From a bacterium (GTDB lineage: Bacteria > Pseudomonadota > Alphaproteobacteria > Sphingomonadales > Sphingomonadaceae): a stretch of 64,000 nucleotides of DNA. Numbering within the stretch: the stretch's first letter is position 1; each line of letters starts with the position of its first letter. Position numbers and translations under genes: made by a program. Shown here in pieces: positions 1-64,000 of the stretch. Under the pieces are notes generated by a model that did not search any database, was not told the DNA's origin, and saw nothing but the letters and a program-made list of their open reading frames with translations. The stretch lies in NCBI GenBank assembly GCA_030824575.1, contig JAVBXL010000044.1, positions 1-64,000 of the forward strand, read 5' to 3'.

Positions 1-37
1 ATGTTCCCGCCGGCGCTTGAGGCCAAACAAACATTGA

Positions 38-114
<77 letters not shown>

Positions 115-191
115 ACGCAAATCTCAGTGAGCAAGCGAACGCCAAGATTTGCGCCGTCCCCGCAAAAGCGAGGACCCATTCCACCAGACAA

Positions 192-215
192 CCCCGCCCA
201 CAAGCGGGGTTTTTT
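192..215 (+). terminator. rho-independent terminator after tRNA-fMet
   Basis: CCCCGC and GCGGGG pair around a 6-nt loop and are followed by six T. It lies about 80 nt after the tRNA and also faces the 3' end of the convergent peptidase gene. Confidence 0.85.
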
Positions 216-283
216 ATTGCCTGCCCTTCTACGCGCCATCAGCAGATGGAAAGCGACACATCCGCCGCCTCTCCGTTACCCCA

Positions 284-2404
284 TCATCGATCAGCGCCTT
301 CCAGCTGCCGGCTGAAATACACCATCTGCATCGCCTGCAACCGCGCACCCTGCGCGATGTCCGCATCACCCGAATGGCCGCCAGCGGTGTCCTCGTAAAA
401 ATAATAGGGCAGCCCATAATCCTTCAGCCGCGCCGCGAATTTGCGCGCATGTTGCGGTCCGACCCGATCGTCTTTCGTCGTGGTCCAGATATAGGGCACG
501 GGATATTTCCGGCCGCGGCGGATGTTCGCATAGGGCGAAATCTTTTCCAGAAAAGCCTTCTCCTCCGGCACCGACACGCTGCCATATTCGTCGACCCAGG
601 AGGCCCCGGCCGCGATTTGCTCGTAGCGCATCATATCCAGCAGCGGCACCTGAATCGTGACCGCATTCCAAAGCTCTGGATACTGGTTGAACGCTACGCC
701 CATCAACAGCCCGCCGTTGGACCCACCATAAATGCCAAACTTTGCCGGGCTGGACAATTTCCGCGCGAAGATATCCTGCGCCACCGCGGCAAAGTCGTCG
801 TAAATAATCTGTCGTTTCGTCTTCAACCCGGCCTCATGCCAGGCCGGGCCGAATTCCCCGCCGCCCCGGATATTGGCCAGCACGAAACTATTGCCACGCT
901 CGAGCCACAACTTGCCGGTAATCGCCGCATAGCTGGGCGTCATGGGCACCTCAAAGCCGCCATAAGCGGTCATGATCGTCGGCGTCGATCCATCCGTCTT
1001 CATGTCCTTGGCGTGGACGATGAAATAGGGGATTTTGGTCCCGTCGGTCGATGTCGCCTCGAACTGATCGACCACCAACCCCTCCGCATCGAAGCGCGCG
1101 GGCATCGCCTTGACCTGTCGCGGCGCGGGGTTGGCGGCGTCCAGCGCCCAAAGTGTCGTCGGCGCGAGGAAGCCGGCAACCGACAGATAGGCCTTGTCGC
1201 TCTTATCGCTGGCAGTCGCGATCGAGATGGTCGCATTGTCAGGCAGGGCTAACGGGGTCGTGGTCCACTTGTCCTTGCCCGGTGTCAGCACCAGCACGCG
1301 CCCGCGCACATTGTCGTTGATCGTCAGGATCACCCGATCCTTCGTCGCGGCCACACCGTCGATCGACTGGCGCGCATTGGGCGCGAACAATATGTCGGGC
1401 TTCAGCGTCGCCCCGGATTGTAACGCGGCGAGCGGCACAGCCGCCAGCGATCCGCTGGGCACGGTCACGCCGCCGCTGGCCCAGGCTTCGCTGGTCTGGA
1501 TCAGTACCTGACCCTGCACCATGCCCTGCAACTGGCTCTTGGCGGGCAGCGGCAGTTTTTTCACCCTGCCATCCGTCACCAAATAGGTTTCGTTGCCGAA
1601 GAAAGTGACGCCGCGATACAGAAATGCCGCGCGATTGCCCGCGCCATCGGACAGCAGCATCGGAAATGTCCCGACCTGATCGCTGGCCGCGCCGCGATAG
1701 ATTTCCTGTGCTTCCGCCAGCGTCTGCCCGCGCTTCAATGTCTTCACCACGAACGGATAGCCCGACACGGTCATGCTGCCGGCTTGTTCATTGGCGCCCC
1801 AATCGCGGGCAAGCAGCAGCGTGTCCTTGTCCAGCCAGGCTTCATTCTGCTTGGAGGTCGGAATGGCAAACCCGTCCTCCACGAAGCGCCCCGTCACCAG
1901 GTCGAACTCGCGCAGGGTCACGGCATCCTCGCCACCGTCGGACAGGTTGATCAGCGCCAGCCGCTCGTCGGGGTCGAGAATGGTCGCGCCCTTCCACACC
2001 CATTTCTTGCCGTCGGCCTTCGACAGGGCGTCCAGATCCAGCACCGTCGTCCAGCGCGGCGCGTCGGTCGCATAATCGGCCTCGCTGGTATAGCGCCAGA
2101 TGCCCTGCGGATGATCGGCGTCACGCCAGACATTATAGACGCGGCCATGGATCAGCATCGGCATGGCGATCCGGTCCTTCGCCGATGCGATGGCCAGCGC
2201 GTCCTTAAAGTAGCCGGCATAGCGCGGGTCGCCCTGCAAGGTCGCGACCGTCGCCTTATTCTCCGCCTCCACCCATTGCATCGCGCGCGGGCCGGTCCAG
2301 TCCTCCAGCCAGACGAAAGGATCGTCCGCAGGGGCGGGGGCAGGGGGCGCGCCGGCGCCGGTCAACATCGCCGCAGTCACCAACAATAGCATCCTCTTTT
2401 TCAT
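284..2404 (-). CDS. prolyl oligopeptidase family serine peptidase (S9), exported
   Basis: A 706-residue S9A peptidase that should cleave short proline-containing peptides. The chosen start (MKKRMLLL) begins a Sec signal peptide with a hydrophobic core and small residues before an Ala/Pro-rich linker, so the enzyme is probably periplasmic. An N-terminal beta-propeller is followed by an alpha/beta-hydrolase domain with the nucleophile motif GGSNGG, an Asp in TKDDRVGP and a His in GGHSG, so the triad is complete. The start overlaps the stop of the upstream small membrane protein gene by ATGA, which indicates translational coupling. A longer frame exists upstream but would run through that gene. 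Substrate specificity is not visible. Confidence 0.93.
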   Translation of the reverse strand: MKKRMLLLVTAAMLTGAGAPPAPAPADDPFVWLEDWTGPRAMQWVEAENKATVATLQGDPRYAGYFKDALAIASAKDRIAMPMLIHGRVYNVWRDADHPQGIWRYTSEADYATDAPRWTTVLDLDALSKADGKKWVWKGATILDPDERLALINLSDGGEDAVTLREFDLVTGRFVEDGFAIPTSKQNEAWLDKDTLLLARDWGANEQAGSMTVSGYPFVVKTLKRGQTLAEAQEIYRGAASDQVGTFPMLLSDGAGNRAAFLYRGVTFFGNETYLVTDGRVKKLPLPAKSQLQGMVQGQVLIQTSEAWASGGVTVPSGSLAAVPLAALQSGATLKPDILFAPNARQSIDGVAATKDRVILTINDNVRGRVLVLTPGKDKWTTTPLALPDNATISIATASDKSDKAYLSVAGFLAPTTLWALDAANPAPRQVKAMPARFDAEGLVVDQFEATSTDGTKIPYFIVHAKDMKTDGSTPTIMTAYGGFEVPMTPSYAAITGKLWLERGNSFVLANIRGGGEFGPAWHEAGLKTKRQIIYDDFAAVAQDIFARKLSSPAKFGIYGGSNGGLLMGVAFNQYPELWNAVTIQVPLLDMMRYEQIAAGASWVDEYGSVSVPEEKAFLEKISPYANIRRGRKYPVPYIWTTTKDDRVGPQHARKFAARLKDYGLPYYFYEDTAGGHSGDADIAQGARLQAMQMVYFSRQLEGADR

Positions 2405-2712
2405 GACTTGTCCCCCTTTGGCCGGCCCATCCGTCCCTGCCGATAGCGCCGCCGCAACAGCACGCCCGCGACCAGCAGGGGTAACGCGCCCAGCATCAAC
2501 AGGCTCCCGATGAAACTGGGCGACCAGCCCCACAGGTTGTGCAGGCCAAAGGCGGCAGGCGCCATCACCAGCAGAAAGCCGAGTGTGAGCAGCCATAATC
2601 CCCAGCGGCGCGGCCGCACCGCGACCATGCGCATCTCATGCCGCCAGGCCTTGCGGCCCGCTTTGGTGGACAGATCGGGGCCAGGCCGGTCGGAGGAAGG
2701 ATGATCGAACAT
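2401..2712 (-). CDS. small two-TM membrane protein coupled to the S9 peptidase
   Basis: A 103-residue protein not recognised as a named family. Residues about 37-57 and 65-86 are hydrophobic helices separated by a short loop, with Arg-rich flanks (cytoplasmic ends RRRYRQGR and RPRR). It overlaps the following peptidase gene by ATGA, so the two are probably one transcript. The start at MFDH is chosen because it lies before the antisense riboswitch region; an internal Met (MRMVAVR) is an alternative. Function unknown. Confidence 0.55.
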   Translation of the reverse strand: MFDHPSSDRPGPDLSTKAGRKAWRHEMRMVAVRPRRWGLWLLTLGFLLVMAPAAFGLHNLWGWSPSFIGSLLMLGALPLLVAGVLLRRRYRQGRMGRPKGDKS

Positions 2713-2737
2713 ATGGTGCTGGACCTTGTGGCCGTTC

Positions 2738-2849
2738 GTCCCTATCCTGTCCAGCATCCCCGGGGGACCGTCCATAGACGGTTGAGAGGTGGCTGACATG
2801 GCCACGACCCGTTGAACCTGATCTGGTTGAGACCGGCGTAGGGAGGGAC
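2738..2849 (+). promoter_or_regulatory. TPP (THI-box) riboswitch
   Basis: The element carries the conserved blocks TTGAGA (2782-2787), a segment reading AACCTGATCTGG and the closing GCGTAGGGA, in canonical order. GTCCC (2738-2742) can pair with GGGAC (2845-2849) as stem P1. It binds thiamine pyrophosphate and represses downstream expression when thiamine is sufficient. It lies just before the small membrane protein and thiC, and antisense to the promoter side of the divergent minus-strand operon. Confidence 0.95.
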
Positions 2850-2893
2850 GGCTTGTTGGACCAGCAGACCGCACCCGCCCGTCGCCCTTGTGA

Positions 2894-5230
<2,337 letters not shown>

Positions 5231-5242
5231 AATGAACCGTCG

Positions 5243-5608
5243 ATGATTCGAACTTGGTTGGGTGAACTGTTTGAACGGTTCACCCGCAAAGTTCCGGTGG
5301 AGCGGAGCCACAAGCCCCTACCGCCGCATCCGGCCAATGTGCCGGGCACCTTCTATGTGGAGGATGGGTGCTGCATATCCTGCGGTGTATGGGAGGATGT
5401 CGCGCCGGACCTTTTGGCATGGCTGCCGGATGGATCATATTCCCATTGCTTTGTCGCGCGGCAGCCTGAAACGGACGAAGAATTGTCCCGAATGATGGAC
5501 GCGATGCATTTTGCCGAAGTCGACTGTATCCGTGCGCGCAGTTGCCGACCGGACTGGGCGGAACGGCTTCGTAATGCCGGGCTGGGTGATCAGATCGACC
5601 CCGATTGA
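5243..5608 (+). CDS. ferredoxin-like protein with an incomplete cluster motif
   Basis: A 121-residue soluble protein. Its middle resembles single-cluster 4Fe-4S ferredoxins: CCISCGVWEDVAPDL (Cys 43, 44, 47) and a distal Cys 95 in EVDCIRARS. The third ligand of the usual CxxCxxC is replaced by Trp50, while extra cysteines occur at 43, 69 and 101. Either the cluster uses alternative ligands or the protein no longer binds a 4Fe-4S centre. It starts 12 nt after thiC and may ride on the same transcript, although no functional link to ThiC is evident. Confidence 0.7.
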   Translation: MIRTWLGELFERFTRKVPVERSHKPLPPHPANVPGTFYVEDGCCISCGVWEDVAPDLLAWLPDGSYSHCFVARQPETDEELSRMMDAMHFAEVDCIRARSCRPDWAERLRNAGLGDQIDPD

Positions 5609-5633
5609 GGACCGGTGCAAAGCATGTTATAAC
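5605..5633 (+). promoter_or_regulatory. candidate sigma-70-type promoter of the toxin-antitoxin operon
   Basis: TTGAGG (5605-5610) and TATAAC (5628-5633) are separated by 17 bp. Transcription would be expected about 7 nt downstream, at or next to the A of the antitoxin ATG (5640). No Shine-Dalgarno sequence precedes that ATG, so the mRNA may be leaderless. Confidence 0.55.
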
Positions 5634-5639
5634 CCCCGT

Positions 5640-5867
5640 ATGAACACGCCCCTCAAAATCACGAAGATCGGCAACAGCGCCGGGGTGATCCTGCCCAAAG
5701 AGTTGCTGGCGCATCTCAACGCAGCCGCCGGGGACAGCCTGTCCGTCGTCGTCACCCCGCGCGGGATCGAGCTTTCGGCCGCTGAGCCGGATTTCGACGC
5801 CCAGATGGCGGCCGCGCGCGACGTGATGGCGCGGCGCAAGCGGGCACTGCGCGAACTCGCCAAATAA
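5640..5867 (+). CDS. AbrB/MazE-family antitoxin of a Doc module
   Basis: A 75-residue protein with an N-terminal swapped-hairpin DNA-binding domain (ITKIGNSAGVILPKELL) and a charged C-terminal tail (RKRALRELAK) expected to fold on the toxin. It should neutralise the downstream Doc toxin and repress its own promoter. The stop codon overlaps the toxin start as TAATG, which couples translation. The ATG is the only sensible start: the domain begins immediately after it. Confidence 0.9.
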   Translation: MNTPLKITKIGNSAGVILPKELLAHLNAAAGDSLSVVVTPRGIELSAAEPDFDAQMAAARDVMARRKRALRELAK

Positions 5868-6262
5868 TGGCGCGGCATGATTGGGTCTGGGTGACGCTCG
5901 CCGTGGCGGAGGCCGCCCATGCCGAACAGATCGCCGAACATGGCGGCGGTGGCGATGCCCTGCGCGATCGCGGCCTGTTCGAAAGCGCCATGGCCCGGCC
6001 CGAAAATATTGCAGCTTACGGCGATCCCGATGCTGCCGCGCTGGCCGCCGCCTATGCCTATGGCCTCGCGCGCAACCATCCCTTCGTCGATGGTAACAAG
6101 CGGATCGCGGCAGTGGTCAGCGAAACTTTCCTGTTGCTGAACGGCTATAGCCTGGATGCGACCGACGCCGAACTGGTCGTCGCTTTTCTCGACCTGGCGG
6201 CGGGTTCGCTTTCGGAAGAAGACCTGGCCGACTGGTTCCGCCAGCATCTTCGCCCCGCCTGA
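5867..6262 (+). CDS. doc: death-on-curing family toxin (Doc/Fic fold)
   Basis: A 131-residue type II toxin. The active-site motif HPFVDGNKRIA begins at residue 71. It has DGNKR, the Doc-type form, rather than the GNGR of AMP-transferring Fic enzymes. The characterised P1 Doc phosphorylates EF-Tu and stops translation; the same activity is inferred here. Length matches the family and no disruption is seen. It is coupled to the antitoxin gene by a one-base overlap. Confidence 0.92.
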   Translation: MARHDWVWVTLAVAEAAHAEQIAEHGGGGDALRDRGLFESAMARPENIAAYGDPDAAALAAAYAYGLARNHPFVDGNKRIAAVVSETFLLLNGYSLDATDAELVVAFLDLAAGSLSEEDLADWFRQHLRPA

Positions 6263-6309
6263 ATCCTATTTGCTTCCAATGTAGGATTTCGTCTGGTTTA
6301 TCCTGTCGG

Positions 6310-6579
6310 ATGGAACAGCAACCCGCATCCCCCACCGTCCGCGCGCACTGGACTCCGGCCCGGCAGCGCCTCTTCCTCACCACCCTGTTTGAATGTGGCA
6401 GCGTCGCTCGCGCGGCGCGCGCGGCGGGCATGTCGCCGTCCAGCGCGCATCGCCTGCGGCGTCGGCTGGCCGGCACCGCCTTCGACCGGGACTGGAGCCA
6501 CGCGCTGACGCTGCATGCCCGCTCCATGGCCGATCCGATCGCCGGCCATCTCCATACCTCCGCTTCGGCGCGTGGCTGA
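6310..6579 (+). CDS. small helix-turn-helix protein
   Basis: An 89-residue protein with one clear helix-turn-helix: SVARAARAAGMSPSSAHRLR at about residues 31-50, followed by FDRDWSHAL. This pattern occurs in a family of sphingomonad proteins that resemble terminase-small-subunit or LysR-type HTH domains and are usually longer, so this copy may be a shortened member. An inverted repeat AATCCTA/TAGGATT lies just upstream of it (after the doc stop) and could be an operator. Target unknown. The following 170 bp up to 6750 hold no gene I can support. Confidence 0.6.
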   Translation: MEQQPASPTVRAHWTPARQRLFLTTLFECGSVARAARAAGMSPSSAHRLRRRLAGTAFDRDWSHALTLHARSMADPIAGHLHTSASARG

Positions 6580-6750
6580 CGCATGTCCAGGGCGCGACAG
6601 ACGCGCGATCGTCACCTAACAGGCGCATCGGCCGCGCGTTGCGAGTGGGGCCGCTGTCGCGTCGCAGACGCAAAGGCGGCGCAATCGGCCCCAAAAGGCC
6701 GACGACGGTGTGAACTTCGCCCTATGACCTATATGTGTCGCTGCGCGCGA

Positions 6751-7425
6751 TCAGCCTTCCAGCACGCGCACACTGCGCCGCTTCTTCCAGTCCAGCGACA
6801 CGCTGATCCGCTGCTCCAGCCGGCCGTCCCATCCGGTGGTCAGCCCCTGCGCCTCCAGCGCGGCGACGATGCGGTGGCCCATGGCGACCGCGGCCTCCTC
6901 GCCCTGTTCGCACGCGCCATAGTTCAGATAAAGGCCATGGCCCTCCACCGCGGACTCGGTGTCCTGCATGTGGAAAAAGGCATAGCCTTCCACCGCTACG
7001 CCCTCATCCTGTGCCGCCTCGATCTCGTCCCAGATCTCGGTCGCGCCGCATGTGCCGCAGCAAGTGAAATTTTGCCGCGCGACCACGCCCTGTTCCTCCA
7101 GCGCGGAAAACGCGGCGTCCAGCCGGTCGCAATCGGTCGTCTCGGACCAGGCCTGTTCGGCGGCGCGATGCTCGGCCAGCGCCACGCGCAACGCCGCCGA
7201 CGCTTCGACGCGCAGCAGCGGCCGGGGCAACTCCTCCTCGAACATGTCGTTCGCATTGGTCAATATCGCGTCGTCGTCGAAAAAACCGCCCGCAACATCG
7301 CGCCGCACCAGGTCGCGCAACGCGGCGACCGGGTCGTAACTGGCCTCCAATGTCGGCTGCGGCGCTTTGCGTTCCGGGCGATCGGCTTTGTTTCCGAACA
7401 TCCGATTCCATAATGACCCGAACAT
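6751..7425 (-). CDS. conserved hypothetical protein (DUF6891-like)
   Basis: A 224-residue soluble acidic protein. Residues about 31-60 hold a segment resembling the start of DUF6891 domains. A central NFTCCGTCGATEI places three cysteines in a CCxxC arrangement that might bind a metal, followed by GYAFFHMQDTE. The start at MFGSLWN is chosen because it heads the conserved region; the longer frame upstream runs into the divergent ABC exporter promoter region. No function is known to me. Confidence 0.75.
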   Translation of the reverse strand: MFGSLWNRMFGNKADRPERKAPQPTLEASYDPVAALRDLVRRDVAGGFFDDDAILTNANDMFEEELPRPLLRVEASAALRVALAEHRAAEQAWSETTDCDRLDAAFSALEEQGVVARQNFTCCGTCGATEIWDEIEAAQDEGVAVEGYAFFHMQDTESAVEGHGLYLNYGACEQGEEAAVAMGHRIVAALEAQGLTTGWDGRLEQRISVSLDWKKRRSVRVLEG

Positions 7426-7607
7426 GCGCCTGCCTTGCCTCCTGCGATGCGCCTCGACAGGCTCATCATGCCCCGCGTCGCTGCAAAGGAAAAGGGGGCA
7501 GGCGTCGCTTTGTTCCGACAGCGCGTCCTGCCGCCACGGCGCTGGTTCGAGTGCCACTGTTCCGATGGTCGGATCATCCCATTGGATTGCCGCGTCATTG
7601 CGCCTAC

Positions 7608-9461
7608 ATGCGGCTAATGCCCCCCGATACCGCTTCCTCCGCGCCGATCCCGCCCGTCTGGGCGACGCTCCGGCGCTTCCTACCCTATCTCTGGCCTGCG
7701 GACTCCGCCGCGCTGCGCCGCCGGGTCGCGCTCGCCATGGTGTTGGTGCTGCTGGCAAAGACCGTCAGCCTCGCCATGCCCTTCGCCTACAAGGCCGCGA
7801 TTGACCGGATGGCGCCGGGGCTGGAGCCTGCGGTCGGCCTCGCCATGGCGCTGGTCGCGGTCTATGCCGGTGCGCGTTTCGGCAGCGTGCTGTTCGACAA
7901 CCTGCGCAATGCCGTGTTCGAAAAGGTCGGGCAGGAAGCCGGACGGCGGCTGGCCGACGACGTGTTCGTCCATCTCCATCGCCTGTCTTTGCGCTTCCAT
8001 CTTGACCGCCGCACCGGCGCCGTTACCAAGATCGTCGAGCGCGGCACCAAGAGCATCGACACGATGCTCTATTTCCTGCTGTTCAATATCGCGCCGACCG
8101 TGCTGGAGCTGGTCGCGGTCTGCGTCATCTTCTTCGTCAAATTCGGCCCCGGCCTGGTCGTCGCGACGCTGGTTATGGTGGCGCTTTATATCGGCTTCAC
8201 TCGCACCGTCACTGAATGGCGCAATCAGTTGCGCCGCGACATGGTGGACATGGACACAAACGCCGTCGCCCATGCCGTCGACAGCCTGCTGAATTTCGAA
8301 ACGGTCAAATATTTCGGTGCCGAACAGCGCGAAGCGACCCGTTACAGCACCGCCATGCAGCGCTATGCGCGCGCCGCGGTCAAGAGCGAGAACAGCCTGG
8401 CGTGGCTCAATATCGGCCAGTCGCTCATCACCAACCTGATGATGGCGGGCGCGATGGCCTATACCGTCTGGGGCTGGAGCAAGGGGCAGTTCACCACCGG
8501 CGACGTGGTGCTGGTCAATACTTTGCTCAGCCAGCTTTTCCGCCCGCTCGACCTGCTTGGCATGGTGTATCGCACCATCCGCCAGGGGCTGATCGACATG
8601 GAGGCGATGTACAAGCTGATCGACACGCCGCAGGAAATCGCCGACGCGCCCGGCGCGGCCGATCTTCAGGCACGCGGCGGAGAAGTCCGTTTCGACCATG
8701 TCCGCTTCGGCTATGACCCGGAACGCGAAATCCTGCACGATGTCAGCTTCACCGTGCCGGCCGGCAAGACGCTGGCGATCGTCGGCCCGTCCGGCGCGGG
8801 CAAATCCACCATCGCGCGCATCCTGTTCCGCTTCTACGACATTCAGAGCGGCCAGGTGTCGATCGACGGCCAAGACATAGCCGGGGTCACCCAAGCCTCG
8901 CTGCGCGCCGCGATCGGCATCGTGCCGCAGGACATGGTGCTGTTCAACGACACGGTCGGCTATAATATCGGCTATGGCCGCGAAGGCGCGAGCCAACAGG
9001 AGATCGAGGCGGCGGCGAAGGCGGCATCGATCCACGACTTCATCCTCAGCCTGCCCAAGGGTTATGACACCCGTGTTGGCGAACGCGGCCTCAAGCTGTC
9101 GGGTGGCGAAAAGCAGCGCGTCGCCATTGCCCGCACCTTGCTCAAAGACCCGCCGGTGCTGGTGCTGGACGAAGCGACCAGCGCGCTCGACAGCCGCACC
9201 GAAACGGAGATCCAGACCGTGCTGCGCGACATCAGCCGCAAACGCACGACCTTGGTGGTGGCGCACCGCCTGTCGACCGTGGTCGATGCGGACGAGATCA
9301 TCGTGCTGGACAAGGGCGTAATCGTCGAACGCGGCCGCCATGCCGATTTGGTCCGCGCCGACGGCCTCTACGCCCTGATGTGGAACCGCCAGGCGGCGGA
9401 GCGGGAGGAGATACCAAGGGAGCCGGGAATCGAAGACATGTTCGAGGCGGTGACGCCCTGA
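7608..9461 (+). CDS. Atm1/HMT1-type ABC exporter (fused permease-ATPase)
   Basis: A 617-residue half-transporter that works as a homodimer in the inner membrane. Six transmembrane helices occupy roughly residues 30-320, including the Atm1-like stretch RFHLDRRTGAVTKIVERG. The ATPase domain has Walker A GPSGAGKST, signature LSGGEKQRVA, Walker B VLVLDEATSALD and a His switch in VVAHRLST. Relatives export glutathione-linked metal or sulfur species for Fe-S assembly and heavy-metal tolerance. The start chosen is the first ATG after the divergent promoter region; an ATG 9 nt later is possible, and no good ribosome site precedes either. Confidence 0.9.
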   Translation: MRLMPPDTASSAPIPPVWATLRRFLPYLWPADSAALRRRVALAMVLVLLAKTVSLAMPFAYKAAIDRMAPGLEPAVGLAMALVAVYAGARFGSVLFDNLRNAVFEKVGQEAGRRLADDVFVHLHRLSLRFHLDRRTGAVTKIVERGTKSIDTMLYFLLFNIAPTVLELVAVCVIFFVKFGPGLVVATLVMVALYIGFTRTVTEWRNQLRRDMVDMDTNAVAHAVDSLLNFETVKYFGAEQREATRYSTAMQRYARAAVKSENSLAWLNIGQSLITNLMMAGAMAYTVWGWSKGQFTTGDVVLVNTLLSQLFRPLDLLGMVYRTIRQGLIDMEAMYKLIDTPQEIADAPGAADLQARGGEVRFDHVRFGYDPEREILHDVSFTVPAGKTLAIVGPSGAGKSTIARILFRFYDIQSGQVSIDGQDIAGVTQASLRAAIGIVPQDMVLFNDTVGYNIGYGREGASQQEIEAAAKAASIHDFILSLPKGYDTRVGERGLKLSGGEKQRVAIARTLLKDPPVLVLDEATSALDSRTETEIQTVLRDISRKRTTLVVAHRLSTVVDADEIIVLDKGVIVERGRHADLVRADGLYALMWNRQAAEREEIPREPGIEDMFEAVTP

Positions 9462-9465
9462 CCAG

Positions 9466-9861
9466 TCAATCGATGAAGTTCGCCGCCACGTCTGTCGGCA
9501 CACGCAATATGCGACCCGTCGCCTTGTCGATGATAGCCCAGGTGGATTTGGCGGCGACCTTCACCTTGCCGTCCGGCCCGGTAAATTCGATCAGCCGGTC
9601 GAACCGCGCACCCCGCGGCGGCTCAGGAATCCAGGTGCGCGCGGTCACGGTCTCGCCTTGCGTCACATTGCCGCGATAGTCGATTTCATGCCGCGTCACG
9701 ACCCAGATATAGGCGTCGACATGGGCGGGATCGGCATCCCGTTCCCAATGCTCGACCGACACCTGCTCCATCCACTGGACCCACACCGCATTGTTCACAT
9801 GGCCCAGAACATCGATATGATCGGGCAATGCGGTGATCTGCTTGGTGAAGGATGCGGCCAT
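9466..9861 (-). CDS. acyl-CoA thioesterase, 4HBT hotdog fold
   Basis: A 131-residue hotdog-fold protein with the catalytic segment DHIDVLGHVNNAVWVQWME near its N-terminus, where the Asp and the HVNN block are typical of YbgC/FadM-like acyl-CoA thioesterases. The start MAASFTK overlaps the stop of the upstream peptidase gene as TAATG, which argues for coupling and against the slightly longer frame. Substrate unknown. Confidence 0.9.
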   Translation of the reverse strand: MAASFTKQITALPDHIDVLGHVNNAVWVQWMEQVSVEHWERDADPAHVDAYIWVVTRHEIDYRGNVTQGETVTARTWIPEPPRGARFDRLIEFTGPDGKVKVAAKSTWAIIDKATGRILRVPTDVAANFID

Positions 9862-11933
9862 TATCCCGCCACGCCCATCTGCCACAGGATGAAAGCGAAC
9901 TCCTCAGCCGTCTCATGCAGGCTCTCGAACCGGCCGGACTTGCCGCCATGGCCTGCGCCCATATTGGTCTTGAGCAGCAGGATATTGTCGTCGGTCTTGG
10001 TCGCGCGCAGCTTCGCCACCCATTTGGCCGGCTCCCAATAAGTGACGCGCGGATCGTTCAGCCCCGCCGTGACCATCATCGGCGGATAGGCCTGGGCTTT
10101 GACATGGGTGTAGGGATCGTACGACCGGATCGTGTGGAACGCGGCCTTATCCTCGATCGGATTGCCCCATTCGGGCCACTCGCCCGGCGTCAGCGGCAAT
10201 GTCTCGTCCAGCATGGTGTTGAGCACGTCGACGAACGGCACATGCGCCACTACCGCGCCCCACAGGTCGGGATCGCTATTGACCACCGCGCCCATCAATT
10301 CGCCGCCGGCCGATCCGCCCGAAATGCTGATCCTGCCCTTGGACGTGTAGCCAAGGTCGATTAGCCCCTTAGCCACGTCCACGAAATCGTTGAACGTGTT
10401 GACCCGCTTGTCCAGCTTCCCATCCAGATACCATTGCTGGCCCAGATCGTCGCCCCCGCGAATATGCGCCAGGGCAAAAGCAAAGCCGCGATCCAGCAGC
10501 GACAGTCGGCTGGTGGAAAAGCCCGGCTCCATCGCCAGCCCATAAGCGCCATAGCCATAGAGATGCAACGGCGCGCTGCCGTCGCGGGGCAGGTCGGCGG
10601 GATAGACGAGCGACACCGGCACCTGCGTCCCGTCGCGCGCCGTGATCATCAGCCGCTCGGTGGCGTAGCGGCTGGCGTCATAGCCAGACGGGATTTCCTG
10701 CATCTTCAGAACGTCGAGCGCGCCGGTCGCCAGATCATAATCATAGATGGTATCGGGCGTGACCATCGATTCATAGCCGATGCGCAGCTTGGTGACGTCA
10801 TATTCGGGATTGTCGTCCAGCGACGCCGAATAGCTGGCTTCGGGGAAGGGGATGCGTTTCGGGCTATGCGTCGCATAATCGCGCAGCTCGATCTGATCGA
10901 GCCCGTCCTGCCGTCCTTCGGTGACGTAAAAGCCCTTGAACAGGGTGAAATCCGTCAGGTAGAAATGATCGTCGGGCGCAATCACTTCCGCCCACTGGTC
11001 GGGCGCGTCCAGCGTCGCCTTCACCAGCCGGAAATTGGGATGGGTATCGTTGGTTTTGATGTAGAGCGTGCCCTCATGCTCATCGACATCGTATTCGCGG
11101 CCGGGCTTGCGCGCCGCGACCAATAGGGGCTTGGCGGTGGGGTCGTCGGACGGGATCAGCCAGGCTTCGCTGGTGACATGGTCGCCGGTCGCGATGACGA
11201 TCCATTTTTCGGAGGAAGTGAGGCCGATCGAGACGCGGAACCCCTCGTCATCCTCATGGAACAGCTCGACGTCGCTCGCCACATCCTGGCCCAGCCAGTG
11301 CAGTCGGGCATTGTCGGTGCGCCAATTTTCGTTGGCCAGGCCATAGAGCAGCCCCTTGCTGTCCGCGGTCCACACCAGCGACGACAGCGTGTCGGGGATT
11401 ACTTCGGGCAATATCTCGCCGGAAAACAGATCCTTGATCCGCGCTTCGAACCGCTCCGACCCATTGGTGTCGATCGCATAGGCGAGATAGCGGCCGTCCG
11501 GGCTGACCGACATTGCGCCCAGCCGGAAATATTCATGCCCGTCGGCCAGTGCCGGTTCGTCCAGTATCAGATGATCGTCGCCACCTGCGACAGGCTTACG
11601 ATACCATTTGCGATATTGCGCACCGGTTTCGAAGGCGCGCCAATAGATATAGTCGCCATCCTTCTGCGGCACCGATTGGTCGTCTTCCTTGATGCGACCC
11701 TTCATCTCCGAAAACAGCGTGTCCAGCAGGGGCTTGTGTGGCGCCATCGCCCCGTCGAACCAGGCGTTCTCCGCCTCCAGATAGGCCAGCACTTGCCTGT
11801 CCTGGACATCGGGATAATTGGGATCGCGCAGCCATGCGTAAGGATCATTCACCGTGACGCCGTGAAGGGTGAAACTATGCGCACGGCGCTCAGCGACGGG
11901 GGGCAGAAGGGCGGGCTGCATTTGATCGGTCAT
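9861..11933 (-). CDS. ptrB: oligopeptidase B (S9A)
   Basis: A 690-residue cytosolic S9A peptidase that cuts after Arg or Lys in short peptides. There is no signal peptide. An N-terminal seven-bladed propeller precedes the hydrolase domain with nucleophile motif SGGSAGGELMG, an Asp in GLNDPRV and a His in GAGHGGKSG. Length is normal for PtrB. It is coupled to the thioesterase gene downstream and divergent from aminopeptidase P. Confidence 0.94.
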   Translation of the reverse strand: MTDQMQPALLPPVAERRAHSFTLHGVTVNDPYAWLRDPNYPDVQDRQVLAYLEAENAWFDGAMAPHKPLLDTLFSEMKGRIKEDDQSVPQKDGDYIYWRAFETGAQYRKWYRKPVAGGDDHLILDEPALADGHEYFRLGAMSVSPDGRYLAYAIDTNGSERFEARIKDLFSGEILPEVIPDTLSSLVWTADSKGLLYGLANENWRTDNARLHWLGQDVASDVELFHEDDEGFRVSIGLTSSEKWIVIATGDHVTSEAWLIPSDDPTAKPLLVAARKPGREYDVDEHEGTLYIKTNDTHPNFRLVKATLDAPDQWAEVIAPDDHFYLTDFTLFKGFYVTEGRQDGLDQIELRDYATHSPKRIPFPEASYSASLDDNPEYDVTKLRIGYESMVTPDTIYDYDLATGALDVLKMQEIPSGYDASRYATERLMITARDGTQVPVSLVYPADLPRDGSAPLHLYGYGAYGLAMEPGFSTSRLSLLDRGFAFALAHIRGGDDLGQQWYLDGKLDKRVNTFNDFVDVAKGLIDLGYTSKGRISISGGSAGGELMGAVVNSDPDLWGAVVAHVPFVDVLNTMLDETLPLTPGEWPEWGNPIEDKAAFHTIRSYDPYTHVKAQAYPPMMVTAGLNDPRVTYWEPAKWVAKLRATKTDDNILLLKTNMGAGHGGKSGRFESLHETAEEFAFILWQMGVAG

Positions 11934-12042
11934 TAACTATCCATGGTCCAGACGAGGTCATGCGCTGGAATAAGCGCGCGTACCCCTCTATGTTGTCGGC
12001 ATGATGGCCGATGCAAGAGGCCCGACATGATCCAAGGGAATA

Positions 12043-13827
12043 GTGATGTCCAGTTATGAAGACCGCCTGAAGGCCCTGCGCGCGCAACTGGCGCGTCAGA
12101 CGCTCGATGGTTTCGTGGTGCCGCTGACCGACGAGCATATGAGCGAATATGTCGGCGCCTATGCGCAGCGGCTCGCCTGGCTGACCGGGTTCCAGGGGTC
12201 TGCGGGCAGCGCCGTGGTGTTGCCGGAGGAGGCCGCGATCTTCGTCGACGGCCGCTACACGCTGCAGGTGCGCGAGCAGGTGGACGGCGCCCATTGGCAA
12301 TATGAAAGCGTGCCCCAGACCTCGATCGCCGCCTGGCTGAAGGACCATGCCAGGCAGGGCGCGCGGATCGGCTACGATCCCTGGCTCCATACCCGCGCCT
12401 GGGTCAGCCAAGCGACCGAAGCGCTGGCGGAGAAGGGCGCGGAACTGGTCGCGGTGGACACCAACCCGGTAGATGCCATCTGGCCCGATCGCCCAGCGCG
12501 CAGCGACGCCAAGCTGGTCGTGCATGACGATCGCTTTGCCGGCCAGTCGGCTGCGGAAAAGCGCGCCGCGATGGCCGATTGGCTGGTGTCGAAAAAGGCC
12601 GACGCGGTGGTGCTGTCGGCGCTTGATTCGATCGCCTGGACCTTCAACATCCGTGGCAAGGATGTGGAGCGTACCCCCGTCGCGCTCGCCTATGCCATCG
12701 TCCATTCCGATGCGACCGCTGACCTTTATGTTGCGCCGGAAAAGATGGACGAGGCCGTGGCGCAGCATCTGGGAAATGCGGTGCGTGTCATGGACGGTGT
12801 GAACTTCGCCGCTGCGCTCCAGGATTTCGCCGGCAAGACCGTCATCGCCGACCCCGAACGGGCAGTCGCCGCGATCTTCACCGGATTGGACGAAGGCGGC
12901 GCGACGGTGCTGTCGCTGCGCGATCCCGCCGTGCTGGCCAAGGCGATCAAGAACGGCACAGAAATCGCCGGTCACAAGGCGGCGCAAGCGCGCGACGGGG
13001 CCGCGCTCAGCCGCTTCCTTCATTGGGTATCCGTCGAAGCGCCCAAGGGTGGCCTGACCGAACTCTCTGCCTCCGACCGGCTGGAGGCGTTCCGCAGGGA
13101 AACCGGCTTGCTGGAAGACCTGTCCTTCGACACGATCAGCGGCGCGGGACCGAACGGCGCGGTCGTGCATTACCGCGCCGAAGAAAAGACCAATCGCCCG
13201 ATCGAGAGCGGCACGCTTTATCTGGTCGATTCGGGTGGCCAGTATCGCGACGGCACCACCGACGTCACCCGCACCCTGGCGATCGGCACGCCGACAGACG
13301 AAATGCGCCGCCGCTTCACCTTGGTCCTCAAGGGTCATATCGCGCTCGCCCGCGCCGTTTTCCCGAAGGGCACGCGCGGCGGCCAGCTTGACGTGCTCGC
13401 CCGCCAATATCTCTGGGCAGAGGGGTTGGATTATGCCCATGGCACTGGCCATGGCGTCGGCAGCTTCCTGTCGGTGCATGAAGGGCCGCAGCGTATTGCG
13501 ACCTTTGGGGGGGGCGACGAGCCGTTGGTGGCGGGCATGATCCTGTCCAACGAGCCGGGCTATTACAAGACTGGCGAGTACGGCATCCGCATCGAAAATC
13601 TGGTGCTGGTGGAAGAACGCGCTGTCCCCGGCGCGGAAAAGGACATGCTTGGCTTCGAGACGCTGACCTTCGCCCCGATCGACCGCGCCCTCATCGCCAT
13701 GGACATTTTGAGCGGCGAGGAACACGCCTGGGTCGACGCCTATCATGCCGCAGTGCTGAACCTGGTCGGCCCGCAGTTGGAGGGTGATGCGCTCGCCTGG
13801 CTCAAGGCGGCCTGCGCGCCGATTTAA
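12043..13827 (+). CDS. pepP: Xaa-Pro aminopeptidase (M24B)
   Basis: A 594-residue aminopeptidase P that removes an N-terminal residue preceding proline. Two creatinase-like N-terminal domains precede the pita-bread catalytic domain. Metal ligands are visible in LVDSGGQYRDGTTDVTRT (two Asp), HGTGHGVG (His) and SNEPGYY (Glu), plus a distal Glu. It is the long three-domain form. It is transcribed away from ptrB across a 109-bp divergent intergenic region. Confidence 0.94.
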   Translation: MMSSYEDRLKALRAQLARQTLDGFVVPLTDEHMSEYVGAYAQRLAWLTGFQGSAGSAVVLPEEAAIFVDGRYTLQVREQVDGAHWQYESVPQTSIAAWLKDHARQGARIGYDPWLHTRAWVSQATEALAEKGAELVAVDTNPVDAIWPDRPARSDAKLVVHDDRFAGQSAAEKRAAMADWLVSKKADAVVLSALDSIAWTFNIRGKDVERTPVALAYAIVHSDATADLYVAPEKMDEAVAQHLGNAVRVMDGVNFAAALQDFAGKTVIADPERAVAAIFTGLDEGGATVLSLRDPAVLAKAIKNGTEIAGHKAAQARDGAALSRFLHWVSVEAPKGGLTELSASDRLEAFRRETGLLEDLSFDTISGAGPNGAVVHYRAEEKTNRPIESGTLYLVDSGGQYRDGTTDVTRTLAIGTPTDEMRRRFTLVLKGHIALARAVFPKGTRGGQLDVLARQYLWAEGLDYAHGTGHGVGSFLSVHEGPQRIATFGGGDEPLVAGMILSNEPGYYKTGEYGIRIENLVLVEERAVPGAEKDMLGFETLTFAPIDRALIAMDILSGEEHAWVDAYHAAVLNLVGPQLEGDALAWLKAACAPI

Positions 13828-13830
13828 GGG

Positions 13831-13968
13831 TCAGTCCTTGGTGTCTTCGAAAGGGGGCGGTGTTGCTTCCTCCCGTGAAGCCTCCCGCGTCTGGGCCTTG
13901 CGCCGGCGCAGATTGTCGCGCAGCGCCTGCGCCAGCCTTGTCTTTTTCTCGTCCTGCGTTTCAGCCAT
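13831..13968 (-). CDS. small charged conserved protein (45 aa)
   Basis: Translation of the minus strand from the ATG at 13968 gives a 45-residue protein beginning MAETQDEKKT, with a basic helix LAQALRDNLRRRKAQTR and an acidic end FEDTKD. Its composition and regular helix look like the small Lys/Arg-rich proteins common in sphingomonads. It converges on pepP with 3 nt between stops. Function unknown. Confidence 0.6.
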   Translation of the reverse strand: MAETQDEKKTRLAQALRDNLRRRKAQTREASREEATPPPFEDTKD

Positions 13969-14092
13969 GAAACCGGCTTAAGCAAAATGCGTCATCGGCC
14001 GCAACCCGCCTTGACATCGGACCGGGGGGCGGCCATAGGCCCGGCCTCCAAAGCGCGAACAGCGCCAAGGCGACGAAATGATGAAATAGAGT

Positions 14093-14167
14093 GCTGCTGT
14101 AGCTCAGTGGTAGAGCGCGTCATTGGTAATGACGAGGTCGGGAGTTCAATCCTCCCCAGCAGCACCA
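14093..14167 (+). tRNA. tRNA-Thr (GGU)
   Basis: A 75-nt cloverleaf: acceptor GCTGCTG/CAGCAGC, anticodon stem CGTCA/TGACG with loop TTGGTAA (anticodon GGT), T-arm containing GTTCAATC, and an encoded CCA. Confidence 0.97.
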
Positions 14168-14189
14168 TTTCTCCCCCGACATTGGATTG

Positions 14190-14459
14190 TCAAACCATCG
14201 CCCAGATGGCCACACTTGTCGCCTGCGCCGCGACGATCAGCCACAATAGGGTCGAGAAGGGTTGCTTCCGCGTCTTGTGACGAAAAAACTGCCGACCGGC
14301 CAGCGCGCCCGCCGATCCGCCCGCCAGCGCCCATAGCAGCAGAGTGCGTTCAGACAGGCGTCGCAGCCCCAGCCGCGCGCGCCGCTTGTCCATGCCAAAG
14401 AGGGTGAAGGCGATTATATTCGCCAGCAGCCCAGCCGTCAGGAACAGCGTCAGCTGAAT
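14190..14459 (-). CDS. DUF1294 membrane protein, probable ATT start
   Basis: An 89-residue DUF1294 protein: hydrophobic N-terminal helix, FGMDKRRAR, a central LLLWALAGGSAGAL helix, FRHKTRKQPF, and a terminal helix. The family begins directly at the first helix, yet no ATG, GTG or TTG occurs there. GGGAGGTGA, overlapping the stop of the upstream TonB receptor gene, sits 4 nt before an in-frame ATT (14459-14457). The only in-frame ATG is 72 nt further up, deep in the receptor gene. I therefore place the start at ATT; a CTG two codons later is an alternative. Confidence 0.75.
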   Translation of the reverse strand: MQLTLFLTAGLLANIIAFTLFGMDKRRARLGLRRLSERTLLLWALAGGSAGALAGRQFFRHKTRKQPFSTLLWLIVAAQATSVAIWAMV

Positions 14460-14463
14460 CGCG

Positions 14464-16497
14464 TCACCTCCCGAAACTGACGCCGATCCAGAGCGTCCGC
14501 GGCGTGCCCAGGTCCATCGATCCACCGGCATTGCGGGTCACGACCGTCTCGTCGAACAGATTCTCGCCCCGCGCCACCAGGCTGACGCCATGGCCGATCG
14601 GCAGGCGCGCGACCGCATCCAGCGTCAGCGCATCGGGCAGGACGTCGCTTTGCAGATCGTCCTCATATTGTTTGGCGACGTAGCGCAACGTGGTTGACAG
14701 CGTGGGGCCTGATGCGGGGCTGTAGGCGACGGTGGCGCTGGCCGCATGGCGCGGGCTCTGCGCCGGCGTGAAGCCGTTAAACGCCGCGCCGGGCGCACGG
14801 ACCGTGCTGTGGCTATAGGCGTAGGAGGCCGACAGACGGATATCGCCCAGCGCCGCCGCCGCGGTCAGTTCGACCCCCTTGGCGACGATGCGATCGACAT
14901 TCTGGCGCTTGCGCAAGTTGGCGATCAACGGATCAGTCACATTGGCGATCGCGTCGTCCAGCCGGTTGTAGAAGGCGGTGGCGGACAGGGTGACGCCGGC
15001 CAGCGGGGTCAGGTCGATCCCGGCCTCCACGCCCTTCAGCTTTTCGGGGGTCAGCGCGGCATTGGCCTGGGTCGTGATCGGGAATACCACGAACGGACGA
15101 TACAGTTCGTTGAGCGTCGGCAGGCGGAAGCCGCTATAGGCCGCCGTCCGCAGCGCGAGCGCGTCGCTGGCGCGATAGAGCGCGCCGACCCGGCCGGACA
15201 CTTCCCAGTCCGACCGATCGGCAAAGTCGCCGCCTGTCGTTGCGCCGGTGGTGGCGCTGGCCTGGCGATAGAAGCCATTGCGGATCGACCAACGATCGCC
15301 CCGCACGCCGCCGGTCAGCACCAGTTTCCCACCAAGGCCTTCCGGCGTCCAGTCATCCTCGGCAAAGACGCCGGTCGTCCACTGGTCGCCACCGGCATGG
15401 CGCAGGAAGGTGCGCGGGTTGGCCGCGATATTGGCGTTGAAAGCATCCTCATACATGTCGCCGGTGGCGAAACGGGTATCGACCCCCAGCCGCAGCACAT
15501 GGTCCGGGCCGACCGGCGGCCGGATTTCGAGCTTGCCGCCGATCCCGGTGGACGGCGTGTTGCGCTGGTCCAGCGACTTGCGGAAGGTTGAGGACGAGAT
15601 GACGATGTTCGAAAAATTGCGTGCCTGGATATAGGCCAGCGCATCGACCTGCCACGGCCCGCGATCGATATAGCGGATGCTGGCGTCCTGCCCCTGGCTC
15701 ATGCTGTCCGCCCCGGCGAAGCGCAGCGTGCGATTATCCTCGAACAGGGTGGCGCGGAATTGCAGTTCCGACGTAGCGGAGATTGGCGCGACAGCGCGCA
15801 GGTTGGTAGACCAGCCGTCATAGGCGGCCGGCACGGTGGCGGCGACGCGCTGGTCCTTGGGCGTGGTCTGAAACCCGTCGCCCCGGTCCCAACGGCCCGA
15901 CAGCGAGACATAGCCGCCGCCTAGATCCTGGGTTAGGCCTGCGGACACTTCGGTCGAATCGCGGCTGCCGTAAAAGGCGCTGGCGGCAAAATCGGGCAAT
16001 TGCGCGCGTGTCGCGCTGGCCAGTTCGATCGTGCCAGCGACCGCGCCTGCACCGAAGGCGCCGATGCCGCCGCCGCGGGTAACGCGCACGACGGACAGGC
16101 GTTCGGGCACCAGCGCGCTGAACGGGATATAGCCGAAGAAGGGATCGGCGATCGGCACGCCGTCTAGCAGCACCAAGGTCCGGCTGGACGCATTGCCGCC
16201 CAGGGCGCGCAGCGTCGCGCCCTGGTTGGAGGGGTTGGACGATCGGCTGTCCGACCGGCGGAATTGCTGGAAGCCCGCGACGTCGGCCAGCACGCTTTCG
16301 ATCCGCCCCGACGCGCTGTCCAGCAGCCGCTGCCGGTCGATCACCACAGACCCATAGGCCGGCGTGCCGGGGGGCAGGTCCAGCCCCGCGCCGGTGACGA
16401 TGATCTGTGACGCCTCGCCCGGCGCATCATCGGGCGCCTGGGCGAAAGCCAGCGTCGGAACGGACAATAAGATAGCGGGCAATATGACAGTCTTCAT
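14464..16497 (-). CDS. TonB-dependent outer-membrane receptor of the PQQ locus
   Basis: A 677-residue receptor with signal peptide (MKTVILPAILLSVPTLAFA), a plug domain (VVIDRQRLLDSASGRIESVLADV, then LLDGVPIADPF) and a 22-strand-type barrel ending in an aromatic/Gly-rich last strand (LWIGVSFGR). The plug resembles BtuB-like small-cofactor receptors. It lies downstream of the porin and carries its own copy of the locus promoter motif at 16590-16606. PQQ, a lanthanide chelate or a corrinoid are possible ligands; none is proved by the sequence. Confidence 0.9.
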   Translation of the reverse strand: MKTVILPAILLSVPTLAFAQAPDDAPGEASQIIVTGAGLDLPPGTPAYGSVVIDRQRLLDSASGRIESVLADVAGFQQFRRSDSRSSNPSNQGATLRALGGNASSRTLVLLDGVPIADPFFGYIPFSALVPERLSVVRVTRGGGIGAFGAGAVAGTIELASATRAQLPDFAASAFYGSRDSTEVSAGLTQDLGGGYVSLSGRWDRGDGFQTTPKDQRVAATVPAAYDGWSTNLRAVAPISATSELQFRATLFEDNRTLRFAGADSMSQGQDASIRYIDRGPWQVDALAYIQARNFSNIVISSSTFRKSLDQRNTPSTGIGGKLEIRPPVGPDHVLRLGVDTRFATGDMYEDAFNANIAANPRTFLRHAGGDQWTTGVFAEDDWTPEGLGGKLVLTGGVRGDRWSIRNGFYRQASATTGATTGGDFADRSDWEVSGRVGALYRASDALALRTAAYSGFRLPTLNELYRPFVVFPITTQANAALTPEKLKGVEAGIDLTPLAGVTLSATAFYNRLDDAIANVTDPLIANLRKRQNVDRIVAKGVELTAAAALGDIRLSASYAYSHSTVRAPGAAFNGFTPAQSPRHAASATVAYSPASGPTLSTTLRYVAKQYEDDLQSDVLPDALTLDAVARLPIGHGVSLVARGENLFDETVVTRNAGGSMDLGTPRTLWIGVSFGR

Positions 16498-16551
16498 GGC
16501 GATCCCCTCGACGCCCCTCTCCTTATTTTCCATGCCTTTTGCAAACGGAAA

Positions 16552-16580
16552 GGGGCCACATCCTTGTAAGATGCAGCCCC
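16552..16580 (-). terminator. hairpin between porin and TonB receptor genes
   Basis: On the minus strand GGGGCTGCATC can pair with GATGTGGCCCC (two G-T pairs) around a 7-nt loop, followed by CTTTCCGTTT. It could attenuate porin transcripts. It overlaps the inferred -10 region of the receptor promoter, so its role is ambiguous. Confidence 0.45.
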
Positions 16581-16606
16581 CGCCCCGTGACATTGTTCCT
16601 TCGGTC
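16563..16606 (-). promoter_or_regulatory. PQQ-locus promoter motif, site 1 (TonB receptor)
   Basis: Minus-strand GACCGAAGGAACAATGT (16606-16590) matches the locus motif, and 21 nt later comes TACAAG (16568-16563) as a possible -10. It overlaps the porin stop codon and reads toward the receptor gene. Confidence 0.5.
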
Positions 16607-18005
16607 AGAAGAAGAGGATCGCCCCTGCCGCAACGGCGCTGGAGGTGGCTTCGTTGCCGTTATGCGCCTGCGAATTGCTGCGCACATATTCACCCAGCAG
16701 CGTGACCCAGCTGTTGAGGCCGTAGCGGACCTGACCGACCCAGCTGCTATTCTTGTCGACCAGCGTCGGGTTGGCCAGCGCATCGGCGATATTGGCATAG
16801 TCGAGATTGCTCTCGCCATAGCTGCCACCGACCGAGAATTTGCCGAAGGTCGCCAGTCCCTGCAGATAGAAGCCATGGCTGTCGCGCTTGTTGCCCAGCC
16901 CATCGGTGTCGAACAGGTTGAGCGCGGTGGTGCCAAGGCCCGATGCGTCATAATAGGTGCCGACGACCGTGACCGGCCCGAAAGTGACCTTCGCGCCCGC
17001 GTCCCAGCCCCAGCCGGTATAGTCCGGGCCGACATCGACATTATGCTTCTGCGTCACGCCCGACACCCACAGGCGGGTGCCGACATCGCCGAATTTGCCG
17101 TCATAGACGAATTTCGCCTGGAAACCGGGCTGCTTGTTGGTTTCGGCCGGGCCGGTCAGCGAAGATAGCGGCTCGAAAATGCCGACGCTGGCGGTAAAGC
17201 CGCTGAAATTGGGCGTGGTGTAGGTGATTTGCGGCTGGAAGTCGGTGTAGATATATCCGGTGCCAATGCGGCCCAGCGTGGTGTTGGACGGGGCGACATT
17301 GCCCGCCGGGGTGCCTGACGACAGCAGGGTGATGTCGTTCAGGATCGCTTCCGACGCAAACAGGCCGATGTCGCGACCGATCTTCACCTCACCAAAGCCG
17401 GCGCGGCCGAAGGTCAGGTAGGTCTGGCGGAAATCGATGCCCGCGGTCTGCAACGCGCGGGGGTTACCGGCGCTGTTGGCGCCGCCGCCGGCCGCATAAT
17501 TGACCGAGTTGATGCCCGGATACATGCCGAAATGGGCGCCCACGTCCCATCCGTCCAGGCTGGTCGAGGCCTCCACCTTCAGGAAGCCGGGGAGCAGGCC
17601 GTTGCGCACGGCCGATGTGCTGCCGCCCACGGTTGCGACCCCGCCCGTCACCGCCGTCGTGGCGCTGGGCGTATCGCCATTATCATGGACGTAGAAGCCA
17701 TTGACCGAGCCGGAGAATTTCAGCGTTACGTCGCCCATTTGCAGGCCAATGCCGCTTTGTGTCATCCGCACGAACCCGGCGCCGCCCGATGCGTCCGGCG
17801 TCACCGCCGGGGCAGGGGCGGCCGCGACCTGCGCCGCCTCGGCGGTCTGGCCCTTCGACAGTTCCTGATATTCGTCATCGGTCAGGATGCCTTTTTCGTG
17901 CAGCCGCTTCAGCAAATCCGCGGTGGTTCCGGCCATGGCCGGTGCTGCGGTGGCGGCGAGCATCAATGCTCCAGCCGCGCTCATCAGGCGCAACGTCCCC
18001 TTCAT
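16605..18005 (-). CDS. outer-membrane porin (OprO/P-like)
   Basis: A 466-residue porin with signal peptide ending at AMAG, then a short helical segment (LLKRLHEKGILTDDEYQEL) like the SHOCT-type linker seen in many sphingomonad porins, an Ala/Pro linker and a barrel rich in alternating aromatic strands that ends in AAGAILFF, with the terminal Phe needed for outer-membrane assembly. It sits in the PQQ locus behind a copy of the locus motif, so it probably admits alcohol substrate into the periplasm; that role is inferred from context only. Confidence 0.88.
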   Translation of the reverse strand: MKGTLRLMSAAGALMLAATAAPAMAGTTADLLKRLHEKGILTDDEYQELSKGQTAEAAQVAAAPAPAVTPDASGGAGFVRMTQSGIGLQMGDVTLKFSGSVNGFYVHDNGDTPSATTAVTGGVATVGGSTSAVRNGLLPGFLKVEASTSLDGWDVGAHFGMYPGINSVNYAAGGGANSAGNPRALQTAGIDFRQTYLTFGRAGFGEVKIGRDIGLFASEAILNDITLLSSGTPAGNVAPSNTTLGRIGTGYIYTDFQPQITYTTPNFSGFTASVGIFEPLSSLTGPAETNKQPGFQAKFVYDGKFGDVGTRLWVSGVTQKHNVDVGPDYTGWGWDAGAKVTFGPVTVVGTYYDASGLGTTALNLFDTDGLGNKRDSHGFYLQGLATFGKFSVGGSYGESNLDYANIADALANPTLVDKNSSWVGQVRYGLNSWVTLLGEYVRSNSQAHNGNEATSSAVAAGAILFF

Positions 18006-18049
18006 ATCATCCTCCCTGCATAACGCCGGCTTGTGTCCGGCTGGGGCGG

Positions 18050-18092
18050 AGAGTGGGACGGATGGGAGAACCGAGAAATTGGACTTAGGTTC
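18050..18092 (-). promoter_or_regulatory. PQQ-locus promoter motif, site 2 (porin)
   Basis: Minus-strand GAACCTAAGTCCAATTT (18092-18076) is a weaker copy with its 5' half shifted one base. CACTCT (18055-18050) follows after 20 nt. The porin ATG is 70 nt beyond the motif. Confidence 0.4.
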
Positions 18093-18116
18093 TCGTCCCT
18101 TCGGACAGGACGCGAA

Positions 18117-19097
18117 TCAGGGCGCGGCGACGATGCCCCACGGCGCAGCGCCAACCGCGATGGTCTGCACCACCGAACCCTTGGCCAGGTCGATCACGGA
18201 GACATTGTCCGAAAGGCCATTGGCGGCATAGGCGCGCGTCCCATCGGCGCTGATCGCGACATGCCAGACGCGCTTGCCGACCGGCACATAGGCCCGCACC
18301 TTGCGGGTCGCGACATCGACCAGCGCGACATGGTCGGCCCGGCCCAGCGCGATGACGGCGGTCTTGCCATCGGGCGTGAATCGGATGCCGCATGGCAGGA
18401 TGCGATGATCGGGCACGCCGGGGATGGCGAAACGCAACGTCTCGGCCACTTGCCGGCTGGCGGTGTCGATGATCTGCACCGCCCCGCCAATCTCGGCAGC
18501 AACCCACAGCTGCGTGCCGTCGGCGGTGAATTCGACATGGCGGGGACGCTGATCCGTCGGCGTTTCGGCGACCATCGCCTTGGCTTTGACGTCGATCCAG
18601 TTGACGACATTATCCTCCTCCGACGTAACCACCACCCATTGGCCATCGGGACTTTGCGCCACCCCCTCCGGCTCGCCGCCGACATCGACTTGGAAGGCGA
18701 CGGTGCGGCTGGCCAGGTCGATCGCGGTCAGTGCGGCGTCGTCCTCATTGGCGACGAACAGAGTCGCGCCGTCGCGGGACAGGAAGAATTGCTCCGGATC
18801 TTGCCCGGACGGCAGTTCCGCCACCACCTTGCCGCTCGCCCGATCGATCACCTGCACCGCATGGTCAAGGCTGGCGCAAAGATAGAGATATTTGCCGTCC
18901 TTCGACACGGTGATGCCACGCGGTCGGCCGCCCACGGCCCAGGTCGCCGTCACCGCGCCTGAGGCGGCATCGATTACGCTGACGCTGTCGCCGCGCTCGT
19001 TGGAGACATAGAGAGTTTCTGGGAGAGTTTCTGCCAGGATTGGGGCTGGGGCCGCGGCGGGCAGCAGCATCAGCCCTGCGATCATGACGCGCTTCAT
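18117..19097 (-). CDS. YVTN beta-propeller protein of PQQ-dependent catabolism
   Basis: A 326-residue exported protein: signal peptide (MKRVMIAGLMLLPAAAPAPILA), then about seven repeats of the YVTN type, for example LYVSNERGDSVSVIDAASG, LFVANEDDAALTAIDLAS and AYAANGLSDNVSVIDLAKG. It matches the family named PQQ-dependent catabolism-associated beta-propeller protein, found beside PQQ alcohol dehydrogenases. No catalytic residues are evident; a periplasmic scaffold or carrier role is likely. It is divergent from the cytochrome gene. Confidence 0.9.
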   Translation of the reverse strand: MKRVMIAGLMLLPAAAPAPILAETLPETLYVSNERGDSVSVIDAASGAVTATWAVGGRPRGITVSKDGKYLYLCASLDHAVQVIDRASGKVVAELPSGQDPEQFFLSRDGATLFVANEDDAALTAIDLASRTVAFQVDVGGEPEGVAQSPDGQWVVVTSEEDNVVNWIDVKAKAMVAETPTDQRPRHVEFTADGTQLWVAAEIGGAVQIIDTASRQVAETLRFAIPGVPDHRILPCGIRFTPDGKTAVIALGRADHVALVDVATRKVRAYVPVGKRVWHVAISADGTRAYAANGLSDNVSVIDLAKGSVVQTIAVGAAPWGIVAAP

Positions 19098-19164
19098 ATA
19101 TTTCTTCCTCTCCGTCCCTCTTCTGGGTCCAAGGGTCTATCCGCACCCCACGCGCTACGGGATA

Positions 19165-19207
19165 GTACCAATGGCCAATGGGGGTGTGGCCCGCCCTTCC
19201 CTACACT
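19165..19207 (+). promoter_or_regulatory. PQQ-locus promoter motif, site 3 (cytochrome c)
   Basis: GTACCAATGGCCAATGG (19165-19181) is followed after 20 nt by TACACT (19202-19207). It lies in the divergent region and reads toward the cytochrome/solute-binding genes, whose first ATG is at 19246. Confidence 0.55.
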
Positions 19208-19245
19208 GGCGGTTGGCAGGGGAAAACTGACCGGGTGAGGATAGA

Positions 19246-19674
19246 ATGAAGATATTGGGTAGGGTCGCATTGCTGGGTGCCATCGCCACGCTGGGCATGA
19301 CTGCGGCAAGTGCATTGCTGGCGCATGGCGACGTGACGCCGCAGGCGGTGGATACGACGGCATTGCCGGAAATCGGCGAAACCTGGCTGGAGAAAAATCC
19401 CTATAGCGGTAACGCGAAGGCGATCGAGATCGGCCAGTCCGCTTATGGCCAGAATTGCGCGCGATGCCACGGGCTTGACGCGGAAAGCGGCGGCATCGCC
19501 CCTGACCTGCGCTATCTGGAAGCAGGCGAGACGGGCGACCAATGGTTCGCCGAACGCTATCGCCACGGCTCCAGCCATGACGGCAAAGTCTATATGCCGC
19601 CCTTCGGCGACGTATTGGGGCAAAAAGCCGGCTGGGCGATCCGCGCCTGGCTCGAAACCAAGCACGAAGGCTGA
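19246..19674 (+). CDS. cytochrome c-550, PedF type
   Basis: A 142-residue periplasmic monohaem cytochrome. After a signal peptide ending near LAHG, residues 71-75 are CARCH and a Met in VYMPPFGD is the likely distal ligand. The block ENPYSGN/AIEIGQSAYGQNCARCHGLDAESGGIAPDLR is as in PedF, the electron acceptor found beside PQQ ethanol-type dehydrogenases. It should take electrons from the PQQ dehydrogenase encoded two genes downstream. GTGAGGA precedes the ATG. Confidence 0.93.
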   Translation: MKILGRVALLGAIATLGMTAASALLAHGDVTPQAVDTTALPEIGETWLEKNPYSGNAKAIEIGQSAYGQNCARCHGLDAESGGIAPDLRYLEAGETGDQWFAERYRHGSSHDGKVYMPPFGDVLGQKAGWAIRAWLETKHEG

Positions 19675-19679
19675 TCGCG

Positions 19680-20546
19680 ATGCTCAGCCGTCGCGCATGG
19701 ATGGGCGGGGCAGGGGCGGCGCTGGGGCTGGGCCTGCTACCGGGCCGCAGCGAAGCCGCGCCGCTTGCCAAGGTCAAGGCGCTCGGCACGCTGCGGGTGG
19801 TCGTTTACAAGGATAACCGTCCCTGGTCGTGGGAGGAAGGCGGCAAGCTCGTCGGCCTGGACGTCGATCTGGCGCAGGCGATCGCCGGCAAGCTCGGCGT
19901 GCGCGCCGACGTGGCGGAACTCGTCGCGGACGAAAGCGCCGACGACGATCTGCGCAACGGCGTTTGGAAGGGCGGCCTGCTGGGCTTCACGCCAGGCGAC
20001 GTCATGCTGCACGTCCCCTTCGACCGCAGCTTCGCCGCGCGCAACGATCAGGTGGCGATCGTCGCACCCTATTATCGCGAGAGTTTCGCACTGGCCGGCC
20101 TGGGCGGCGCGGTGCCGCTGGAAGGGATGCCGACCGAATGGCGTGGTCGCCGGTTGGCGGCCGAACTGGACAGCATCCCCGATTTCTATCTGATCGGTAG
20201 CTTCGGTGGGGTCTTGACCAAGGATGTGGCCCATTACCCGACCGGGTCGGCGGCGGTGGATGCGGTGACGGGCGGCAAGGCCGACGCCGTGCTCGCCAGC
20301 CGCGCCCAGATCGAGGAGGGGTTGCACCGCGCGGGCGAGCGCGCCAGCCGGATCGCGCTGCGCAAGGGGCCATTGCCCGCCTTCACCTCGCCCGGCTGGG
20401 ACATCGGCATGGCGGTGAAGGAAAATAGCCGCACGCTGGGCGATGCGGTGGAGGAAATCACCACCACTATGGCAACCAACGGCGAGATGAAGGCGCTGTT
20501 CGCGCGCTACGGCGTCACCTGGACACCGGCGAACGCCGCGGGGTGA
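19680..20546 (+). CDS. quinoprotein-associated periplasmic solute-binding-like protein
   Basis: A 288-residue protein of the periplasmic binding protein type 2 fold (LRVVVYKDNRPWSWEEGGKLVGLDVDLAQAIAGKLG) with an N-terminal twin-arginine-like signal (LSRRAWMGGAGAALG). It fits the quinoprotein-dehydrogenase-associated ABC substrate-binding family, the group of MxaJ/XoxJ. No ABC permease or ATPase is nearby, which agrees with a chaperone or activator role for the dehydrogenase rather than transport. It starts 5 nt after pedF. Confidence 0.88.
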   Translation: MLSRRAWMGGAGAALGLGLLPGRSEAAPLAKVKALGTLRVVVYKDNRPWSWEEGGKLVGLDVDLAQAIAGKLGVRADVAELVADESADDDLRNGVWKGGLLGFTPGDVMLHVPFDRSFAARNDQVAIVAPYYRESFALAGLGGAVPLEGMPTEWRGRRLAAELDSIPDFYLIGSFGGVLTKDVAHYPTGSAAVDAVTGGKADAVLASRAQIEEGLHRAGERASRIALRKGPLPAFTSPGWDIGMAVKENSRTLGDAVEEITTTMATNGEMKALFARYGVTWTPANAAG

Positions 20547-20563
20547 AGGCCGGACAATGTTCC

Positions 20564-20605
20564 GACCAAAGGTCCAATTGCCGCCCCGTCTGGGTGGCAT
20601 AGTCT
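20564..20605 (+). promoter_or_regulatory. PQQ-locus promoter motif, site 4 (PQQ dehydrogenase)
   Basis: GACCAAAGGTCCAATTG (20564-20580) contains the dyad GACC-AAA-GGTC. TAGTCT (20600-20605) follows after 19 nt as a -10 candidate; the dehydrogenase ATG is 74 nt from the motif. Confidence 0.65.
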
Positions 20606-20654
20606 GCACATAAACGGGGGGCGTAGAGCGCCCGTTCAACTAGGGAGGATGGTT

Positions 20655-22394
20655 ATGAAGGGACCGATCATGCGGGCGCTGTCGGGCGTTGCCGCGATGA
20701 CGCTGGCGATGGGCGCCGCGCCGCTGGTAGCGCAAGGGCCGACCGATGCGGATTTGATGAACGACGCCAAATCGACCGGTGACGTGCTGACCTATGGCAT
20801 GGGACCGCAAGCGCATCGCTTCAGCACCCTTAACGCCATCAACAGCGGCAATGTGTCGAAGATGGTCCCGGCCTTTTCCGCCTCGCTGGGCGGCGAAAAG
20901 CAGCGCGGCCAGGAAGCTCAACCGATCGTCTACGATGGCATCATCTATGTAACGGGCAGCTATTCGCGCCTGTTCGCCTTCGACGCGCGCACCGGGGAAG
21001 AAAAATGGCAATATGACGCCCGTCTGCCTGACGGCATCATGCCATGCTGCGACGTCGTCAACCGCGGTGCCGCCATCCATGGCGACAAGATCATCTTCGC
21101 AACGCTCGACGCGCGTTTGGTGGCGCTCAACCGCCTGACTGGCAAGGTGATTTGGAACAAGCAGATAGCCGATTATAAGGAAGGCTATAGCGCCACCGCC
21201 GCACCTTTGATCGTGCGGGGCATGGTCATCACCGGCAATTCGGGCGGCGAATTCGGCGTCGTAGGCGCGGTCGATGCGCGCGACGTCAACACCGGCGAGC
21301 TGATCTGGCATCGTCCCGTGATCGAAGGCCATATGGGCACGCTCAAGGGCCAGGATAACGGCGTCACCGGCAAGCTCAACGCCACCTGGCAGGGCGATTT
21401 GTGGAAGAGCGGCGGCGGCGCGACATGGCTGGGCGGCACCTATGACCCGGACACCAACCTGCTCTTCTTCGGCACCGGCAATCCCGCGCCCTGGAACAGC
21501 CATCTGCGCCCCGGCGACAATCTCTATACCGCCTCGACCCTGGCGATCGACCCGGAAACCGGCGTCATCAAATGGCATTATCAGACCACCCCGCATGACG
21601 GCTGGGATTTCGACGGGGTGAATGAATTCATTCCCTTCGACGCCACCATCAACGGCAAGCCGATGAAGCTGGGGGCCAAGGCCGACCGCAACGGTTATTT
21701 CTTCGTGCTCGACCGCACCAACGGCAAGTTCATCAGCGCCAACAAGTTCGTCATGCAGACGACCTGGGCCAATGGCTTCAACAAGGCCGGCAAGCCCAAC
21801 GTCATCCCCGAAGGCCGTCCGCCAGCCCCTGGCGAGGGCAAGGGCAAGTCGGTCTTCGCCTCGCCATCCTTCCTGGGCGGCAAGAACTGGATGCCCATGG
21901 CCTACAGCCAGGATACCGGCCTGTTCTACATCCCGTCCAACGACTGGGGCATGGACATCTGGAACGAACCGATCGCCTACAAGAAGGGCGCGGCCTATCT
22001 GGGCGCGGGCTTCACCATCAAGTCGATCGCGGAGGATCATATCGGCGCGCTGCGGGCGATGGACCCCAAGACCGGTAAGATCGTGTGGGAATATAAGAAC
22101 AAGGCGCCGTTGTGGGGCGGGGTTCTGTCCACCGGCGGCAACCTGGTTTTCACCGGCACGCCCGAAGGCTATCTCAAGGCGTTCGATGCCAAGACCGGCC
22201 AGGAATTGTGGAAATTCCAGACCGGCTCGGGCGTGGTCGGATCGCCCGTCACCTGGGAACAGGATGGCGAACAATATGTCGCCGTCATGTCCGGCTGGGG
22301 CGGCGCGGTGCCGCTGTGGGGCGGCGAAGTCGCCAAGTCGTTCAAGGACATCAACCAGGGCGGTGCGCTCTGGGTGTTCAAACTGCCCAAGTGA
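20655..22394 (+). CDS. PQQ-dependent alcohol dehydrogenase, lanthanide-type active site
   Basis: A 579-residue periplasmic quinoprotein of the methanol/ethanol dehydrogenase family. After the signal peptide the eight-bladed propeller carries the vicinal Cys131-Cys132 pair that stacks on PQQ, and metal ligands Glu199 (SGGEF), Asn276 (GNPAPW) and Asp318. Asp318-Phe-Asp320 supplies the second aspartate that XoxF and ExaF/PedH enzymes use for lanthanides; calcium enzymes have Ala or Ser there. Arg345 is in place. There is no C-terminal haem domain, so electrons must go to a separate cytochrome. The start at 20655 is chosen because AGGGAGG lies 6 nt upstream; an ATG 6 nt earlier is too close to it. 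Substrate may be methanol, ethanol or a longer alcohol. Confidence 0.95.
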
Positions 22395-22413
22395 GGAACT
22401 AGGCAAATGATCG

Positions 22414-22489
22414 TCATGGGACGTGGACATTATGCGCAATCGGCCCCGGCCATCCCGCCCGGCGCATTGCGACTTGCCACGTCCCATGA
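22414..22489 (+). other. long inverted repeat between dehydrogenase and regulator genes
   Basis: TCATGGGACGTGG (22414-22426) and CCACGTCCCATGA (22477-22489) are perfect complements; inside them CGCAAT and ATTGCG can pair further. The RNA would form a stable two-step stem ahead of the response regulator ATG. No T-run follows, so it is not a standard terminator. Confidence 0.6.
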
Positions 22490-22550
22490 TGTGTCCGATC
22501 ATCAGCGGCAGGGGCATGACATGGGGCATTATATGGGCGGGGAAGCGGTC

Positions 22551-23189
22551 ATGGAGCGGGTGTTGATCATCGACGATCACCCGCTTGTGCGCGACGGATT
22601 GCGCAGCGTGATCGCGATCAGTTTCGACAATATCGAGATTTTCGAAGCGGCGGGACTCGAAGAGGCTGTCGCAACGCTGGAAAAGCAGGAAAATTTCGAC
22701 CTGATCCTGCTCGACCTGAACATTCCCGATGTGCGTCGCCTGGATGGGCTCAAGCTGCTGCGCGATCGCTTTCCGATCCTGCCGGTGGTGATGGTGTCGG
22801 GCGCGTTCGACCGTTCGATCGTGCAGGAAGCGCTGGCCGCAGGCGCGGCCGGCTTCATCCCCAAATCCTTGAAGCGCAGCGCGATCGTGGAGGCGCTGCA
22901 TCGTGTCGTGTCGGGCGAAATCTATCTTCCCGAAACCATGGGCGAGGGTGCCGCGCCGTCAGCGGAGGAGGATGATATCGCCCGCCGCATCGACAGCCTG
23001 ACGCCGCAGCAAAAGACGGTGCTGGGCCATCTGGTCAACGGCCGCTTGAACAAGCAGATCGCCCATGACCTCAACGTGTCGATGACGACCATCAAGGCGC
23101 ATGTGTCGGCGATCTTGCAGAAACTGGGCGTATTGAGCCGCACACAGGCGGTGATCAAGGCCAACCGCGTGCATTTCGGCGCGGATTGA
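22551..23189 (+). CDS. LuxR/NarL-family response regulator
   Basis: A 212-residue cytoplasmic regulator. The receiver domain (LIIDDHPLVRDG) has acidic residues 8-9, the phosphorylated Asp55 (LILLDLN) and the Lys in GFIPKS. The C-terminal LuxR helix-turn-helix reads LTPQQKTVLGHLVNGRLNKQIAHDLNVSMTTIKAHV. It belongs with ExaE/AgmR/PedR-type regulators that activate PQQ dehydrogenase genes. The start MERVLIIDD is preceded by GGGGAAG; the frame is open further upstream through a structured region. It is the best candidate to bind the locus promoter motif, with the hybrid kinase nearby as partner. Confidence 0.9.
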   Translation: MERVLIIDDHPLVRDGLRSVIAISFDNIEIFEAAGLEEAVATLEKQENFDLILLDLNIPDVRRLDGLKLLRDRFPILPVVMVSGAFDRSIVQEALAAGAAGFIPKSLKRSAIVEALHRVVSGEIYLPETMGEGAAPSAEEDDIARRIDSLTPQQKTVLGHLVNGRLNKQIAHDLNVSMTTIKAHVSAILQKLGVLSRTQAVIKANRVHFGAD

Positions 23190-23193
23190 GGCT

Positions 23194-24777
23194 TCAGGCT
23201 TTCGCCGACAGCGCTCCCAGTTCCTCGATATCCAGGTCGCGTTCCAGTTCCTGAAACGTCGCCTCGTCAATCTCGCCCGCACGATGCAGGCGCAGCAGTT
23301 CGGCCCGCCCGGCCGCGACAGCCTTCAGGACAAGGTTGAAATGCGCGTGCAATGTGTCGGCATGATCGGCTTCCTGCCCGGCATAGTTGGCGGACAATGT
23401 GGCATGGCGCTGGTATCGATCGAGCAGGCGCGGATGCAGCAGCGTGCCATCCGCATCATAGGCATGGGCCTCAACCACCCGGACCTGCGCCTGCGCCATG
23501 GCGGCTTCGGCCTCACTCATGCTCATGCGCGCCTTGTCGCTTTCCGGTTCCTCCAACTGCATCCACCGGATCACTGCGCCCAAGGTCGTCCCCTGGATCA
23601 GCACGGTGCCGATGATGACGCCGAAGGCCGCGACCAGGATGAAGTCGCGGCCGGGAAAACCCTCCGGCACGCTCAGCGCCACCGCCAGCGTCACCACGCC
23701 GCGCATCCCGGCCCAGCCCAGCACAATGGCCGACCGCGCGCCGATCGGTGCGTAGCGGCGCAATCCGCAGGCCCGCAGCAGGCGGGTGACGCCGTCCGAC
23801 CCGAACACCCAGGCGAAGCGCGCCAGCGTCAGCGCGACCAGAATGGCCAGCACCGGCCCCGCCATCTGCGCCAGCACCAGTTCGAACCCGCCGACGCGGT
23901 CGATCACCCCGCGCAGGGACGATCCGATCAGCAGGAAGACGAACGCCTCCATAAGGAAGATCATCACCGCCCAGAAGGCGGTGCCATTCATCCGCACCGT
24001 CGCGGAAAAGACGACATGCTGATACCAGCCGCAGATGAGGCCGGTCGTGACCGTGGCGATCACGCCCGACACATGCACCGTCTCCGCCAGCAGATAGGAT
24101 GCCCAGGGCGCCAGCAGCGAAGAAGCGATCATCAGATATTTATCGTCCAGCCGCGGCGTCAGCCGGACCCAGGCGATGCCCACCGCCGCGCCGACCAGCG
24201 CGCCGCCGATCGCCAGCAGCGCGAAGCTTTCCATCGCCTCCACCATGCTGAACGCGCCGGTGACGCCCGCCGCGATCGCGAAGCGGAAGAGGACGAGGCC
24301 GCTGGCGTCGTTGAACAGGCTTTCGCCCTCCAGCAAAATGGCCAGGCGGCGGGGCAGGCGGACATGTTGCAACACGGCGCGCGCCGATATGGCATCCGGC
24401 GGAGACACGATCGCGCCTAGCGCCGCACAGGCGGCCCAGGGCAGCGAGGGCACCAGCCAATGCGTCACCACCGCCACGATCACCGTGGTAAAGACCACCG
24501 CACCCACCGCCAGCGCGATGATGCCCAACATGTGCCGATGCAGGTGGCGCAGCGCGATGAACCACGCCCCGTCCATCAGCAGCGGCGGCAGGAAGATGAC
24601 CAGCACCAGTTCCGGGTCGAGCGAGATGACCGGCAGGCCCGGCAGAAAGGCGAAGAGCGCGCCGCCGGTCAACAGCGCGACGGCGGGCGGAAGGCCCATT
24701 TTGTGCGCCGCATAATGCAACAGGATGATCGCCAGCAGCATGACGACCAGCAATTCGAACAATTGCATCGGATGCAT
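23194..24777 (-). CDS. CPA1-family Na+/H+ antiporter
   Basis: A 527-residue inner-membrane antiporter with about twelve helices over residues 5-410 and the family blocks LPPLLMDGAW, SPPDAISARAVL and ESLFNDASGLVLF, where the ND pair is the ion site. A cytoplasmic helical tail of about 120 residues follows. It converges on the response regulator with 4 nt between stops. Its link to alcohol oxidation is not obvious; pH or sodium homeostasis is the default role. Confidence 0.92.
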   Translation of the reverse strand: MHPMQLFELLVVMLLAIILLHYAAHKMGLPPAVALLTGGALFAFLPGLPVISLDPELVLVIFLPPLLMDGAWFIALRHLHRHMLGIIALAVGAVVFTTVIVAVVTHWLVPSLPWAACAALGAIVSPPDAISARAVLQHVRLPRRLAILLEGESLFNDASGLVLFRFAIAAGVTGAFSMVEAMESFALLAIGGALVGAAVGIAWVRLTPRLDDKYLMIASSLLAPWASYLLAETVHVSGVIATVTTGLICGWYQHVVFSATVRMNGTAFWAVMIFLMEAFVFLLIGSSLRGVIDRVGGFELVLAQMAGPVLAILVALTLARFAWVFGSDGVTRLLRACGLRRYAPIGARSAIVLGWAGMRGVVTLAVALSVPEGFPGRDFILVAAFGVIIGTVLIQGTTLGAVIRWMQLEEPESDKARMSMSEAEAAMAQAQVRVVEAHAYDADGTLLHPRLLDRYQRHATLSANYAGQEADHADTLHAHFNLVLKAVAAGRAELLRLHRAGEIDEATFQELERDLDIEELGALSAKA

Positions 24778-24850
24778 CGCGTCCCCCTACGTCCAGCTTT
24801 GTTCCTCTACTAACGCCTGATCGCCGCAGGTCCAGAGGAGCGCGAACCCG

Positions 24851-27073
24851 CTATTTCAGCATGGTCCGCAACAGCGCGCGGAGCTGCGCGGGCTTGACCG
24901 GCTTGTTGAGCAGCGGGATGCCGTGCGCGTCGAGTCGCGCCTTCAACTCCTTGCCGCGATCGGCGGAGATCATCACGGCGGGGATCGGCATGGCGAAATG
25001 GTCGCGCAGTCGGTCCAGCGCAACGTCGCCCGTCTCGCCCTCGTTCAAATGATAGTCGATCAGGATGATGTCCGGCGCGCTGTCCGGTGCAAACAGGCCG
25101 GTCGCTTCGGCAAAGCCGCCCGCCGCCAGTACGGTGCAGCCCCAGCCGCCCAGCAGGGTGCGCATCCCCGTCTGGATCGCCCGTTCATTGTCGATCACCA
25201 GCACGTTGAGCCCGCGCATCGATCGGTCGCGGCCGATCGGCTCCGGCCCGCTGTCCAGATCGGCCACCGGCTCGCCGATCGGCAGGTCGATCGCGAAGGT
25301 CGATCCGCGGCCAGGCGCGGACTCCAGCGTCACGCGATGGCCCAGCATGTCGCTCGCCCGCTTGACGATGGCCAGGCCCAGCCCCTTGCCACTGGTGCGG
25401 GTGTCGAGCCGGCGAAATTCCTCGAACACCAGCGCCTGCTTGTCGGCCGCGATACCGGGACCGCTGTCGATCACGCTGGCGCGGATGGTCCGTTCGCCCA
25501 CCACGCAATCGAGCCGTACCGAACCCTGCTGGGTATAGCGCAGCGCGTTGGACAGGAAATTCTGCAGGATGCGCCGCACCAGCCTTATGTCGGACCGGAC
25601 CCAGAGCGGCTCGCTCGCCATGTCCAGCACCAGCCCCGATGCGCGGGCGACGGGCGCAAATTCCACCCGCAACGTGCCCAGCAGCGTGTCGAGCCGGAAG
25701 TCGATAATCTCCGGCTGGATCGCGCCGGCGTCGAGCCGGCTGATCTCCAGCAGCGCCTCCAGGAGATCCTCGACCGAATCGAGCGCGGTCGATGTCTGGT
25801 TGACCAGCGCGCGGGTGGGCAACGCCAGCCGTCGGTCGCCCAGCGCCGCGACGAACAATCGCGCCGCGTTCAACGGCTGCAACAGGTCGTGGCTGGCGGC
25901 GGCCAGGAAGCTGGTCTTGGACAGGTTCGCCTTTTCCGCCGCCGTCTTGGCGTCGCGCAGTTGTGCCTCGATCTCGCGCCGTTCGGCCACTTCGGCGCGC
26001 AGTTCGGCGGTGCGCTCGGCGACGCGGCGCTCCAGCGTCTCGGCGGTTTCCTGAAGGCCCGCCTGCGCCCGGAGCATGTCGGTGACGTCGGTGAAGCCGA
26101 TCACTTGGCCCCCGCGCTCCAGCGCCGTGCTACGGACGTCGAACTGGCGGTCCCCGGCCGCAACCAGCGCATGGCGCGCCGCGCCGGGCTGGTCGCCCCG
26201 CCAATCGAGGCACCCCCCGTCCGCCATGCCCAGCCGATCGCGGCACCAGCCGAGCAGCGCGCCATGGCTGGCCCCCTCCTGCGCCCAGTCGTCGGGCAAA
26301 TGCAGGATATGCTGCAACGCCTCGTTCCAGGCGGCGACCCGGCCATGGGCATCGAACAGGCACACCCCCTCCGACAGATTGTCGAGCGTCGATTGCAGCA
26401 CCAGATTGCGTTCGGCCAGTTCCAGCGCGCGGTTGCGCGCGTCCTCCGCCTTGACTTCCGTAATGTCGGTATAGATGCCGACGATCCCGCCCTCGCTGGT
26501 GCGCAATTCGTTGATCTGGACCCAGCGGTCGTCGGCCAGCGCCTGGACATGACCGCCATCAGCGACGCTGTGGCGCGCCAGTCGATCCGACACCCAGCGA
26601 TCCGGGGCGACCACCGATCCGGGCGGGCGGTGATGCGCCGCGGCCAGCCGCGCGACATCCTCGAACGACATGCCTTCATGCAGTTGGTCTGCAATTTCGG
26701 GCCAGAAGCCCAGATAGGCGTCGTTGAACAGGACCAGCCGGTCCTCCGCATCGAACAGCACGAAGCCTTCGTTGATCGAATCGATCGCGTCGCGCAGGCG
26801 CAGTTGCGCCGCGTCGGCGCTCGCATGGGCATGGGCCAGGTCGGCATTGGCGGTGGCGAGCCGTCCCAGCGCATCTTCCAGCTCGGTCGTCCGTTCGCGC
26901 ACCATCGCTTCCAGCGTGATGGCGGTTTCGAACATCGAAAAGGCGTTGCCGGCCATGTCGCTTGACCGTTCCACCCGATCGATCAGCGCGGCATTGATCT
27001 TGCGCAACTTGCGGTTGTCTTCGCGCAGTTGGGCGAGTTCCGCGTCGGTCGAGGGAAGGGCCGTTTCCGTCAT
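24851..27073 (-). CDS. PAS-containing hybrid histidine kinase
   Basis: A 740-residue soluble sensor. Order: N-terminal coiled coil (residues about 10-90), PAS domain (about 92-210), second PAS (about 222-335), coiled coil, HisKA with His395 in AAASHDLLQPLNAAR, HATPase (GPGIAADKQ, GKGLGLAIVKR) and a C-terminal receiver domain (LIDYHLN, NKPVK). There are no membrane helices, so it senses an internal signal or one passed by the FIST protein whose stop overlaps its start as ATGA. Pseudomonas PQQ-ethanol loci have similar soluble kinases (ErcS-like). It may phosphorylate the LuxR regulator directly or through its own receiver. Confidence 0.92.
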   Translation of the reverse strand: MTETALPSTDAELAQLREDNRKLRKINAALIDRVERSSDMAGNAFSMFETAITLEAMVRERTTELEDALGRLATANADLAHAHASADAAQLRLRDAIDSINEGFVLFDAEDRLVLFNDAYLGFWPEIADQLHEGMSFEDVARLAAAHHRPPGSVVAPDRWVSDRLARHSVADGGHVQALADDRWVQINELRTSEGGIVGIYTDITEVKAEDARNRALELAERNLVLQSTLDNLSEGVCLFDAHGRVAAWNEALQHILHLPDDWAQEGASHGALLGWCRDRLGMADGGCLDWRGDQPGAARHALVAAGDRQFDVRSTALERGGQVIGFTDVTDMLRAQAGLQETAETLERRVAERTAELRAEVAERREIEAQLRDAKTAAEKANLSKTSFLAAASHDLLQPLNAARLFVAALGDRRLALPTRALVNQTSTALDSVEDLLEALLEISRLDAGAIQPEIIDFRLDTLLGTLRVEFAPVARASGLVLDMASEPLWVRSDIRLVRRILQNFLSNALRYTQQGSVRLDCVVGERTIRASVIDSGPGIAADKQALVFEEFRRLDTRTSGKGLGLAIVKRASDMLGHRVTLESAPGRGSTFAIDLPIGEPVADLDSGPEPIGRDRSMRGLNVLVIDNERAIQTGMRTLLGGWGCTVLAAGGFAEATGLFAPDSAPDIILIDYHLNEGETGDVALDRLRDHFAMPIPAVMISADRGKELKARLDAHGIPLLNKPVKPAQLRALLRTMLK

Positions 27074-28212
27074 CGCCCGATCGCCAGCCCGCTGAACGTC
27101 TGGTTGACGTGCAGCGCATGATATTGCTCGCCATAGGTGTTGAAGCCGATCACGCGATGGCGGCCATAGAGTTCGGACACGGCGCGGCCGATCTGCCGCT
27201 GTTCCGCGTCGATGCGGTTGAGCACGCAATCGAAGGCGATGATGCGGTCGACCTGCCCGACATGGGCGCCGATGTCGGCGAACATCGTTTCCATCCCCGC
27301 GATCCGGTCGATCGGCTCGCCCACGGTCAGCACGATTCCTTCGTCGATCGCGCAATAGAAGGTCAGGCTGCCGTCCGGGTTGGCGCTCTGGATCGACCGC
27401 ACATGATAATCGCCGCCCGCGCGCACCATCGGCGGATGCGCGGCGTAGAAGGCCAGGCCCAGCGCTTCGCCGGCATGGCCCGCCAGCCGCAGATATTCCT
27501 GCGCGGCCGGCTCTGCGTTGATCTCGGTCACGATACGGTCCTGCGGGATCGCGCCGGTCACGACCATCTTCGCCGCGCCGGGCCTGTAATGCTGCGCTTT
27601 GAAGACGTGGATCGGGCGCGGCGTGGACAGGATCGCGATCACCGCGGCCCGCTTGTGAAAACGGCCGCCCTCGAAGATCGCGGTTTCGCGGAATGCCAGG
27701 CCGTCGCCCGACGATCCGCCGATCAGCGGTATGTCGCCCAGCGCATCCTGGATCGTCATCGTCAGCAATTCTTCGCGGTGGGACAGGCCATCGACCAGGA
27801 ACAGCGCGACATGATTGACCGCCTCGCCCAGCCGCCGGCTGTCCCGGTCGGCAACCGCAGCCAGCGACCGGATCGCCTCGCGCGCGGCAACGGGATCGAA
27901 CGCATCGATATCGTCGAAAATATGGGATGTCAGGTGGAAGGCATCGGCCGGAAAGCCGATCACGCTCAGGCTGTCCTCGTCATAGCCCGCCTCGGTCAGT
28001 TCGCCCGAACTGGTGCAACCGATCGCGACGACATGTTCGCTATGCCGGTTGACCGCGCGCGCCAGTGCATCGCGATCGAAGCGGTGCGAGCAGAAAAGCA
28101 GCATCCCGGCCAGCGGCGCATCGCCCAATTGCCGTGCGACGTCCGCCATCGCCTTCGCCGGATCGGGCGAATGGCTCGATGCGAAACCGATTTCCGACGC
28201 TAGCATGGTCAT
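27070..28212 (-). CDS. FIST-domain sensory protein
   Basis: A 380-residue protein with FIST N and C domains (GCTSSGELTEAGYDEDSLSVIGFPADAF; C-terminal VIGFNTYGEQYHALHVNQTFSGLAIG). FIST domains are thought to bind small ligands such as amino acids. It overlaps the hybrid kinase gene by ATGA and should act as its ligand-binding partner. The start at 28212 is chosen by the preceding GGATAGGA; an ATG 15 nt earlier is equally open. What it binds (alcohol, aldehyde or metal state) cannot be read from sequence. Confidence 0.88.
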   Translation of the reverse strand: MTMLASEIGFASSHSPDPAKAMADVARQLGDAPLAGMLLFCSHRFDRDALARAVNRHSEHVVAIGCTSSGELTEAGYDEDSLSVIGFPADAFHLTSHIFDDIDAFDPVAAREAIRSLAAVADRDSRRLGEAVNHVALFLVDGLSHREELLTMTIQDALGDIPLIGGSSGDGLAFRETAIFEGGRFHKRAAVIAILSTPRPIHVFKAQHYRPGAAKMVVTGAIPQDRIVTEINAEPAAQEYLRLAGHAGEALGLAFYAAHPPMVRAGGDYHVRSIQSANPDGSLTFYCAIDEGIVLTVGEPIDRIAGMETMFADIGAHVGQVDRIIAFDCVLNRIDAEQRQIGRAVSELYGRHRVIGFNTYGEQYHALHVNQTFSGLAIGR

Positions 28213-28284
28213 GTTCCTATCCCCCATGGCCTCCCCCTTTTCCGGGGGTTATGCACCGCGTCGCGTCCCAATGTCACGCTCGTC

Positions 28285-28689
28285 CTATCCCGTGACCGCA
28301 TCACCCCTGGGCGGATCGCCTGCCGCTTCCAGCAGCGCATTTTCCGCGTCGTCGAATATGCGCGACCGGACGATGAAGCGGACGCCTTCGGGGCTTTCCA
28401 GCGACATGCCGGCACCGCGTCCCGGCACGACGTCGATCGTCACCTGGGTATGGCGCCAATAGTCGAACTGCGCCGCGCCGATCCACACCGCTATGTCGCC
28501 CGCAACATGGCCCAGCAGGACGTCCTGCCCGCCGACCTTGAACTCGCCGCGCGGGAAGCACATCGGCGCGGACCCATCGCAGCACCCACCCGACTGGTGG
28601 AACATCAGCAGCCCGTGCTTTTGCGTCAGGCTGTGCATCAGCGCCTGCGCCGCCGGCGTCGCCAATATGCGTGGGGGCAGCCCGGTCAT
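28285..28689 (-). CDS. DUF779 protein, aldehyde dehydrogenase partner
   Basis: A 134-residue protein of DUF779, commonly encoded beside ExaC/AdhB aldehyde dehydrogenases. It has the Cys-rich block HQSGGCCDGSAPMC near residues 37-50, which could bind a metal, followed by compact beta-strand segments (VTIDVVPGRGAG). AGGAG lies 7 nt before the chosen ATG. It is downstream of the aldehyde dehydrogenase gene on the same strand, probably in one operon. Exact function unknown. Confidence 0.85.
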   Translation of the reverse strand: MTGLPPRILATPAAQALMHSLTQKHGLLMFHQSGGCCDGSAPMCFPRGEFKVGGQDVLLGHVAGDIAVWIGAAQFDYWRHTQVTIDVVPGRGAGMSLESPEGVRFIVRSRIFDDAENALLEAAGDPPRGDAVTG

Positions 28690-28797
28690 GATCATGCTCC
28701 TGAAAAACGACGATGCGGCGGGCATCGGGGAAAGGATGCCCGCCGCCGTCAAAGGCCTTATGGAGAGGAATCCGCCTTCGACGAACCGTCAACGGCT

Positions 28798-30318
28798 TTA
28801 GAAGAAGCCAAGCGCCTTGGGGCTGTAGCTCACCAGCAGATTCTTGGTCTGCTGATAATGGTCCAGCATCATCTTATGGTTTTCGCGCCCGATGCCCGAC
28901 TGCTTGTAGCCGCCGAACGCCGCATGGGCGGGATAGGCATGATAGCAGTTGGTCCAGACCCGGCCGGCCTGGATGCCACGGCCCATGCGATAGGCGCGGC
29001 TGCCGTCGCGGGTCCATACGCCCGCGCCCAGGCCGTACAACGTGTCATTGGCGATGGCGAGCGCGTCGGCTTCATCCTTGAAGGTGGTGACGGCCAACAC
29101 CGGGCCGAAAATCTCCTCCTGAAAGATGCGCATCTTGTTGTGGCCCTTGAGGACTGTGGGCGTGACATAATAGCCGTCGGCCAGTTCGCCATCCAGATGC
29201 GCACGCGCGCCGCCGGTCAGCAATTCCGCGCCTTCGTTCAGGCCGATCTCGATATAGGAGAGGATCTTCTCCAGCTGGTCGTTCGACGCTTGCGCGCCGA
29301 TCATGGTGCTGGGATCAAGCGGGCTGCCCTGCTTGATCGCCTTCACCCGCGCAATCGCGCGCTCGATGAACTTCTCGTAGATCGATTCCTGGATCAGCGC
29401 GCGGCTGGGGCAGGTGCAGACTTCGCCCTGGTTCAGCGCGAACATCGCGAACCCTTCCAGGCATTTGTCGAAATAATCGTCGTCGGCGTCCATCACATCG
29501 GCGAAGAAGATGTTGGGCGACTTGCCGCCCAGTTCCAGCGTGACGGGAATCAGGTTTTCCGACGCATATTGCATGATCAGCCGACCGGTCGTCGTCTCGC
29601 CGGTGAAGGCGATCTTGCTGATCCGCTTGTTGCTGGCGAGCGGCTTGCCCGCTTCCACGCCGAAACCGTTGACGACGTTCAGCACGCCGGCCGGAAGCAG
29701 GTCGCCGATCACGTCCAGCAGCACCAGGATCGACATCGGCGTCTGTTCGGCAGGCTTGAGCACGATGCAGTTGCCCGCCGCCAGCGCCGGGGCCAGCTTC
29801 CACACCGCCATCAGGATCGGGAAGTTCCACGGGATGATCTGGCCGACCACACCCAGCGGTTCGTGGAAATGATAGGCGATCGTGTCATGGTCGATCTCGC
29901 TGATCGATCCTTCCTGCGCGCGGACGCAACCCGCAAAATAGCGGAAATGGTCGATGGCGAGGGGAATGTCGGCATGGGTCGTCTCGCGGATCGGCTTGCC
30001 GTTATCGATCGTCTCGGCCATCGCGATCAGATCCAGATTGGCCTCCATCCGGTCGGCGATCTTCAGCAGGATGTTCGACCGGTCGGTGGACGATGTCTTG
30101 CCCCAGGCGTCCTTCGCCCTGTGCGCGGCATCCAGCGCCAGTTCGATATCGCCAGCGGTGCCGCGTGCGATTTTGCCGACCACTTGGCCGGTCACGGGCG
30201 AGATATTGTCGAAATAGCCGCCCTGCACCGGCGCGATCCACTCGCCGCCGATATAATTGTCATATTGGTCGCGGATCAGCGTCTTTCCCGCGAAACGCTC
30301 CATCGCCTGCTGCAGCAT
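28798..30318 (-). CDS. NAD(P)+-dependent aldehyde dehydrogenase, ExaC/AdhB type
   Basis: A 506-residue cytoplasmic aldehyde dehydrogenase that oxidises acetaldehyde-like aldehydes to acids. The cofactor motif FTGETTTG, catalytic Glu in LELGGKSPN and catalytic Cys in [11 protein letters not shown] are intact. The double Cys and overall sequence match ExaC of PQQ ethanol oxidation. It follows the pseudoazurin gene by 49 nt and precedes DUF779, so it should consume the product of the PQQ dehydrogenase. Confidence 0.95.
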
Positions 30319-30367
30319 GTGTCTACTCCCGATTACTATGCGTAAAAATTGAAAAGGTGCGCAACCC

Positions 30368-30826
30368 TTAATTCACCTTGGCCAGCGCCGCGGTCATGCG
30401 CTTGGCGGCGAAGGGCGGTAGCTTCACGGCCTTGGCCGCGGCGATGTCTGCCGGCGTCACCTTGCCCACCTGCACCAGGGCCACCATGCCCATTGAATAA
30501 TGCGGCATGCACTTGATGCCATAGAGACCGGACTTGCTGACGGTCAGCACCGCTTCCTTGTTCATGCCTCCCTTCATCGCCGTCGCGCCGGCGGGTAGCA
30601 TGTTGGCCATCGTTTCGGCATTATGACTGGCGTCGGTCGGCTTGAAACGGATCGTGTCGCCGGGCGCGGCCTTCACATAGCTTGGCTCGAACACCATCGA
30701 TCCATCGGCGCCCTGATTCTTCATCTGGACGACAATCTCCTTCGCTGCGGCGGGCAGCGAAAAGGCCAGGACGGCGGCGGTCAGCAAACAGGCCGGGATG
30801 CGCAGGTCAGTCAAATCACTCTCCAT
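30368..30826 (-). CDS. pseudoazurin-type blue copper protein
   Basis: A 152-residue periplasmic cupredoxin. After the signal peptide (cut near PAAAKE) come the copper ligands: His in DASHNAE, then Cys, His and Met in [11 protein letters not shown]. The C-terminal helix is as in pseudoazurins. Reading upstream of its ATG, a strong copy of the locus motif lies 62 nt away. It is likely to shuttle electrons from the quinoprotein/cytochrome pair to the respiratory chain. Confidence 0.93.
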
Positions 30827-30861
30827 GGAATCGGACGGCTTTCTCTGCCGGATTGATGGGA

Positions 30862-30905
30862 GAGTGCGGCCACAGGGGCTGCGCGCACAATTGACCTTTG
30901 GTCCT
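30862..30905 (-). promoter_or_regulatory. PQQ-locus promoter motif, site 5 (pseudoazurin operon)
   Basis: Minus-strand GGACCAAAGGTCAATTG (30905-30889) contains the same GACCAAAGGTC dyad as site 4. CACTCT (30867-30862) follows after 21 nt. It overlaps the stop of the upstream rhodanese-like gene. Confidence 0.6.
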
Positions 30906-31446
30906 ATGGCACGATGCCGCCGTTCGGTTCGACGCGGGAAAGCGGCTTTTGCAGGTCGCTCCACCCGTCCGTTCCCTCGGCCAGCCACCAGACATTGCGA
31001 TAGCCCGCCGCGCGCAACCGCTTGGCCGCATTCCATCCCATCCAGCAATCGGCGCGGCAGAAGAGGATCAGCATCGTATCGCGCCGCCCCTTTGTCAGGC
31101 GCGCGATCCCTTGCGCGAACCAGGTGTCGATCCCCGGACCCAGTGCGCCGCGCCCCGCCTCGGGAAACCAATGCGCGCCGAGAATGGACTCGTGTGGCAC
31201 CGCCAGCCGCCAGCGCCCGTCCGCCTCGCGATGGGCACCCTCGGCCGGCAGCACGTCGATGAACAGGGCGTCGCGCCCCGGCGTCAGCTGCGCGGCGGCG
31301 GCCGGGGCGATCCGGCCCACGCCGACCGGCGCCTGCCGCACCGGCGCGCGATAATGGGCGATGCGATAGCCCGCCGGGTCGAACAGCGGTTCCTGCGCGA
31401 TTACTGGCGACGCGATCAGCAGGGCAGGGATGAGGAAGCGGCGCAT
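30904..31446 (-). CDS. rhodanese-like protein with CXXCW motif, PQQ-associated
   Basis: A 180-residue exported protein (signal MRRFLIPALLIASPVIAQ) with a rhodanese-like fold. The signature CRADCWMGWNAAKRL, giving CxxCW, matches the PQQ-dependent catabolism-associated CXXCW family. Rhodaneses move sulfane sulfur or act on thiols; here a thiol relay with the neighbouring SoxYZ-like carrier and metallohydrolase is plausible. GGAGACG precedes the ATG. It is divergent from the SoxYZ-like gene across 77 bp that holds motif site 6. Confidence 0.9.
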   Translation of the reverse strand: MRRFLIPALLIASPVIAQEPLFDPAGYRIAHYRAPVRQAPVGVGRIAPAAAAQLTPGRDALFIDVLPAEGAHREADGRWRLAVPHESILGAHWFPEAGRGALGPGIDTWFAQGIARLTKGRRDTMLILFCRADCWMGWNAAKRLRAAGYRNVWWLAEGTDGWSDLQKPLSRVEPNGGIVP

Positions 31447-31462
31447 GATCGTCTCCGGGGGT

Positions 31463-31505
31463 GACCCAAGGGCCAATGGTAACCGACGCGGGAGGAGAAT
31501 AGACC
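31463..31505 (+). promoter_or_regulatory. PQQ-locus promoter motif, site 6 (SoxYZ-like operon)
   Basis: GACCCAAGGGCCAATGG (31463-31479) is followed after 20 nt by TAGACC (31500-31505). It lies in the divergent region and reads toward the SoxYZ-like and metallohydrolase genes; it could also affect the rhodanese-like gene. Confidence 0.6.
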
Positions 31506-31523
31506 CCGACTAAAGGGAGAAGG

Positions 31524-32324
31524 ATGTTGCAAAGGCAGGCAAGCCTTTGGGTCGCGCTCGCCCTGGTGCTGGTCGCGGCCGACGCCAGGGCGACAGCACC
31601 CGTCGATCCGCTGGGGTCGCCGATGTGGGCCGCCCATGCCCGCACGCTGTTCGGCGACGATCCGGTCCGCTTCGACCCGCGCGTCAAGGTCGACTTTCCG
31701 ATGATCGCCGAAAATCAGCGCGCCTTTCCGGTCGCGATCGACGCCCGCGCTATCCCCGGCGTCATTCGCATCGTCATCCTGGTCGATCTCAATCCCATTC
31801 CGATCGCCATCGACTATCGCCCGCTTCATGCCGCCCCTTATGTCGCGACCCGCATCAAGCTGGACCAGCGCACCCCGGTACGCGGCGCGGTGCAGCTGGC
31901 CAGCGGGGAATGGCTGGTGTCGGGCGGATGGATCGACGCGGCTGGCGGTGGTTGCTCCGCCCCGCCGGTCAGCCGGGTCAAGGGCGACTGGGCCGAGCAT
32001 CTGGGCGAGATACGCGGCGAAGCCTGGCCTTTGCCGGGCGGCTTGGCCCGCGTGCGCCTCAATTTCCGCCATCCGATGGACACCGGCCTGGTCGATAATA
32101 TCGCCACCTATCATCTCGAAGCGCTGCGCGTGAAGGACAACGGCGGCCGGACGCTGGGCGAGATGGATATCTGGGCGGCGGTGGCCGAAGATCCCGCGAT
32201 CACGCTGATGGTCGAGGATGGGACAGGGGAGGGGCTGGCCGTAGAAGCGCGGGACACCAATGGGCGCGACTATCGCGCGGCGCTGCCCATGGCGCGCCAG
32301 TCTCCGATGCCAGGCGGCCGATGA
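31524..32324 (+). CDS. quinoprotein-associated SoxYZ-like carrier protein
   Basis: A 266-residue exported protein fusing SoxY-like and SoxZ-like immunoglobulin-type halves. In Sox systems the SoxY cysteine in a Gly-rich end carries sulfur intermediates; here AAGGGCSAPP at about residues 138-147 holds the only obvious such Cys, between the two halves. It matches the family named quinoprotein dehydrogenase-associated SoxYZ-like carrier. It overlaps the metallohydrolase gene by ATGA. Confidence 0.9.
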   Translation: MLQRQASLWVALALVLVAADARATAPVDPLGSPMWAAHARTLFGDDPVRFDPRVKVDFPMIAENQRAFPVAIDARAIPGVIRIVILVDLNPIPIAIDYRPLHAAPYVATRIKLDQRTPVRGAVQLASGEWLVSGGWIDAAGGGCSAPPVSRVKGDWAEHLGEIRGEAWPLPGGLARVRLNFRHPMDTGLVDNIATYHLEALRVKDNGGRTLGEMDIWAAVAEDPAITLMVEDGTGEGLAVEARDTNGRDYRAALPMARQSPMPGGR

Positions 32325-33262
32325 TCCTGTCGCGGCGATCGCTGCTGGGCGGCGTCGCGGCGCTGGCGTCAGCGCCTGCGCGGGCGGCGGACTATGCCAT
32401 CACCCCCGAAGCGATCGAGCAGGGCGTCTGGCTGGTGCGCGGCGCGGACGAACCGATCGAGGCCGGTAATGGCGGGGCCATCGCCAATATCGCGATCATC
32501 GCTACCCCGGCCGGCACGGTGCTGTGGGACTGCGGCCCCTCCGTCCGTTACGCCCGCGCGCTGCGGCAGGCGGCGGAGCAACTGACCGGCAAGCCGGTCG
32601 TGCAGGTCTATGTCAGCCATCTTCACCCCGATCATGGATTGGGCCTGGCTGCCTTTGATCCGGCGATCGTCGCGGCGTTGCCCGACACGATCAACGCCTT
32701 GCGGGCGCAGGGGCAGGGCTATGCCGATGGCATGTACCGGCTGCTGGGCGACTGGATGCGCGGCACCGACCTGCTGCTGCCGGGCAAGGCGATCACGGCG
32801 TCGGAGGAGGATTTCGGCGGTCGGACGCTGCGCCTGCTCGCTTTGTCGGGGCATAGTGCGGCGGACCTGGCCCTGCTCGACCCGCAGACGGGCATGCTGC
32901 TGGGTGGCGACCTGGTCTTTCACGACCGCGCGCCCAGTACGCCGACGGCGGACTTGGCGACGTGGCGCGCTAGTCTGGATCGGCTGAAGGCGCTGCCCCA
33001 TGGCGGTGTCGTGCCGGGCCATGGTCCGTTCGATCCGGGCGGCAAGGCGGCGATCGACCAGACGCGCGACTGGATCGACTGGCTGGAAGCGATGCTGACG
33101 CAGGCGGTGCGGGACGGGCTGGACATGGTCGAGGCGGGAGAACGGCCCATTCCGGATCGGTTCGTGAAGATGGCCGCAGCCCGCTACGAACTGCAACGCA
33201 GCGTGTCGCACCTTTATCCCGGACTGGAGGCGAAGCTGCTGCCGCGGGTGGATGTGCCGTGA
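32321..33262 (+). CDS. quinoprotein relay system zinc metallohydrolase (MBL fold)
   Basis: A 313-residue metallo-beta-lactamase-fold protein with a twin-arginine-like signal (LSRRSLLGGVAALAS). Zinc ligands appear in VSHLHPDHGLG (HxHxDH), LSGHSAADL, GGDLVFHD and PGHGPF. It belongs to the metallohydrolase group found only with PQQ dehydrogenases and the SoxYZ-like carrier. The presumed reaction is hydrolysis of a thioester or similar adduct on that carrier; this has not been shown. I cannot tell type 1 from type 2 of the family. Confidence 0.88.
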   Translation: MILSRRSLLGGVAALASAPARAADYAITPEAIEQGVWLVRGADEPIEAGNGGAIANIAIIATPAGTVLWDCGPSVRYARALRQAAEQLTGKPVVQVYVSHLHPDHGLGLAAFDPAIVAALPDTINALRAQGQGYADGMYRLLGDWMRGTDLLLPGKAITASEEDFGGRTLRLLALSGHSAADLALLDPQTGMLLGGDLVFHDRAPSTPTADLATWRASLDRLKALPHGGVVPGHGPFDPGGKAAIDQTRDWIDWLEAMLTQAVRDGLDMVEAGERPIPDRFVKMAAARYELQRSVSHLYPGLEAKLLPRVDVP

Positions 33263-33330
33263 ATGCGACAGCGAGTTGGACAGTTGTTTTAGATGCGTCA
33301 AATTCAAGGCATTGTTAAATAAAGCATTTT

Positions 33331-33374
33331 AGGAAGGCGTGCGTTCGTGTTAAAACGCAAGCCTTCCTATTTTC
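33331..33374 (+). terminator. terminator after the metallohydrolase gene
   Basis: AGGAAGGC and TGCGTT pair with AACGCA and GCCTTCCT with one mismatch, and ATTTTC follows. It stands in the convergent gap 33263-33430, which is AT-rich and holds no gene. Confidence 0.85.
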
Positions 33375-33430
33375 GTTTATAATCAATGGCTTGTGAAAAT
33401 ACACTTTGACGTCAATGTCGGGCAAAAAGG

Positions 33431-33721
33431 TCAGTCGACGCCCTGGATGATGAAGGTCTGATAGTCGCCGCTGGCGAGCCGGAGCTTCAGCGCTTCCTGA
33501 TAGGCGGGGCTGTCATACCAGGCCTCGGCCTCCGCGAAGGTCGGGAAGGCGATGATGACGGCGCTTTCGGTCGCCGGCCCATCGGTGGCGCGGGTCTTGC
33601 CATAGACGGCGAGCGGCGTGATCGCATGGCCCGCCATGGATTTGCCGGCCAGGTCGCCATAGGTGGCGAAGGTTTCGGGGTCGGAAATGCTGTTGCGGAC
33701 GGCGACGAAATAGGCGGTCAT
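33431..33721 (-). CDS. DUF1330 protein
   Basis: A 96-residue ferredoxin-like-fold protein of DUF1330 (MTAYFVAVRNSISDPETFATY, then AVIIAFPTFAEAEAWYDSP). Members are small dimeric alpha/beta-barrel proteins of unknown activity. It starts 26 nt after the TonB receptor stop on the same strand and may be cotranscribed with it. Confidence 0.88.
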   Translation of the reverse strand: MTAYFVAVRNSISDPETFATYGDLAGKSMAGHAITPLAVYGKTRATDGPATESAVIIAFPTFAEAEAWYDSPAYQEALKLRLASGDYQTFIIQGVD

Positions 33722-33747
33722 GCTCTTTCTCTCCTGTTGTTGGATGG

Positions 33748-36072
33748 TCAGAATAGCGCCTTCACGCCGACTTGCCAGCGGCGCGGCGCGCCCGGCCCAT
33801 AGGCGCGGGGATTGGATGCGCCGGGCGCTTCTTCCAGTTCGATCTCGTCCACTTCGCCGAAGGTGCCGAAGGTCGCATAGCGGCGGCCGAGCGCATTGTT
33901 CAGCGTGCCGAACAGGCTGACGCCCTTCATCAACGTCACGCTCGCCCGCAGGTTGACGAGCGCATAGCCGCCCAGCCTGGCCTCGTCATTGCCCTCGTCG
34001 CCGACCAGATACTGGCCGGACCGCGCGATCACGTCGCCGCCGACGGACCAGCCTTTCCCCGCATAATCGAGGTTCAGCGTGGCGCTGTGCCGCGGGATGC
34101 CGGGCAGCCGGTCGCCGCGTGCGACCGCGATCAGCCCTTCCGCATCCGCCGACGGATTGGCCGGGCTGGAGAGGCTGAGCGGCGCGCGATAGGTCGCGTC
34201 GGTCAAGGCGTAGCTGAGGCCCGCGTGCAAGCCGCCCCGGCTGGCGCGCAAGGTCGCCTCCACGCCCTGCCGCCGCGTGCTGCCGATATTGCGGAAATAG
34301 GCGCGGCCGCGAATCTCCGACGCGACATATTGGATGTCGTTGCGATTGTCGGTGCGCCAGGCCGACAGCAGCCAGTCGATCGTGAGGCCGCCCGCCTGGG
34401 CATGGCCCTTCGCGCCTGCTTCCCAGCTTTTGGCGACCACCTGCTTCAACGGCGGATCGGCGACGAAGAAATTGGTCAGGCTGCATGGCGCATTTTCGTC
34501 GGCGCAGGACAGTTCGGCCGGGGTCGGCACGCGGTTGCTTTCCGCATAGCCCCCGCGCAGCGTCAGCCCGTCGGAAACGACATAGTCGAACTCGATGCCG
34601 GGGTTCAGGCGCTGGAAGCGGTGGCGGCCGTTCAGCGCGGTGCCGATCTGGTCCAGCATCACGATGCGGGCATGATTGTAGCGCAGCCCGATCTCGGCCG
34701 ACAGGCGTGACGTGATCGGCAAGCGATCCTGCACGAACACGCCCCAATAGTCGGTATGGGCGATCAGGCCGACCGGCGCGATCGCGCCGTCCGGCTGCAC
34801 GATGGTCGATCCCAGCCCCTCGACGCTGCGATCGTCGGTCAAGGCCCCCAATTCGGTGGAGGTGTCGAAACGGGTGCGGCTGGTGTCGTAGCTGAAGCCG
34901 AGCGCGAAGACATTCTCGCCCGCGCCGATCGCGCGCTTGGCGATCAACTGCACCAGCGCGCCCATCGCCCGCGTCGCCGTGCGCCCGCGGTTGAGCACGC
35001 CATAGCCCTCGCCGCCCAGCGTATCGACGATGGCATTGCCGTCTGCGTCGGTCAGGACGGCCTGTTCCTCTTCCTCGTCATCGTCCCCAACGGTCTCCAG
35101 GCAGACCAGTCCTGCCTCATCCTCTTCCTCGCATCCCTCGATATCGGCCGCATCGCCATTGACCGAGCGCAGCGTCAGTTTCTGGGCATAGAGCGTGGCT
35201 TCGATCCGGGTGGTGTCGGACAGCGCGACCCAGGGGTGCAGGCTGACCCGGCCATAGCGGCTGCGGCTATTGTCGGGCCAGGTGAAGACCGCGCTGCGAT
35301 CCGCCGCCAGCAGTTCGACCGGCGACACGCCATTGCCAGTCAGGTCGGTGTTCGCGCCTACGACTTTCAGGTGCAGGCCGCCGGTCGCGGTGTCGAAACC
35401 GACATCGGCATAGCCATTATAGAGGGTGGAGGGCGAATGGTCGCGCCAGCCGTCGTCGCGCGTATATTGGAACGCGCCGAACGCGCTCCAGTCGCCCCCC
35501 GCGACCTCCCGTGCCATGCCGCCCGCCACGCTCGCCTCGGTCGTGCCGAACCGGCCGTGCGACAGGCTTGCCTCCAGCCCCGGATCGCTCAGCCCCGTCT
35601 TCGTGTCGATCACCAGCGCGCCGCCCAGCGCATTGAGGCCATAGACCGCGCTCTTGTCGAGCAGGCTGACGCCCCGGATCGCCGCTTCGGGCAGCAGGTC
35701 GAACTGCACCGTGTCGCCGAAGGGCTGGTTGAAGCGCGCGCCGTCCAGATAGACGGCGATGCCCTGCGCCTGCCCCTGGAGCGGCGAGGCGACGAAGCCG
35801 CGATAGACCAGATTGGGCTGCCACGGGTTGTTCTGCGCGTCCTGCAAGGTGACGCCGGCGAAATTGCGGGTCAGGGCGCCCAGGAAATCGGGGCTGCCGG
35901 CCCGGCCGATGTCGGCGGCGCTCAGCGTCAGCGCATCGTCCAGATCGATCGCGCCGCCGGGCGCGGTGACGATGATCGGCTGGCGCACGGCGTCGGCCTC
36001 ATCGGGGGCCTGCGCGAACGCCGACCCGCCGATCAACGCGCTGCCCGCCAATAGAGCCGCCATCACCTTCAT
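33748..36072 (-). CDS. TonB-dependent receptor with an acidic loop, PQQ locus
   Basis: A 774-residue outer-membrane receptor: signal peptide (cut near AFAQ), plug domain with NNPWQPNLVYRGFVASPLQG and GIAVYLDGARFNQPFGD, and a barrel ending in WQVGVKALF. Residues about 306-350 form an insertion unusually rich in Asp and Glu, with two cysteines (CEEEDEAGLVC) and an acidic run (DDDEEEE), then TDADGNAIVD like half an EF-hand loop. This is suited to binding a hard cation. A hairpin (36082-36100) precedes its ribosome site, and locus motif site 7 lies upstream. A lanthanide-complex receptor role is inferred. Confidence 0.9.
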   Translation of the reverse strand: MKVMAALLAGSALIGGSAFAQAPDEADAVRQPIIVTAPGGAIDLDDALTLSAADIGRAGSPDFLGALTRNFAGVTLQDAQNNPWQPNLVYRGFVASPLQGQAQGIAVYLDGARFNQPFGDTVQFDLLPEAAIRGVSLLDKSAVYGLNALGGALVIDTKTGLSDPGLEASLSHGRFGTTEASVAGGMAREVAGGDWSAFGAFQYTRDDGWRDHSPSTLYNGYADVGFDTATGGLHLKVVGANTDLTGNGVSPVELLAADRSAVFTWPDNSRSRYGRVSLHPWVALSDTTRIEATLYAQKLTLRSVNGDAADIEGCEEEDEAGLVCLETVGDDDEEEEQAVLTDADGNAIVDTLGGEGYGVLNRGRTATRAMGALVQLIAKRAIGAGENVFALGFSYDTSRTRFDTSTELGALTDDRSVEGLGSTIVQPDGAIAPVGLIAHTDYWGVFVQDRLPITSRLSAEIGLRYNHARIVMLDQIGTALNGRHRFQRLNPGIEFDYVVSDGLTLRGGYAESNRVPTPAELSCADENAPCSLTNFFVADPPLKQVVAKSWEAGAKGHAQAGGLTIDWLLSAWRTDNRNDIQYVASEIRGRAYFRNIGSTRRQGVEATLRASRGGLHAGLSYALTDATYRAPLSLSSPANPSADAEGLIAVARGDRLPGIPRHSATLNLDYAGKGWSVGGDVIARSGQYLVGDEGNDEARLGGYALVNLRASVTLMKGVSLFGTLNNALGRRYATFGTFGEVDEIELEEAPGASNPRAYGPGAPRRWQVGVKALF

Positions 36073-36100
36073 GCCTATCCTCCCGTCTTTTATGGACGGG

Positions 36101-36144
36101 ACGCTAGGGGGCGGCGGCGTGGCGCTCCATTATACCTTGGGTCG
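36101..36144 (-). promoter_or_regulatory. PQQ-locus promoter motif, site 7 (second TonB receptor)
   Basis: Minus-strand GACCCAAGGTATAATGG (36144-36128) is followed after 21 nt by TAGCGT (36106-36101). The receptor ATG is 55 nt from the motif. Confidence 0.55.
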
Positions 36145-36152
36145 GGTCGCCC

Positions 36153-38357
36153 TCACGCCGCCTGCGCTTTCAACAGCTTGTCGATCGTCAGCGGATAATC
36201 GCGCAGCCGGATGCCGGTGGCGTTGTAGATCGCATTGGCGACCGCCGCGCCTGCGCCGCAGATACCCAGTTCGCCCACGCCCTTGGCCTTCATCGGCGAG
36301 CTTTTGTCGTCCAGTTCGTCGACGAACAGCACGTCCTGCTGCGGAATGTCGGCATGCACCGGCACCACATATTCGGCCATGTCATGATTGACGAAGAAGC
36401 CGAAGCGCGTGTCGACCTCCAGCGATTCCATCAACGCCGCACCCACGCCCATGGTCATCGCGCCGATCACCTGGCTGCGCGCCGATTTGGGGTTGAGGAT
36501 GCGCCCGGCGGCAAAGGCTCCGCCCATGCGGCGGACGCGGACTTCGGCCGTGTCGATATCGACGCCCACTTCGCAGAAATGCGCGCCGAAGGTCGCCTGG
36601 GCATAGCGTTTGTCGAGATCGCCATACTCCATGCTGTCTTCGGCCCAGATGCCTTCGCGCCCGGCTAGTGCGGCGAGCGTCTGGGACTTATTGTTCAGCT
36701 TGACCAAGCCATCCTCGAACTGGGCTTGGTCAGCGGGATAGCCCGCCTTTTCCGCCAGTTTCGCGCGCAGCGCCATCGCCGCGGCATAGACGCCCGCGGT
36801 CGAGCTGTTCGCGCCCCATTGCCCGCCCGATCCGGCCGATTCGGGGAAACGGCTGTCGCCCAGCCGCACGATCACCTGATCCAGTGGCACGCCCAGCATC
36901 TCGGCCGCGGTCTGGCCGATGATCGTGTAGCTGCCGGTGCCGATGTCGGTCATGTCGGTTTCGACGATGACCTTGCCCTGCGCGTCCACGCCGATCCGCG
37001 CGCCAGACTTGCCGACCAGATTGTTGCGGAAGGCGGATGCCATGCCCATGCCCACCAGCCAGCGCCCATCGCGCACTTGCCCTGGCTTGGCCTTGCGCTT
37101 GTCCCAGCCGAAGCGATCGGCCCCGGCGCGCAGGCACTCCACCAGCTTGCGGCTGGAATAGGGGCGCTGCGGCCCGGCTTCGGGATCATATTGCACATCG
37201 TTGCGGATGCGCAGTTCGACCGGATCGACCCCGCACGCCTCCGCCAGTTCGTCCATGGCCACTTCCAGCGCCAGCAGGCCCACGGCCTCGCCCGGCGCGC
37301 GCATCGCATTGCCTTCGGGCAGGTTCAGCGTCACCAGCCGGTGCGCCGTCATCCGGTTAGGGCCGCGATAGAGCAGCCGCGTCTGCTGCGCCGCGGTTTC
37401 CGGGCTGCCGCCGGGCAGATCGCCGGACCAGACTTCATGGCCGATCGCGTCGATCACCCCGTCCTTGTCCGCGCCGATGCGGATGCGCTGGATCGTCGCC
37501 GGGCGGTGCGTGGTGTTGTTGGGAATCTGGTGCCGGGCGATGGCGACCTTGACCGGCCGCCCCACCTGCTTGGCGCCCAGCGCCGCCAGCACGGCGTCCG
37601 CGCGCAGGAACAGCTTCGACCCGAAGCCGCCGCCGATATAGGGCGACACCAGCCGCACATTGCCCTTGGGGATGCCCAGCGTCTTGGCGACTTCGCCTAC
37701 GCCCCAGGCGATCATCTGGTTCGACGTCCACAGCGTCAGCTTGTCGCCATTCCAGGCGGCGGTCGTGGCGTGCGGCTCCATCATCGCATGGCTATGGTCG
37801 GGGGTGGTGTAGCGCTGGTCGATCTTGACCGCCGCCTTGGCGAAACCGCCATCGAAATCGCCCGCCTTCGTATCGGCCGGGGTGCCGAAACTGTCAGGCG
37901 GCATCACGCCCTTCAGGCTTTCGGCCGCCAGATCATATTTGCCGTCCTGCGGCGTATAATCGATCCGCACCAGCTTAGCGGCATCACGCGCATTTTCGAA
38001 CGTGTCGGCGACGACCAGCGCCACCGCCTGCTCATAATGGTCCACCTGCGGCCCGCCCAGCAGCGGCGCGGTGTTCATGCTGCCCTTGCCCAATTTACCG
38101 GCATTGGCGTGGGTGACGATGCCCAGCACGCCCGGTGCAGCCTCCGCCGCACGCAGGTCCATCGCCGCGATCCGCCCCTTGGCGATGGCGGACCCGACGA
38201 TCCAGCCATAGACGGCGTTGGGCGCGGCGTCGTGCCGTTCATAGGCATAGGGCGCGCTGCCCGTCACCTTGGCCGCGCCGTCGATGCGGTCGTGCGGAAT
38301 GCCGATCACCCGGCCCTTGTCGATCGGATTGATGCCCGCTGGCGTATCGAACTTCAT
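36153..38357 (-). CDS. molybdopterin-binding subunit of aldehyde oxidoreductase (PaoC-like)
   Basis: A 734-residue large subunit of the xanthine oxidase family. It has the molybdenum-domain blocks [39 protein letters not shown] and [12 protein letters not shown], the last with the catalytic Glu. It should oxidise aldehydes to carboxylic acids in the periplasm with the FAD and 2Fe-2S subunits encoded just upstream; each junction is an ATGA overlap. No motif of the PQQ regulon precedes this operon. Confidence 0.93.
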
Positions 38358-39310
38358 GCCCGTGCCTCCCGCTGGCGATAGAGGGACGCGAGCGTCCGTT
38401 CGACCAGTGTTTTCTTAAAGTCGTTATGATGGGTGGTGCGTGCGCCGGCCAACGCCGCTTCCGCTACCGCCTTCGCGCCGCTCTTGGCTGCAGCGTCGGC
38501 CTCTTGCGTGCGCCACGGTTTCGCGCCGATCCCTCCGAAGGCGAAGCGCGCCGTCCCGTCCTTGCCGAACACGGCCGCCACCGACACCAAAGCGAAGGCG
38601 TAGGAGGCGCGGTCGCGGACCTTGCGATAGACATGGGTGCCGCCGATCGGCTTGGGCAGAGTGACCGAGGTGATGATCTCGCCGGGCCTCAGCGCGCTTT
38701 CCCTGTGCGGCGTGTCGCCCGGCAGCAGGTGGAAGTCCGCGATCGGTATCGCCCGCGCCGCGCCGTCCGCGCCCATCGTGTCGACCTGCGCGTCCAGCAG
38801 CCGCATCGCCACCGCCATGTCGCTGGGATGTTGGGCGAGGCAGGCGTCGCTGACGCCGAGGATGGCGAGGCTGCGGCTCATGCCCTGCAGCGCGCCGCAT
38901 CCGCTGCCGGCCTTGCGCTTGTTGCACGGCATCCGCGTGTCGTAGAAATAGGGGCAACGGGTGCGCTGCAACAGATTGCCGCCGGTCGTCGCCTTGTTGC
39001 GGAGCTGGCCCGATGCGCCGGCCAGCAGCGCGCGGCTGAGCACCGCATAATCCTGCCGCACAGTCTTGTCGGCCGCCAGGTCGGTATTGCGCACCAGCGC
39101 GCCGATGCGCAGGCCTCCGCCATCGGTTTTCTCGATCCGGTCCAGACCCAGATGATTGACGTCGATCAGATGGGTCGGCGTCTCGATCTGCAACTTCATG
39201 AGGTCGAGCAGGTTGGTGCCGCCGGCGATGAAGCGCGCACCCTGCACCGACGCTGCTGCTTTCGCTGCGGCCTGCACGCTGGTCGCGCGCTCGTAGGTAA
39301 AGGCCTTCAT
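38354..39310 (-). CDS. FAD-binding subunit of aldehyde oxidoreductase (PaoB-like)
   Basis: A 318-residue medium subunit. The FAD site [13 protein letters not shown] and the block [16 protein letters not shown] are intact, and the central cysteines of the PaoB group are present ([20 protein letters not shown]), where an extra 4Fe-4S cluster sits in E. coli PaoB. It transfers electrons from the molybdenum subunit's iron-sulfur partner to the acceptor. The start MKAFTYERA overlaps the upstream stop by ATGA. Confidence 0.93.
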
Positions 39311-39945
39311 GCCACTTTCTCCCCGGCTACGTCGCGCATCGCGGCGATGATGTTGGGATAGGCGGCGCAGCGGCAGATATTGCCGCTCATCCGCTCGCGC
39401 AGTTCCGCGTCGTTCAGCGACACATCGTCCAGCTCTGTCGTCGCATGGCTGGGGATGCCCGCCTTGATCTCGTCCAGCACCGCGACGGCCGAACAAATCT
39501 GCCCCGGCGTGCAATAGCCGCACTGATAGCCGTCATGCACGATGAACGCCTTTTGCATCGGGTGCAGCTTGTCGGGCGTGCCCAGCCCCTCGATCGTCGT
39601 GACGCGCTCGCCATCATGCATCACCGCCAGCGTCAGGCAGCTGTTGATCCGCCGTCCCTCCACAATCACGGTACAGGCGCCGCACTGGCCATGGTCGCAC
39701 CCTTTCTTGGTGCCGGTCAGGTGCAGATGCTCGCGCAGCGTATCGAGCAGGCTGGTGCGCGGGTCGAGTTGCAGATGCACCTCGCGCCCGTTGACGGTCA
39801 GTTCGACGGGCATCATCGCGCTTCCTCCGTTGCGCTTGGGTGTCGCGACAGCGGCGGCTTGCGCCTGCGCCGCAACGGGGCTGGCTGCGGCGAGCGCCGC
39901 GCTGCCTTGCAACAGGCCGCGGCGCGTCAAATGATCGGACGACAT
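39307..39945 (-). CDS. 2Fe-2S subunit of aldehyde oxidoreductase (PaoA-like), Tat signal
   Basis: A 212-residue small subunit. A twin-arginine signal ([15 protein letters not shown]) shows export of the folded complex. Two 2Fe-2S motifs follow: [12 protein letters not shown] with a distal Cys in NSCLTLA, and CGYCTPGQ with CRC in [16 protein letters not shown] precedes the ATG at 39945. It is the first gene of the three-gene operon. The 328 bp upstream to the tRNA hold no gene I can support. Confidence 0.94.
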
Positions 39946-40273
39946 GGCTGGTCTCTCCTGTTGGTTGCTGGTGACTACGAAGGGCGAGGGCAAATGATCC
40001 CGCCGCGGCAAGAAACTTGTCACGACAGCCTAGCAGAAGCACGGCGCGCGCCAAGCCACCCTTTCGCACGCGGCCAAGAGGTGATTCGCGCGGCAGATGA
40101 TGCACCGACCCGACCGAGACATATTCCGTATCCATCTAACATACGGGGAAACATGGGTTTTTGTGCCTGGGAAGGAGAATTTCATTTTTGTGCAATTCTC
40201 CCCTTGCCCCTTTAGACAAGCGCTGCTAGTTCCCCGCCACCCGCCGAGAGAGACACATCCTCCGGCCGCCCGA

Positions 40274-40348
40274 GCGGGCGTAGCTCAGTGGTAGAGCACA
40301 ACCTTGCCAAGGTTGGGGTCGAGGGTTCGAATCCCTTCGCCCGCTCCA
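40274..40348 (+). tRNA. tRNA-Gly (GCC)
   Basis: A 75-nt cloverleaf: acceptor GCGGGCG/CGCCCGC, anticodon GCC in loop TTGCCAA, T-arm with GGTTCGAATC, encoded CCA. Its 3' end borders the accessory island, so it is the likely former attachment site. Confidence 0.97.
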
Positions 40349-40395
40349 GAAATCATCAAAATCAATGGTTTCTGGGGCGTGATGCGATCAGAAAG

Positions 40396-40444
40396 TTGGA
40401 GACAAAGCTCCCTTAATTGGTCGTTGTCTCCACATTGTCTCCAC
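40396..40444 (+). repeat. TTGTCTCCAC repeats next to tRNA-Gly
   Basis: TTGTCTCCAC occurs at 40424-40433 and 40435-40444, and its near inverse TTGGAGACAA at 40396-40405. Short repeats so close to a tRNA 3' end resemble arm-type sites of a tyrosine recombinase. Confidence 0.5.
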
Positions 40445-40524
40445 CGGATTTGTAACTGTAGCGGTCTTTGGCGTTGTCTGGCGTAGCCGGGTTGTCATTG
40501 GCGTTTCGCACTCGACGTGGATTC

Positions 40525-40806
40525 TCACTGGTGGGCGTTAAGTCTCGCTGGGGTTACAGGAGGTGATACACGGGCTTTGGTCAGCAGCTGAAAAGCAGTG
40601 ATCGTGTCGGCACCCTTATGCCATGGCGCGAAGCGGATGTGCTGGTATCCGAGGTTAGCTGGCGGCAGACTAACCTGAAATCGACCACCTGTGTATCGAG
40701 CCTGCGGCTCATATGTAGGCAGACGCCTCAGCTTACACAGTTGGCAATCCCACATGACCGTCACGCAATTGCGACGTAGCGAAAATGCCATAAGCTGTCC
40801 GCTCAT
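40525..40806 (-). CDS. doubtful hypothetical protein (93 aa)
   Basis: An open frame with plausible composition (for example YTGGRFQVSLPPANLGYQHI) but no recognised family, no clear ribosome site and no partner genes. It may be a remnant. Listed only because nothing else explains this part of the stretch. Confidence 0.25.
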   Translation of the reverse strand: MSGQLMAFSLRRNCVTVMWDCQLCKLRRLPTYEPQARYTGGRFQVSLPPANLGYQHIRFAPWHKGADTITAFQLLTKARVSPPVTPARLNAHQ

Positions 40807-41491
40807 CTCGTTTCACGATCGTTGTGAGGACGAACGGAAGCGCATCGAGAAAGGAAGGCGAATCGCGAGGCCTGCGAGTTGGTAAAGCCCTTGCGGTCGA
40901 TCATGCTATTATTACGGGTCGTTATCGACGGTTGGATGTCCTTGCTGATGGATCAGTGCCGAAAGTGGGAACTCTATCTGTGGGATGCAATTACCTATGA
41001 TGACTTGGAAAGAGTCGATTATGCTGGAGTCCGGGTGGGCAGCGAGCGAGACCCTCGGTTGTGTTAGCCCCTTCGCAGATTCAATGGCTTAGCCAAAATC
41101 TACCGGGGGTCCCGCTTTCGGCGCCGATCCACAACCCAGCAGCAAGCCGGACGGCTACACATCAGGCGTAAATGTCGGCTTTTCTGTCGCAAGCGGTTAT
41201 TCACGCGGCTAATTGGCAACGGCATGATCTGGTCGCCTGCTGTCGGAAGCTCCTGGGACAAAATCGCCGGCCAGAACCCATGCGCCAAACGACTGTTTTG
41301 GTCGGGACCGGTCATCAGTTGACCGACGCAGTAAAATATTTTGCACGGGAGCGTCGCTCTGGGAGGCCGGTTCCAAGGACGCCCGTGATCAAGCTTTCAT
41401 ATGCCTGCATCGACCGATTTCTCGTACCGAGCCGAAAAGAAAAGGCATCCGGCACGTCTCGGTCTGGGTGCAACAAATGTAACAACGCCCC

Positions 41492-42577
41492 CTATGTGTC
41501 GCGCGCATCGACGGTGATTTCCCCGCCGCATTTGTCTGCGAGTCCATGTCCGAACAGGGCACCGGGGGTGTAGGCACCTGGCATACCCTCACCCTTTGCA
41601 AGGCGAATTGCAACGCTAGCCAGCACTTCTGCCGTGAAGACCATAGCATCGCCCGTCCGCATCCATCCCTGACGTGTTTCGCCCGACGACCATTCGACCC
41701 GAGCGTGCGACCATGAGACTTGCGGCTTTTCCGCAGCCGATGGCTTCACCTCAATCGCTGCGATCCTGCGCGCCGCGAAGCGGCGAACGGGTCCGATCTT
41801 CATGATGGAGAGCAAAGACGGCATCATTGCACGCAGGATTGATGCCGAAGGGACCATGCTGGTCGCGGCGACGGCAAAGGAGGCACCGCTTGCACGTCGA
41901 GCCGCTTCCAGTTCACCCGATGACGCGCCGGCCGTTCCTACCATTCTGCCGTCGGGCAGAGGAATTCGCTCGAAATTGCCCAGCACTGACGCGCGCACAA
42001 GTTCGCCGCGTTCGTACCGCCGTCCTCCCAAGGCGAGGCCTTCGGTGATCGACGCCGCGAAGGCCTCGCCTAACAGGCCAGGTTCCACCGCGACTGCCGG
42101 GATGGCGGCACATCGCACGCGCGCTGCCGGGGGGCGACCCTCGCACAGTTTCAGGACCACGCTCTCGGTGGCGAGAACGCCGAAGCCCGCGCCGGTTACG
42201 AAGATGCTCCCCGCTGCAACGGCGCGGTCGTGCAAGGCCAGGATCGCCTGCACCGAAGGGAGTTCGTTGGAGAGATCGATATAGTGTGTGCCTGGCGGAC
42301 AGACCTGGGCAATGGGCAACGCTGTCGTGGTAAAAGGCCCGATCGTATTGAGAACAACAGCCGGTCGCTGGCTTGCGATCATCTCGGCGATTGCCGAAAG
42401 CGATCCGGCAACCTTGATAGTGGCGCTGCCACCGATATGTTCCGCAACCGCTTGCAGTCGCGTCTCATCGCGCCCTACGAGAACCGCCGCGAAGCCATTG
42501 GCCATCAGACGCGCCGCAACCGCACGACCCGTTCGGCCAGTAGCACCCAGAATCCAGATCCGGCCATCCGCCATCAT
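41492..42577 (-). CDS. saccharopine dehydrogenase-like oxidoreductase
   Basis: A 361-residue protein with an N-terminal Rossmann fold (WILGATGRTGRAVAARL) of the saccharopine dehydrogenase/trans-acting enoyl reductase type, followed by NTIGPFTTTALPIAQVC and a GAGFGVLATE block. It probably reduces or rearranges a small carbonyl or enoyl substrate with NAD(P)H. It is divergent from an AraC regulator that probably controls it. Part of the accessory island. Confidence 0.8.
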   Translation of the reverse strand: MMADGRIWILGATGRTGRAVAARLMANGFAAVLVGRDETRLQAVAEHIGGSATIKVAGSLSAIAEMIASQRPAVVLNTIGPFTTTALPIAQVCPPGTHYIDLSNELPSVQAILALHDRAVAAGSIFVTGAGFGVLATESVVLKLCEGRPPAARVRCAAIPAVAVEPGLLGEAFAASITEGLALGGRRYERGELVRASVLGNFERIPLPDGRMVGTAGASSGELEAARRASGASFAVAATSMVPSASILRAMMPSLLSIMKIGPVRRFAARRIAAIEVKPSAAEKPQVSWSHARVEWSSGETRQGWMRTGDAMVFTAEVLASVAIRLAKGEGMPGAYTPGALFGHGLADKCGGEITVDARDT

Positions 42578-42676
42578 TCTCCCTTTCCAACGGGTTTCTA
42601 AGCATTAAAGGTCCGAAGACCACGCTAGGAATACAGGCCTCGCCCGGGACGTCATATGCGTGATACGATATGATTT

Positions 42677-43627
42677 ATGCTCGACCGTTCAAATGCGGCT
42701 GATCCGCTATCCGACATTCTTTCACTCCTGAAGCCGCGCAACGTGGCGTGCGGGGCCGTCGATGCTGGCGAGGCCTGCATTACCTTCCCAGCAGGCCGTG
42801 AAATGAAATGCCATGCAGTCACCGCTGGTGACGCCTGGCTTACCATGGGCGGTGTGGCGGACCCGCTCCATCTTGAGGCCGGAGACTGTCTCATCCTGGC
42901 CCATGGCCATGCCTATGCACTGGCGAGCGACCCCAGTCTTCCGCCGGTCGACTATCGCGTCGTGCTCGAAGGCCAAGCGCCTGGGCGCGTCACGGTGTGG
43001 AATGGCGGCGGCCGCGCCACCATCGTCAGCGCCACCTTTACGATCGAGGAACGCCATGGCAGCATGCTGCGCGACATCTTGCCAGCCGTCGCGCACGTGC
43101 GCGAAGACACCGGTCGGCCGGGTCTTGGCCGGTCGCTACAGCAGATGATGGACGAGTTTGGCGAACGGCAGCCTGGAAGCCGGATGATCATTCAACATCT
43201 GGCCACGATGGTGCTGGCGCAAATGCTACGCGCTTATGCCCTGCGCGGCGAAGCTGACCAGATCGGATGGCTGTTTGCTCTTGCGGATCGACAGATCAAT
43301 ACCGCGATAGCGGCCCTGCATGCGGACCCGGCGCATCGGTGGACTGTGCTTGCGCTGGCGGAACGGGCCGGCATGTCGCGCACCGGTTTCGCGGTCCGCT
43401 TCCGACGAAGCGTCGGGGTGGCACCCATGCAATATCTGAGGCGGCTGCGAATGCTGCTCGCCAGCGATCGACTTTCCAACTCAGACGATGCAATCAACGT
43501 GGTGGCGGACGCATTCGGATATGAATCCGAAAGCGCATTCAGCAACGCATTCAAACGCCACTTGGGAATCTCTCCACGCCGGTTTGGTAAAAACGCTGGT
43601 ATCGCTGTGAACGATCAGCCTCGCTAA
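42677..43627 (+). CDS. AraC-family transcriptional regulator with cupin sensor domain
   Basis: A 316-residue regulator: an N-terminal cupin-type domain (residues about 15-190; CGAVDAGEACITFPAGREMK, AGDCLILAHGHAY) and a C-terminal AraC double helix-turn-helix (WTVLALAERAGMSRTGFAVRF; INVVADAFGYESESAFSNAF). TCATAT (42652-42657) and ATATGA (42668-42673) form a dyad just before the ATG and may be its operator. It likely regulates the divergent oxidoreductase gene. Confidence 0.9.
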   Translation: MLDRSNAADPLSDILSLLKPRNVACGAVDAGEACITFPAGREMKCHAVTAGDAWLTMGGVADPLHLEAGDCLILAHGHAYALASDPSLPPVDYRVVLEGQAPGRVTVWNGGGRATIVSATFTIEERHGSMLRDILPAVAHVREDTGRPGLGRSLQQMMDEFGERQPGSRMIIQHLATMVLAQMLRAYALRGEADQIGWLFALADRQINTAIAALHADPAHRWTVLALAERAGMSRTGFAVRFRRSVGVAPMQYLRRLRMLLASDRLSNSDDAINVVADAFGYESESAFSNAFKRHLGISPRRFGKNAGIAVNDQPR

Positions 43628-43810
43628 ACCGGCTCACTGACCGGTTCCAGGCGGGCGAACGGCCACTCACGTCAGAGACAGCGCAGGTGACTTGGCACAG
43701 GCACTCCGGCGACCTGAACGACGCCAGAACGGGGCTGACGGTGCTTAGAGTATATCTGAATCAATTCTATGTACCGGCCCTCGGTTGGCCGAACCTGAAG
43801 TGGTCGTTGT

Positions 43811-45169
43811 TTACAATGATGCGCGCGCACGAAGGGTTTTGATGGATTGCTCCGCCCGCTTTTGCAGTTGCGCGATGTTGACCCGCAAAAGATGGCCACC
43901 AGCTTTGTGAAGAACCCCGTCGATCATCACCAGTGCGACATTATCTGGGCGTGCAGCGTGTGTGAGCAGGGAGAATGGGTCGGCGGCGGGCGTCATGTTA
44001 AGGGCGTCCGTGCGCACCGCGATGATATCAGCGCGCTGGCCCGGTGCGAGCGTGCCGATCGCTTTCAGCCCCAATCCGCGCGCGCCGTCCACAGTCGCCC
44101 AGCGGAGCGCCATTTCGTCGGTTACCACCGATGCGTCGCGCGCGATACCACGGGCAAGGTCGGTCGTCAGCCGCATTACAGAAAATATGTCCGCGCTCCC
44201 TGCAAGCACCATATTGTCAACCGACAGGCCGAGGGTCAGCCCGGCGGCGACCATGTCGGCGATCGGCGGCACGCCATAGCCAACCTCCAATTCGGTCCAC
44301 GGGCTGATCGAAACTGGGCTGCCCCTGCGTGCCACCACCTCCATTTCCCGCTGCGTTGCTGCGGTCAGATGGACCAGTTGCACGTCTGGCCCCAGCCCGT
44401 CGGCTGCCGCCAGGGAGGCAATGCCACCTTTCGCCGCCGCCATCGCGTCAGACGCCATATGCGTTGATATCGGAAGTCCCAGTCTGCGCGCCGCCGCCCA
44501 TTCGGCGCGCCACACATCCGTCTCGGAGCGATCGGGGCCTCGCGCGCAGATGCCAAGCGACACGAGCGCCGAGGGCGGCCGCCGCGCCAGCGTCGCGAGA
44601 TGGCCAAGGTCCATGGGTCGGTCGGGCGGCGCATCTTGCGCATATCCGTAAGCGAAGCGCCCGCGCACGCCGGATGATAGCATCGCCGCGATCTCCGCCT
44701 CTACGTGCGCCGGACTGCGGCTGTTGTGCGCCCAATTATGCACTGTGGTTATTCCGCCGCTCACCGCCTCCGCAATCGCAAGTTCGACGCCGATGGCCGC
44801 GTCGGATGGCGAAAAAAGCCGGGATATCGCCGCCATCGTCGGCGCAAAGCCCCCCTTGGCGCTGCGCCATAGGCCGCGCGCGGCGGTGTTCCACATGTGC
44901 CAATGCGTATCGACCAATCCTGGCAGCACAATGTGGCCTGAAAGATCGATGACGGTGGCGCCGGGCGCATCCAGCGCGCGGCCCATCGCTACGATTTGCC
45001 CCTCGCGCACCAATATGTCCGTATCCGTCAGCGGCACGCCCGCCATGGTAAGAACGGTGTCAGCCCCACGCAGCAGCGTGGTGGGGGGCGTTGTGGCGAA
45101 AACTGGAAACGCCATTGCGGCGGCGGTTGCGCCCAGAACAGTACGGCGTGATGCCTGTAGATTTGCCAT
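43811..45169 (-). CDS. metal-dependent amidohydrolase with Tat signal
   Basis: A 452-residue amidohydrolase. The start MANLQASRR is chosen because it begins a twin-arginine signal (SRRTVLGATAAAMAF). The catalytic core shows DTHWHMWN (HxH), HNWAHNS, STHMASDAM, VHLTA and SVDNMVLAG, as in the cytosine-deaminase/chlorohydrolase branch. A periplasmic hydrolase of a cyclic or amide substrate is expected; the substrate is unknown. The 183 bp before it (43628-43810) hold nothing recognisable. Confidence 0.85.
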   Translation of the reverse strand: MANLQASRRTVLGATAAAMAFPVFATTPPTTLLRGADTVLTMAGVPLTDTDILVREGQIVAMGRALDAPGATVIDLSGHIVLPGLVDTHWHMWNTAARGLWRSAKGGFAPTMAAISRLFSPSDAAIGVELAIAEAVSGGITTVHNWAHNSRSPAHVEAEIAAMLSSGVRGRFAYGYAQDAPPDRPMDLGHLATLARRPPSALVSLGICARGPDRSETDVWRAEWAAARRLGLPISTHMASDAMAAAKGGIASLAAADGLGPDVQLVHLTAATQREMEVVARRGSPVSISPWTELEVGYGVPPIADMVAAGLTLGLSVDNMVLAGSADIFSVMRLTTDLARGIARDASVVTDEMALRWATVDGARGLGLKAIGTLAPGQRADIIAVRTDALNMTPAADPFSLLTHAARPDNVALVMIDGVLHKAGGHLLRVNIAQLQKRAEQSIKTLRARASL

Positions 45170-45460
45170 GAAGTATCCCGATTGAACAAGCGTAACGGCC
45201 GAATGGCGCGAGCGTTCATCTCGGGCGGCGATTTTCCATTTCGAGCGCTTCAACCAGCGGTGCCCTGACCTTATTCACCGGAGGCTCTCGCAAGATATAA
45301 AATCCGGTCTTCCTATAGGATGGCGGACGGCGGCTCTTGTCGCAAGCGGACGACCAAAGGCGGATTGATGAAGGTCACGATTTAGTCGGCAGGCGCCCCG
45401 AGGCCCTCCACTTATGGAGCGCTTAAGCGTTCTTCGAGCGGCCACTCTGGTCATCGGAGA

Positions 45461-45753
45461 ATGATCATGGAGATGCCTAAAACTGGAACCACTACCACGC
45501 GGCCCGTCTGGAACGCCCGAAGAACCGTCGGCGCGAAGTGCGCTCTGAAACCGAAGTAAATTTGGGCGATTCGATTTTACCTCAATCAGCGCCGCCGCTT
45601 GCAGGATCGGGCGCTGTTGGACCTGGCGATCGACAGCAAACGGCGGGGCTGCGACCTGGTGCAATTGGTCATAGCAAGATCGAGAATAGGGTGCGGCATC
45701 TCGGGATTGACGTGGAAGACGTGCTTACCCTCGCCGAAAATACCGAAATCTGA
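45461..45753 (+). pseudogene. broken tyrosine-type site-specific integrase
   Basis: One frame from ATG 45461 reads TTTRPVWNARRTVGAKCALKPK, then an in-frame TAA, then IWAIRFYLNQ and DRALLDLAIDSKRRGCDLVQL, the N-terminal core of a common alphaproteobacterial integrase. The next part is in another frame: GHSKIENRVRHLGIDVEDVLTLAENTEI and a stop, the C-terminal end of the same family. The middle with most catalytic residues is deleted. No gene is visible in 45170-45460 or 45754-45885. Confidence 0.8.
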
Positions 45754-45885
45754 CCATCGGCTCCTCGCTTCTGGTGAGGGGCCAACGCTACGGTCCCCAG
45801 GACAAGCACGGTTCAGGCGTTGCGGCCACCGGGGCGCCGTCACGACAGGCGCGAATAGCGGCAACCGGATGTGCTTTTGGTGTCC

Positions 45886-47289
45886 TCACCGGCGGGCGGT
45901 CCCGTCAGTCAGAACAGCCCCCTGCCAGCCACCTCCGAGCGCCCGGTACAGCGTCACGATGTTTTCAAGCTGGGATTGCCGCACAGAAATGGCGTCGAGT
46001 TCGGTTGCGTAGAGGTTGCGTTGAGCGTCGAGTTGCTCGAGATATGAGGCGTAGCCGCCCTGATATCGATCGGTCGCTAGTGCCACCGAATGTTGCAGAA
46101 TGGCCAGTCGATTGTGAAGCCGCTCGATCTGTTCGGCATAGCGCGTGATCCCGGTCATGGCGGTTTCGACCTCGGCGAAAGCGGCAAGCACAGTGCCGCG
46201 ATAGGCGAACGCGGCCTGGTCGCGCTGCGCGGCGGTCGCATCGACCTGGGCAGTCAGGCGGCCGCCAGCGAATATCGGTGCGAGCACGCTGCCGCCAAGG
46301 CTCCAGACCGTGACCGGATCATAATCGAGTGCGTTGACGAAGAGTTGCCCGAGAGCGGCCGAGATGGCGACCTGTGGCAGGAAGGCGGCGCGGTCCGATG
46401 CCAGTGTCGCATCGCCGGCCGCGACGGCGAGTTCCGCACTGGCGATGTCGGGCCGACGACGCAGCAGATCCGAAGGCAGCGTGACCGGCACTGCCGGCAG
46501 CGAGAAATCACGAAGGTCCCGTCCCCGGACTATGGCGCCCGGCAGATCCCCCGTCAGTCGGCTCAACACATTTTCCTGGGCCTGGATCGCAAACCGGAGT
46601 TGCGGGATGGACTGCTGGACTGCCTCATATTCGGACTCGGCCTGAGTGAGTTCGAATTGCGAGGTGTAGCCCACCCGCGCCTGATCGGCGGCAAGCCTAA
46701 GAGCTTCGGCGCGCGACGTAACAGTCTGCTCCGATACGAGCAGTTGGGCATCGAGCGCGAGCAGGCCGATATAGGCCTGTGCGACCTCGGCGGAAACCGC
46801 GAGGGCAGCCGCGTCGCGATCCGCCTGGCTTGCGACGTAGCGAAGCCGCGCGGCGTCCGTGAGCCGGGAGAGGCGGCCGAAGAGATCGACCTGCCAATTG
46901 AGCTGAACCTCAGGTTGCAAGGCAGTGCTCGCCGCGGCCGCCCCCGTCCCGCCGAGTGTGCGCTGACGCTGCCCGCCGCCGACGGCATCGAGCGTGGGCA
47001 GCGCCGCCGAGCGGGCGAGCCGGATTGTCGCCTGCGCCTCCTGCACCCGTGCGGCAGCCGATAAGACGTCGGTATTGCGGGCGAGCGCGCGTTCGATCAA
47101 CCCTGTCAGCTTGGGATCATTGAACGCCTCCCACCAGTGTGGATCGATGGTGGCACTCCCCGTCGCGCCGTCGCGCCATGCAACTGGCGCGGTGATCGCG
47201 GCCGAAGCGGGCGGAGGCACATCGGCAGGCATGCAACCTGCGAGCGCGAGGACGACCAGCGCTGCGGCGGCATGACGCATGCCGCTCAT
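45886..47289 (-). CDS. outer-membrane efflux lipoprotein (NodT/OprM type)
   Basis: A 467-residue RND/MFS outer-membrane channel. The signal ends in a lipobox LALAGC, so the N-terminus is lipid-anchored. Two repeats of the OEP domain carry long helical hairpins (residues about 60-250 and 270-450; blocks such as DLFGRLSRLTDAARLR and LRRRPDIASAE). It overlaps the adaptor gene by ATGA and completes the tripartite pump. Confidence 0.93.
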   Translation of the reverse strand: MSGMRHAAAALVVLALAGCMPADVPPPASAAITAPVAWRDGATGSATIDPHWWEAFNDPKLTGLIERALARNTDVLSAAARVQEAQATIRLARSAALPTLDAVGGGQRQRTLGGTGAAAASTALQPEVQLNWQVDLFGRLSRLTDAARLRYVASQADRDAAALAVSAEVAQAYIGLLALDAQLLVSEQTVTSRAEALRLAADQARVGYTSQFELTQAESEYEAVQQSIPQLRFAIQAQENVLSRLTGDLPGAIVRGRDLRDFSLPAVPVTLPSDLLRRRPDIASAELAVAAGDATLASDRAAFLPQVAISAALGQLFVNALDYDPVTVWSLGGSVLAPIFAGGRLTAQVDATAAQRDQAAFAYRGTVLAAFAEVETAMTGITRYAEQIERLHNRLAILQHSVALATDRYQGGYASYLEQLDAQRNLYATELDAISVRQSQLENIVTLYRALGGGWQGAVLTDGTARR

Positions 47290-48470
47290 CGGGCACTGCC
47301 TACGCCGGCAGCGCCCGCCGTTTCGACCCGAGTGACGACGGACATGCCGGGACGCAACCGCTTCGCGAGCGGCTGGCCGGGATCGATCGTGATCCGAAGC
47401 GGGATGCGCTGCACGACCTTGGTGAAATTGCCGCTGGCATTATCGGGTCTGAGCACGCTGAACTCCGATCCCGTCGCGGGCGCAAAACCCTCGACATGGC
47501 CAGTAAGCCGCTCGTCGCCTAGTGCATCCACCCTGAAAGTGGCGACCTGACCGGGTCGTATCGCACGGGTCTGCGTCTCCTTGTAGTTGGCGACGACCCA
47601 GAGGCTTTCGGGGACCAGGAACAGTAGCTGCGATCCGGCCGAGACATACTGGCCCTGGCGCACGCTTGCCTCGCTCAGTTGCCCGGCCTTGGGAGCATAA
47701 ATGACCGTGTTGGCCAGGTTGATCCGGGCGAGGTCGCGCTGCGCCTTGGCGGTTTTCACCTGTGCTTGGAGGCCGAGCCGCGACACGCGCGTTGCTTTTA
47801 CCGTCTCCTCGGCAATGCGAATGGCGGCGCGCGCCTTCAGGACGTTGGCGGCGCCCGATCGCGCGGTCGCGCGGATCTGGTCGCGCTCGCGCAGCGATAC
47901 CGATCCGCGCATGGCCAGATCGTTGACGCGCTCCTCGTCGGATCGGGCCCGGTCGCGTTCGGCCTCGGCGGCATAGAGGTCCGCGCGACGGGCCTCGATG
48001 TCGGCCAGGTTCTGCGCGACCGTCTGCACGGCGTTGGCGAGGTTGGCCTCGGCCGCATCGAGCTGGCCCTCTGCCTGTTCGAGTTGTTGGCGATAGATGC
48101 GGTCATCGATCCGCAGCAGCGGCTGGCCTTCCTTCACATGCTGAAAGTCGCGCACCAGCACCTCGGCGACATAGCCGTTCACTTGCGGTGCCATGACCGT
48201 GATCTGACCGCGGACATAGCTGTTCTCGGTGACAACGACGGTGCTCGTGAACGGCCATATCCGCCATGCCGCGAGGATCAGGAGCACCCCGATCAGTGCG
48301 ACGCCGGCCATGATAAGGACGGTAAAGCGTCGTGGCTTGATGGTCTTGGGCGGCTCAGTTCCTGCGGTTGCCGCGTCCGCATTCAACGGTTGGCCGCTCG
48401 CATCCACCAATGTGGAAGCCTGTTCTTGGGGCTCGTCTTTCTCTGGACGGATGATCGGCGTGTCTGCCAT
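47286..48470 (-). CDS. EmrA/HlyD-type membrane-fusion protein
   Basis: A 394-residue adaptor. One transmembrane helix (about residues 49-69) follows a charged cytoplasmic tail; then lipoyl half (NGYVAEVLVRDFQHVKEGQPL), a long coiled coil (about 120-240) and the second lipoyl half (NTVIYAPKAGQLSEASVRQGQYV). It links the MFS pump to the outer-membrane channel. The start MADTPI lies 10 nt after the MFS stop. Confidence 0.93.
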   Translation of the reverse strand: MADTPIIRPEKDEPQEQASTLVDASGQPLNADAATAGTEPPKTIKPRRFTVLIMAGVALIGVLLILAAWRIWPFTSTVVVTENSYVRGQITVMAPQVNGYVAEVLVRDFQHVKEGQPLLRIDDRIYRQQLEQAEGQLDAAEANLANAVQTVAQNLADIEARRADLYAAEAERDRARSDEERVNDLAMRGSVSLRERDQIRATARSGAANVLKARAAIRIAEETVKATRVSRLGLQAQVKTAKAQRDLARINLANTVIYAPKAGQLSEASVRQGQYVSAGSQLLFLVPESLWVVANYKETQTRAIRPGQVATFRVDALGDERLTGHVEGFAPATGSEFSVLRPDNASGNFTKVVQRIPLRITIDPGQPLAKRLRPGMSVVTRVETAGAAGVGSAR

Positions 48471-48480
48471 CAGGGTTCTT

Positions 48481-50148
48481 TCAGATCGGGGCCGCCGCAC
48501 CGGTCGATGGACCGGCGGCGGCGGGGGGATTGGCCTTCGCCTGAATGGCGATACGAAGGACGTGGAACAGGGACCAACTCAATAGGAGCAGGGCCAGAAT
48601 ACCATTCAGAAGGAACACGTCGTTGAAAGCCCGGACATTCGCCTCGCGTGTCGATGTCTGTGCGAGCAGGGCTGTGCCCTGAGCCTGGCGCAGCACGGGG
48701 TCCGACATGACCCTGCCATAGACTTGGCCCTGGATCTGGAGACGCTGCGCGACGATCGGGTTGGTGGGATCGACACCGGCGTTGATCGTCGCCGAATATT
48801 CATGCTCGCGAAATTGCTGGAAAGTGCCGAAGATCGCAGGGCCGGCCAGGCCGCCGATGGACTGGCTCACGCCGAACAGCACGGCGAAGCTCACGATATA
48901 GTTCGGTCCATTCTTAAGCGCACTCATGACGCCGACGAGCAGAAGCGGCCCCATGAAAAGCCCGGCGGCAGTAGATATCAGGAACTGGCTGAGGAACATG
49001 TCGTGCGGGCGGGTAAGGCTGGTGGCATTCCAATCGACGAAGCTGCCGATCGCGATCAGCGCCACGGATGACAGGATTTGCGGGATCACCGCCTTTTGGT
49101 TGAAGGTCAGCGCGCTGGTGCCGATCCCGACCACCAACCCGAGCAACATGACGGCATATAGCGGCTGTAGTTGATCAGCGCCCATTCCGAGCGTCCGCAA
49201 CAGGCCCGTTGCGCCATAGGTCTGCTCAGAAAGGAGGAAGCGGATTCCCATCGCACCGATCGCAAAGCGGATCGTGGACGCCGTCCCCAGCCAGCGCGTC
49301 TGGATCAACGGACTGGCGCGGTGATGCTCCACGAGGACCGCGGCGACCAGCAGCACGACGGCGGCGATCAGGGCACCGGCCATCCAGGGCTGCGCCGTCC
49401 ACCATTGCGTCCGGCCCTGCGCCAGCACCGCGACGATCAATGCAAGGGCAGGCGCAAGCAGGACAAAGGTCAGGAAGTCGCGTCCTTCGAATACCTTGAT
49501 GCGGATACCGGGCGGCAGCTTGAGCGAAACCACCGCGGCCAGACAGCAAAGTGCCAGCCCCGATTCGAACATGTACAGGGTCCGCCATTCGCCCAGATCA
49601 AGCAACGCGGGCGAGAGGAGCCAGGCTAACGGTGTCGCCAATTGTGAAATGCCCAACCCGATCACCAGCCCCTGACCGAGCCTGGCTTTGGGAAACGCCT
49701 GCAACGTGTAGAATATCGCGAGCGTACTGATTGTCGCACCCGCAAAGCCGCTTACTGCGCGAGCCAACAACGCTGTCGCATAGCTATCTGCGAAAAGGTG
49801 CAGGATGGTTGCGGCCACGTACAGTGGCAAGCCGATCTCGGCGAACAGGCGCAGGCCGAATTGCTGGCGGAACTTGAACAGGATCAAGCTTGTCGAGATG
49901 TTGACCATCAAATAGGCCGCCGGAAGCCAGGCGGCCTCTACCGGTGTCAGTCCGAGAGAGCCTTGTATGTTCTGCAGATTGGCGCTGATGAGGGCGTTGC
50001 CCAGACCACCGGTGATCCCCAGCAGGAACGCGATCGCGATATACGCCGCACGGATCGGGCTACTATGCTTTGGCGTCGAAGGCGATCCTGGCATCGACGG
50101 CTTTTCGTCATCGGTCCAGTTGGGAATGGGCTCCAACGGTGCGTTCAT
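48481..50148 (-). CDS. DHA2-family MFS multidrug efflux transporter (EmrB type)
   Basis: A 555-residue inner-membrane protein with about 14 helices, beginning after a 35-residue cytoplasmic tail. The blocks NIQGSLGLTPVEAAWLPAAY and ISTLAIFYTLQAFPKARLGQ are typical of EmrB-like proton-driven exporters. The start MNAPLEP overlaps the TetR stop by ATGA. With the adaptor and the OMF it forms a complete drug exporter. Confidence 0.93.
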   Translation of the reverse strand: MNAPLEPIPNWTDDEKPSMPGSPSTPKHSSPIRAAYIAIAFLLGITGGLGNALISANLQNIQGSLGLTPVEAAWLPAAYLMVNISTSLILFKFRQQFGLRLFAEIGLPLYVAATILHLFADSYATALLARAVSGFAGATISTLAIFYTLQAFPKARLGQGLVIGLGISQLATPLAWLLSPALLDLGEWRTLYMFESGLALCCLAAVVSLKLPPGIRIKVFEGRDFLTFVLLAPALALIVAVLAQGRTQWWTAQPWMAGALIAAVVLLVAAVLVEHHRASPLIQTRWLGTASTIRFAIGAMGIRFLLSEQTYGATGLLRTLGMGADQLQPLYAVMLLGLVVGIGTSALTFNQKAVIPQILSSVALIAIGSFVDWNATSLTRPHDMFLSQFLISTAAGLFMGPLLLVGVMSALKNGPNYIVSFAVLFGVSQSIGGLAGPAIFGTFQQFREHEYSATINAGVDPTNPIVAQRLQIQGQVYGRVMSDPVLRQAQGTALLAQTSTREANVRAFNDVFLLNGILALLLLSWSLFHVLRIAIQAKANPPAAAGPSTGAAAPI

Positions 50149-50699
50149 GACAGCGGGCGCGGCCATAGACCCTCCCCAATCAATTCCCTCATCCGTTCGA
50201 CCATCCGCTGCCGCGCTTCGCTGTCCGGCTCCCGGATGGAGGTGCCCAGCATGGCCACGACCAGGAACATATCCGACGGCTTGAGATCAGGTCGGCATGT
50301 CCCATCCGCGATCGCCTGGCGGATCGGTGCTTCAAATAGCGCGCAAAACCGATCGATGAGTAGGCGGGCCTCGTCCGCCCTTGACGAAGCGACCCGCCAG
50401 ACGTCAGCCAAAAATGGGTTGGCGGTATGGGACCGGACCAGATGCTCGAACAGGTCCTGCAGGGAGGCGCTACCATTCTCGGTCTCCGCCAACAGGGCAA
50501 GGCCATCTAGGCTCTGCGATCCCACTGCCAGAGCGAGCGAAGCGCGGTCCGGGAAATGTCTGTACAACGTGGCGCGGCCAAGACCTGACCGCGCGATCAC
50601 GAGTTCCAGAGGCGCGGTAATGCCATGCAAAAGAAAGACCTCCCGCGCAGCTTTCAAGAGAGCCTGACGGTGGCGCTGTGCATCTATCCGGATAGTCAC
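50145..50699 (-). CDS. TetR-family repressor of the efflux operon
   Basis: A 184-residue regulator with an N-terminal TetR helix-turn-helix (residues about 12-52; AAREVFLLHGI and RSGLGRATLYRHFPDR) and a helical ligand-binding domain. It is the first gene of the efflux operon, overlapping the MFS gene, so it most likely represses its own operon until a substrate binds. Confidence 0.92.
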   Translation of the reverse strand: MTIRIDAQRHRQALLKAAREVFLLHGITAPLELVIARSGLGRATLYRHFPDRASLALAVGSQSLDGLALLAETENGSASLQDLFEHLVRSHTANPFLADVWRVASSRADEARLLIDRFCALFEAPIRQAIADGTCRPDLKPSDMFLVVAMLGTSIREPDSEARQRMVERMRELIGEGLWPRPLS

Positions 50700-50710
50700 C
50701 GGTCCTTAAG

Positions 50711-50796
50711 CGGACAAAATCGTCCGATTGTCAAATACTCTCTCCCGCAAAAGGCCAACCGCGTTATCAAAACGCGCAAAAGGCCTGACAAAATCG
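50711..50796 (-). promoter_or_regulatory. candidate TetR operator region
   Basis: CGGAC-AAAATC-GTCCG (50711-50726) sits 12 bp before the tetR start. GACAAAATCG recurs at 50713-50722 and 50787-50796, and CGCGTT-ATCAA-AACGCG (50760-50776) is a perfect dyad between them. Dyads and direct repeats here fit repressor binding. The remainder of 50727-50966 holds no gene. Confidence 0.45.
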
Positions 50797-50966
50797 CGCG
50801 GCGCCACCTCCCATTGCGCGCTTTCGCATGCTTCTGTCAGCCTTGTGCCGCCGACGGGAATCCGGAGCGCGCGCCTTGGCGCGAAGGGAGGCGTTCGATC
50901 GGAGACATGATCCGCCTTTTGCCTCGATGGGAATGCATGGCCTTCGATAGGCATGATCCATAAGCG

Positions 50967-51006
50967 CTCTTAGCAATTAGATTGCTTGCAATTTAATTGC
51001 TAAGAG
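50967..51006 (+). promoter_or_regulatory. OhrR operator: 40-bp palindrome
   Basis: Arms CTCTTAGCAATTA (50967-50979) and TAATTGCTAAGAG (50994-51006) are perfectly inverted and share a centre with the inner dyad ATTGC-TT-GCAAT. AATTGC-rich repeats are typical of OhrR/MarR operators. It ends 34 nt before the ohr ATG and would overlap the promoter. Confidence 0.8.
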
Positions 51007-51040
51007 TATATGCGCGTTTTTGCATTTGAGGAGCATGACC

Positions 51041-51466
51041 ATGAGCCATCTTTATACCACGAGGGTAACCGCCGTCGGCGGCCGCAGCGGCACAGTCCGG
51101 AGCGAGGACGGCATCCTCGATCTATCCCTCGCACTGCCCAAGGAACTGGGCGGCAAAGGGGGTGCGACAAATCCAGAGCAGCTGTTCGCGGCCGGATATG
51201 CGGCCTGTTTTGAGAATGCGGTGATCCATGTCACCCGTGGCCAGGCCGACAAGGTGCGTGACGAGGATATCGAAGTGGTCGGAGAAGTCAGCATGCTGCC
51301 CAACGGCGACGGCGGCTTTAAGCTGGCGGTAAAGCTTGACGTCGCGATCACCGGGCTCGACCAAGCGAAGGCGGAAGAGATCGTCAAGGCCGCGCACGCG
51401 GTCTGCCCCTACTCCAACGCGGTCCGCGGCAATGTTGACGTTGCGCTGACCGTCACGACCCGATGA
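51041..51466 (+). CDS. ohr: organic hydroperoxide resistance protein Ohr
   Basis: A 141-residue OsmC-fold thiol peroxidase that reduces organic and fatty-acid hydroperoxides using lipoylated partners. The two catalytic cysteines are in GYAACFENA and AVCPYSNAV. GAGGAG lies 7 nt before the chosen ATG; an ATG 6 nt earlier is too close to it. It overlaps ohrR by ATGA. Confidence 0.95.
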   Translation: MSHLYTTRVTAVGGRSGTVRSEDGILDLSLALPKELGGKGGATNPEQLFAAGYAACFENAVIHVTRGQADKVRDEDIEVVGEVSMLPNGDGGFKLAVKLDVAITGLDQAKAEEIVKAAHAVCPYSNAVRGNVDVALTVTTR

Positions 51467-51942
51467 GCAAGGTTGTGGCGACGCAGGCCGGCGAAGACGA
51501 TCCGCTGTTGCTCGACCGGCAGGTGTGTTTCCCGCTCTACGCCGCCACGAACCTGCTCAACCGGCTTTATGGGCCGGTCCTGGGCAAGCTCGGCCTGACC
51601 TATCCCCAATATCTGGTAATGCTGGTGCTGTGGGAACATCAGGTGCAGTCGGTGGGGGAACTTGGCGCGCGCCTGTATCTGGACAGCGGTACGCTGACCC
51701 CTTTGCTCAAGCGCATGGAAGCGGCGGGGTTCGTGACGCGGGCGCGCGATCCCGCCGACGAGCGCCGCGTGTTGGTGACATTGACGGCCGACGGAAAGGT
51801 GCTGCGGGAACGGGCGCTTCATGTGCCTGAGACCATGGCCAACGGCTACCGACCCGACGACGTCGACAGCTTGCGCGAGAGCGTGCGCCAACTGGTGTCT
51901 ACCCTTGCACAGCACAAGACTCGCCCCCCTGCGACCGAGTAG
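51463..51942 (+). CDS. ohrR: MarR-family peroxide sensor OhrR
   Basis: A 159-residue winged-helix repressor. The conserved sensing cysteine is at residue 22 in LDRQVCFPLYAATN, and YPQYLVMLVLWEH and ERRVLVTLTADG are typical of OhrR. Oxidation of the cysteine by organic peroxides releases it from DNA. It probably binds the 40-bp palindrome ahead of ohr. A one-cysteine or two-cysteine mechanism cannot be decided here. Confidence 0.94.
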   Translation: MSKVVATQAGEDDPLLLDRQVCFPLYAATNLLNRLYGPVLGKLGLTYPQYLVMLVLWEHQVQSVGELGARLYLDSGTLTPLLKRMEAAGFVTRARDPADERRVLVTLTADGKVLRERALHVPETMANGYRPDDVDSLRESVRQLVSTLAQHKTRPPATE

Positions 51943-52071
51943 TGAACGGGTGTCTCTCGCCGCCGAAGGCTTTTTGGATCAGGCGGCCTGCGGAACGATC
52001 CTCACCGATCACGCTATTGAGGGGTGTTGACGGAAGAAGAACATAATCTGGTGAACGTAGGCGGGGGGGGC

Positions 52072-52236
52072 GTGGCCAAGACCCTCTACAAGGGGTGCGG
52101 GCGTATCGAGCAGGGCTTCGGCTGCCTCGAACGCTTCAAGCGCGTCGCCCTCAGATGCGAGAAAACAGCCGAAAAATGCAGGTCAATCGTCAGCTTCGCC
52201 GCTGGTCTATGTTTGATCAAATTCGTCCACACGGCC
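52072..52236 (+). pseudogene. C-terminal remnant of an IS5-type transposase
   Basis: The translated stretch includes GRIEQGFGCLERFKRVALRC, then EKTAEKCRSIVSFAAGLCLI and KFVHTA, the C-terminal end of a DDE transposase common in sphingomonads. The catalytic core is absent and the normal stop after HTA is lost. No terminal inverted repeat was recognised. It marks the right edge of the accessory island; the rest of 51943-52250 holds no gene. Confidence 0.7.
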
Positions 52237-52250
52237 TGGCGTCCGCTGCC

Positions 52251-53054
52251 TCAGCCCCGCGGCTGGCCCAATATCTCCCGCGCGCGGGGTGCCAGCCGAT
52301 CGACGGCGGCGGCATGGATGCCGGGGGCGGCGCAGAGCAGGCCGAAGGCGGTGGGCTGCGGCCGGTTGAAGCGCAGCGGATCGCCCAGCGCGTCGGTCAC
52401 TGCGCCGCCTGCCTCCTGCACGATCAGCGCGGCGGCGGCGACGTCCCATTCATTGCCCCATCGCACGGTGGCGACCAGATCGGCTTCGTCGGCGGCGACC
52501 ATCGCCATACGCAGCGCGATGCTGTTGGGCTTGTCCACCGTCACCAGGTCGCGATCCATGCGCGGCAATTGATCGGCTGGCACCCGCGCGCCCGGCAGCA
52601 TGGTCCGGCTTCCTGCGCGCAAAGTCTGGCCATTGCGGGTCGCGCCCTGGTCCAGCCGGGCCACCCATAACTCGTTGCGCGCGGGCGCCGCCAATATACC
52701 GATCTTGACCGCGCCATCCTCGACCAGCGCGACCGACACCGACCATCCCGGCCGCCCGCGCAGATAATCGCGCGTGCCGTCGATCGGATCAACCACCCAT
52801 ACCCGCGGCACGCCCAGCCGGTGGACGGTATCGGCCGTCTCCTCCGACAGCCAGCCCGCGTCCGGATCGATCGCCGCCAGCCGCGCGCGCAGCATCGCAT
52901 CGACCGCCAGGTCGGCCTCGCATACCGGATGGCCGGGCACCTTTTCCCACTGGCGCACGCGGGTTTCCCCGCCCGCCCACAGCGTCAGTGCATGGTCGGC
53001 CGCATCCGCCACGGCGGATATGACCGCGCGGAGATGGGCATCAGCCCCCGGCAA
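52251..53054 (-). CDS. inositol monophosphatase / CysQ-family phosphatase
   Basis: A 267-residue Mg2+-dependent phosphatase. The metal-site motif WVVDPIDGTRDYL and the C-terminal GNEWDVAAAALIVQEAGG are intact, as is the Glu pair in LSEETAD. It could hydrolyse inositol phosphate or 3'-phosphoadenosine 5'-phosphate; the sequence does not decide. Its start overlaps the pmbA stop by 14 bp, so the two are probably cotranscribed. Confidence 0.9.
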   Translation of the reverse strand: MPGADAHLRAVISAVADAADHALTLWAGGETRVRQWEKVPGHPVCEADLAVDAMLRARLAAIDPDAGWLSEETADTVHRLGVPRVWVVDPIDGTRDYLRGRPGWSVSVALVEDGAVKIGILAAPARNELWVARLDQGATRNGQTLRAGSRTMLPGARVPADQLPRMDRDLVTVDKPNSIALRMAMVAADEADLVATVRWGNEWDVAAAALIVQEAGGAVTDALGDPLRFNRPQPTAFGLLCAAPGIHAAAVDRLAPRAREILGQPRG

Positions 53055-54387
53055 CGGTCATCCCGTCGATGCGGATGGTCGGCACGTTCATCGCATAGCG
53101 GAAATGCAGGTCGCTTGCCGGCGTCAGCGCCCGGAACATCGCCTTCAAATTGCTGGCGATGGTGATTTCCGACACGGCATGGGCCACCGCGCCATTTTCG
53201 ATCAGGAAGCCCGCCGCCCCCCGGCTATAGTCGCCGGTGACGCCATTGACGCCCATGCCGATCAGTTCGGTGACGTACAGGCCGCGCTTCACGTCCGCCA
53301 TCAGGTCGCCGGGCGAGATGGTGCCGGCCTCCATATGGACGTTGGTGATGCTGGCACCCGGCGCGCCGCTGCCGCCGCGGCTGGCATGGCCGGTGGGCTC
53401 CAGGCCCAGCTGCCGCGCCGATGCGCTGTCCATCAGCCATCCGGTCAGTACGCCCCGGTCGATCAGCGCGCGCCGTTCGACCGGCAGGCCCTCGCCATCG
53501 AACGGGCGCGATCGCATCCCGCGCGGCAGCAACGGATCGTCGATGATCGTGACCCCCGCCTCGAACAGAGCCTCGCCCAGCGATTCCAGCAGGAAACTCG
53601 ACCGGCGCGCAATCGCCGGTCCCACCATGCCGCCGATCAGATGGCCCAGCAGGCTGGAGCCGATGCGCGGATCGAAGATCACCGGCATCACGCCGCTTTC
53701 GACCTTGACCGGATTGAGCCGCGCCACCGCTCGCTGTCCGGCGCGGATGCCGACCGCTTCTGCATCGTCCAGATCCTCCAGATGCCGCACGCTATGGCTG
53801 GCATGGTCGCGCTGCATGTCCGCGCCAGTGCCCGCCAGCACGCTGGCCCAGGTCGAATGGCTGGTCCCGGCATAGGCGCCGGCAAAGCCATGGCTGGTCG
53901 CCAGCGCCACCTGGCTGCGGCCGTTCGCCGCGCCGCCGCCTTCGCTGTTGGTGATGCCCGGTACGCCGCGCGCGCCTTCCTCCGCCATCAGCGCGCGTTC
54001 GCGCAAGGCCGCGGGTTCCGGCTCTTCCTCGTCGGTCAGGTCGAGCGCGGGCGGGCGCTTCTTGAGCAGCCGATCCTCCGGCGCCAATCCGGCATAGGGG
54101 TCTTCGGGTGCCTCGCGCGCCATGGCGATGGCGCGATCGACCAGCGTGGCGAGCGTCGCCGGGTTCATGTCCGACGCGGAAATGCTGGCGGACCGCTGGC
54201 CGATGAAGACGCGCAGGCCGATTTCTTCGCCTTCGGAGCGCTCCACATCCTCCAGCGCGCCCAAGCGCACCGACACATTGGTCGACGCGTTGCAGGCATA
54301 GATGGCGTCGGCGGCGTCCGCGCCGGCCTTGCGCGCGGCGCCGACCAGATCTTGCGCGCGCGACTGGGCTTCTTCTAGGCTGAGCAT
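53041..54387 (-). CDS. pmbA: TldD/PmbA-family metallopeptidase subunit
   Basis: A 448-residue protein of the PmbA (TldE) branch. In E. coli TldD and TldE form a protease that trims small peptides such as microcin precursors; PmbA itself lacks the zinc motif, and no HExxxH is seen here, as expected. Characteristic blocks are GGMVGPAIARRSSFLL, HASRGGSGAPGASITN and GVNGVTGDYSRGAAGFLIENG. The start MLSLEEAQS heads the conserved domain. Confidence 0.92.
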   Translation of the reverse strand: MLSLEEAQSRAQDLVGAARKAGADAADAIYACNASTNVSVRLGALEDVERSEGEEIGLRVFIGQRSASISASDMNPATLATLVDRAIAMAREAPEDPYAGLAPEDRLLKKRPPALDLTDEEEPEPAALRERALMAEEGARGVPGITNSEGGGAANGRSQVALATSHGFAGAYAGTSHSTWASVLAGTGADMQRDHASHSVRHLEDLDDAEAVGIRAGQRAVARLNPVKVESGVMPVIFDPRIGSSLLGHLIGGMVGPAIARRSSFLLESLGEALFEAGVTIIDDPLLPRGMRSRPFDGEGLPVERRALIDRGVLTGWLMDSASARQLGLEPTGHASRGGSGAPGASITNVHMEAGTISPGDLMADVKRGLYVTELIGMGVNGVTGDYSRGAAGFLIENGAVAHAVSEITIASNLKAMFRALTPASDLHFRYAMNVPTIRIDGMTVAGG

Positions 54388-54458
54388 GGAGGGGAAATGG
54401 TCCTGAAATTCACGAAGGGAAGGGGAGCGGGCCGGAACCGGCTTTTTCAAACAAACTC

Positions 54459-55376
54459 TTACGCGCTTGCGCCGGATGGGGCAACGCCCGCCAGCCAATG
54501 GTCGAGCAGGTGCCAGGCGACCGCCATCGTCGGCGGGGCCAGAAAGGGGGCATCGGGTTCGCCCGCCATCGCCGCGCGGACCTGATCCGCGTCGCACCAG
54601 AAGGCATGCTCTATCTCGCTCGGGTCGAGCGTCAGCGCGTCGTCCAGTGCCTCGCCAATACAGGCGATCATCAGGGAGGAGGGGAAGGGCCAAGGCTGGC
54701 TCATCACATAGCGGACCTTGTGCACCCGCACGCCCGCTTCCTCGAACAATTCGCGCGCCACCGCTTCCTCGATCGTTTCGCCTGGCTCGACGAAGCCCGC
54801 CAACGCCGAATAGCGGCCCTGCGGCCAGGCGTGCTGGCGGCCCAGCAATATGCGTCCGCGATGTTCGGCCAGCATGATGACGACCGGGTCGGTGCGCGGG
54901 AAATGCTCGGCGGCGCAGCTGTCGCACTTGCGCGACCAGCCGGCCTTGGCGGGCTGAGTCGTCCCGCCGCAGACCGAACAATGGCGATGGCGTGCGTGCC
55001 AATGGACCAGGCTGCGCGCGGTGCCATAGAGCGCGACCTCTTCGGTCGGAACCAGCCCGGCGATCGCCCGGCTGCGCGGCGTGGGGACCAGATTGGGGCC
55101 AAGGTCCGCGACCAATCTGGCGAAGATCGGTCGCTTGCCCGGATCGACGCCCAGCAGCAGATGATCCTCGACCCGCGCGCTCGGCTCCAACGGCTCCAGC
55201 AGCAGATGGCCGTCCACCTCGACGGGCTCCAGCCCGTCCAGCACCAGCAGCCGTGCGGCCGGATCGGCGAACGTCTCGGCCAGCAATGCCGGATTGGTGC
55301 GGATATGGTCCACCCGGTCCAGATTGCCCCCGGCAAAGCCCGGCACGGGTTTCTTCGCTGGATCAGTTCCGTGCAT
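54459..55376 (-). CDS. nudC: NAD+ diphosphatase NudC
   Basis: A 305-residue Nudix enzyme that splits NAD(H) and removes NAD caps from RNA. An N-terminal domain is followed by a zinc ribbon (CSVCGG and CDSC), the Nudix box GFVEPGETIEEAVARELFEE and the NADH-specific SQPWPFPSSLM. It overlaps mutY by 14 bp. Confidence 0.95.
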   Translation of the reverse strand: MHGTDPAKKPVPGFAGGNLDRVDHIRTNPALLAETFADPAARLLVLDGLEPVEVDGHLLLEPLEPSARVEDHLLLGVDPGKRPIFARLVADLGPNLVPTPRSRAIAGLVPTEEVALYGTARSLVHWHARHRHCSVCGGTTQPAKAGWSRKCDSCAAEHFPRTDPVVIMLAEHRGRILLGRQHAWPQGRYSALAGFVEPGETIEEAVARELFEEAGVRVHKVRYVMSQPWPFPSSLMIACIGEALDDALTLDPSEIEHAFWCDADQVRAAMAGEPDAPFLAPPTMAVAWHLLDHWLAGVAPSGASA

Positions 55377-56430
55377 CTGCCTGTCTTTCCTTCTTCACCG
55401 CTTCCGCCGCCCGCGCAAATAATGTCGGCAGCCCGGCCGCGTCGATCCGGTCGATGGGCCACCATTCGCCGTCGCCCGGCGGCGTCACATTCTTCCCCAC
55501 ATGGGCATGGTGGACGCGCAGCGCCAGAGAGAAATGGGTGAAGACATGCGCCACATCTGTCTCGATCGTCGTCCAGGCGGCGGCGATCGGCGGCGTCGGG
55601 TCGGGCGCATCGCCCCACTCGGAACTGGGCAGCGCCCGCATCCCGCCCAGCAACCCCTTGTCCGGGCGGCGTACCAGCCAGACATGGCCGTCGCGCGCGA
55701 TCCACCAGGCGTGGCCCGTCCTATGCGGCCGCACCTTCTTCGCCGCCTTGACGGGATAAGCGGCCGGGTCTGCCGTCAAAACCGCGGCGCAATCCTCCCG
55801 CAACGGACAGATGCCGCAGGCGGGATTGCGCGACGTGCAGATGGTCGCGCCCAGATCCATCATCGCCTGCGCGAAATCCCCGGCGCGTGCGTCCGGCGTG
55901 ATGCGGTCGGCCGCCGCGCGTATCTCTGGCCGGGCGGCGGGCAGGGGCGTCGCTATGGCGAACAGCCGCGCCACCACCCGCTCGACATTGGCGTCCACCA
56001 CCACCGCGCGCTGTCCGAAGGCGATCGCGGCGACGGCCGCCGCGGTATAGGCGCCCACCCCCGGTAATGCGCGCAGCCCATCCTCCGTATCGGGAAACAT
56101 GCCGCCATGGGTTTCCGCCACCGCCCGCGCGCAGGCCAGCAGGTTGCGGGCGCGGGCATAATAGCCAAGGCCCGCCCAGGCGGCCATCAGGTCCGCGTCG
56201 TCGCTCGCGGCCAGATCCTGAACCGTGGGCCAGCGCGCTAGGAATTTGGCATAATAGGGGCCGACCGCCGCGACCGTGGTCTGTTGCAGCATCACTTCGG
56301 ACAGCCACACCCGGTACGGATCGGCGGCATTGCTGCCCGGCGGCGCACGCCACGGCAGCCGCCGGGCATGGACGTCATAATGGGCAAGCAGGTCGCTTGC
56401 GATTTTTGTGGCTCTACCCTCGACGCGCAT
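55363..56430 (-). CDS. mutY: A/G-specific adenine glycosylase MutY
   Basis: A 355-residue base-excision repair enzyme that removes adenine opposite 8-oxoguanine. It has the helix-hairpin-helix (LRALPGVGAYTAAAV), the catalytic Asp in VVVDANVERV, the 4Fe-4S cysteines (CTSRNPACGICPLREDC) and a C-terminal Nudix-like domain that recognises 8-oxoG. It is divergent from dciA. Confidence 0.96.
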   Translation of the reverse strand: MRVEGRATKIASDLLAHYDVHARRLPWRAPPGSNAADPYRVWLSEVMLQQTTVAAVGPYYAKFLARWPTVQDLAASDDADLMAAWAGLGYYARARNLLACARAVAETHGGMFPDTEDGLRALPGVGAYTAAAVAAIAFGQRAVVVDANVERVVARLFAIATPLPAARPEIRAAADRITPDARAGDFAQAMMDLGATICTSRNPACGICPLREDCAAVLTADPAAYPVKAAKKVRPHRTGHAWWIARDGHVWLVRRPDKGLLGGMRALPSSEWGDAPDPTPPIAAAWTTIETDVAHVFTHFSLALRVHHAHVGKNVTPPGDGEWWPIDRIDAAGLPTLFARAAEAVKKERQADARN

Positions 56431-56456
56431 GGCGACCCTATGCCATTAAGCGGGCC

Positions 56457-56999
56457 ATGACGGAACGCCCGGCCCCCTCGAAATATAAGAGTCGCAAGAT
56501 ACCGGCCGAAGACAGGCCGCGCGTGGGCGCGCCGCGCGCGATCGCGGACCTGATGCCCGACATCGGCCGCGCCGCTTTCCGCAAGTTCGGCTTCGTCCAA
56601 TCCAGCATCGTCACCCGCTGGGCGGAGATTGTCGGCGCGCATTATGCGGGCATTTCCGCGCCCGAATCGATTCGCTTCCCAGTAGGGCAGAAGGCCGGCG
56701 GCACGCTCCAGCTGACGGTCATGAGCGGCCATGGCCCGATGGTGCAGCACATGCTGCCCGATATCGTCGAACGGGTGAACCGCTTCTTTGGCTATGCCGC
56801 CGTGACGAAGGTCGCGATCCGGCAGGGCGACATCAGGCCGGTGGCTGCCGAACGCCGCCCGCCGCCGCGCAACCTCAAGCCCATTCCTGTCGAACTGGGC
56901 GATTCGCTGCGTGACATTGGCGATCCCGAACTGCGCGCGGTGCTCGAATCGCTGGCGCAGGGGCTTGCCAACAGCAGCGGATTGCCGAAGATCAACTGA
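56457..56999 (+). CDS. dciA: DUF721/DciA-type protein
   Basis: A 180-residue protein of DUF721, the DciA helicase-loader group. Residues about 25-125 form the DciA domain (FGFVQSSIVTRWAEIVGAHYA, then LQLTVMSGHGPMVQHMLPDI); a disordered C-terminal tail follows. In bacteria without DnaC, DciA delivers DnaB at replication start. It is divergent from mutY and precedes the DsbA-like genes. Confidence 0.85.
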   Translation: MTERPAPSKYKSRKIPAEDRPRVGAPRAIADLMPDIGRAAFRKFGFVQSSIVTRWAEIVGAHYAGISAPESIRFPVGQKAGGTLQLTVMSGHGPMVQHMLPDIVERVNRFFGYAAVTKVAIRQGDIRPVAAERRPPPRNLKPIPVELGDSLRDIGDPELRAVLESLAQGLANSSGLPKIN

Positions 57000-57000
57000 A

Positions 57001-57056
57001 GCGATTGACTTGGAAATCGCGCTTAAAACGACTGAGCGATTGACTTGAAAATCGCG
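57001..57056 (+). repeat. tandem 21-bp hairpin repeat
   Basis: GCGATTGACTTGGAAATCGC with a following G (57001-57021) recurs as GCGATTGACTTGAAAATCGC with G (57036-57056), 20 of 21 bases alike. Each unit has inverted ends GCGATT/AATCGC. It lies between dciA and the first DsbA-like gene. Confidence 0.75.
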
Positions 57057-57114
57057 CCAAGGAAACGACGACATTCGGCTGTGGTTCAGCCAAGCCCTAT
57101 TACGGACGCGCCAC

Positions 57115-57786
57115 ATGAAGAAATTGCTCCTGCCGCTTGCCCTGCTAGCTGTTCCCGCCGCGCTGATCGCCGCGCCCGCCGCCAACTGGGTGAGCCGGGT
57201 CGTGCTCTCGCCGATCGGCGGCCATGCGATGGGCAATCCCAACGCGCCGACCAAGATCGTCGAATATGTCAGCTACACTTGTTCGCATTGCGCCCATTTC
57301 GTCGGCGAAGCGAGCGGTCCGCTCAAAAGCGATTATGTGAAGGGCGGCAAGGTCAGCGTCGAAGTCCGCAACGCCGTGCGCGACCGATATGACCTGACCG
57401 CCGCCCTGCTCGCCCGCTGCGGCGGCCCGGCCCGCTTCATGGGCAATCATGAGGCATTGTTCGCCAACCAGACCGCCTGGATGCCGCAGATCGAAGCCTA
57501 TGATGCGGCGACGACGCAGAAGCCTGCGGACCAGACCGCGGCGATGCGCGACATCGGACAGAAGACCGGCCTCTACACGCTCATGGCCAAGCGCGGCTTC
57601 ACCAACGCGCAACTGGATGCCTGCATCGCCAACCCCGCGGCGATGAAGCAGATTCTCGCCATGACCGACGACGCCTGGAACAAGGTGAAGATCGGCGGCA
57701 CGCCCGGCTTTATCGTCAACGGCACGTTGGTCAAGGGATCGACCTGGTCCATTCTCCAGGCCGCATTGCCCCCCGCCGCGCGCTGA
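57115..57786 (+). CDS. periplasmic DsbA-family thiol oxidoreductase 1
   Basis: A 223-residue exported thioredoxin-fold protein (signal MKKLLLPLALLAVPAALIA). The active site CSHC follows EYVSYT, and a cis-Pro is in GGTPGFIVNG. The insertion is of the DsbA/DsbC-like helical type. It probably oxidises or isomerises disulfides in the cell envelope. It is followed after 45 nt by a paralogue. Confidence 0.9.
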   Translation: MKKLLLPLALLAVPAALIAAPAANWVSRVVLSPIGGHAMGNPNAPTKIVEYVSYTCSHCAHFVGEASGPLKSDYVKGGKVSVEVRNAVRDRYDLTAALLARCGGPARFMGNHEALFANQTAWMPQIEAYDAATTQKPADQTAAMRDIGQKTGLYTLMAKRGFTNAQLDACIANPAAMKQILAMTDDAWNKVKIGGTPGFIVNGTLVKGSTWSILQAALPPAAR

Positions 57787-57831
57787 TCTAAAACCTCCTT
57801 CATACCGCCAGCCATCGGAGCCTTGCCCGTC

Positions 57832-58563
57832 GTGAAAGTCGTTTCCGCTCTTGCCCTCATCGCGCTCAGCCTGACCCTCGCCGCCTGCGGCAAGAGCGAG
57901 GAGGGCGCCAAGCCCAGCGGCGATCCCGTCGCCGCCGTCGCCGCACCCGCGGGGACCAGCTGGTCGCAAACGGTCGCCCAGACGCCCGAAGGCTATTATC
58001 TGATGGGCAATCCGTCGGCCAAGATCAAACTGGTCGAATATGGCTCCTACACTTGCAGCCATTGCAAGGATTTTACCGCCGAAGCGTCGGAGGAGATCAA
58101 GAAGATCGTCGATACCGGCAAGATGAGCTTCGAATTCCGCACCTATGTCCGCGATCCGATCGACCTCACCACCGCGCTGCTGGCGCAATGTGGCGGCAAG
58201 GACATTTATTATCCGCTGTCGGAGCAGTTCTTCGCCAACCAGGCGGCGATGTTCGAAAAGGTGCAGGGTAACGAAACCGCCTTCCAGGGCGTCGAAAAGC
58301 TGCCCCCGGCGCAGCGCCCCGGCGCGATCGCGCAGATTGCCGGTCTGGTCGAATATGCCCAGCAGCGCGGCATTGCCGCCGATCAGGCCAAGCAATGCCT
58401 GGCCGACACGGGAGCCGCCGAACGGCTGGCCAAGGGCGTGGAGGCGGCCAACAGCCAATATCAGATCCAGGGCACGCCCAGCTTCCTCATCAACGGCGTG
58501 CTGGTCGACAATGTCGCCAACTGGGCTTCGCTCCAGCCAAAGCTCAAGGAAGCGGGCCTCTGA
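57832..58563 (+). CDS. DsbA-family lipoprotein thiol oxidoreductase 2
   Basis: A 243-residue protein with the same fold: CSHC after EYGSYT and cis-Pro in GTPSFLING. Its signal peptide ends in LTLAAC, a lipobox, so unlike its neighbour it is membrane-anchored. The start is taken as GTG 57832 (MKVVSALALI), with GGAG 11 nt upstream; a TTG three codons earlier is possible. The pair stands just before smc. Confidence 0.9.
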   Translation: MKVVSALALIALSLTLAACGKSEEGAKPSGDPVAAVAAPAGTSWSQTVAQTPEGYYLMGNPSAKIKLVEYGSYTCSHCKDFTAEASEEIKKIVDTGKMSFEFRTYVRDPIDLTTALLAQCGGKDIYYPLSEQFFANQAAMFEKVQGNETAFQGVEKLPPAQRPGAIAQIAGLVEYAQQRGIAADQAKQCLADTGAAERLAKGVEAANSQYQIQGTPSFLINGVLVDNVANWASLQPKLKEAGL

Positions 58564-58631
58564 TTGGACCAGCGGGGGCTGACATCGACGCTTAGGAAAG
58601 CCGGGGCGGCGCGCTGCCCCGGCATGACGTC

Positions 58632-61600
58632 ATGCAGATAAAACGCCTCAAACTTTCCGGCTTCAAAAGCTTCGTCGATGCAACCGAGCTGCGGATCGAA
58701 CCGGGCCTGACCGGCATCGTCGGCCCCAATGGCTGCGGCAAGTCCAACCTGCTGGAGGCGATCCGCTGGGTCATGGGCGAATCCAGCGCCAAATCCATGC
58801 GCGGCGGCGGCATGGAGGATGTGATCTTCGCCGGCACCGCCACCCGCCCGCAGCGCGACTTTGCCGAAGTCTCGCTGCTGACCATCCAGGAACAGGGCGA
58901 ACTGTTCAACGCCGTCGATGTCGGCTCGGACGGCGAACTGGAGGTCACTCGCCGGATCGAGCGCGGCGCCGGCAGCGCCTATCGCGCCAATGGCCGCGAC
59001 GTGCGGGCCAAGGATGTGTCGCTGGTCTTCGCCGACGCCGCCACCGGCCCGCATAGCCCCGCGCTGGTCAGCCAGGGCCGCATCGCCGCCGTCATCGCCG
59101 CCCGCCCGCAGGAACGGCGCGCCATGCTGGAGGAAGCTGCGGGCATCGCCGGGCTGCATGTCCGGCGCAAGGATGCCGAACAGAAATTGCGCGCGGCGGA
59201 GGCCAACCTCGCCCGGCTGGACGAAATCCTGCTGGACATGGATGCGCGCGCCAATGCGCTGCGTCGGCAGGCCCGCGCCGCCGAACGCTATATCCGCCTG
59301 TCCGACCAGATTCGCGTCGCCGAAGGCCGCACGCTCTTCGCCCGCTGGCGCGAAGCCAATGCGAGCGCCGAAGCCGCCCGCGCCGAAGCGAGGCAGGCGG
59401 ACGCCGCCGTCGCCGCCGCGCAGGAGGGGCAGCTTGCCGCCGCCGCTTATGCCAAGGCCGCTATCGCCACGCTGGCCGATCGCCGCGCCGCCGCCCAAAG
59501 CGCGCGCGACGAGGCCAATGAGGCGGGCCATCGCCTCGCCGCGCTGCGCACCGAGCGCGATGCCGTGGTCCGCCGCCTTGCTGACCTTGCCCAGCAGGCG
59601 TCCCGGCTGGAGGAGGATCGCGCGCGTGAAGGCACGCTCGCCAATGACGCCGCCGATGCAATCGCGCGACTGACCGCCGAAATCGCCACGCTCAAGGCGC
59701 GCATCGTGGAGACGGACAAGCTGCGCCCGGCCTTTGCCGCCCGCATCGCCGCGGCGGAGGATGCTGCGCGCGACGCCGAACTGGACCTTGCGCGGGCGAT
59801 GGCGACGCAGGCGGCCGAACAGGCCGAACTGCGCGTCGCCGAAGCGGCGCTGGCCGCCGCGCGCACCCGCCTCGACCGGGCGGAGCGAGAGGTGATGCGC
59901 CTCGCCGCCGAAGCCGCCGCCCTGCCGGACGCAACCCCGCTGGAGGCGCAACGCGCGGCGGCACTGGCCGATCAGGACAAAGCGAAGGCCGATCGCGACG
60001 CCGCCGAAACCACGATCCAGACCGCCGACACCGCCCGCCAGTCCGCCGCCGAGGCGCGCGCCGTGGCGGAGGCCGCCCTGTCCGCCGCCCGCGCCGCCCT
60101 TGCCGCGCTTGATAGCGAGGCGGCGGCGCTGAAACGGGCCGTCGATAGCGGCGCAGGCAACCGGTTGCGCGCGCTCGATCGGCTAAAAGCCGCGCCCGGC
60201 TATGAACGTGCGCTCGCCGCCGCGCTGGGCGACGATCTGGAGGCGCCGGTGGGGGCGGACGGCAAGCGCCGCTGGGCCGGCGCCGATACGCTGCCCGGCG
60301 ATCCCGCTCTGCCCGCCGGGGCAATACCCTTGTCCGCCCATGTCACCGCGCCTGCCGAACTGGCCCGCCGTCTGGCCCAGATCGCAGTGACGGACCGTGA
60401 TGAGGGCCAGCCACTCGCCGTCGGCCAGCGTCTGGTCACGCTAGATGGCCAGTTGCGCCGCTGGGACGGCTATGTCGCGCTGGAAGGCGGCGCGGCCGCG
60501 GCCGAACGGCTGATCCGCCTCAACCGGCTGGACGCGATCGCCACGGTCCGCCCCGCGCTCCAGACCGATGTCGACAACGCCGCCGCCGCGCAGGATGCGG
60601 CCAAGGCGGGCGAACAGGCCGCCGCCCAGGCGCTGGGCCAGGGCCGCACCGCCCTGTCCCAAGCCGACCAACGCCTGCGCGCCGCGCTCCGCGCGGCGGA
60701 CGAGGCGACGACTGCGCTCGAACGGCTCGCCGGGCGGCGCGAAGGGATAGAGGAACGATTGAGTGAGGCGCAGCGCGACCGCGCCGCCGCGCAGGGCGAG
60801 CATGAGGAGGCGCAGGCCGGCCGCGCCGCCTTGCCGGACGGCGCAGAGACGCGCGCGCTGGTCGCCGCGTTGTCGCAGGCCAGCGACAAGGCCCGCGCCG
60901 CCGTCATCCATTTGCAGGCCGATCAGGCGCACGCCGACCGCGCTCTGTCCAGCGACCGCGAGAGGCAGGCGGCGGCCGATGCGGAGATCAAGGGCTGGCG
61001 CGCCCGCGCCGGCGAAGCAGCCAAGCGCATCGCCGCCATGGTCGCCCGCGCCGAAGAGATCGGGACCGAGCGTGGGACGATCGAGGGCCAGCCCGAATCG
61101 CTGGCCGACGCGATCGCCGCGCTCAGCGATCGGGGATCGGCGCTGACCGACGCCGCCGATCAGGCGCGCCGCGCCGAGCTGGAGGCGGAAGCCGCGCTGC
61201 GCACCGCCGAAGGCCGCGCCGCCCAGGCGGGAGAGGCGCTCGCCGCCGCCCGCGAAGCCCGCGCTACCGCGGTCGCTCGCGCCGAGGCCGCCGACGAACG
61301 GCGGGTCGAAACCAACCGCCTGTCGGGCGAGCGGTTCGAATGTCCGCCCCCGCTACTGCCTGAAAAACTGGGTTTCGCCAGCGCCGACGTGCGACTGGCC
61401 CAGACCGAACTGGCCGATCATGACCGTTTCCATACCGAACGCGAACGGATCGGCCCGGTCAACCTCGTCGCGCGCCAAGAACTGGAGGAGATGGAGGCTG
61501 CGCAGGCGAAGAGCCGCGCCGAAAGCGAGGAACTGACCCAGGCGATCCATCGCCTGCGCGGATCGATCGGCAGTTTGAACCGCGAAGGGCGACAGCGCCT

Positions 61601-62075
61601 GCTTGCCGCATTCGAAGCGGTGGACGGCCATTTCCGCCGCCTCTTCACCACGCTCTTCAACGGCGGCCAGGCGCATCTGGAACTGATCGACAGCGACGAT
61701 CCGCTGGAGGCCGGGCTGGAAATCATGGCCCAGCCGCCGGGCAAGAAGCTGGCGGCGCTGACCCTGTTGTCGGGCGGGGAACAGGCGCTGACCGCCGTGG
61801 CGCTGATTTTCGGCCTGTTCCTGACCAATCCTGCGCCGATCTGCGTACTGGACGAGGTCGATGCGCCGCTGGACGACGCCAATGTCGAGCGTTTCTGCGA
61901 CCTGCTCGACGCGATGGTGGCGCAAACCAATACCCGCTACCTGATCGTCACCCATAATGCCGTCAGCATGGCGCGGATGCATCGCCTGTTCGGCGTGACG
62001 ATGGTGGAACGCGGCGTCAGCCGACTGGTGTCGGTCAACCTGCAAAGCGCCGAAGCGCTGCTGGCGGCCGAATGA
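58632..62075 (+). CDS. smc: chromosome segregation protein SMC
   Basis: A 1147-residue structural-maintenance-of-chromosomes ATPase. N-terminal Walker A GPNGCGKSN and the C-terminal signature LLSGGEQALTAVAL and Walker B CVLDEVDAPLDD form the head. Two very Ala/Arg/Glu-rich coiled coils (about 165-490 and 645-1000) flank a hinge (about 495-640, PGYERALAAALGDD). Length is normal for alphaproteobacteria. It compacts and orients the chromosome with ScpA and ScpB, which are not in the window. Confidence 0.97.
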   Translation: MQIKRLKLSGFKSFVDATELRIEPGLTGIVGPNGCGKSNLLEAIRWVMGESSAKSMRGGGMEDVIFAGTATRPQRDFAEVSLLTIQEQGELFNAVDVGSDGELEVTRRIERGAGSAYRANGRDVRAKDVSLVFADAATGPHSPALVSQGRIAAVIAARPQERRAMLEEAAGIAGLHVRRKDAEQKLRAAEANLARLDEILLDMDARANALRRQARAAERYIRLSDQIRVAEGRTLFARWREANASAEAARAEARQADAAVAAAQEGQLAAAAYAKAAIATLADRRAAAQSARDEANEAGHRLAALRTERDAVVRRLADLAQQASRLEEDRAREGTLANDAADAIARLTAEIATLKARIVETDKLRPAFAARIAAAEDAARDAELDLARAMATQAAEQAELRVAEAALAAARTRLDRAEREVMRLAAEAAALPDATPLEAQRAAALADQDKAKADRDAAETTIQTADTARQSAAEARAVAEAALSAARAALAALDSEAAALKRAVDSGAGNRLRALDRLKAAPGYERALAAALGDDLEAPVGADGKRRWAGADTLPGDPALPAGAIPLSAHVTAPAELARRLAQIAVTDRDEGQPLAVGQRLVTLDGQLRRWDGYVALEGGAAAAERLIRLNRLDAIATVRPALQTDVDNAAAAQDAAKAGEQAAAQALGQGRTALSQADQRLRAALRAADEATTALERLAGRREGIEERLSEAQRDRAAAQGEHEEAQAGRAALPDGAETRALVAALSQASDKARAAVIHLQADQAHADRALSSDRERQAAADAEIKGWRARAGEAAKRIAAMVARAEEIGTERGTIEGQPESLADAIAALSDRGSALTDAADQARRAELEAEAALRTAEGRAAQAGEALAAAREARATAVARAEAADERRVETNRLSGERFECPPPLLPEKLGFASADVRLAQTELADHDRFHTERERIGPVNLVARQELEEMEAAQAKSRAESEELTQAIHRLRGSIGSLNREGRQRLLAAFEAVDGHFRRLFTTLFNGGQAHLELIDSDDPLEAGLEIMAQPPGKKLAALTLLSGGEQALTAVALIFGLFLTNPAPICVLDEVDAPLDDANVERFCDLLDAMVAQTNTRYLIVTHNAVSMARMHRLFGVTMVERGVSRLVSVNLQSAEALLAAE

Positions 62076-62113
62076 ATGAGATAGCCAACACAGTTAAGCC
62101 AGACCGAATCGTG

Positions 62114-62145
62114 AAAAAGGGGCCGATCACCACGGCCCCTTTTTT
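62114..62145 (+). terminator. bidirectional terminator after smc
   Basis: AAAAAGGGGCCG pairs with CGGCCCCTTTTTT around a 7-nt loop, so a T-run follows the stem on both strands. It separates smc from the convergent small gene. Confidence 0.92.
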
Positions 62146-62155
62146 CATGCCCGGT

Positions 62156-62491
62156 TCAGGCGTGACCTTGGCAGGGGCTGTCATCCTCGACGCTTAGGCC
62201 AAAGGCGAGCGCATCGGCGCTGCCGACCTTCTCTTCCCCGGCGAACAGCTTGTCGAGTCGCGCCTTGATGTCGCGGCGATAGGCTGCCGTGGCGACCGAT
62301 CGGGACGCGGATACCTCAATGTCGCAGGCGATCGCGTCCTTGATCCGTTCGATCGCGGGTTCGTCCAGCACCCCGGCCCGGCGCAATTCCTGGCACAGTT
62401 GCAGCAGCCCCGCCGCGGTCGCATGGGCGCGCAGGCCGACATTGCTCAGGTCGAAATGCAGTTTCTTCTGTTTGTCCAACGGAACGGTCAT
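62156..62491 (-). CDS. conserved hypothetical protein (111 aa)
   Basis: A mostly helical, soluble protein. It starts with a charged segment (LDKQKKLHFDLSNVGL) and continues with two amphipathic helices (ATAAGLLQLCQELRRAG; IKDAIACDIEVSAS). I recognise no named family. It ends at the bidirectional terminator; it is probably monocistronic. Confidence 0.75.
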   Translation of the reverse strand: MTVPLDKQKKLHFDLSNVGLRAHATAAGLLQLCQELRRAGVLDEPAIERIKDAIACDIEVSASRSVATAAYRRDIKARLDKLFAGEEKVGSADALAFGLSVEDDSPCQGHA

Positions 62492-62565
62492 GATGGCATC
62501 CTCTCTAATTTTATGAGCCTATCATAATCCCAACCGCGAAACAGGCCATCCCGTTCCCTGCGTCG

Positions 62566-63651
62566 TCAGGCCGCAGGCGTCGGTACGACCAGCGCCGGAT
62601 TCTGCTGCTTCATCGCCTTGGACCGTTCCTCCAGATAGACTTTGATCATCGCCACGATCGGATCGGCCAGGAACAGCCCCATGATGCCGAACAGCGCGCC
62701 GAACAATATCTGCGCCGCCAGCACCAGCGCCGGGGCCAGGTCGGTGGCGCGTTTGGCCACCATCGGCACGATCAGGTAACCGTCGATGATCTGCACTACC
62801 ATATAGACGCCAAAGGCATAGAGGCCGGTATCGGTCCCGCCCGAAAAGCCGACCAGGATGATGAGCACGCCCGATATGATCGACCCGATATTGGGCAGGA
62901 AGGCGAACAGGCCGGTCAATATGCCCAGCAGCCCCGCCATCGGCACGCCGCCGGCCCACAGCAGCAGCCATGTGCCCACACCCTCCACCGCCATGCCGAT
63001 CAGCCGCCCGAACATCAACCGGCGCAGCGTCCAGCCCATCTTGTCGGCGACGCGATAGAAATGGGCGCGCTTTTCGATCGGCAGCATCCAGGCGACGCCG
63101 CGCTCATATAATTTGGGTTCGACCGCGATGAAGATCGCCAGCACCAGCATCATCACGCCGCTGGTGATCGCGCCGACCGCGGTGCCGACCGCGGCGGTCA
63201 CCCGGCCCATCGAACTCATCGCCTGGCCCGCCAGGCCTTTCAGGTCGGACGGCGTCGCGCTGATGCCCAGTTGCTGCATCCAGCCGCCGATGCGCATCAC
63301 CTGCGCCTCGACGATGGTGCGCATCGCCTGCGCCTGCGCCGCCAGGCTCGATCCGGTCAAGTAGAAGGTATAGGCCATGAACGCGACCGCGCCCAGCAGC
63401 ACGATCGTCAGCCGCCAGCCGCGCGATATCGGCAGGATGCGGCCCAGCAGGCGGGTGCCGCCGTCCATCATCGTCGCCAGCACCAGCGCGCCCATGATCA
63501 GCATCAGCGGCTGCGCCAGCAATACGACCAGCGCCACCGCTATGGCCAGCGCGAACCAGACGCCGGCGCGCTTCAGTTCATGGCTGACGAGCGGGCTGCG
63601 GACTTCGCTGGGACCGGGTTCTTCGACATGAAATGCCTGCGTGTCGCTCAA
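62566..63651 (-). CDS. AI-2E family transporter
   Basis: A 361-residue inner-membrane protein with about eight helices of the AI-2E (formerly PerM/TqsA) family. A long cytoplasmic or periplasmic loop lies at about residues 100-170, then FLPNIGSIISGVLI and QIIDGYLIVPMVAKRATDL in the conserved C-terminal half. Members export diverse small molecules or ions; the quorum-sensing role is not general. It lies just downstream of lepB on the same strand. Confidence 0.9.
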   Translation of the reverse strand: MSDTQAFHVEEPGPSEVRSPLVSHELKRAGVWFALAIAVALVVLLAQPLMLIMGALVLATMMDGGTRLLGRILPISRGWRLTIVLLGAVAFMAYTFYLTGSSLAAQAQAMRTIVEAQVMRIGGWMQQLGISATPSDLKGLAGQAMSSMGRVTAAVGTAVGAITSGVMMLVLAIFIAVEPKLYERGVAWMLPIEKRAHFYRVADKMGWTLRRLMFGRLIGMAVEGVGTWLLLWAGGVPMAGLLGILTGLFAFLPNIGSIISGVLIILVGFSGGTDTGLYAFGVYMVVQIIDGYLIVPMVAKRATDLAPALVLAAQILFGALFGIMGLFLADPIVAMIKVYLEERSKAMKQQNPALVVPTPAA

Positions 63652-63671
63652 AACCCTATGCCCCTTTCAAA

Positions 63672-64000
63672 TCATTGCGGGGGTGCAACGCTTTTCGGAC
63701 GCAGGCTGTTCCCGGCCCGGCCGCTGCGCAGCGCATGGACCCAGCTGAGCGGATTCCAGGTCGCGTCGCCATCCAGGCTGAAGGTGATAAACTCTGCCCG
63801 GCCGCCAATCGCTTCCCACGGCACCGGCCCGCCCAGGCCGTTTTCCTCCAGCGGCGCGCGGCTGTCGGCGCTGTTGTCGCGATTGTCGCCCATCAGGAAG
63901 ACATGGTCGGCGGGCACGCGCACCGGCCCATACCAATCCAGCGCGCTCGGCCCCATGTCGATCGTGACATAGGTCTTGCCGTTGGGCAGGATTTCCTGCC
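63672..64000 (-). CDS. lepB: signal peptidase I, C-terminal part (truncated by window edge)
   Basis: Only the C-terminal 109 codons or so are inside the window; the gene runs on beyond base 64000. The conserved box VFLMGDNRDNSADSR, typical of type I signal peptidases, is present, followed by the usual strand and a short tail. The catalytic Ser and Lys lie outside the window. Confidence 0.92.
   Translation of the reverse strand, partial: QEILPNGKTYVTIDMGPSALDWYGPVRVPADHVFLMGDNRDNSADSRAPLEENGLGGPVPWEAIGGRAEFITFSLDGDATWNPLSWVHALRSGRAGNSLRPKSVAPPQ

Follow-up and report, generated by a model that had tools for sequence, protein, structure and literature searches.

The window analysed here, a stretch of 64,000 nucleotides of sphingomonad DNA, encodes a PQQ-dependent alcohol dehydrogenase that is, judging from its sequence, almost certainly an ortholog of PedH and very probably dependent on lanthanides. 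In the sphingomonads examined the ped cluster is trimmed, with no recognisable PedBC importer, rarely a Ca twin and usually no PqqE, and is an altered version of the ped/lut arrangement. Taken as a whole, the material is probably best explained by such a trimmed cluster together with a periplasmic PedH that is loaded with scavenged lanthanide and PQQ. It is the trimmed cluster around PedH that makes the finding worth a bench test.

Table 1. Features of the pedH region, by position in the window
Feature	Position	Strand	Evidence or remark
TonB-dependent receptor 1 (TonB1)	14464..16593	-	PF00593, PF07715; relatives in many sphingomonad loci
Putative porin	16605..18005	-	recurs beside pedA2 in many sphingomonad loci
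PedA2-type beta-propeller (PQQ-dependent catabolism-associated)	18117..19097	-	TIGR03866, 395 bits, cut-off 287
Cytochrome c-550 PedF, probable electron acceptor	19246..19674	+	TIGR04494, 214 bits, cut-off 122
Periplasmic solute-binding protein, PedG position	19680..20546	+	PF00497
PedH/ExaF-type PQQ alcohol dehydrogenase	20649..22394	+	start at 20649 or 20655
Vicinal Cys131-Cys132	21045..21050	+	read and alignment
Glu199, metal ligand	21249..21251	+	read and alignment
Asn276, metal ligand	21480..21482	+	read and alignment
Asp318-Phe319-Asp320, putative catalytic Asp and predicted extra lanthanide-ligand Asp	21606..21614	+	direct read; aligned with PedH, XoxF
Arg345	21687..21689	+	read and alignment
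LuxR-type response regulator	22407..23189	+	PF00072, PF00196; ErdR model 179.5 bits, under cut-off 390
CPA1-type Na+/H+ antiporter	23194..24777	-	between regulator and kinase in ped block
Hybrid histidine kinase, NahK/ErcS type	24851..27073	-	NF041832, 407 bits, cut-off 400
NosP-like FIST-domain sensor	27070..28227	-	NF041558, 404 bits, under cut-off 450; PF08495
DUF779 protein	28285..28752	-	PF05610
Acetaldehyde dehydrogenase ExaC	28798..30318	-	NF050026, 949 bits, cut-off 900
Quinoprotein relay system zinc metallohydrolase 1	32321..33262	+	TIGR04558, 364 bits, cut-off 300
LutH-like TonB-dependent receptor (second TonB receptor)	33748..36072	-	35% identity to LutH-position Methylobacterium haplocladii receptor

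The PedH-type enzyme and its active site

The original prediction placed a D-F-D motif at residues 318-320 of the dehydrogenase. Direct reading of the open reading frame found the codons GAT TTC GAC there, when numbering starts at the second ATG (20655); counted from the first ATG the residues are 320-322. Cys131-Cys132, Glu199, Asn276 and Arg345 were likewise present where they had been placed. We take the first Asp of the motif, Asp318, to be catalytic and Arg345 to be a PQQ contact, not a metal ligand. The motif is not a chance occurrence, since its position aligns with D-F-D of PedH (6zcw) and D-Y-D of XoxF (6dam), and the second Asp is thus common to both enzymes, as had been claimed. The further claim that Ca types differ at this residue was borne out by D-F-S in ExaA (1flg) and D-Y-A in an MxaF-like protein of Methylobacterium (L185). 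In the alignment, the whole string Cys-Cys-Glu-Asn-Asp-Phe-Asp-Arg of the window protein is identical to that of 6zcw. We also noted that the PedH of Insolitispirillum peregrinum (L087, 10001-11734) aligns with Gln in place of the metal ligand Asn276.

The best solved relatives of the window protein were two P. putida PedH structures (855 bits for 6zcw and 853 bits), followed by ExaA (703 bits), a type II quinohemoprotein (401 bits) and XoxF (384 bits), and the protein matched the NCBIfam model for the PQQ-dependent methanol/ethanol family (TIGR03075) with 779 bits against a cut-off of 480. In a tree of 42 rows, four of which were solved enzymes and 19 of which came from the 80 best relatives, it fell in a 21-row PedH clade with 6zcw (support 96/98). 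Beside this clade, ExaA and five other D-F-S proteins formed a six-row clade (support 100/100), and all six rows have Ser in place of Asp320. The prediction had named phylogeny as a check and a place among known Ca enzymes as the outcome that speaks against it; the window protein has no Ser at 320, lies outside the ExaA/PedE Ca class and groups with PedH. An AlphaFold model (20 aligned sequences, mean pLDDT 79.9) fitted the PedH structures 6zcv and 6zcw best (TM 0.92 and 0.91, 64% identity), and the structural modelling that had also been proposed as a check therefore supports the family. The model is uninformative on metal geometry because residues 277-284 and 315-318, which take in the first Asp and the flank of Asn276, have pLDDT below 50.

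Relatives were taken as the best 80 of 592 confirmed loci. These are 67-97% identical to the window protein and come mostly from sphingomonads, but also from Azospirillum, Alteromonas, Methylobacterium and others, with Sphingobium nearest at 97%, which is why the window is assigned to Sphingobium here. The motif reads W-D-F-D-G in 79 of the 80 and W-D-Y-D-G in the remaining one (L079). As all of them carry W-D-F/Y-D-G, the enzyme appears from its sequence to be a further member of the PedH/ExaF kind, ordinary for its clade. Within the family to which the window belongs, PedH at least 78% identical was found in 12 of 199 genomes, its own included.

The ped cluster and its missing importer

Much of the window's ped block is shared with those sphingomonad loci that have enough flank, with some rearrangement. 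The gene labelled a porin in Table 1 matched no family over cut-off in the NCBIfam and Pfam scans, so that its name is only putative. The PedA2-type propeller and that of a Methylobacterium lut-type cluster are 50% identical over 295 residues. The gene of the solute-binding protein comes after pedF, the place that pedG has in P. putida (reported in PMC12997753); PedA1 was considered for this protein and rejected, given the PedG position and the lack of a match to TIGR03863, the model that matches the Methylobacterium binding protein. Regulator and kinase were both found in 58 of the best 80 loci, in 46 of these less than 1500 bases apart, and many sphingomonad loci also have the pair of NahK/ErcS-type kinase and NosP-like sensor (24851-28227, minus strand) in their pedH block, a hint that alcohol oxidation might be controlled through nitric oxide or the FIST domain. 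The antiporter was seen at only one other pedH locus (L014) among the best 80 of 592, short loci being unable to show it. A pseudoazurin gene lies between exaC and the zinc metallohydrolase gene. Adjoining the LutH-like receptor, the stretch 36153-40023 (minus strand) matched PaoA and PaoC over cut-off, which belong to a periplasmic molybdenum aldehyde oxidoreductase; a gene that resembles an FAD subunit lies between the two.

In Azospirillum (L067), pedB (3300-4010) and pedC (2509-3258) directly follow pedA2 (4058-4951; these locus coordinates are those of G240 minus 168238). In the sphingomonad loci that were laid out, the pedB-pedC slot holds outer-membrane genes, namely the gene of the putative porin, which TonB1 often follows. 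In two Erythrobacter loci (L046, L048) the second TonB receptor itself fills the slot next to pedA2.

Genome-wide searches covered 50 PedH-bearing genomes, which were that of the window, 38 named sphingomonad records and 11 other bacteria; they were chosen from the genomes of the 80 best relatives, mostly ones on longer contigs. The PqqE and PedB searches took in 49 genomes (without L032), and the PedC, receptor and PedE searches 50, with G000 replacing L032. The PedC permease scored over cut-off in none of the 39 sphingomonads and in 11 of the 11 other bacteria. It was also found in none of 296 genomes of the window's order, a search with no control match of its own for which the same 11 PedC-positive genomes serve as positive controls. 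The PedB ATPase was over cut-off in 0 of 38 sphingomonads versus 10 of 11 others (45 first-look candidates scored per genome, of 55 to 271), the exception being Paramagnetospirillum, which has PedC. For the window genome all 82 PedB candidates were scored, and 41 ABC ATPase stretches were seen, none over cut-off. PqqE was over cut-off in only three of 38 sphingomonads (L023, L057, L062) versus nine of 11 others, the two without it being Niveispirillum-type (L060, L063); in the window genome no PqqE over cut-off was found. Finally, a Ca-type PedE, defined as at least 70% identical to the PedE of L060, was present in 0 of 39 sphingomonads versus five of 11 others, while one sphingomonad from the family sample (G067, not among the 39) has PedH plus a Ca-type PedE with W-D-F-S. 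All of these counts are of genomes, not of independent losses, and a single ancestral loss would fit them.

The window genome is rated 99.74% complete with 8.93% contamination. Three other alcohol dehydrogenases of this genome (C83, C218, C36) have D-F-T and group with the type II quinohemoproteins in the tree. Two of them, those on C218 and C36 (L004, L006), are nearly identical type II enzymes near contig ends, which, with the contamination, may reflect a duplicated or mixed assembly.

According to a 2019 statement, every PedH-type producer reported by then had the PedA1A2BC/Lut transporter (PMC6839425). By gene content, the sphingomonads are exceptions to it: in the window genome PedA2 is present, while PedB and PedC were not found. 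This does not exclude membership in the PedH/ExaF type, because the importer is a property of the hosts and not of the enzyme. An absent importer is nevertheless odd if the enzyme needs a lanthanide, because P. putida and M. extorquens need theirs. In P. putida, loss of PedA1A2BC is reported to raise the La requirement about 100-fold, the importer being needed at low lanthanide (PMC6839425). In M. extorquens, lutE or lutF mutants are described as not growing on methanol with La until suppressors arise, and ABC importer mutants as holding La in the periplasm (PMC7391723).

An ABC importer with no relation to PedBC/LutEF could still bring lanthanide into the cytoplasm, since an unrecognised importer is possible among the many ABC ATPases of the window genome. 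We regard this as rather improbable: the scanned genes from TonB1 to the LutH-like receptor match no ABC ATPase or permease family, the one nearby ABC gene (7350-9461, plus strand; upstream of the ped block and outside it) encodes a fused transporter of the exporter type (PF00664 and PF00005), and with no Ca twin there would be little for a cytoplasmic switch to regulate. That there is no cytoplasmic lanthanide step at all is an idea we put forward with some reserve, at a little less than an even chance; where a Ca twin is lacking, no switch that needs cytoplasmic lanthanide may be required.

The LutH-like receptor and the proposed route

The second TonB-dependent receptor shares 35% identity across 727 aa (379-380 bits) with a receptor of M. 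haplocladii (L132) that lies behind a binding protein, a propeller, PedB and PedC, and thus in the LutH position; LutH is named here by gene position, from one Methylobacterium genome, with the M. extorquens lut gene order as given in PMC7391723. With the M. haplocladii protein as query, the window receptor reached 379 bits and E. coli PqqU 59, and none of five further receptors encoded in the window genome (C83, C167, C91, C58 and TonB1) exceeded 48. Relatives of the window receptor at E 1e-60 were found in 34 of 39 sphingomonads and four of 11 others, one per genome, with at most 21 candidates scored in each; at that threshold the remaining five sphingomonads gave none. In 26 of these 34 sphingomonads pedH and the receptor gene are at most 15 kb apart, and in the other eight they are on different contigs.

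These receptors are of two kinds, 22 of the 34 being at least 46% identical to that of the window and 12 only 35-39%, and no genome gave both, which fits one role filled by either kind. In the receptor tree, LutH, itself a long branch, joins the receptors of Niveispirillum and Paramagnetospirillum beside the window group (87/91), and the seven rows of the distant kind form a group of their own outside this window-LutH branch (87/91). In M. extorquens, LutH is reported to be needed to bring La into the periplasm, and its loss to lower La uptake (PMC7391723). From these likenesses, we would give about an even chance that the window receptor carries lanthanide; both this estimate and that for the absence of a cytoplasmic step were lowered a little because 12 of the 34 receptors are distant and outside the LutH branch. 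LutH-like receptors are not new as such, having been reported as widespread in methane oxidisers (PMC12482762).

A receptor for PQQ, or for a PQQ-lanthanide complex in place of a lanthanide chelate, would suit bacteria that seem to need PQQ from outside. Among NCBIfam models the receptor matches PqqU best (102 bits, cut-off 1200), and a search for solved relatives at E 1e-5 gave just two, both of them E. coli YncD/PqqU entries. We nonetheless consider this function unlikely. The PqqU signature is given as Y/F/W99, R304 and R365 (PMC12124388), and Y99/R304/R365 reads Q, N and F in the window receptor, position 99 being Q in both alignments and the 304 and 365 columns lying in loops where the alignments differ. 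Furthermore, the receptor scores 380 bits with the LutH-position protein versus 65 with E. coli PqqU, and the pqqE-positive Sphingomonas formosensis also has a relative of it. The name PqqU, taken from the best model, was dropped after the LutH comparison and the signature residues. In the window genome as a whole, the highest score of a single stretch with the PqqU model was 74.5 bits, and no protein came up to the cut-off of 1200. The protein on C91 (L189), which aligns with F99 and R365 and a gap at 304, is a weak candidate for a PQQ receptor.

With the window receptor again taken as a lanthanide carrier, the following route can be proposed. Apo-PedH would be exported by a signal peptide; the N-terminus, judged by eye, resembles one without a twin Arg. 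Lanthanide would enter the periplasm through the LutH-like receptor and be handled there with the help of PedA2, and PQQ would come from outside through some receptor. PedH would then be loaded with both in the periplasm, with no passage through the cytoplasm. A light lanthanide, held by Glu199, Asn276, Asp318 and Asp320, would activate PQQ, and the enzyme would oxidise ethanol-like and aromatic alcohols to aldehydes, pass electrons to the cytochrome PedF and leave the aldehyde to ExaC; we infer this activity and these substrates from PedH. It is highly likely that PQQ is scavenged. Extended to sphingomonads with PedH in general, the proposal is tentative: with no known lanthanide ABC importer, and rarely a Ca twin or PQQ synthesis, they might scavenge both cofactors across the outer membrane and assemble them in the periplasm; for the use of alcohols they would then need neighbours able to produce PQQ and to mobilise lanthanides.

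In both model systems, lanthanide-dependent growth needs an ABC importer directed to the cytoplasm (in P. putida at low lanthanide), though the enzymes are periplasmic. Sphingomonads with PedH and a LutH-like receptor, in which we saw no importer, offer a natural way to test the need for the cytoplasmic step. Should they be unable to make PQQ as well, both cofactors of their alcohol oxidation would have to be imported, and this would be a cross-feeding link open to testing. Among the PMC titles and abstract openings listed, none concerned PedH, the lack of a lanthanide importer or LutH-like receptors in sphingomonads; PMC9275249 and PMC12314914, as far as their retrieved text goes, mention sphingomonads and lanthanides but not PedH, importer loss or such a receptor.

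Metal preference and known systems

The original prediction of lanthanide dependence is supported by the PedH clade together with the motif, while its use of D-x-D as diagnostic held only in this combination. The motif alone is insufficient, because membrane glucose dehydrogenase carries D-x-D and yet is reported to accept Ca, Mg, Zn or Sr (PMC11996626), and some sphingomonad type II quinohemoproteins carry it as well. Among sphingomonad quinohemoprotein-type alcohol dehydrogenases, W-D-F/Y-D-S was seen in L102, L103, L105, L109, L116 and L118 (frames of 710-767 aa). Three of these, the type II quinohemoproteins L102, L105 and L109, group with the type II enzymes in the tree and place D-x-D outside PedH and XoxF. 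Another sphingomonad enzyme, from G140 (L195 7760-9589, the same gene as L101), has PHDVWDYDGN, is 42-45% identical to the window protein and sits on a long branch that is not part of the PedH clade.

It is very unlikely that the enzyme has D-F-D but is Ca-dependent or takes any of several metals, as glucose dehydrogenase can and as would explain the missing lanthanide importer (PedC being absent from the sphingomonads searched), since it sits in the PedH clade, P. putida PedH is reported to be inactive under the Ca conditions used for PedE (PMC5487730), and Asp320 is conserved in 80 of 80 best relatives (of 592), with Ser in six of six rows of the ExaA/PedE clade. A lanthanide enzyme remains our reading; P. 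putida PedH itself is described as active only with lanthanides, namely La, Ce, Pr, Nd, Sm, Gd or Tb (PMC5487730).

The nearest known system is PedH of P. putida KT2440 (PP_2679; 6zcw, 6zcv), which has the same ligands, shares an identical stretch of 12 residues with the window protein (64% identity in the structural alignment) and has pedF and a pedG-like gene as neighbours, as in the window. The genomes differ in that the window's has no PedE, PedB, PedC or PqqE over threshold but does have a LutH-like receptor, which P. putida is reported to lack (PMC12997753). ExaF of Methylorubrum extorquens AM1 is, like the window enzyme, of the PedH/ExaF type. ExaA/PedE, the Ca-dependent ethanol dehydrogenase (1flg), shares the fold and the type of cluster but has Ser where the window protein has Asp320 and forms a separate sister clade (100/100). 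XoxF methanol dehydrogenase (6dam, 4mae) has the D-x-D lanthanide ligands but is only 37-38% identical and on a separate branch. The mirror image is Sinorhizobium, where the ABC genes of the lut kind are reported but no lutH is obvious (PMC12628762). Compared with the lut cluster of M. extorquens AM1, the window lacks PedB/LutE and PedC/LutF, while the remaining parts adjoin pedH. The arrangement is partly similar to that of XoxF3 clusters, which are described as having a beta-propeller, a TonB receptor and an NRAMP protein (PMC10875860), and in the lut-type cluster of M. haplocladii both the beta-propeller and the receptor are related to those of the window.
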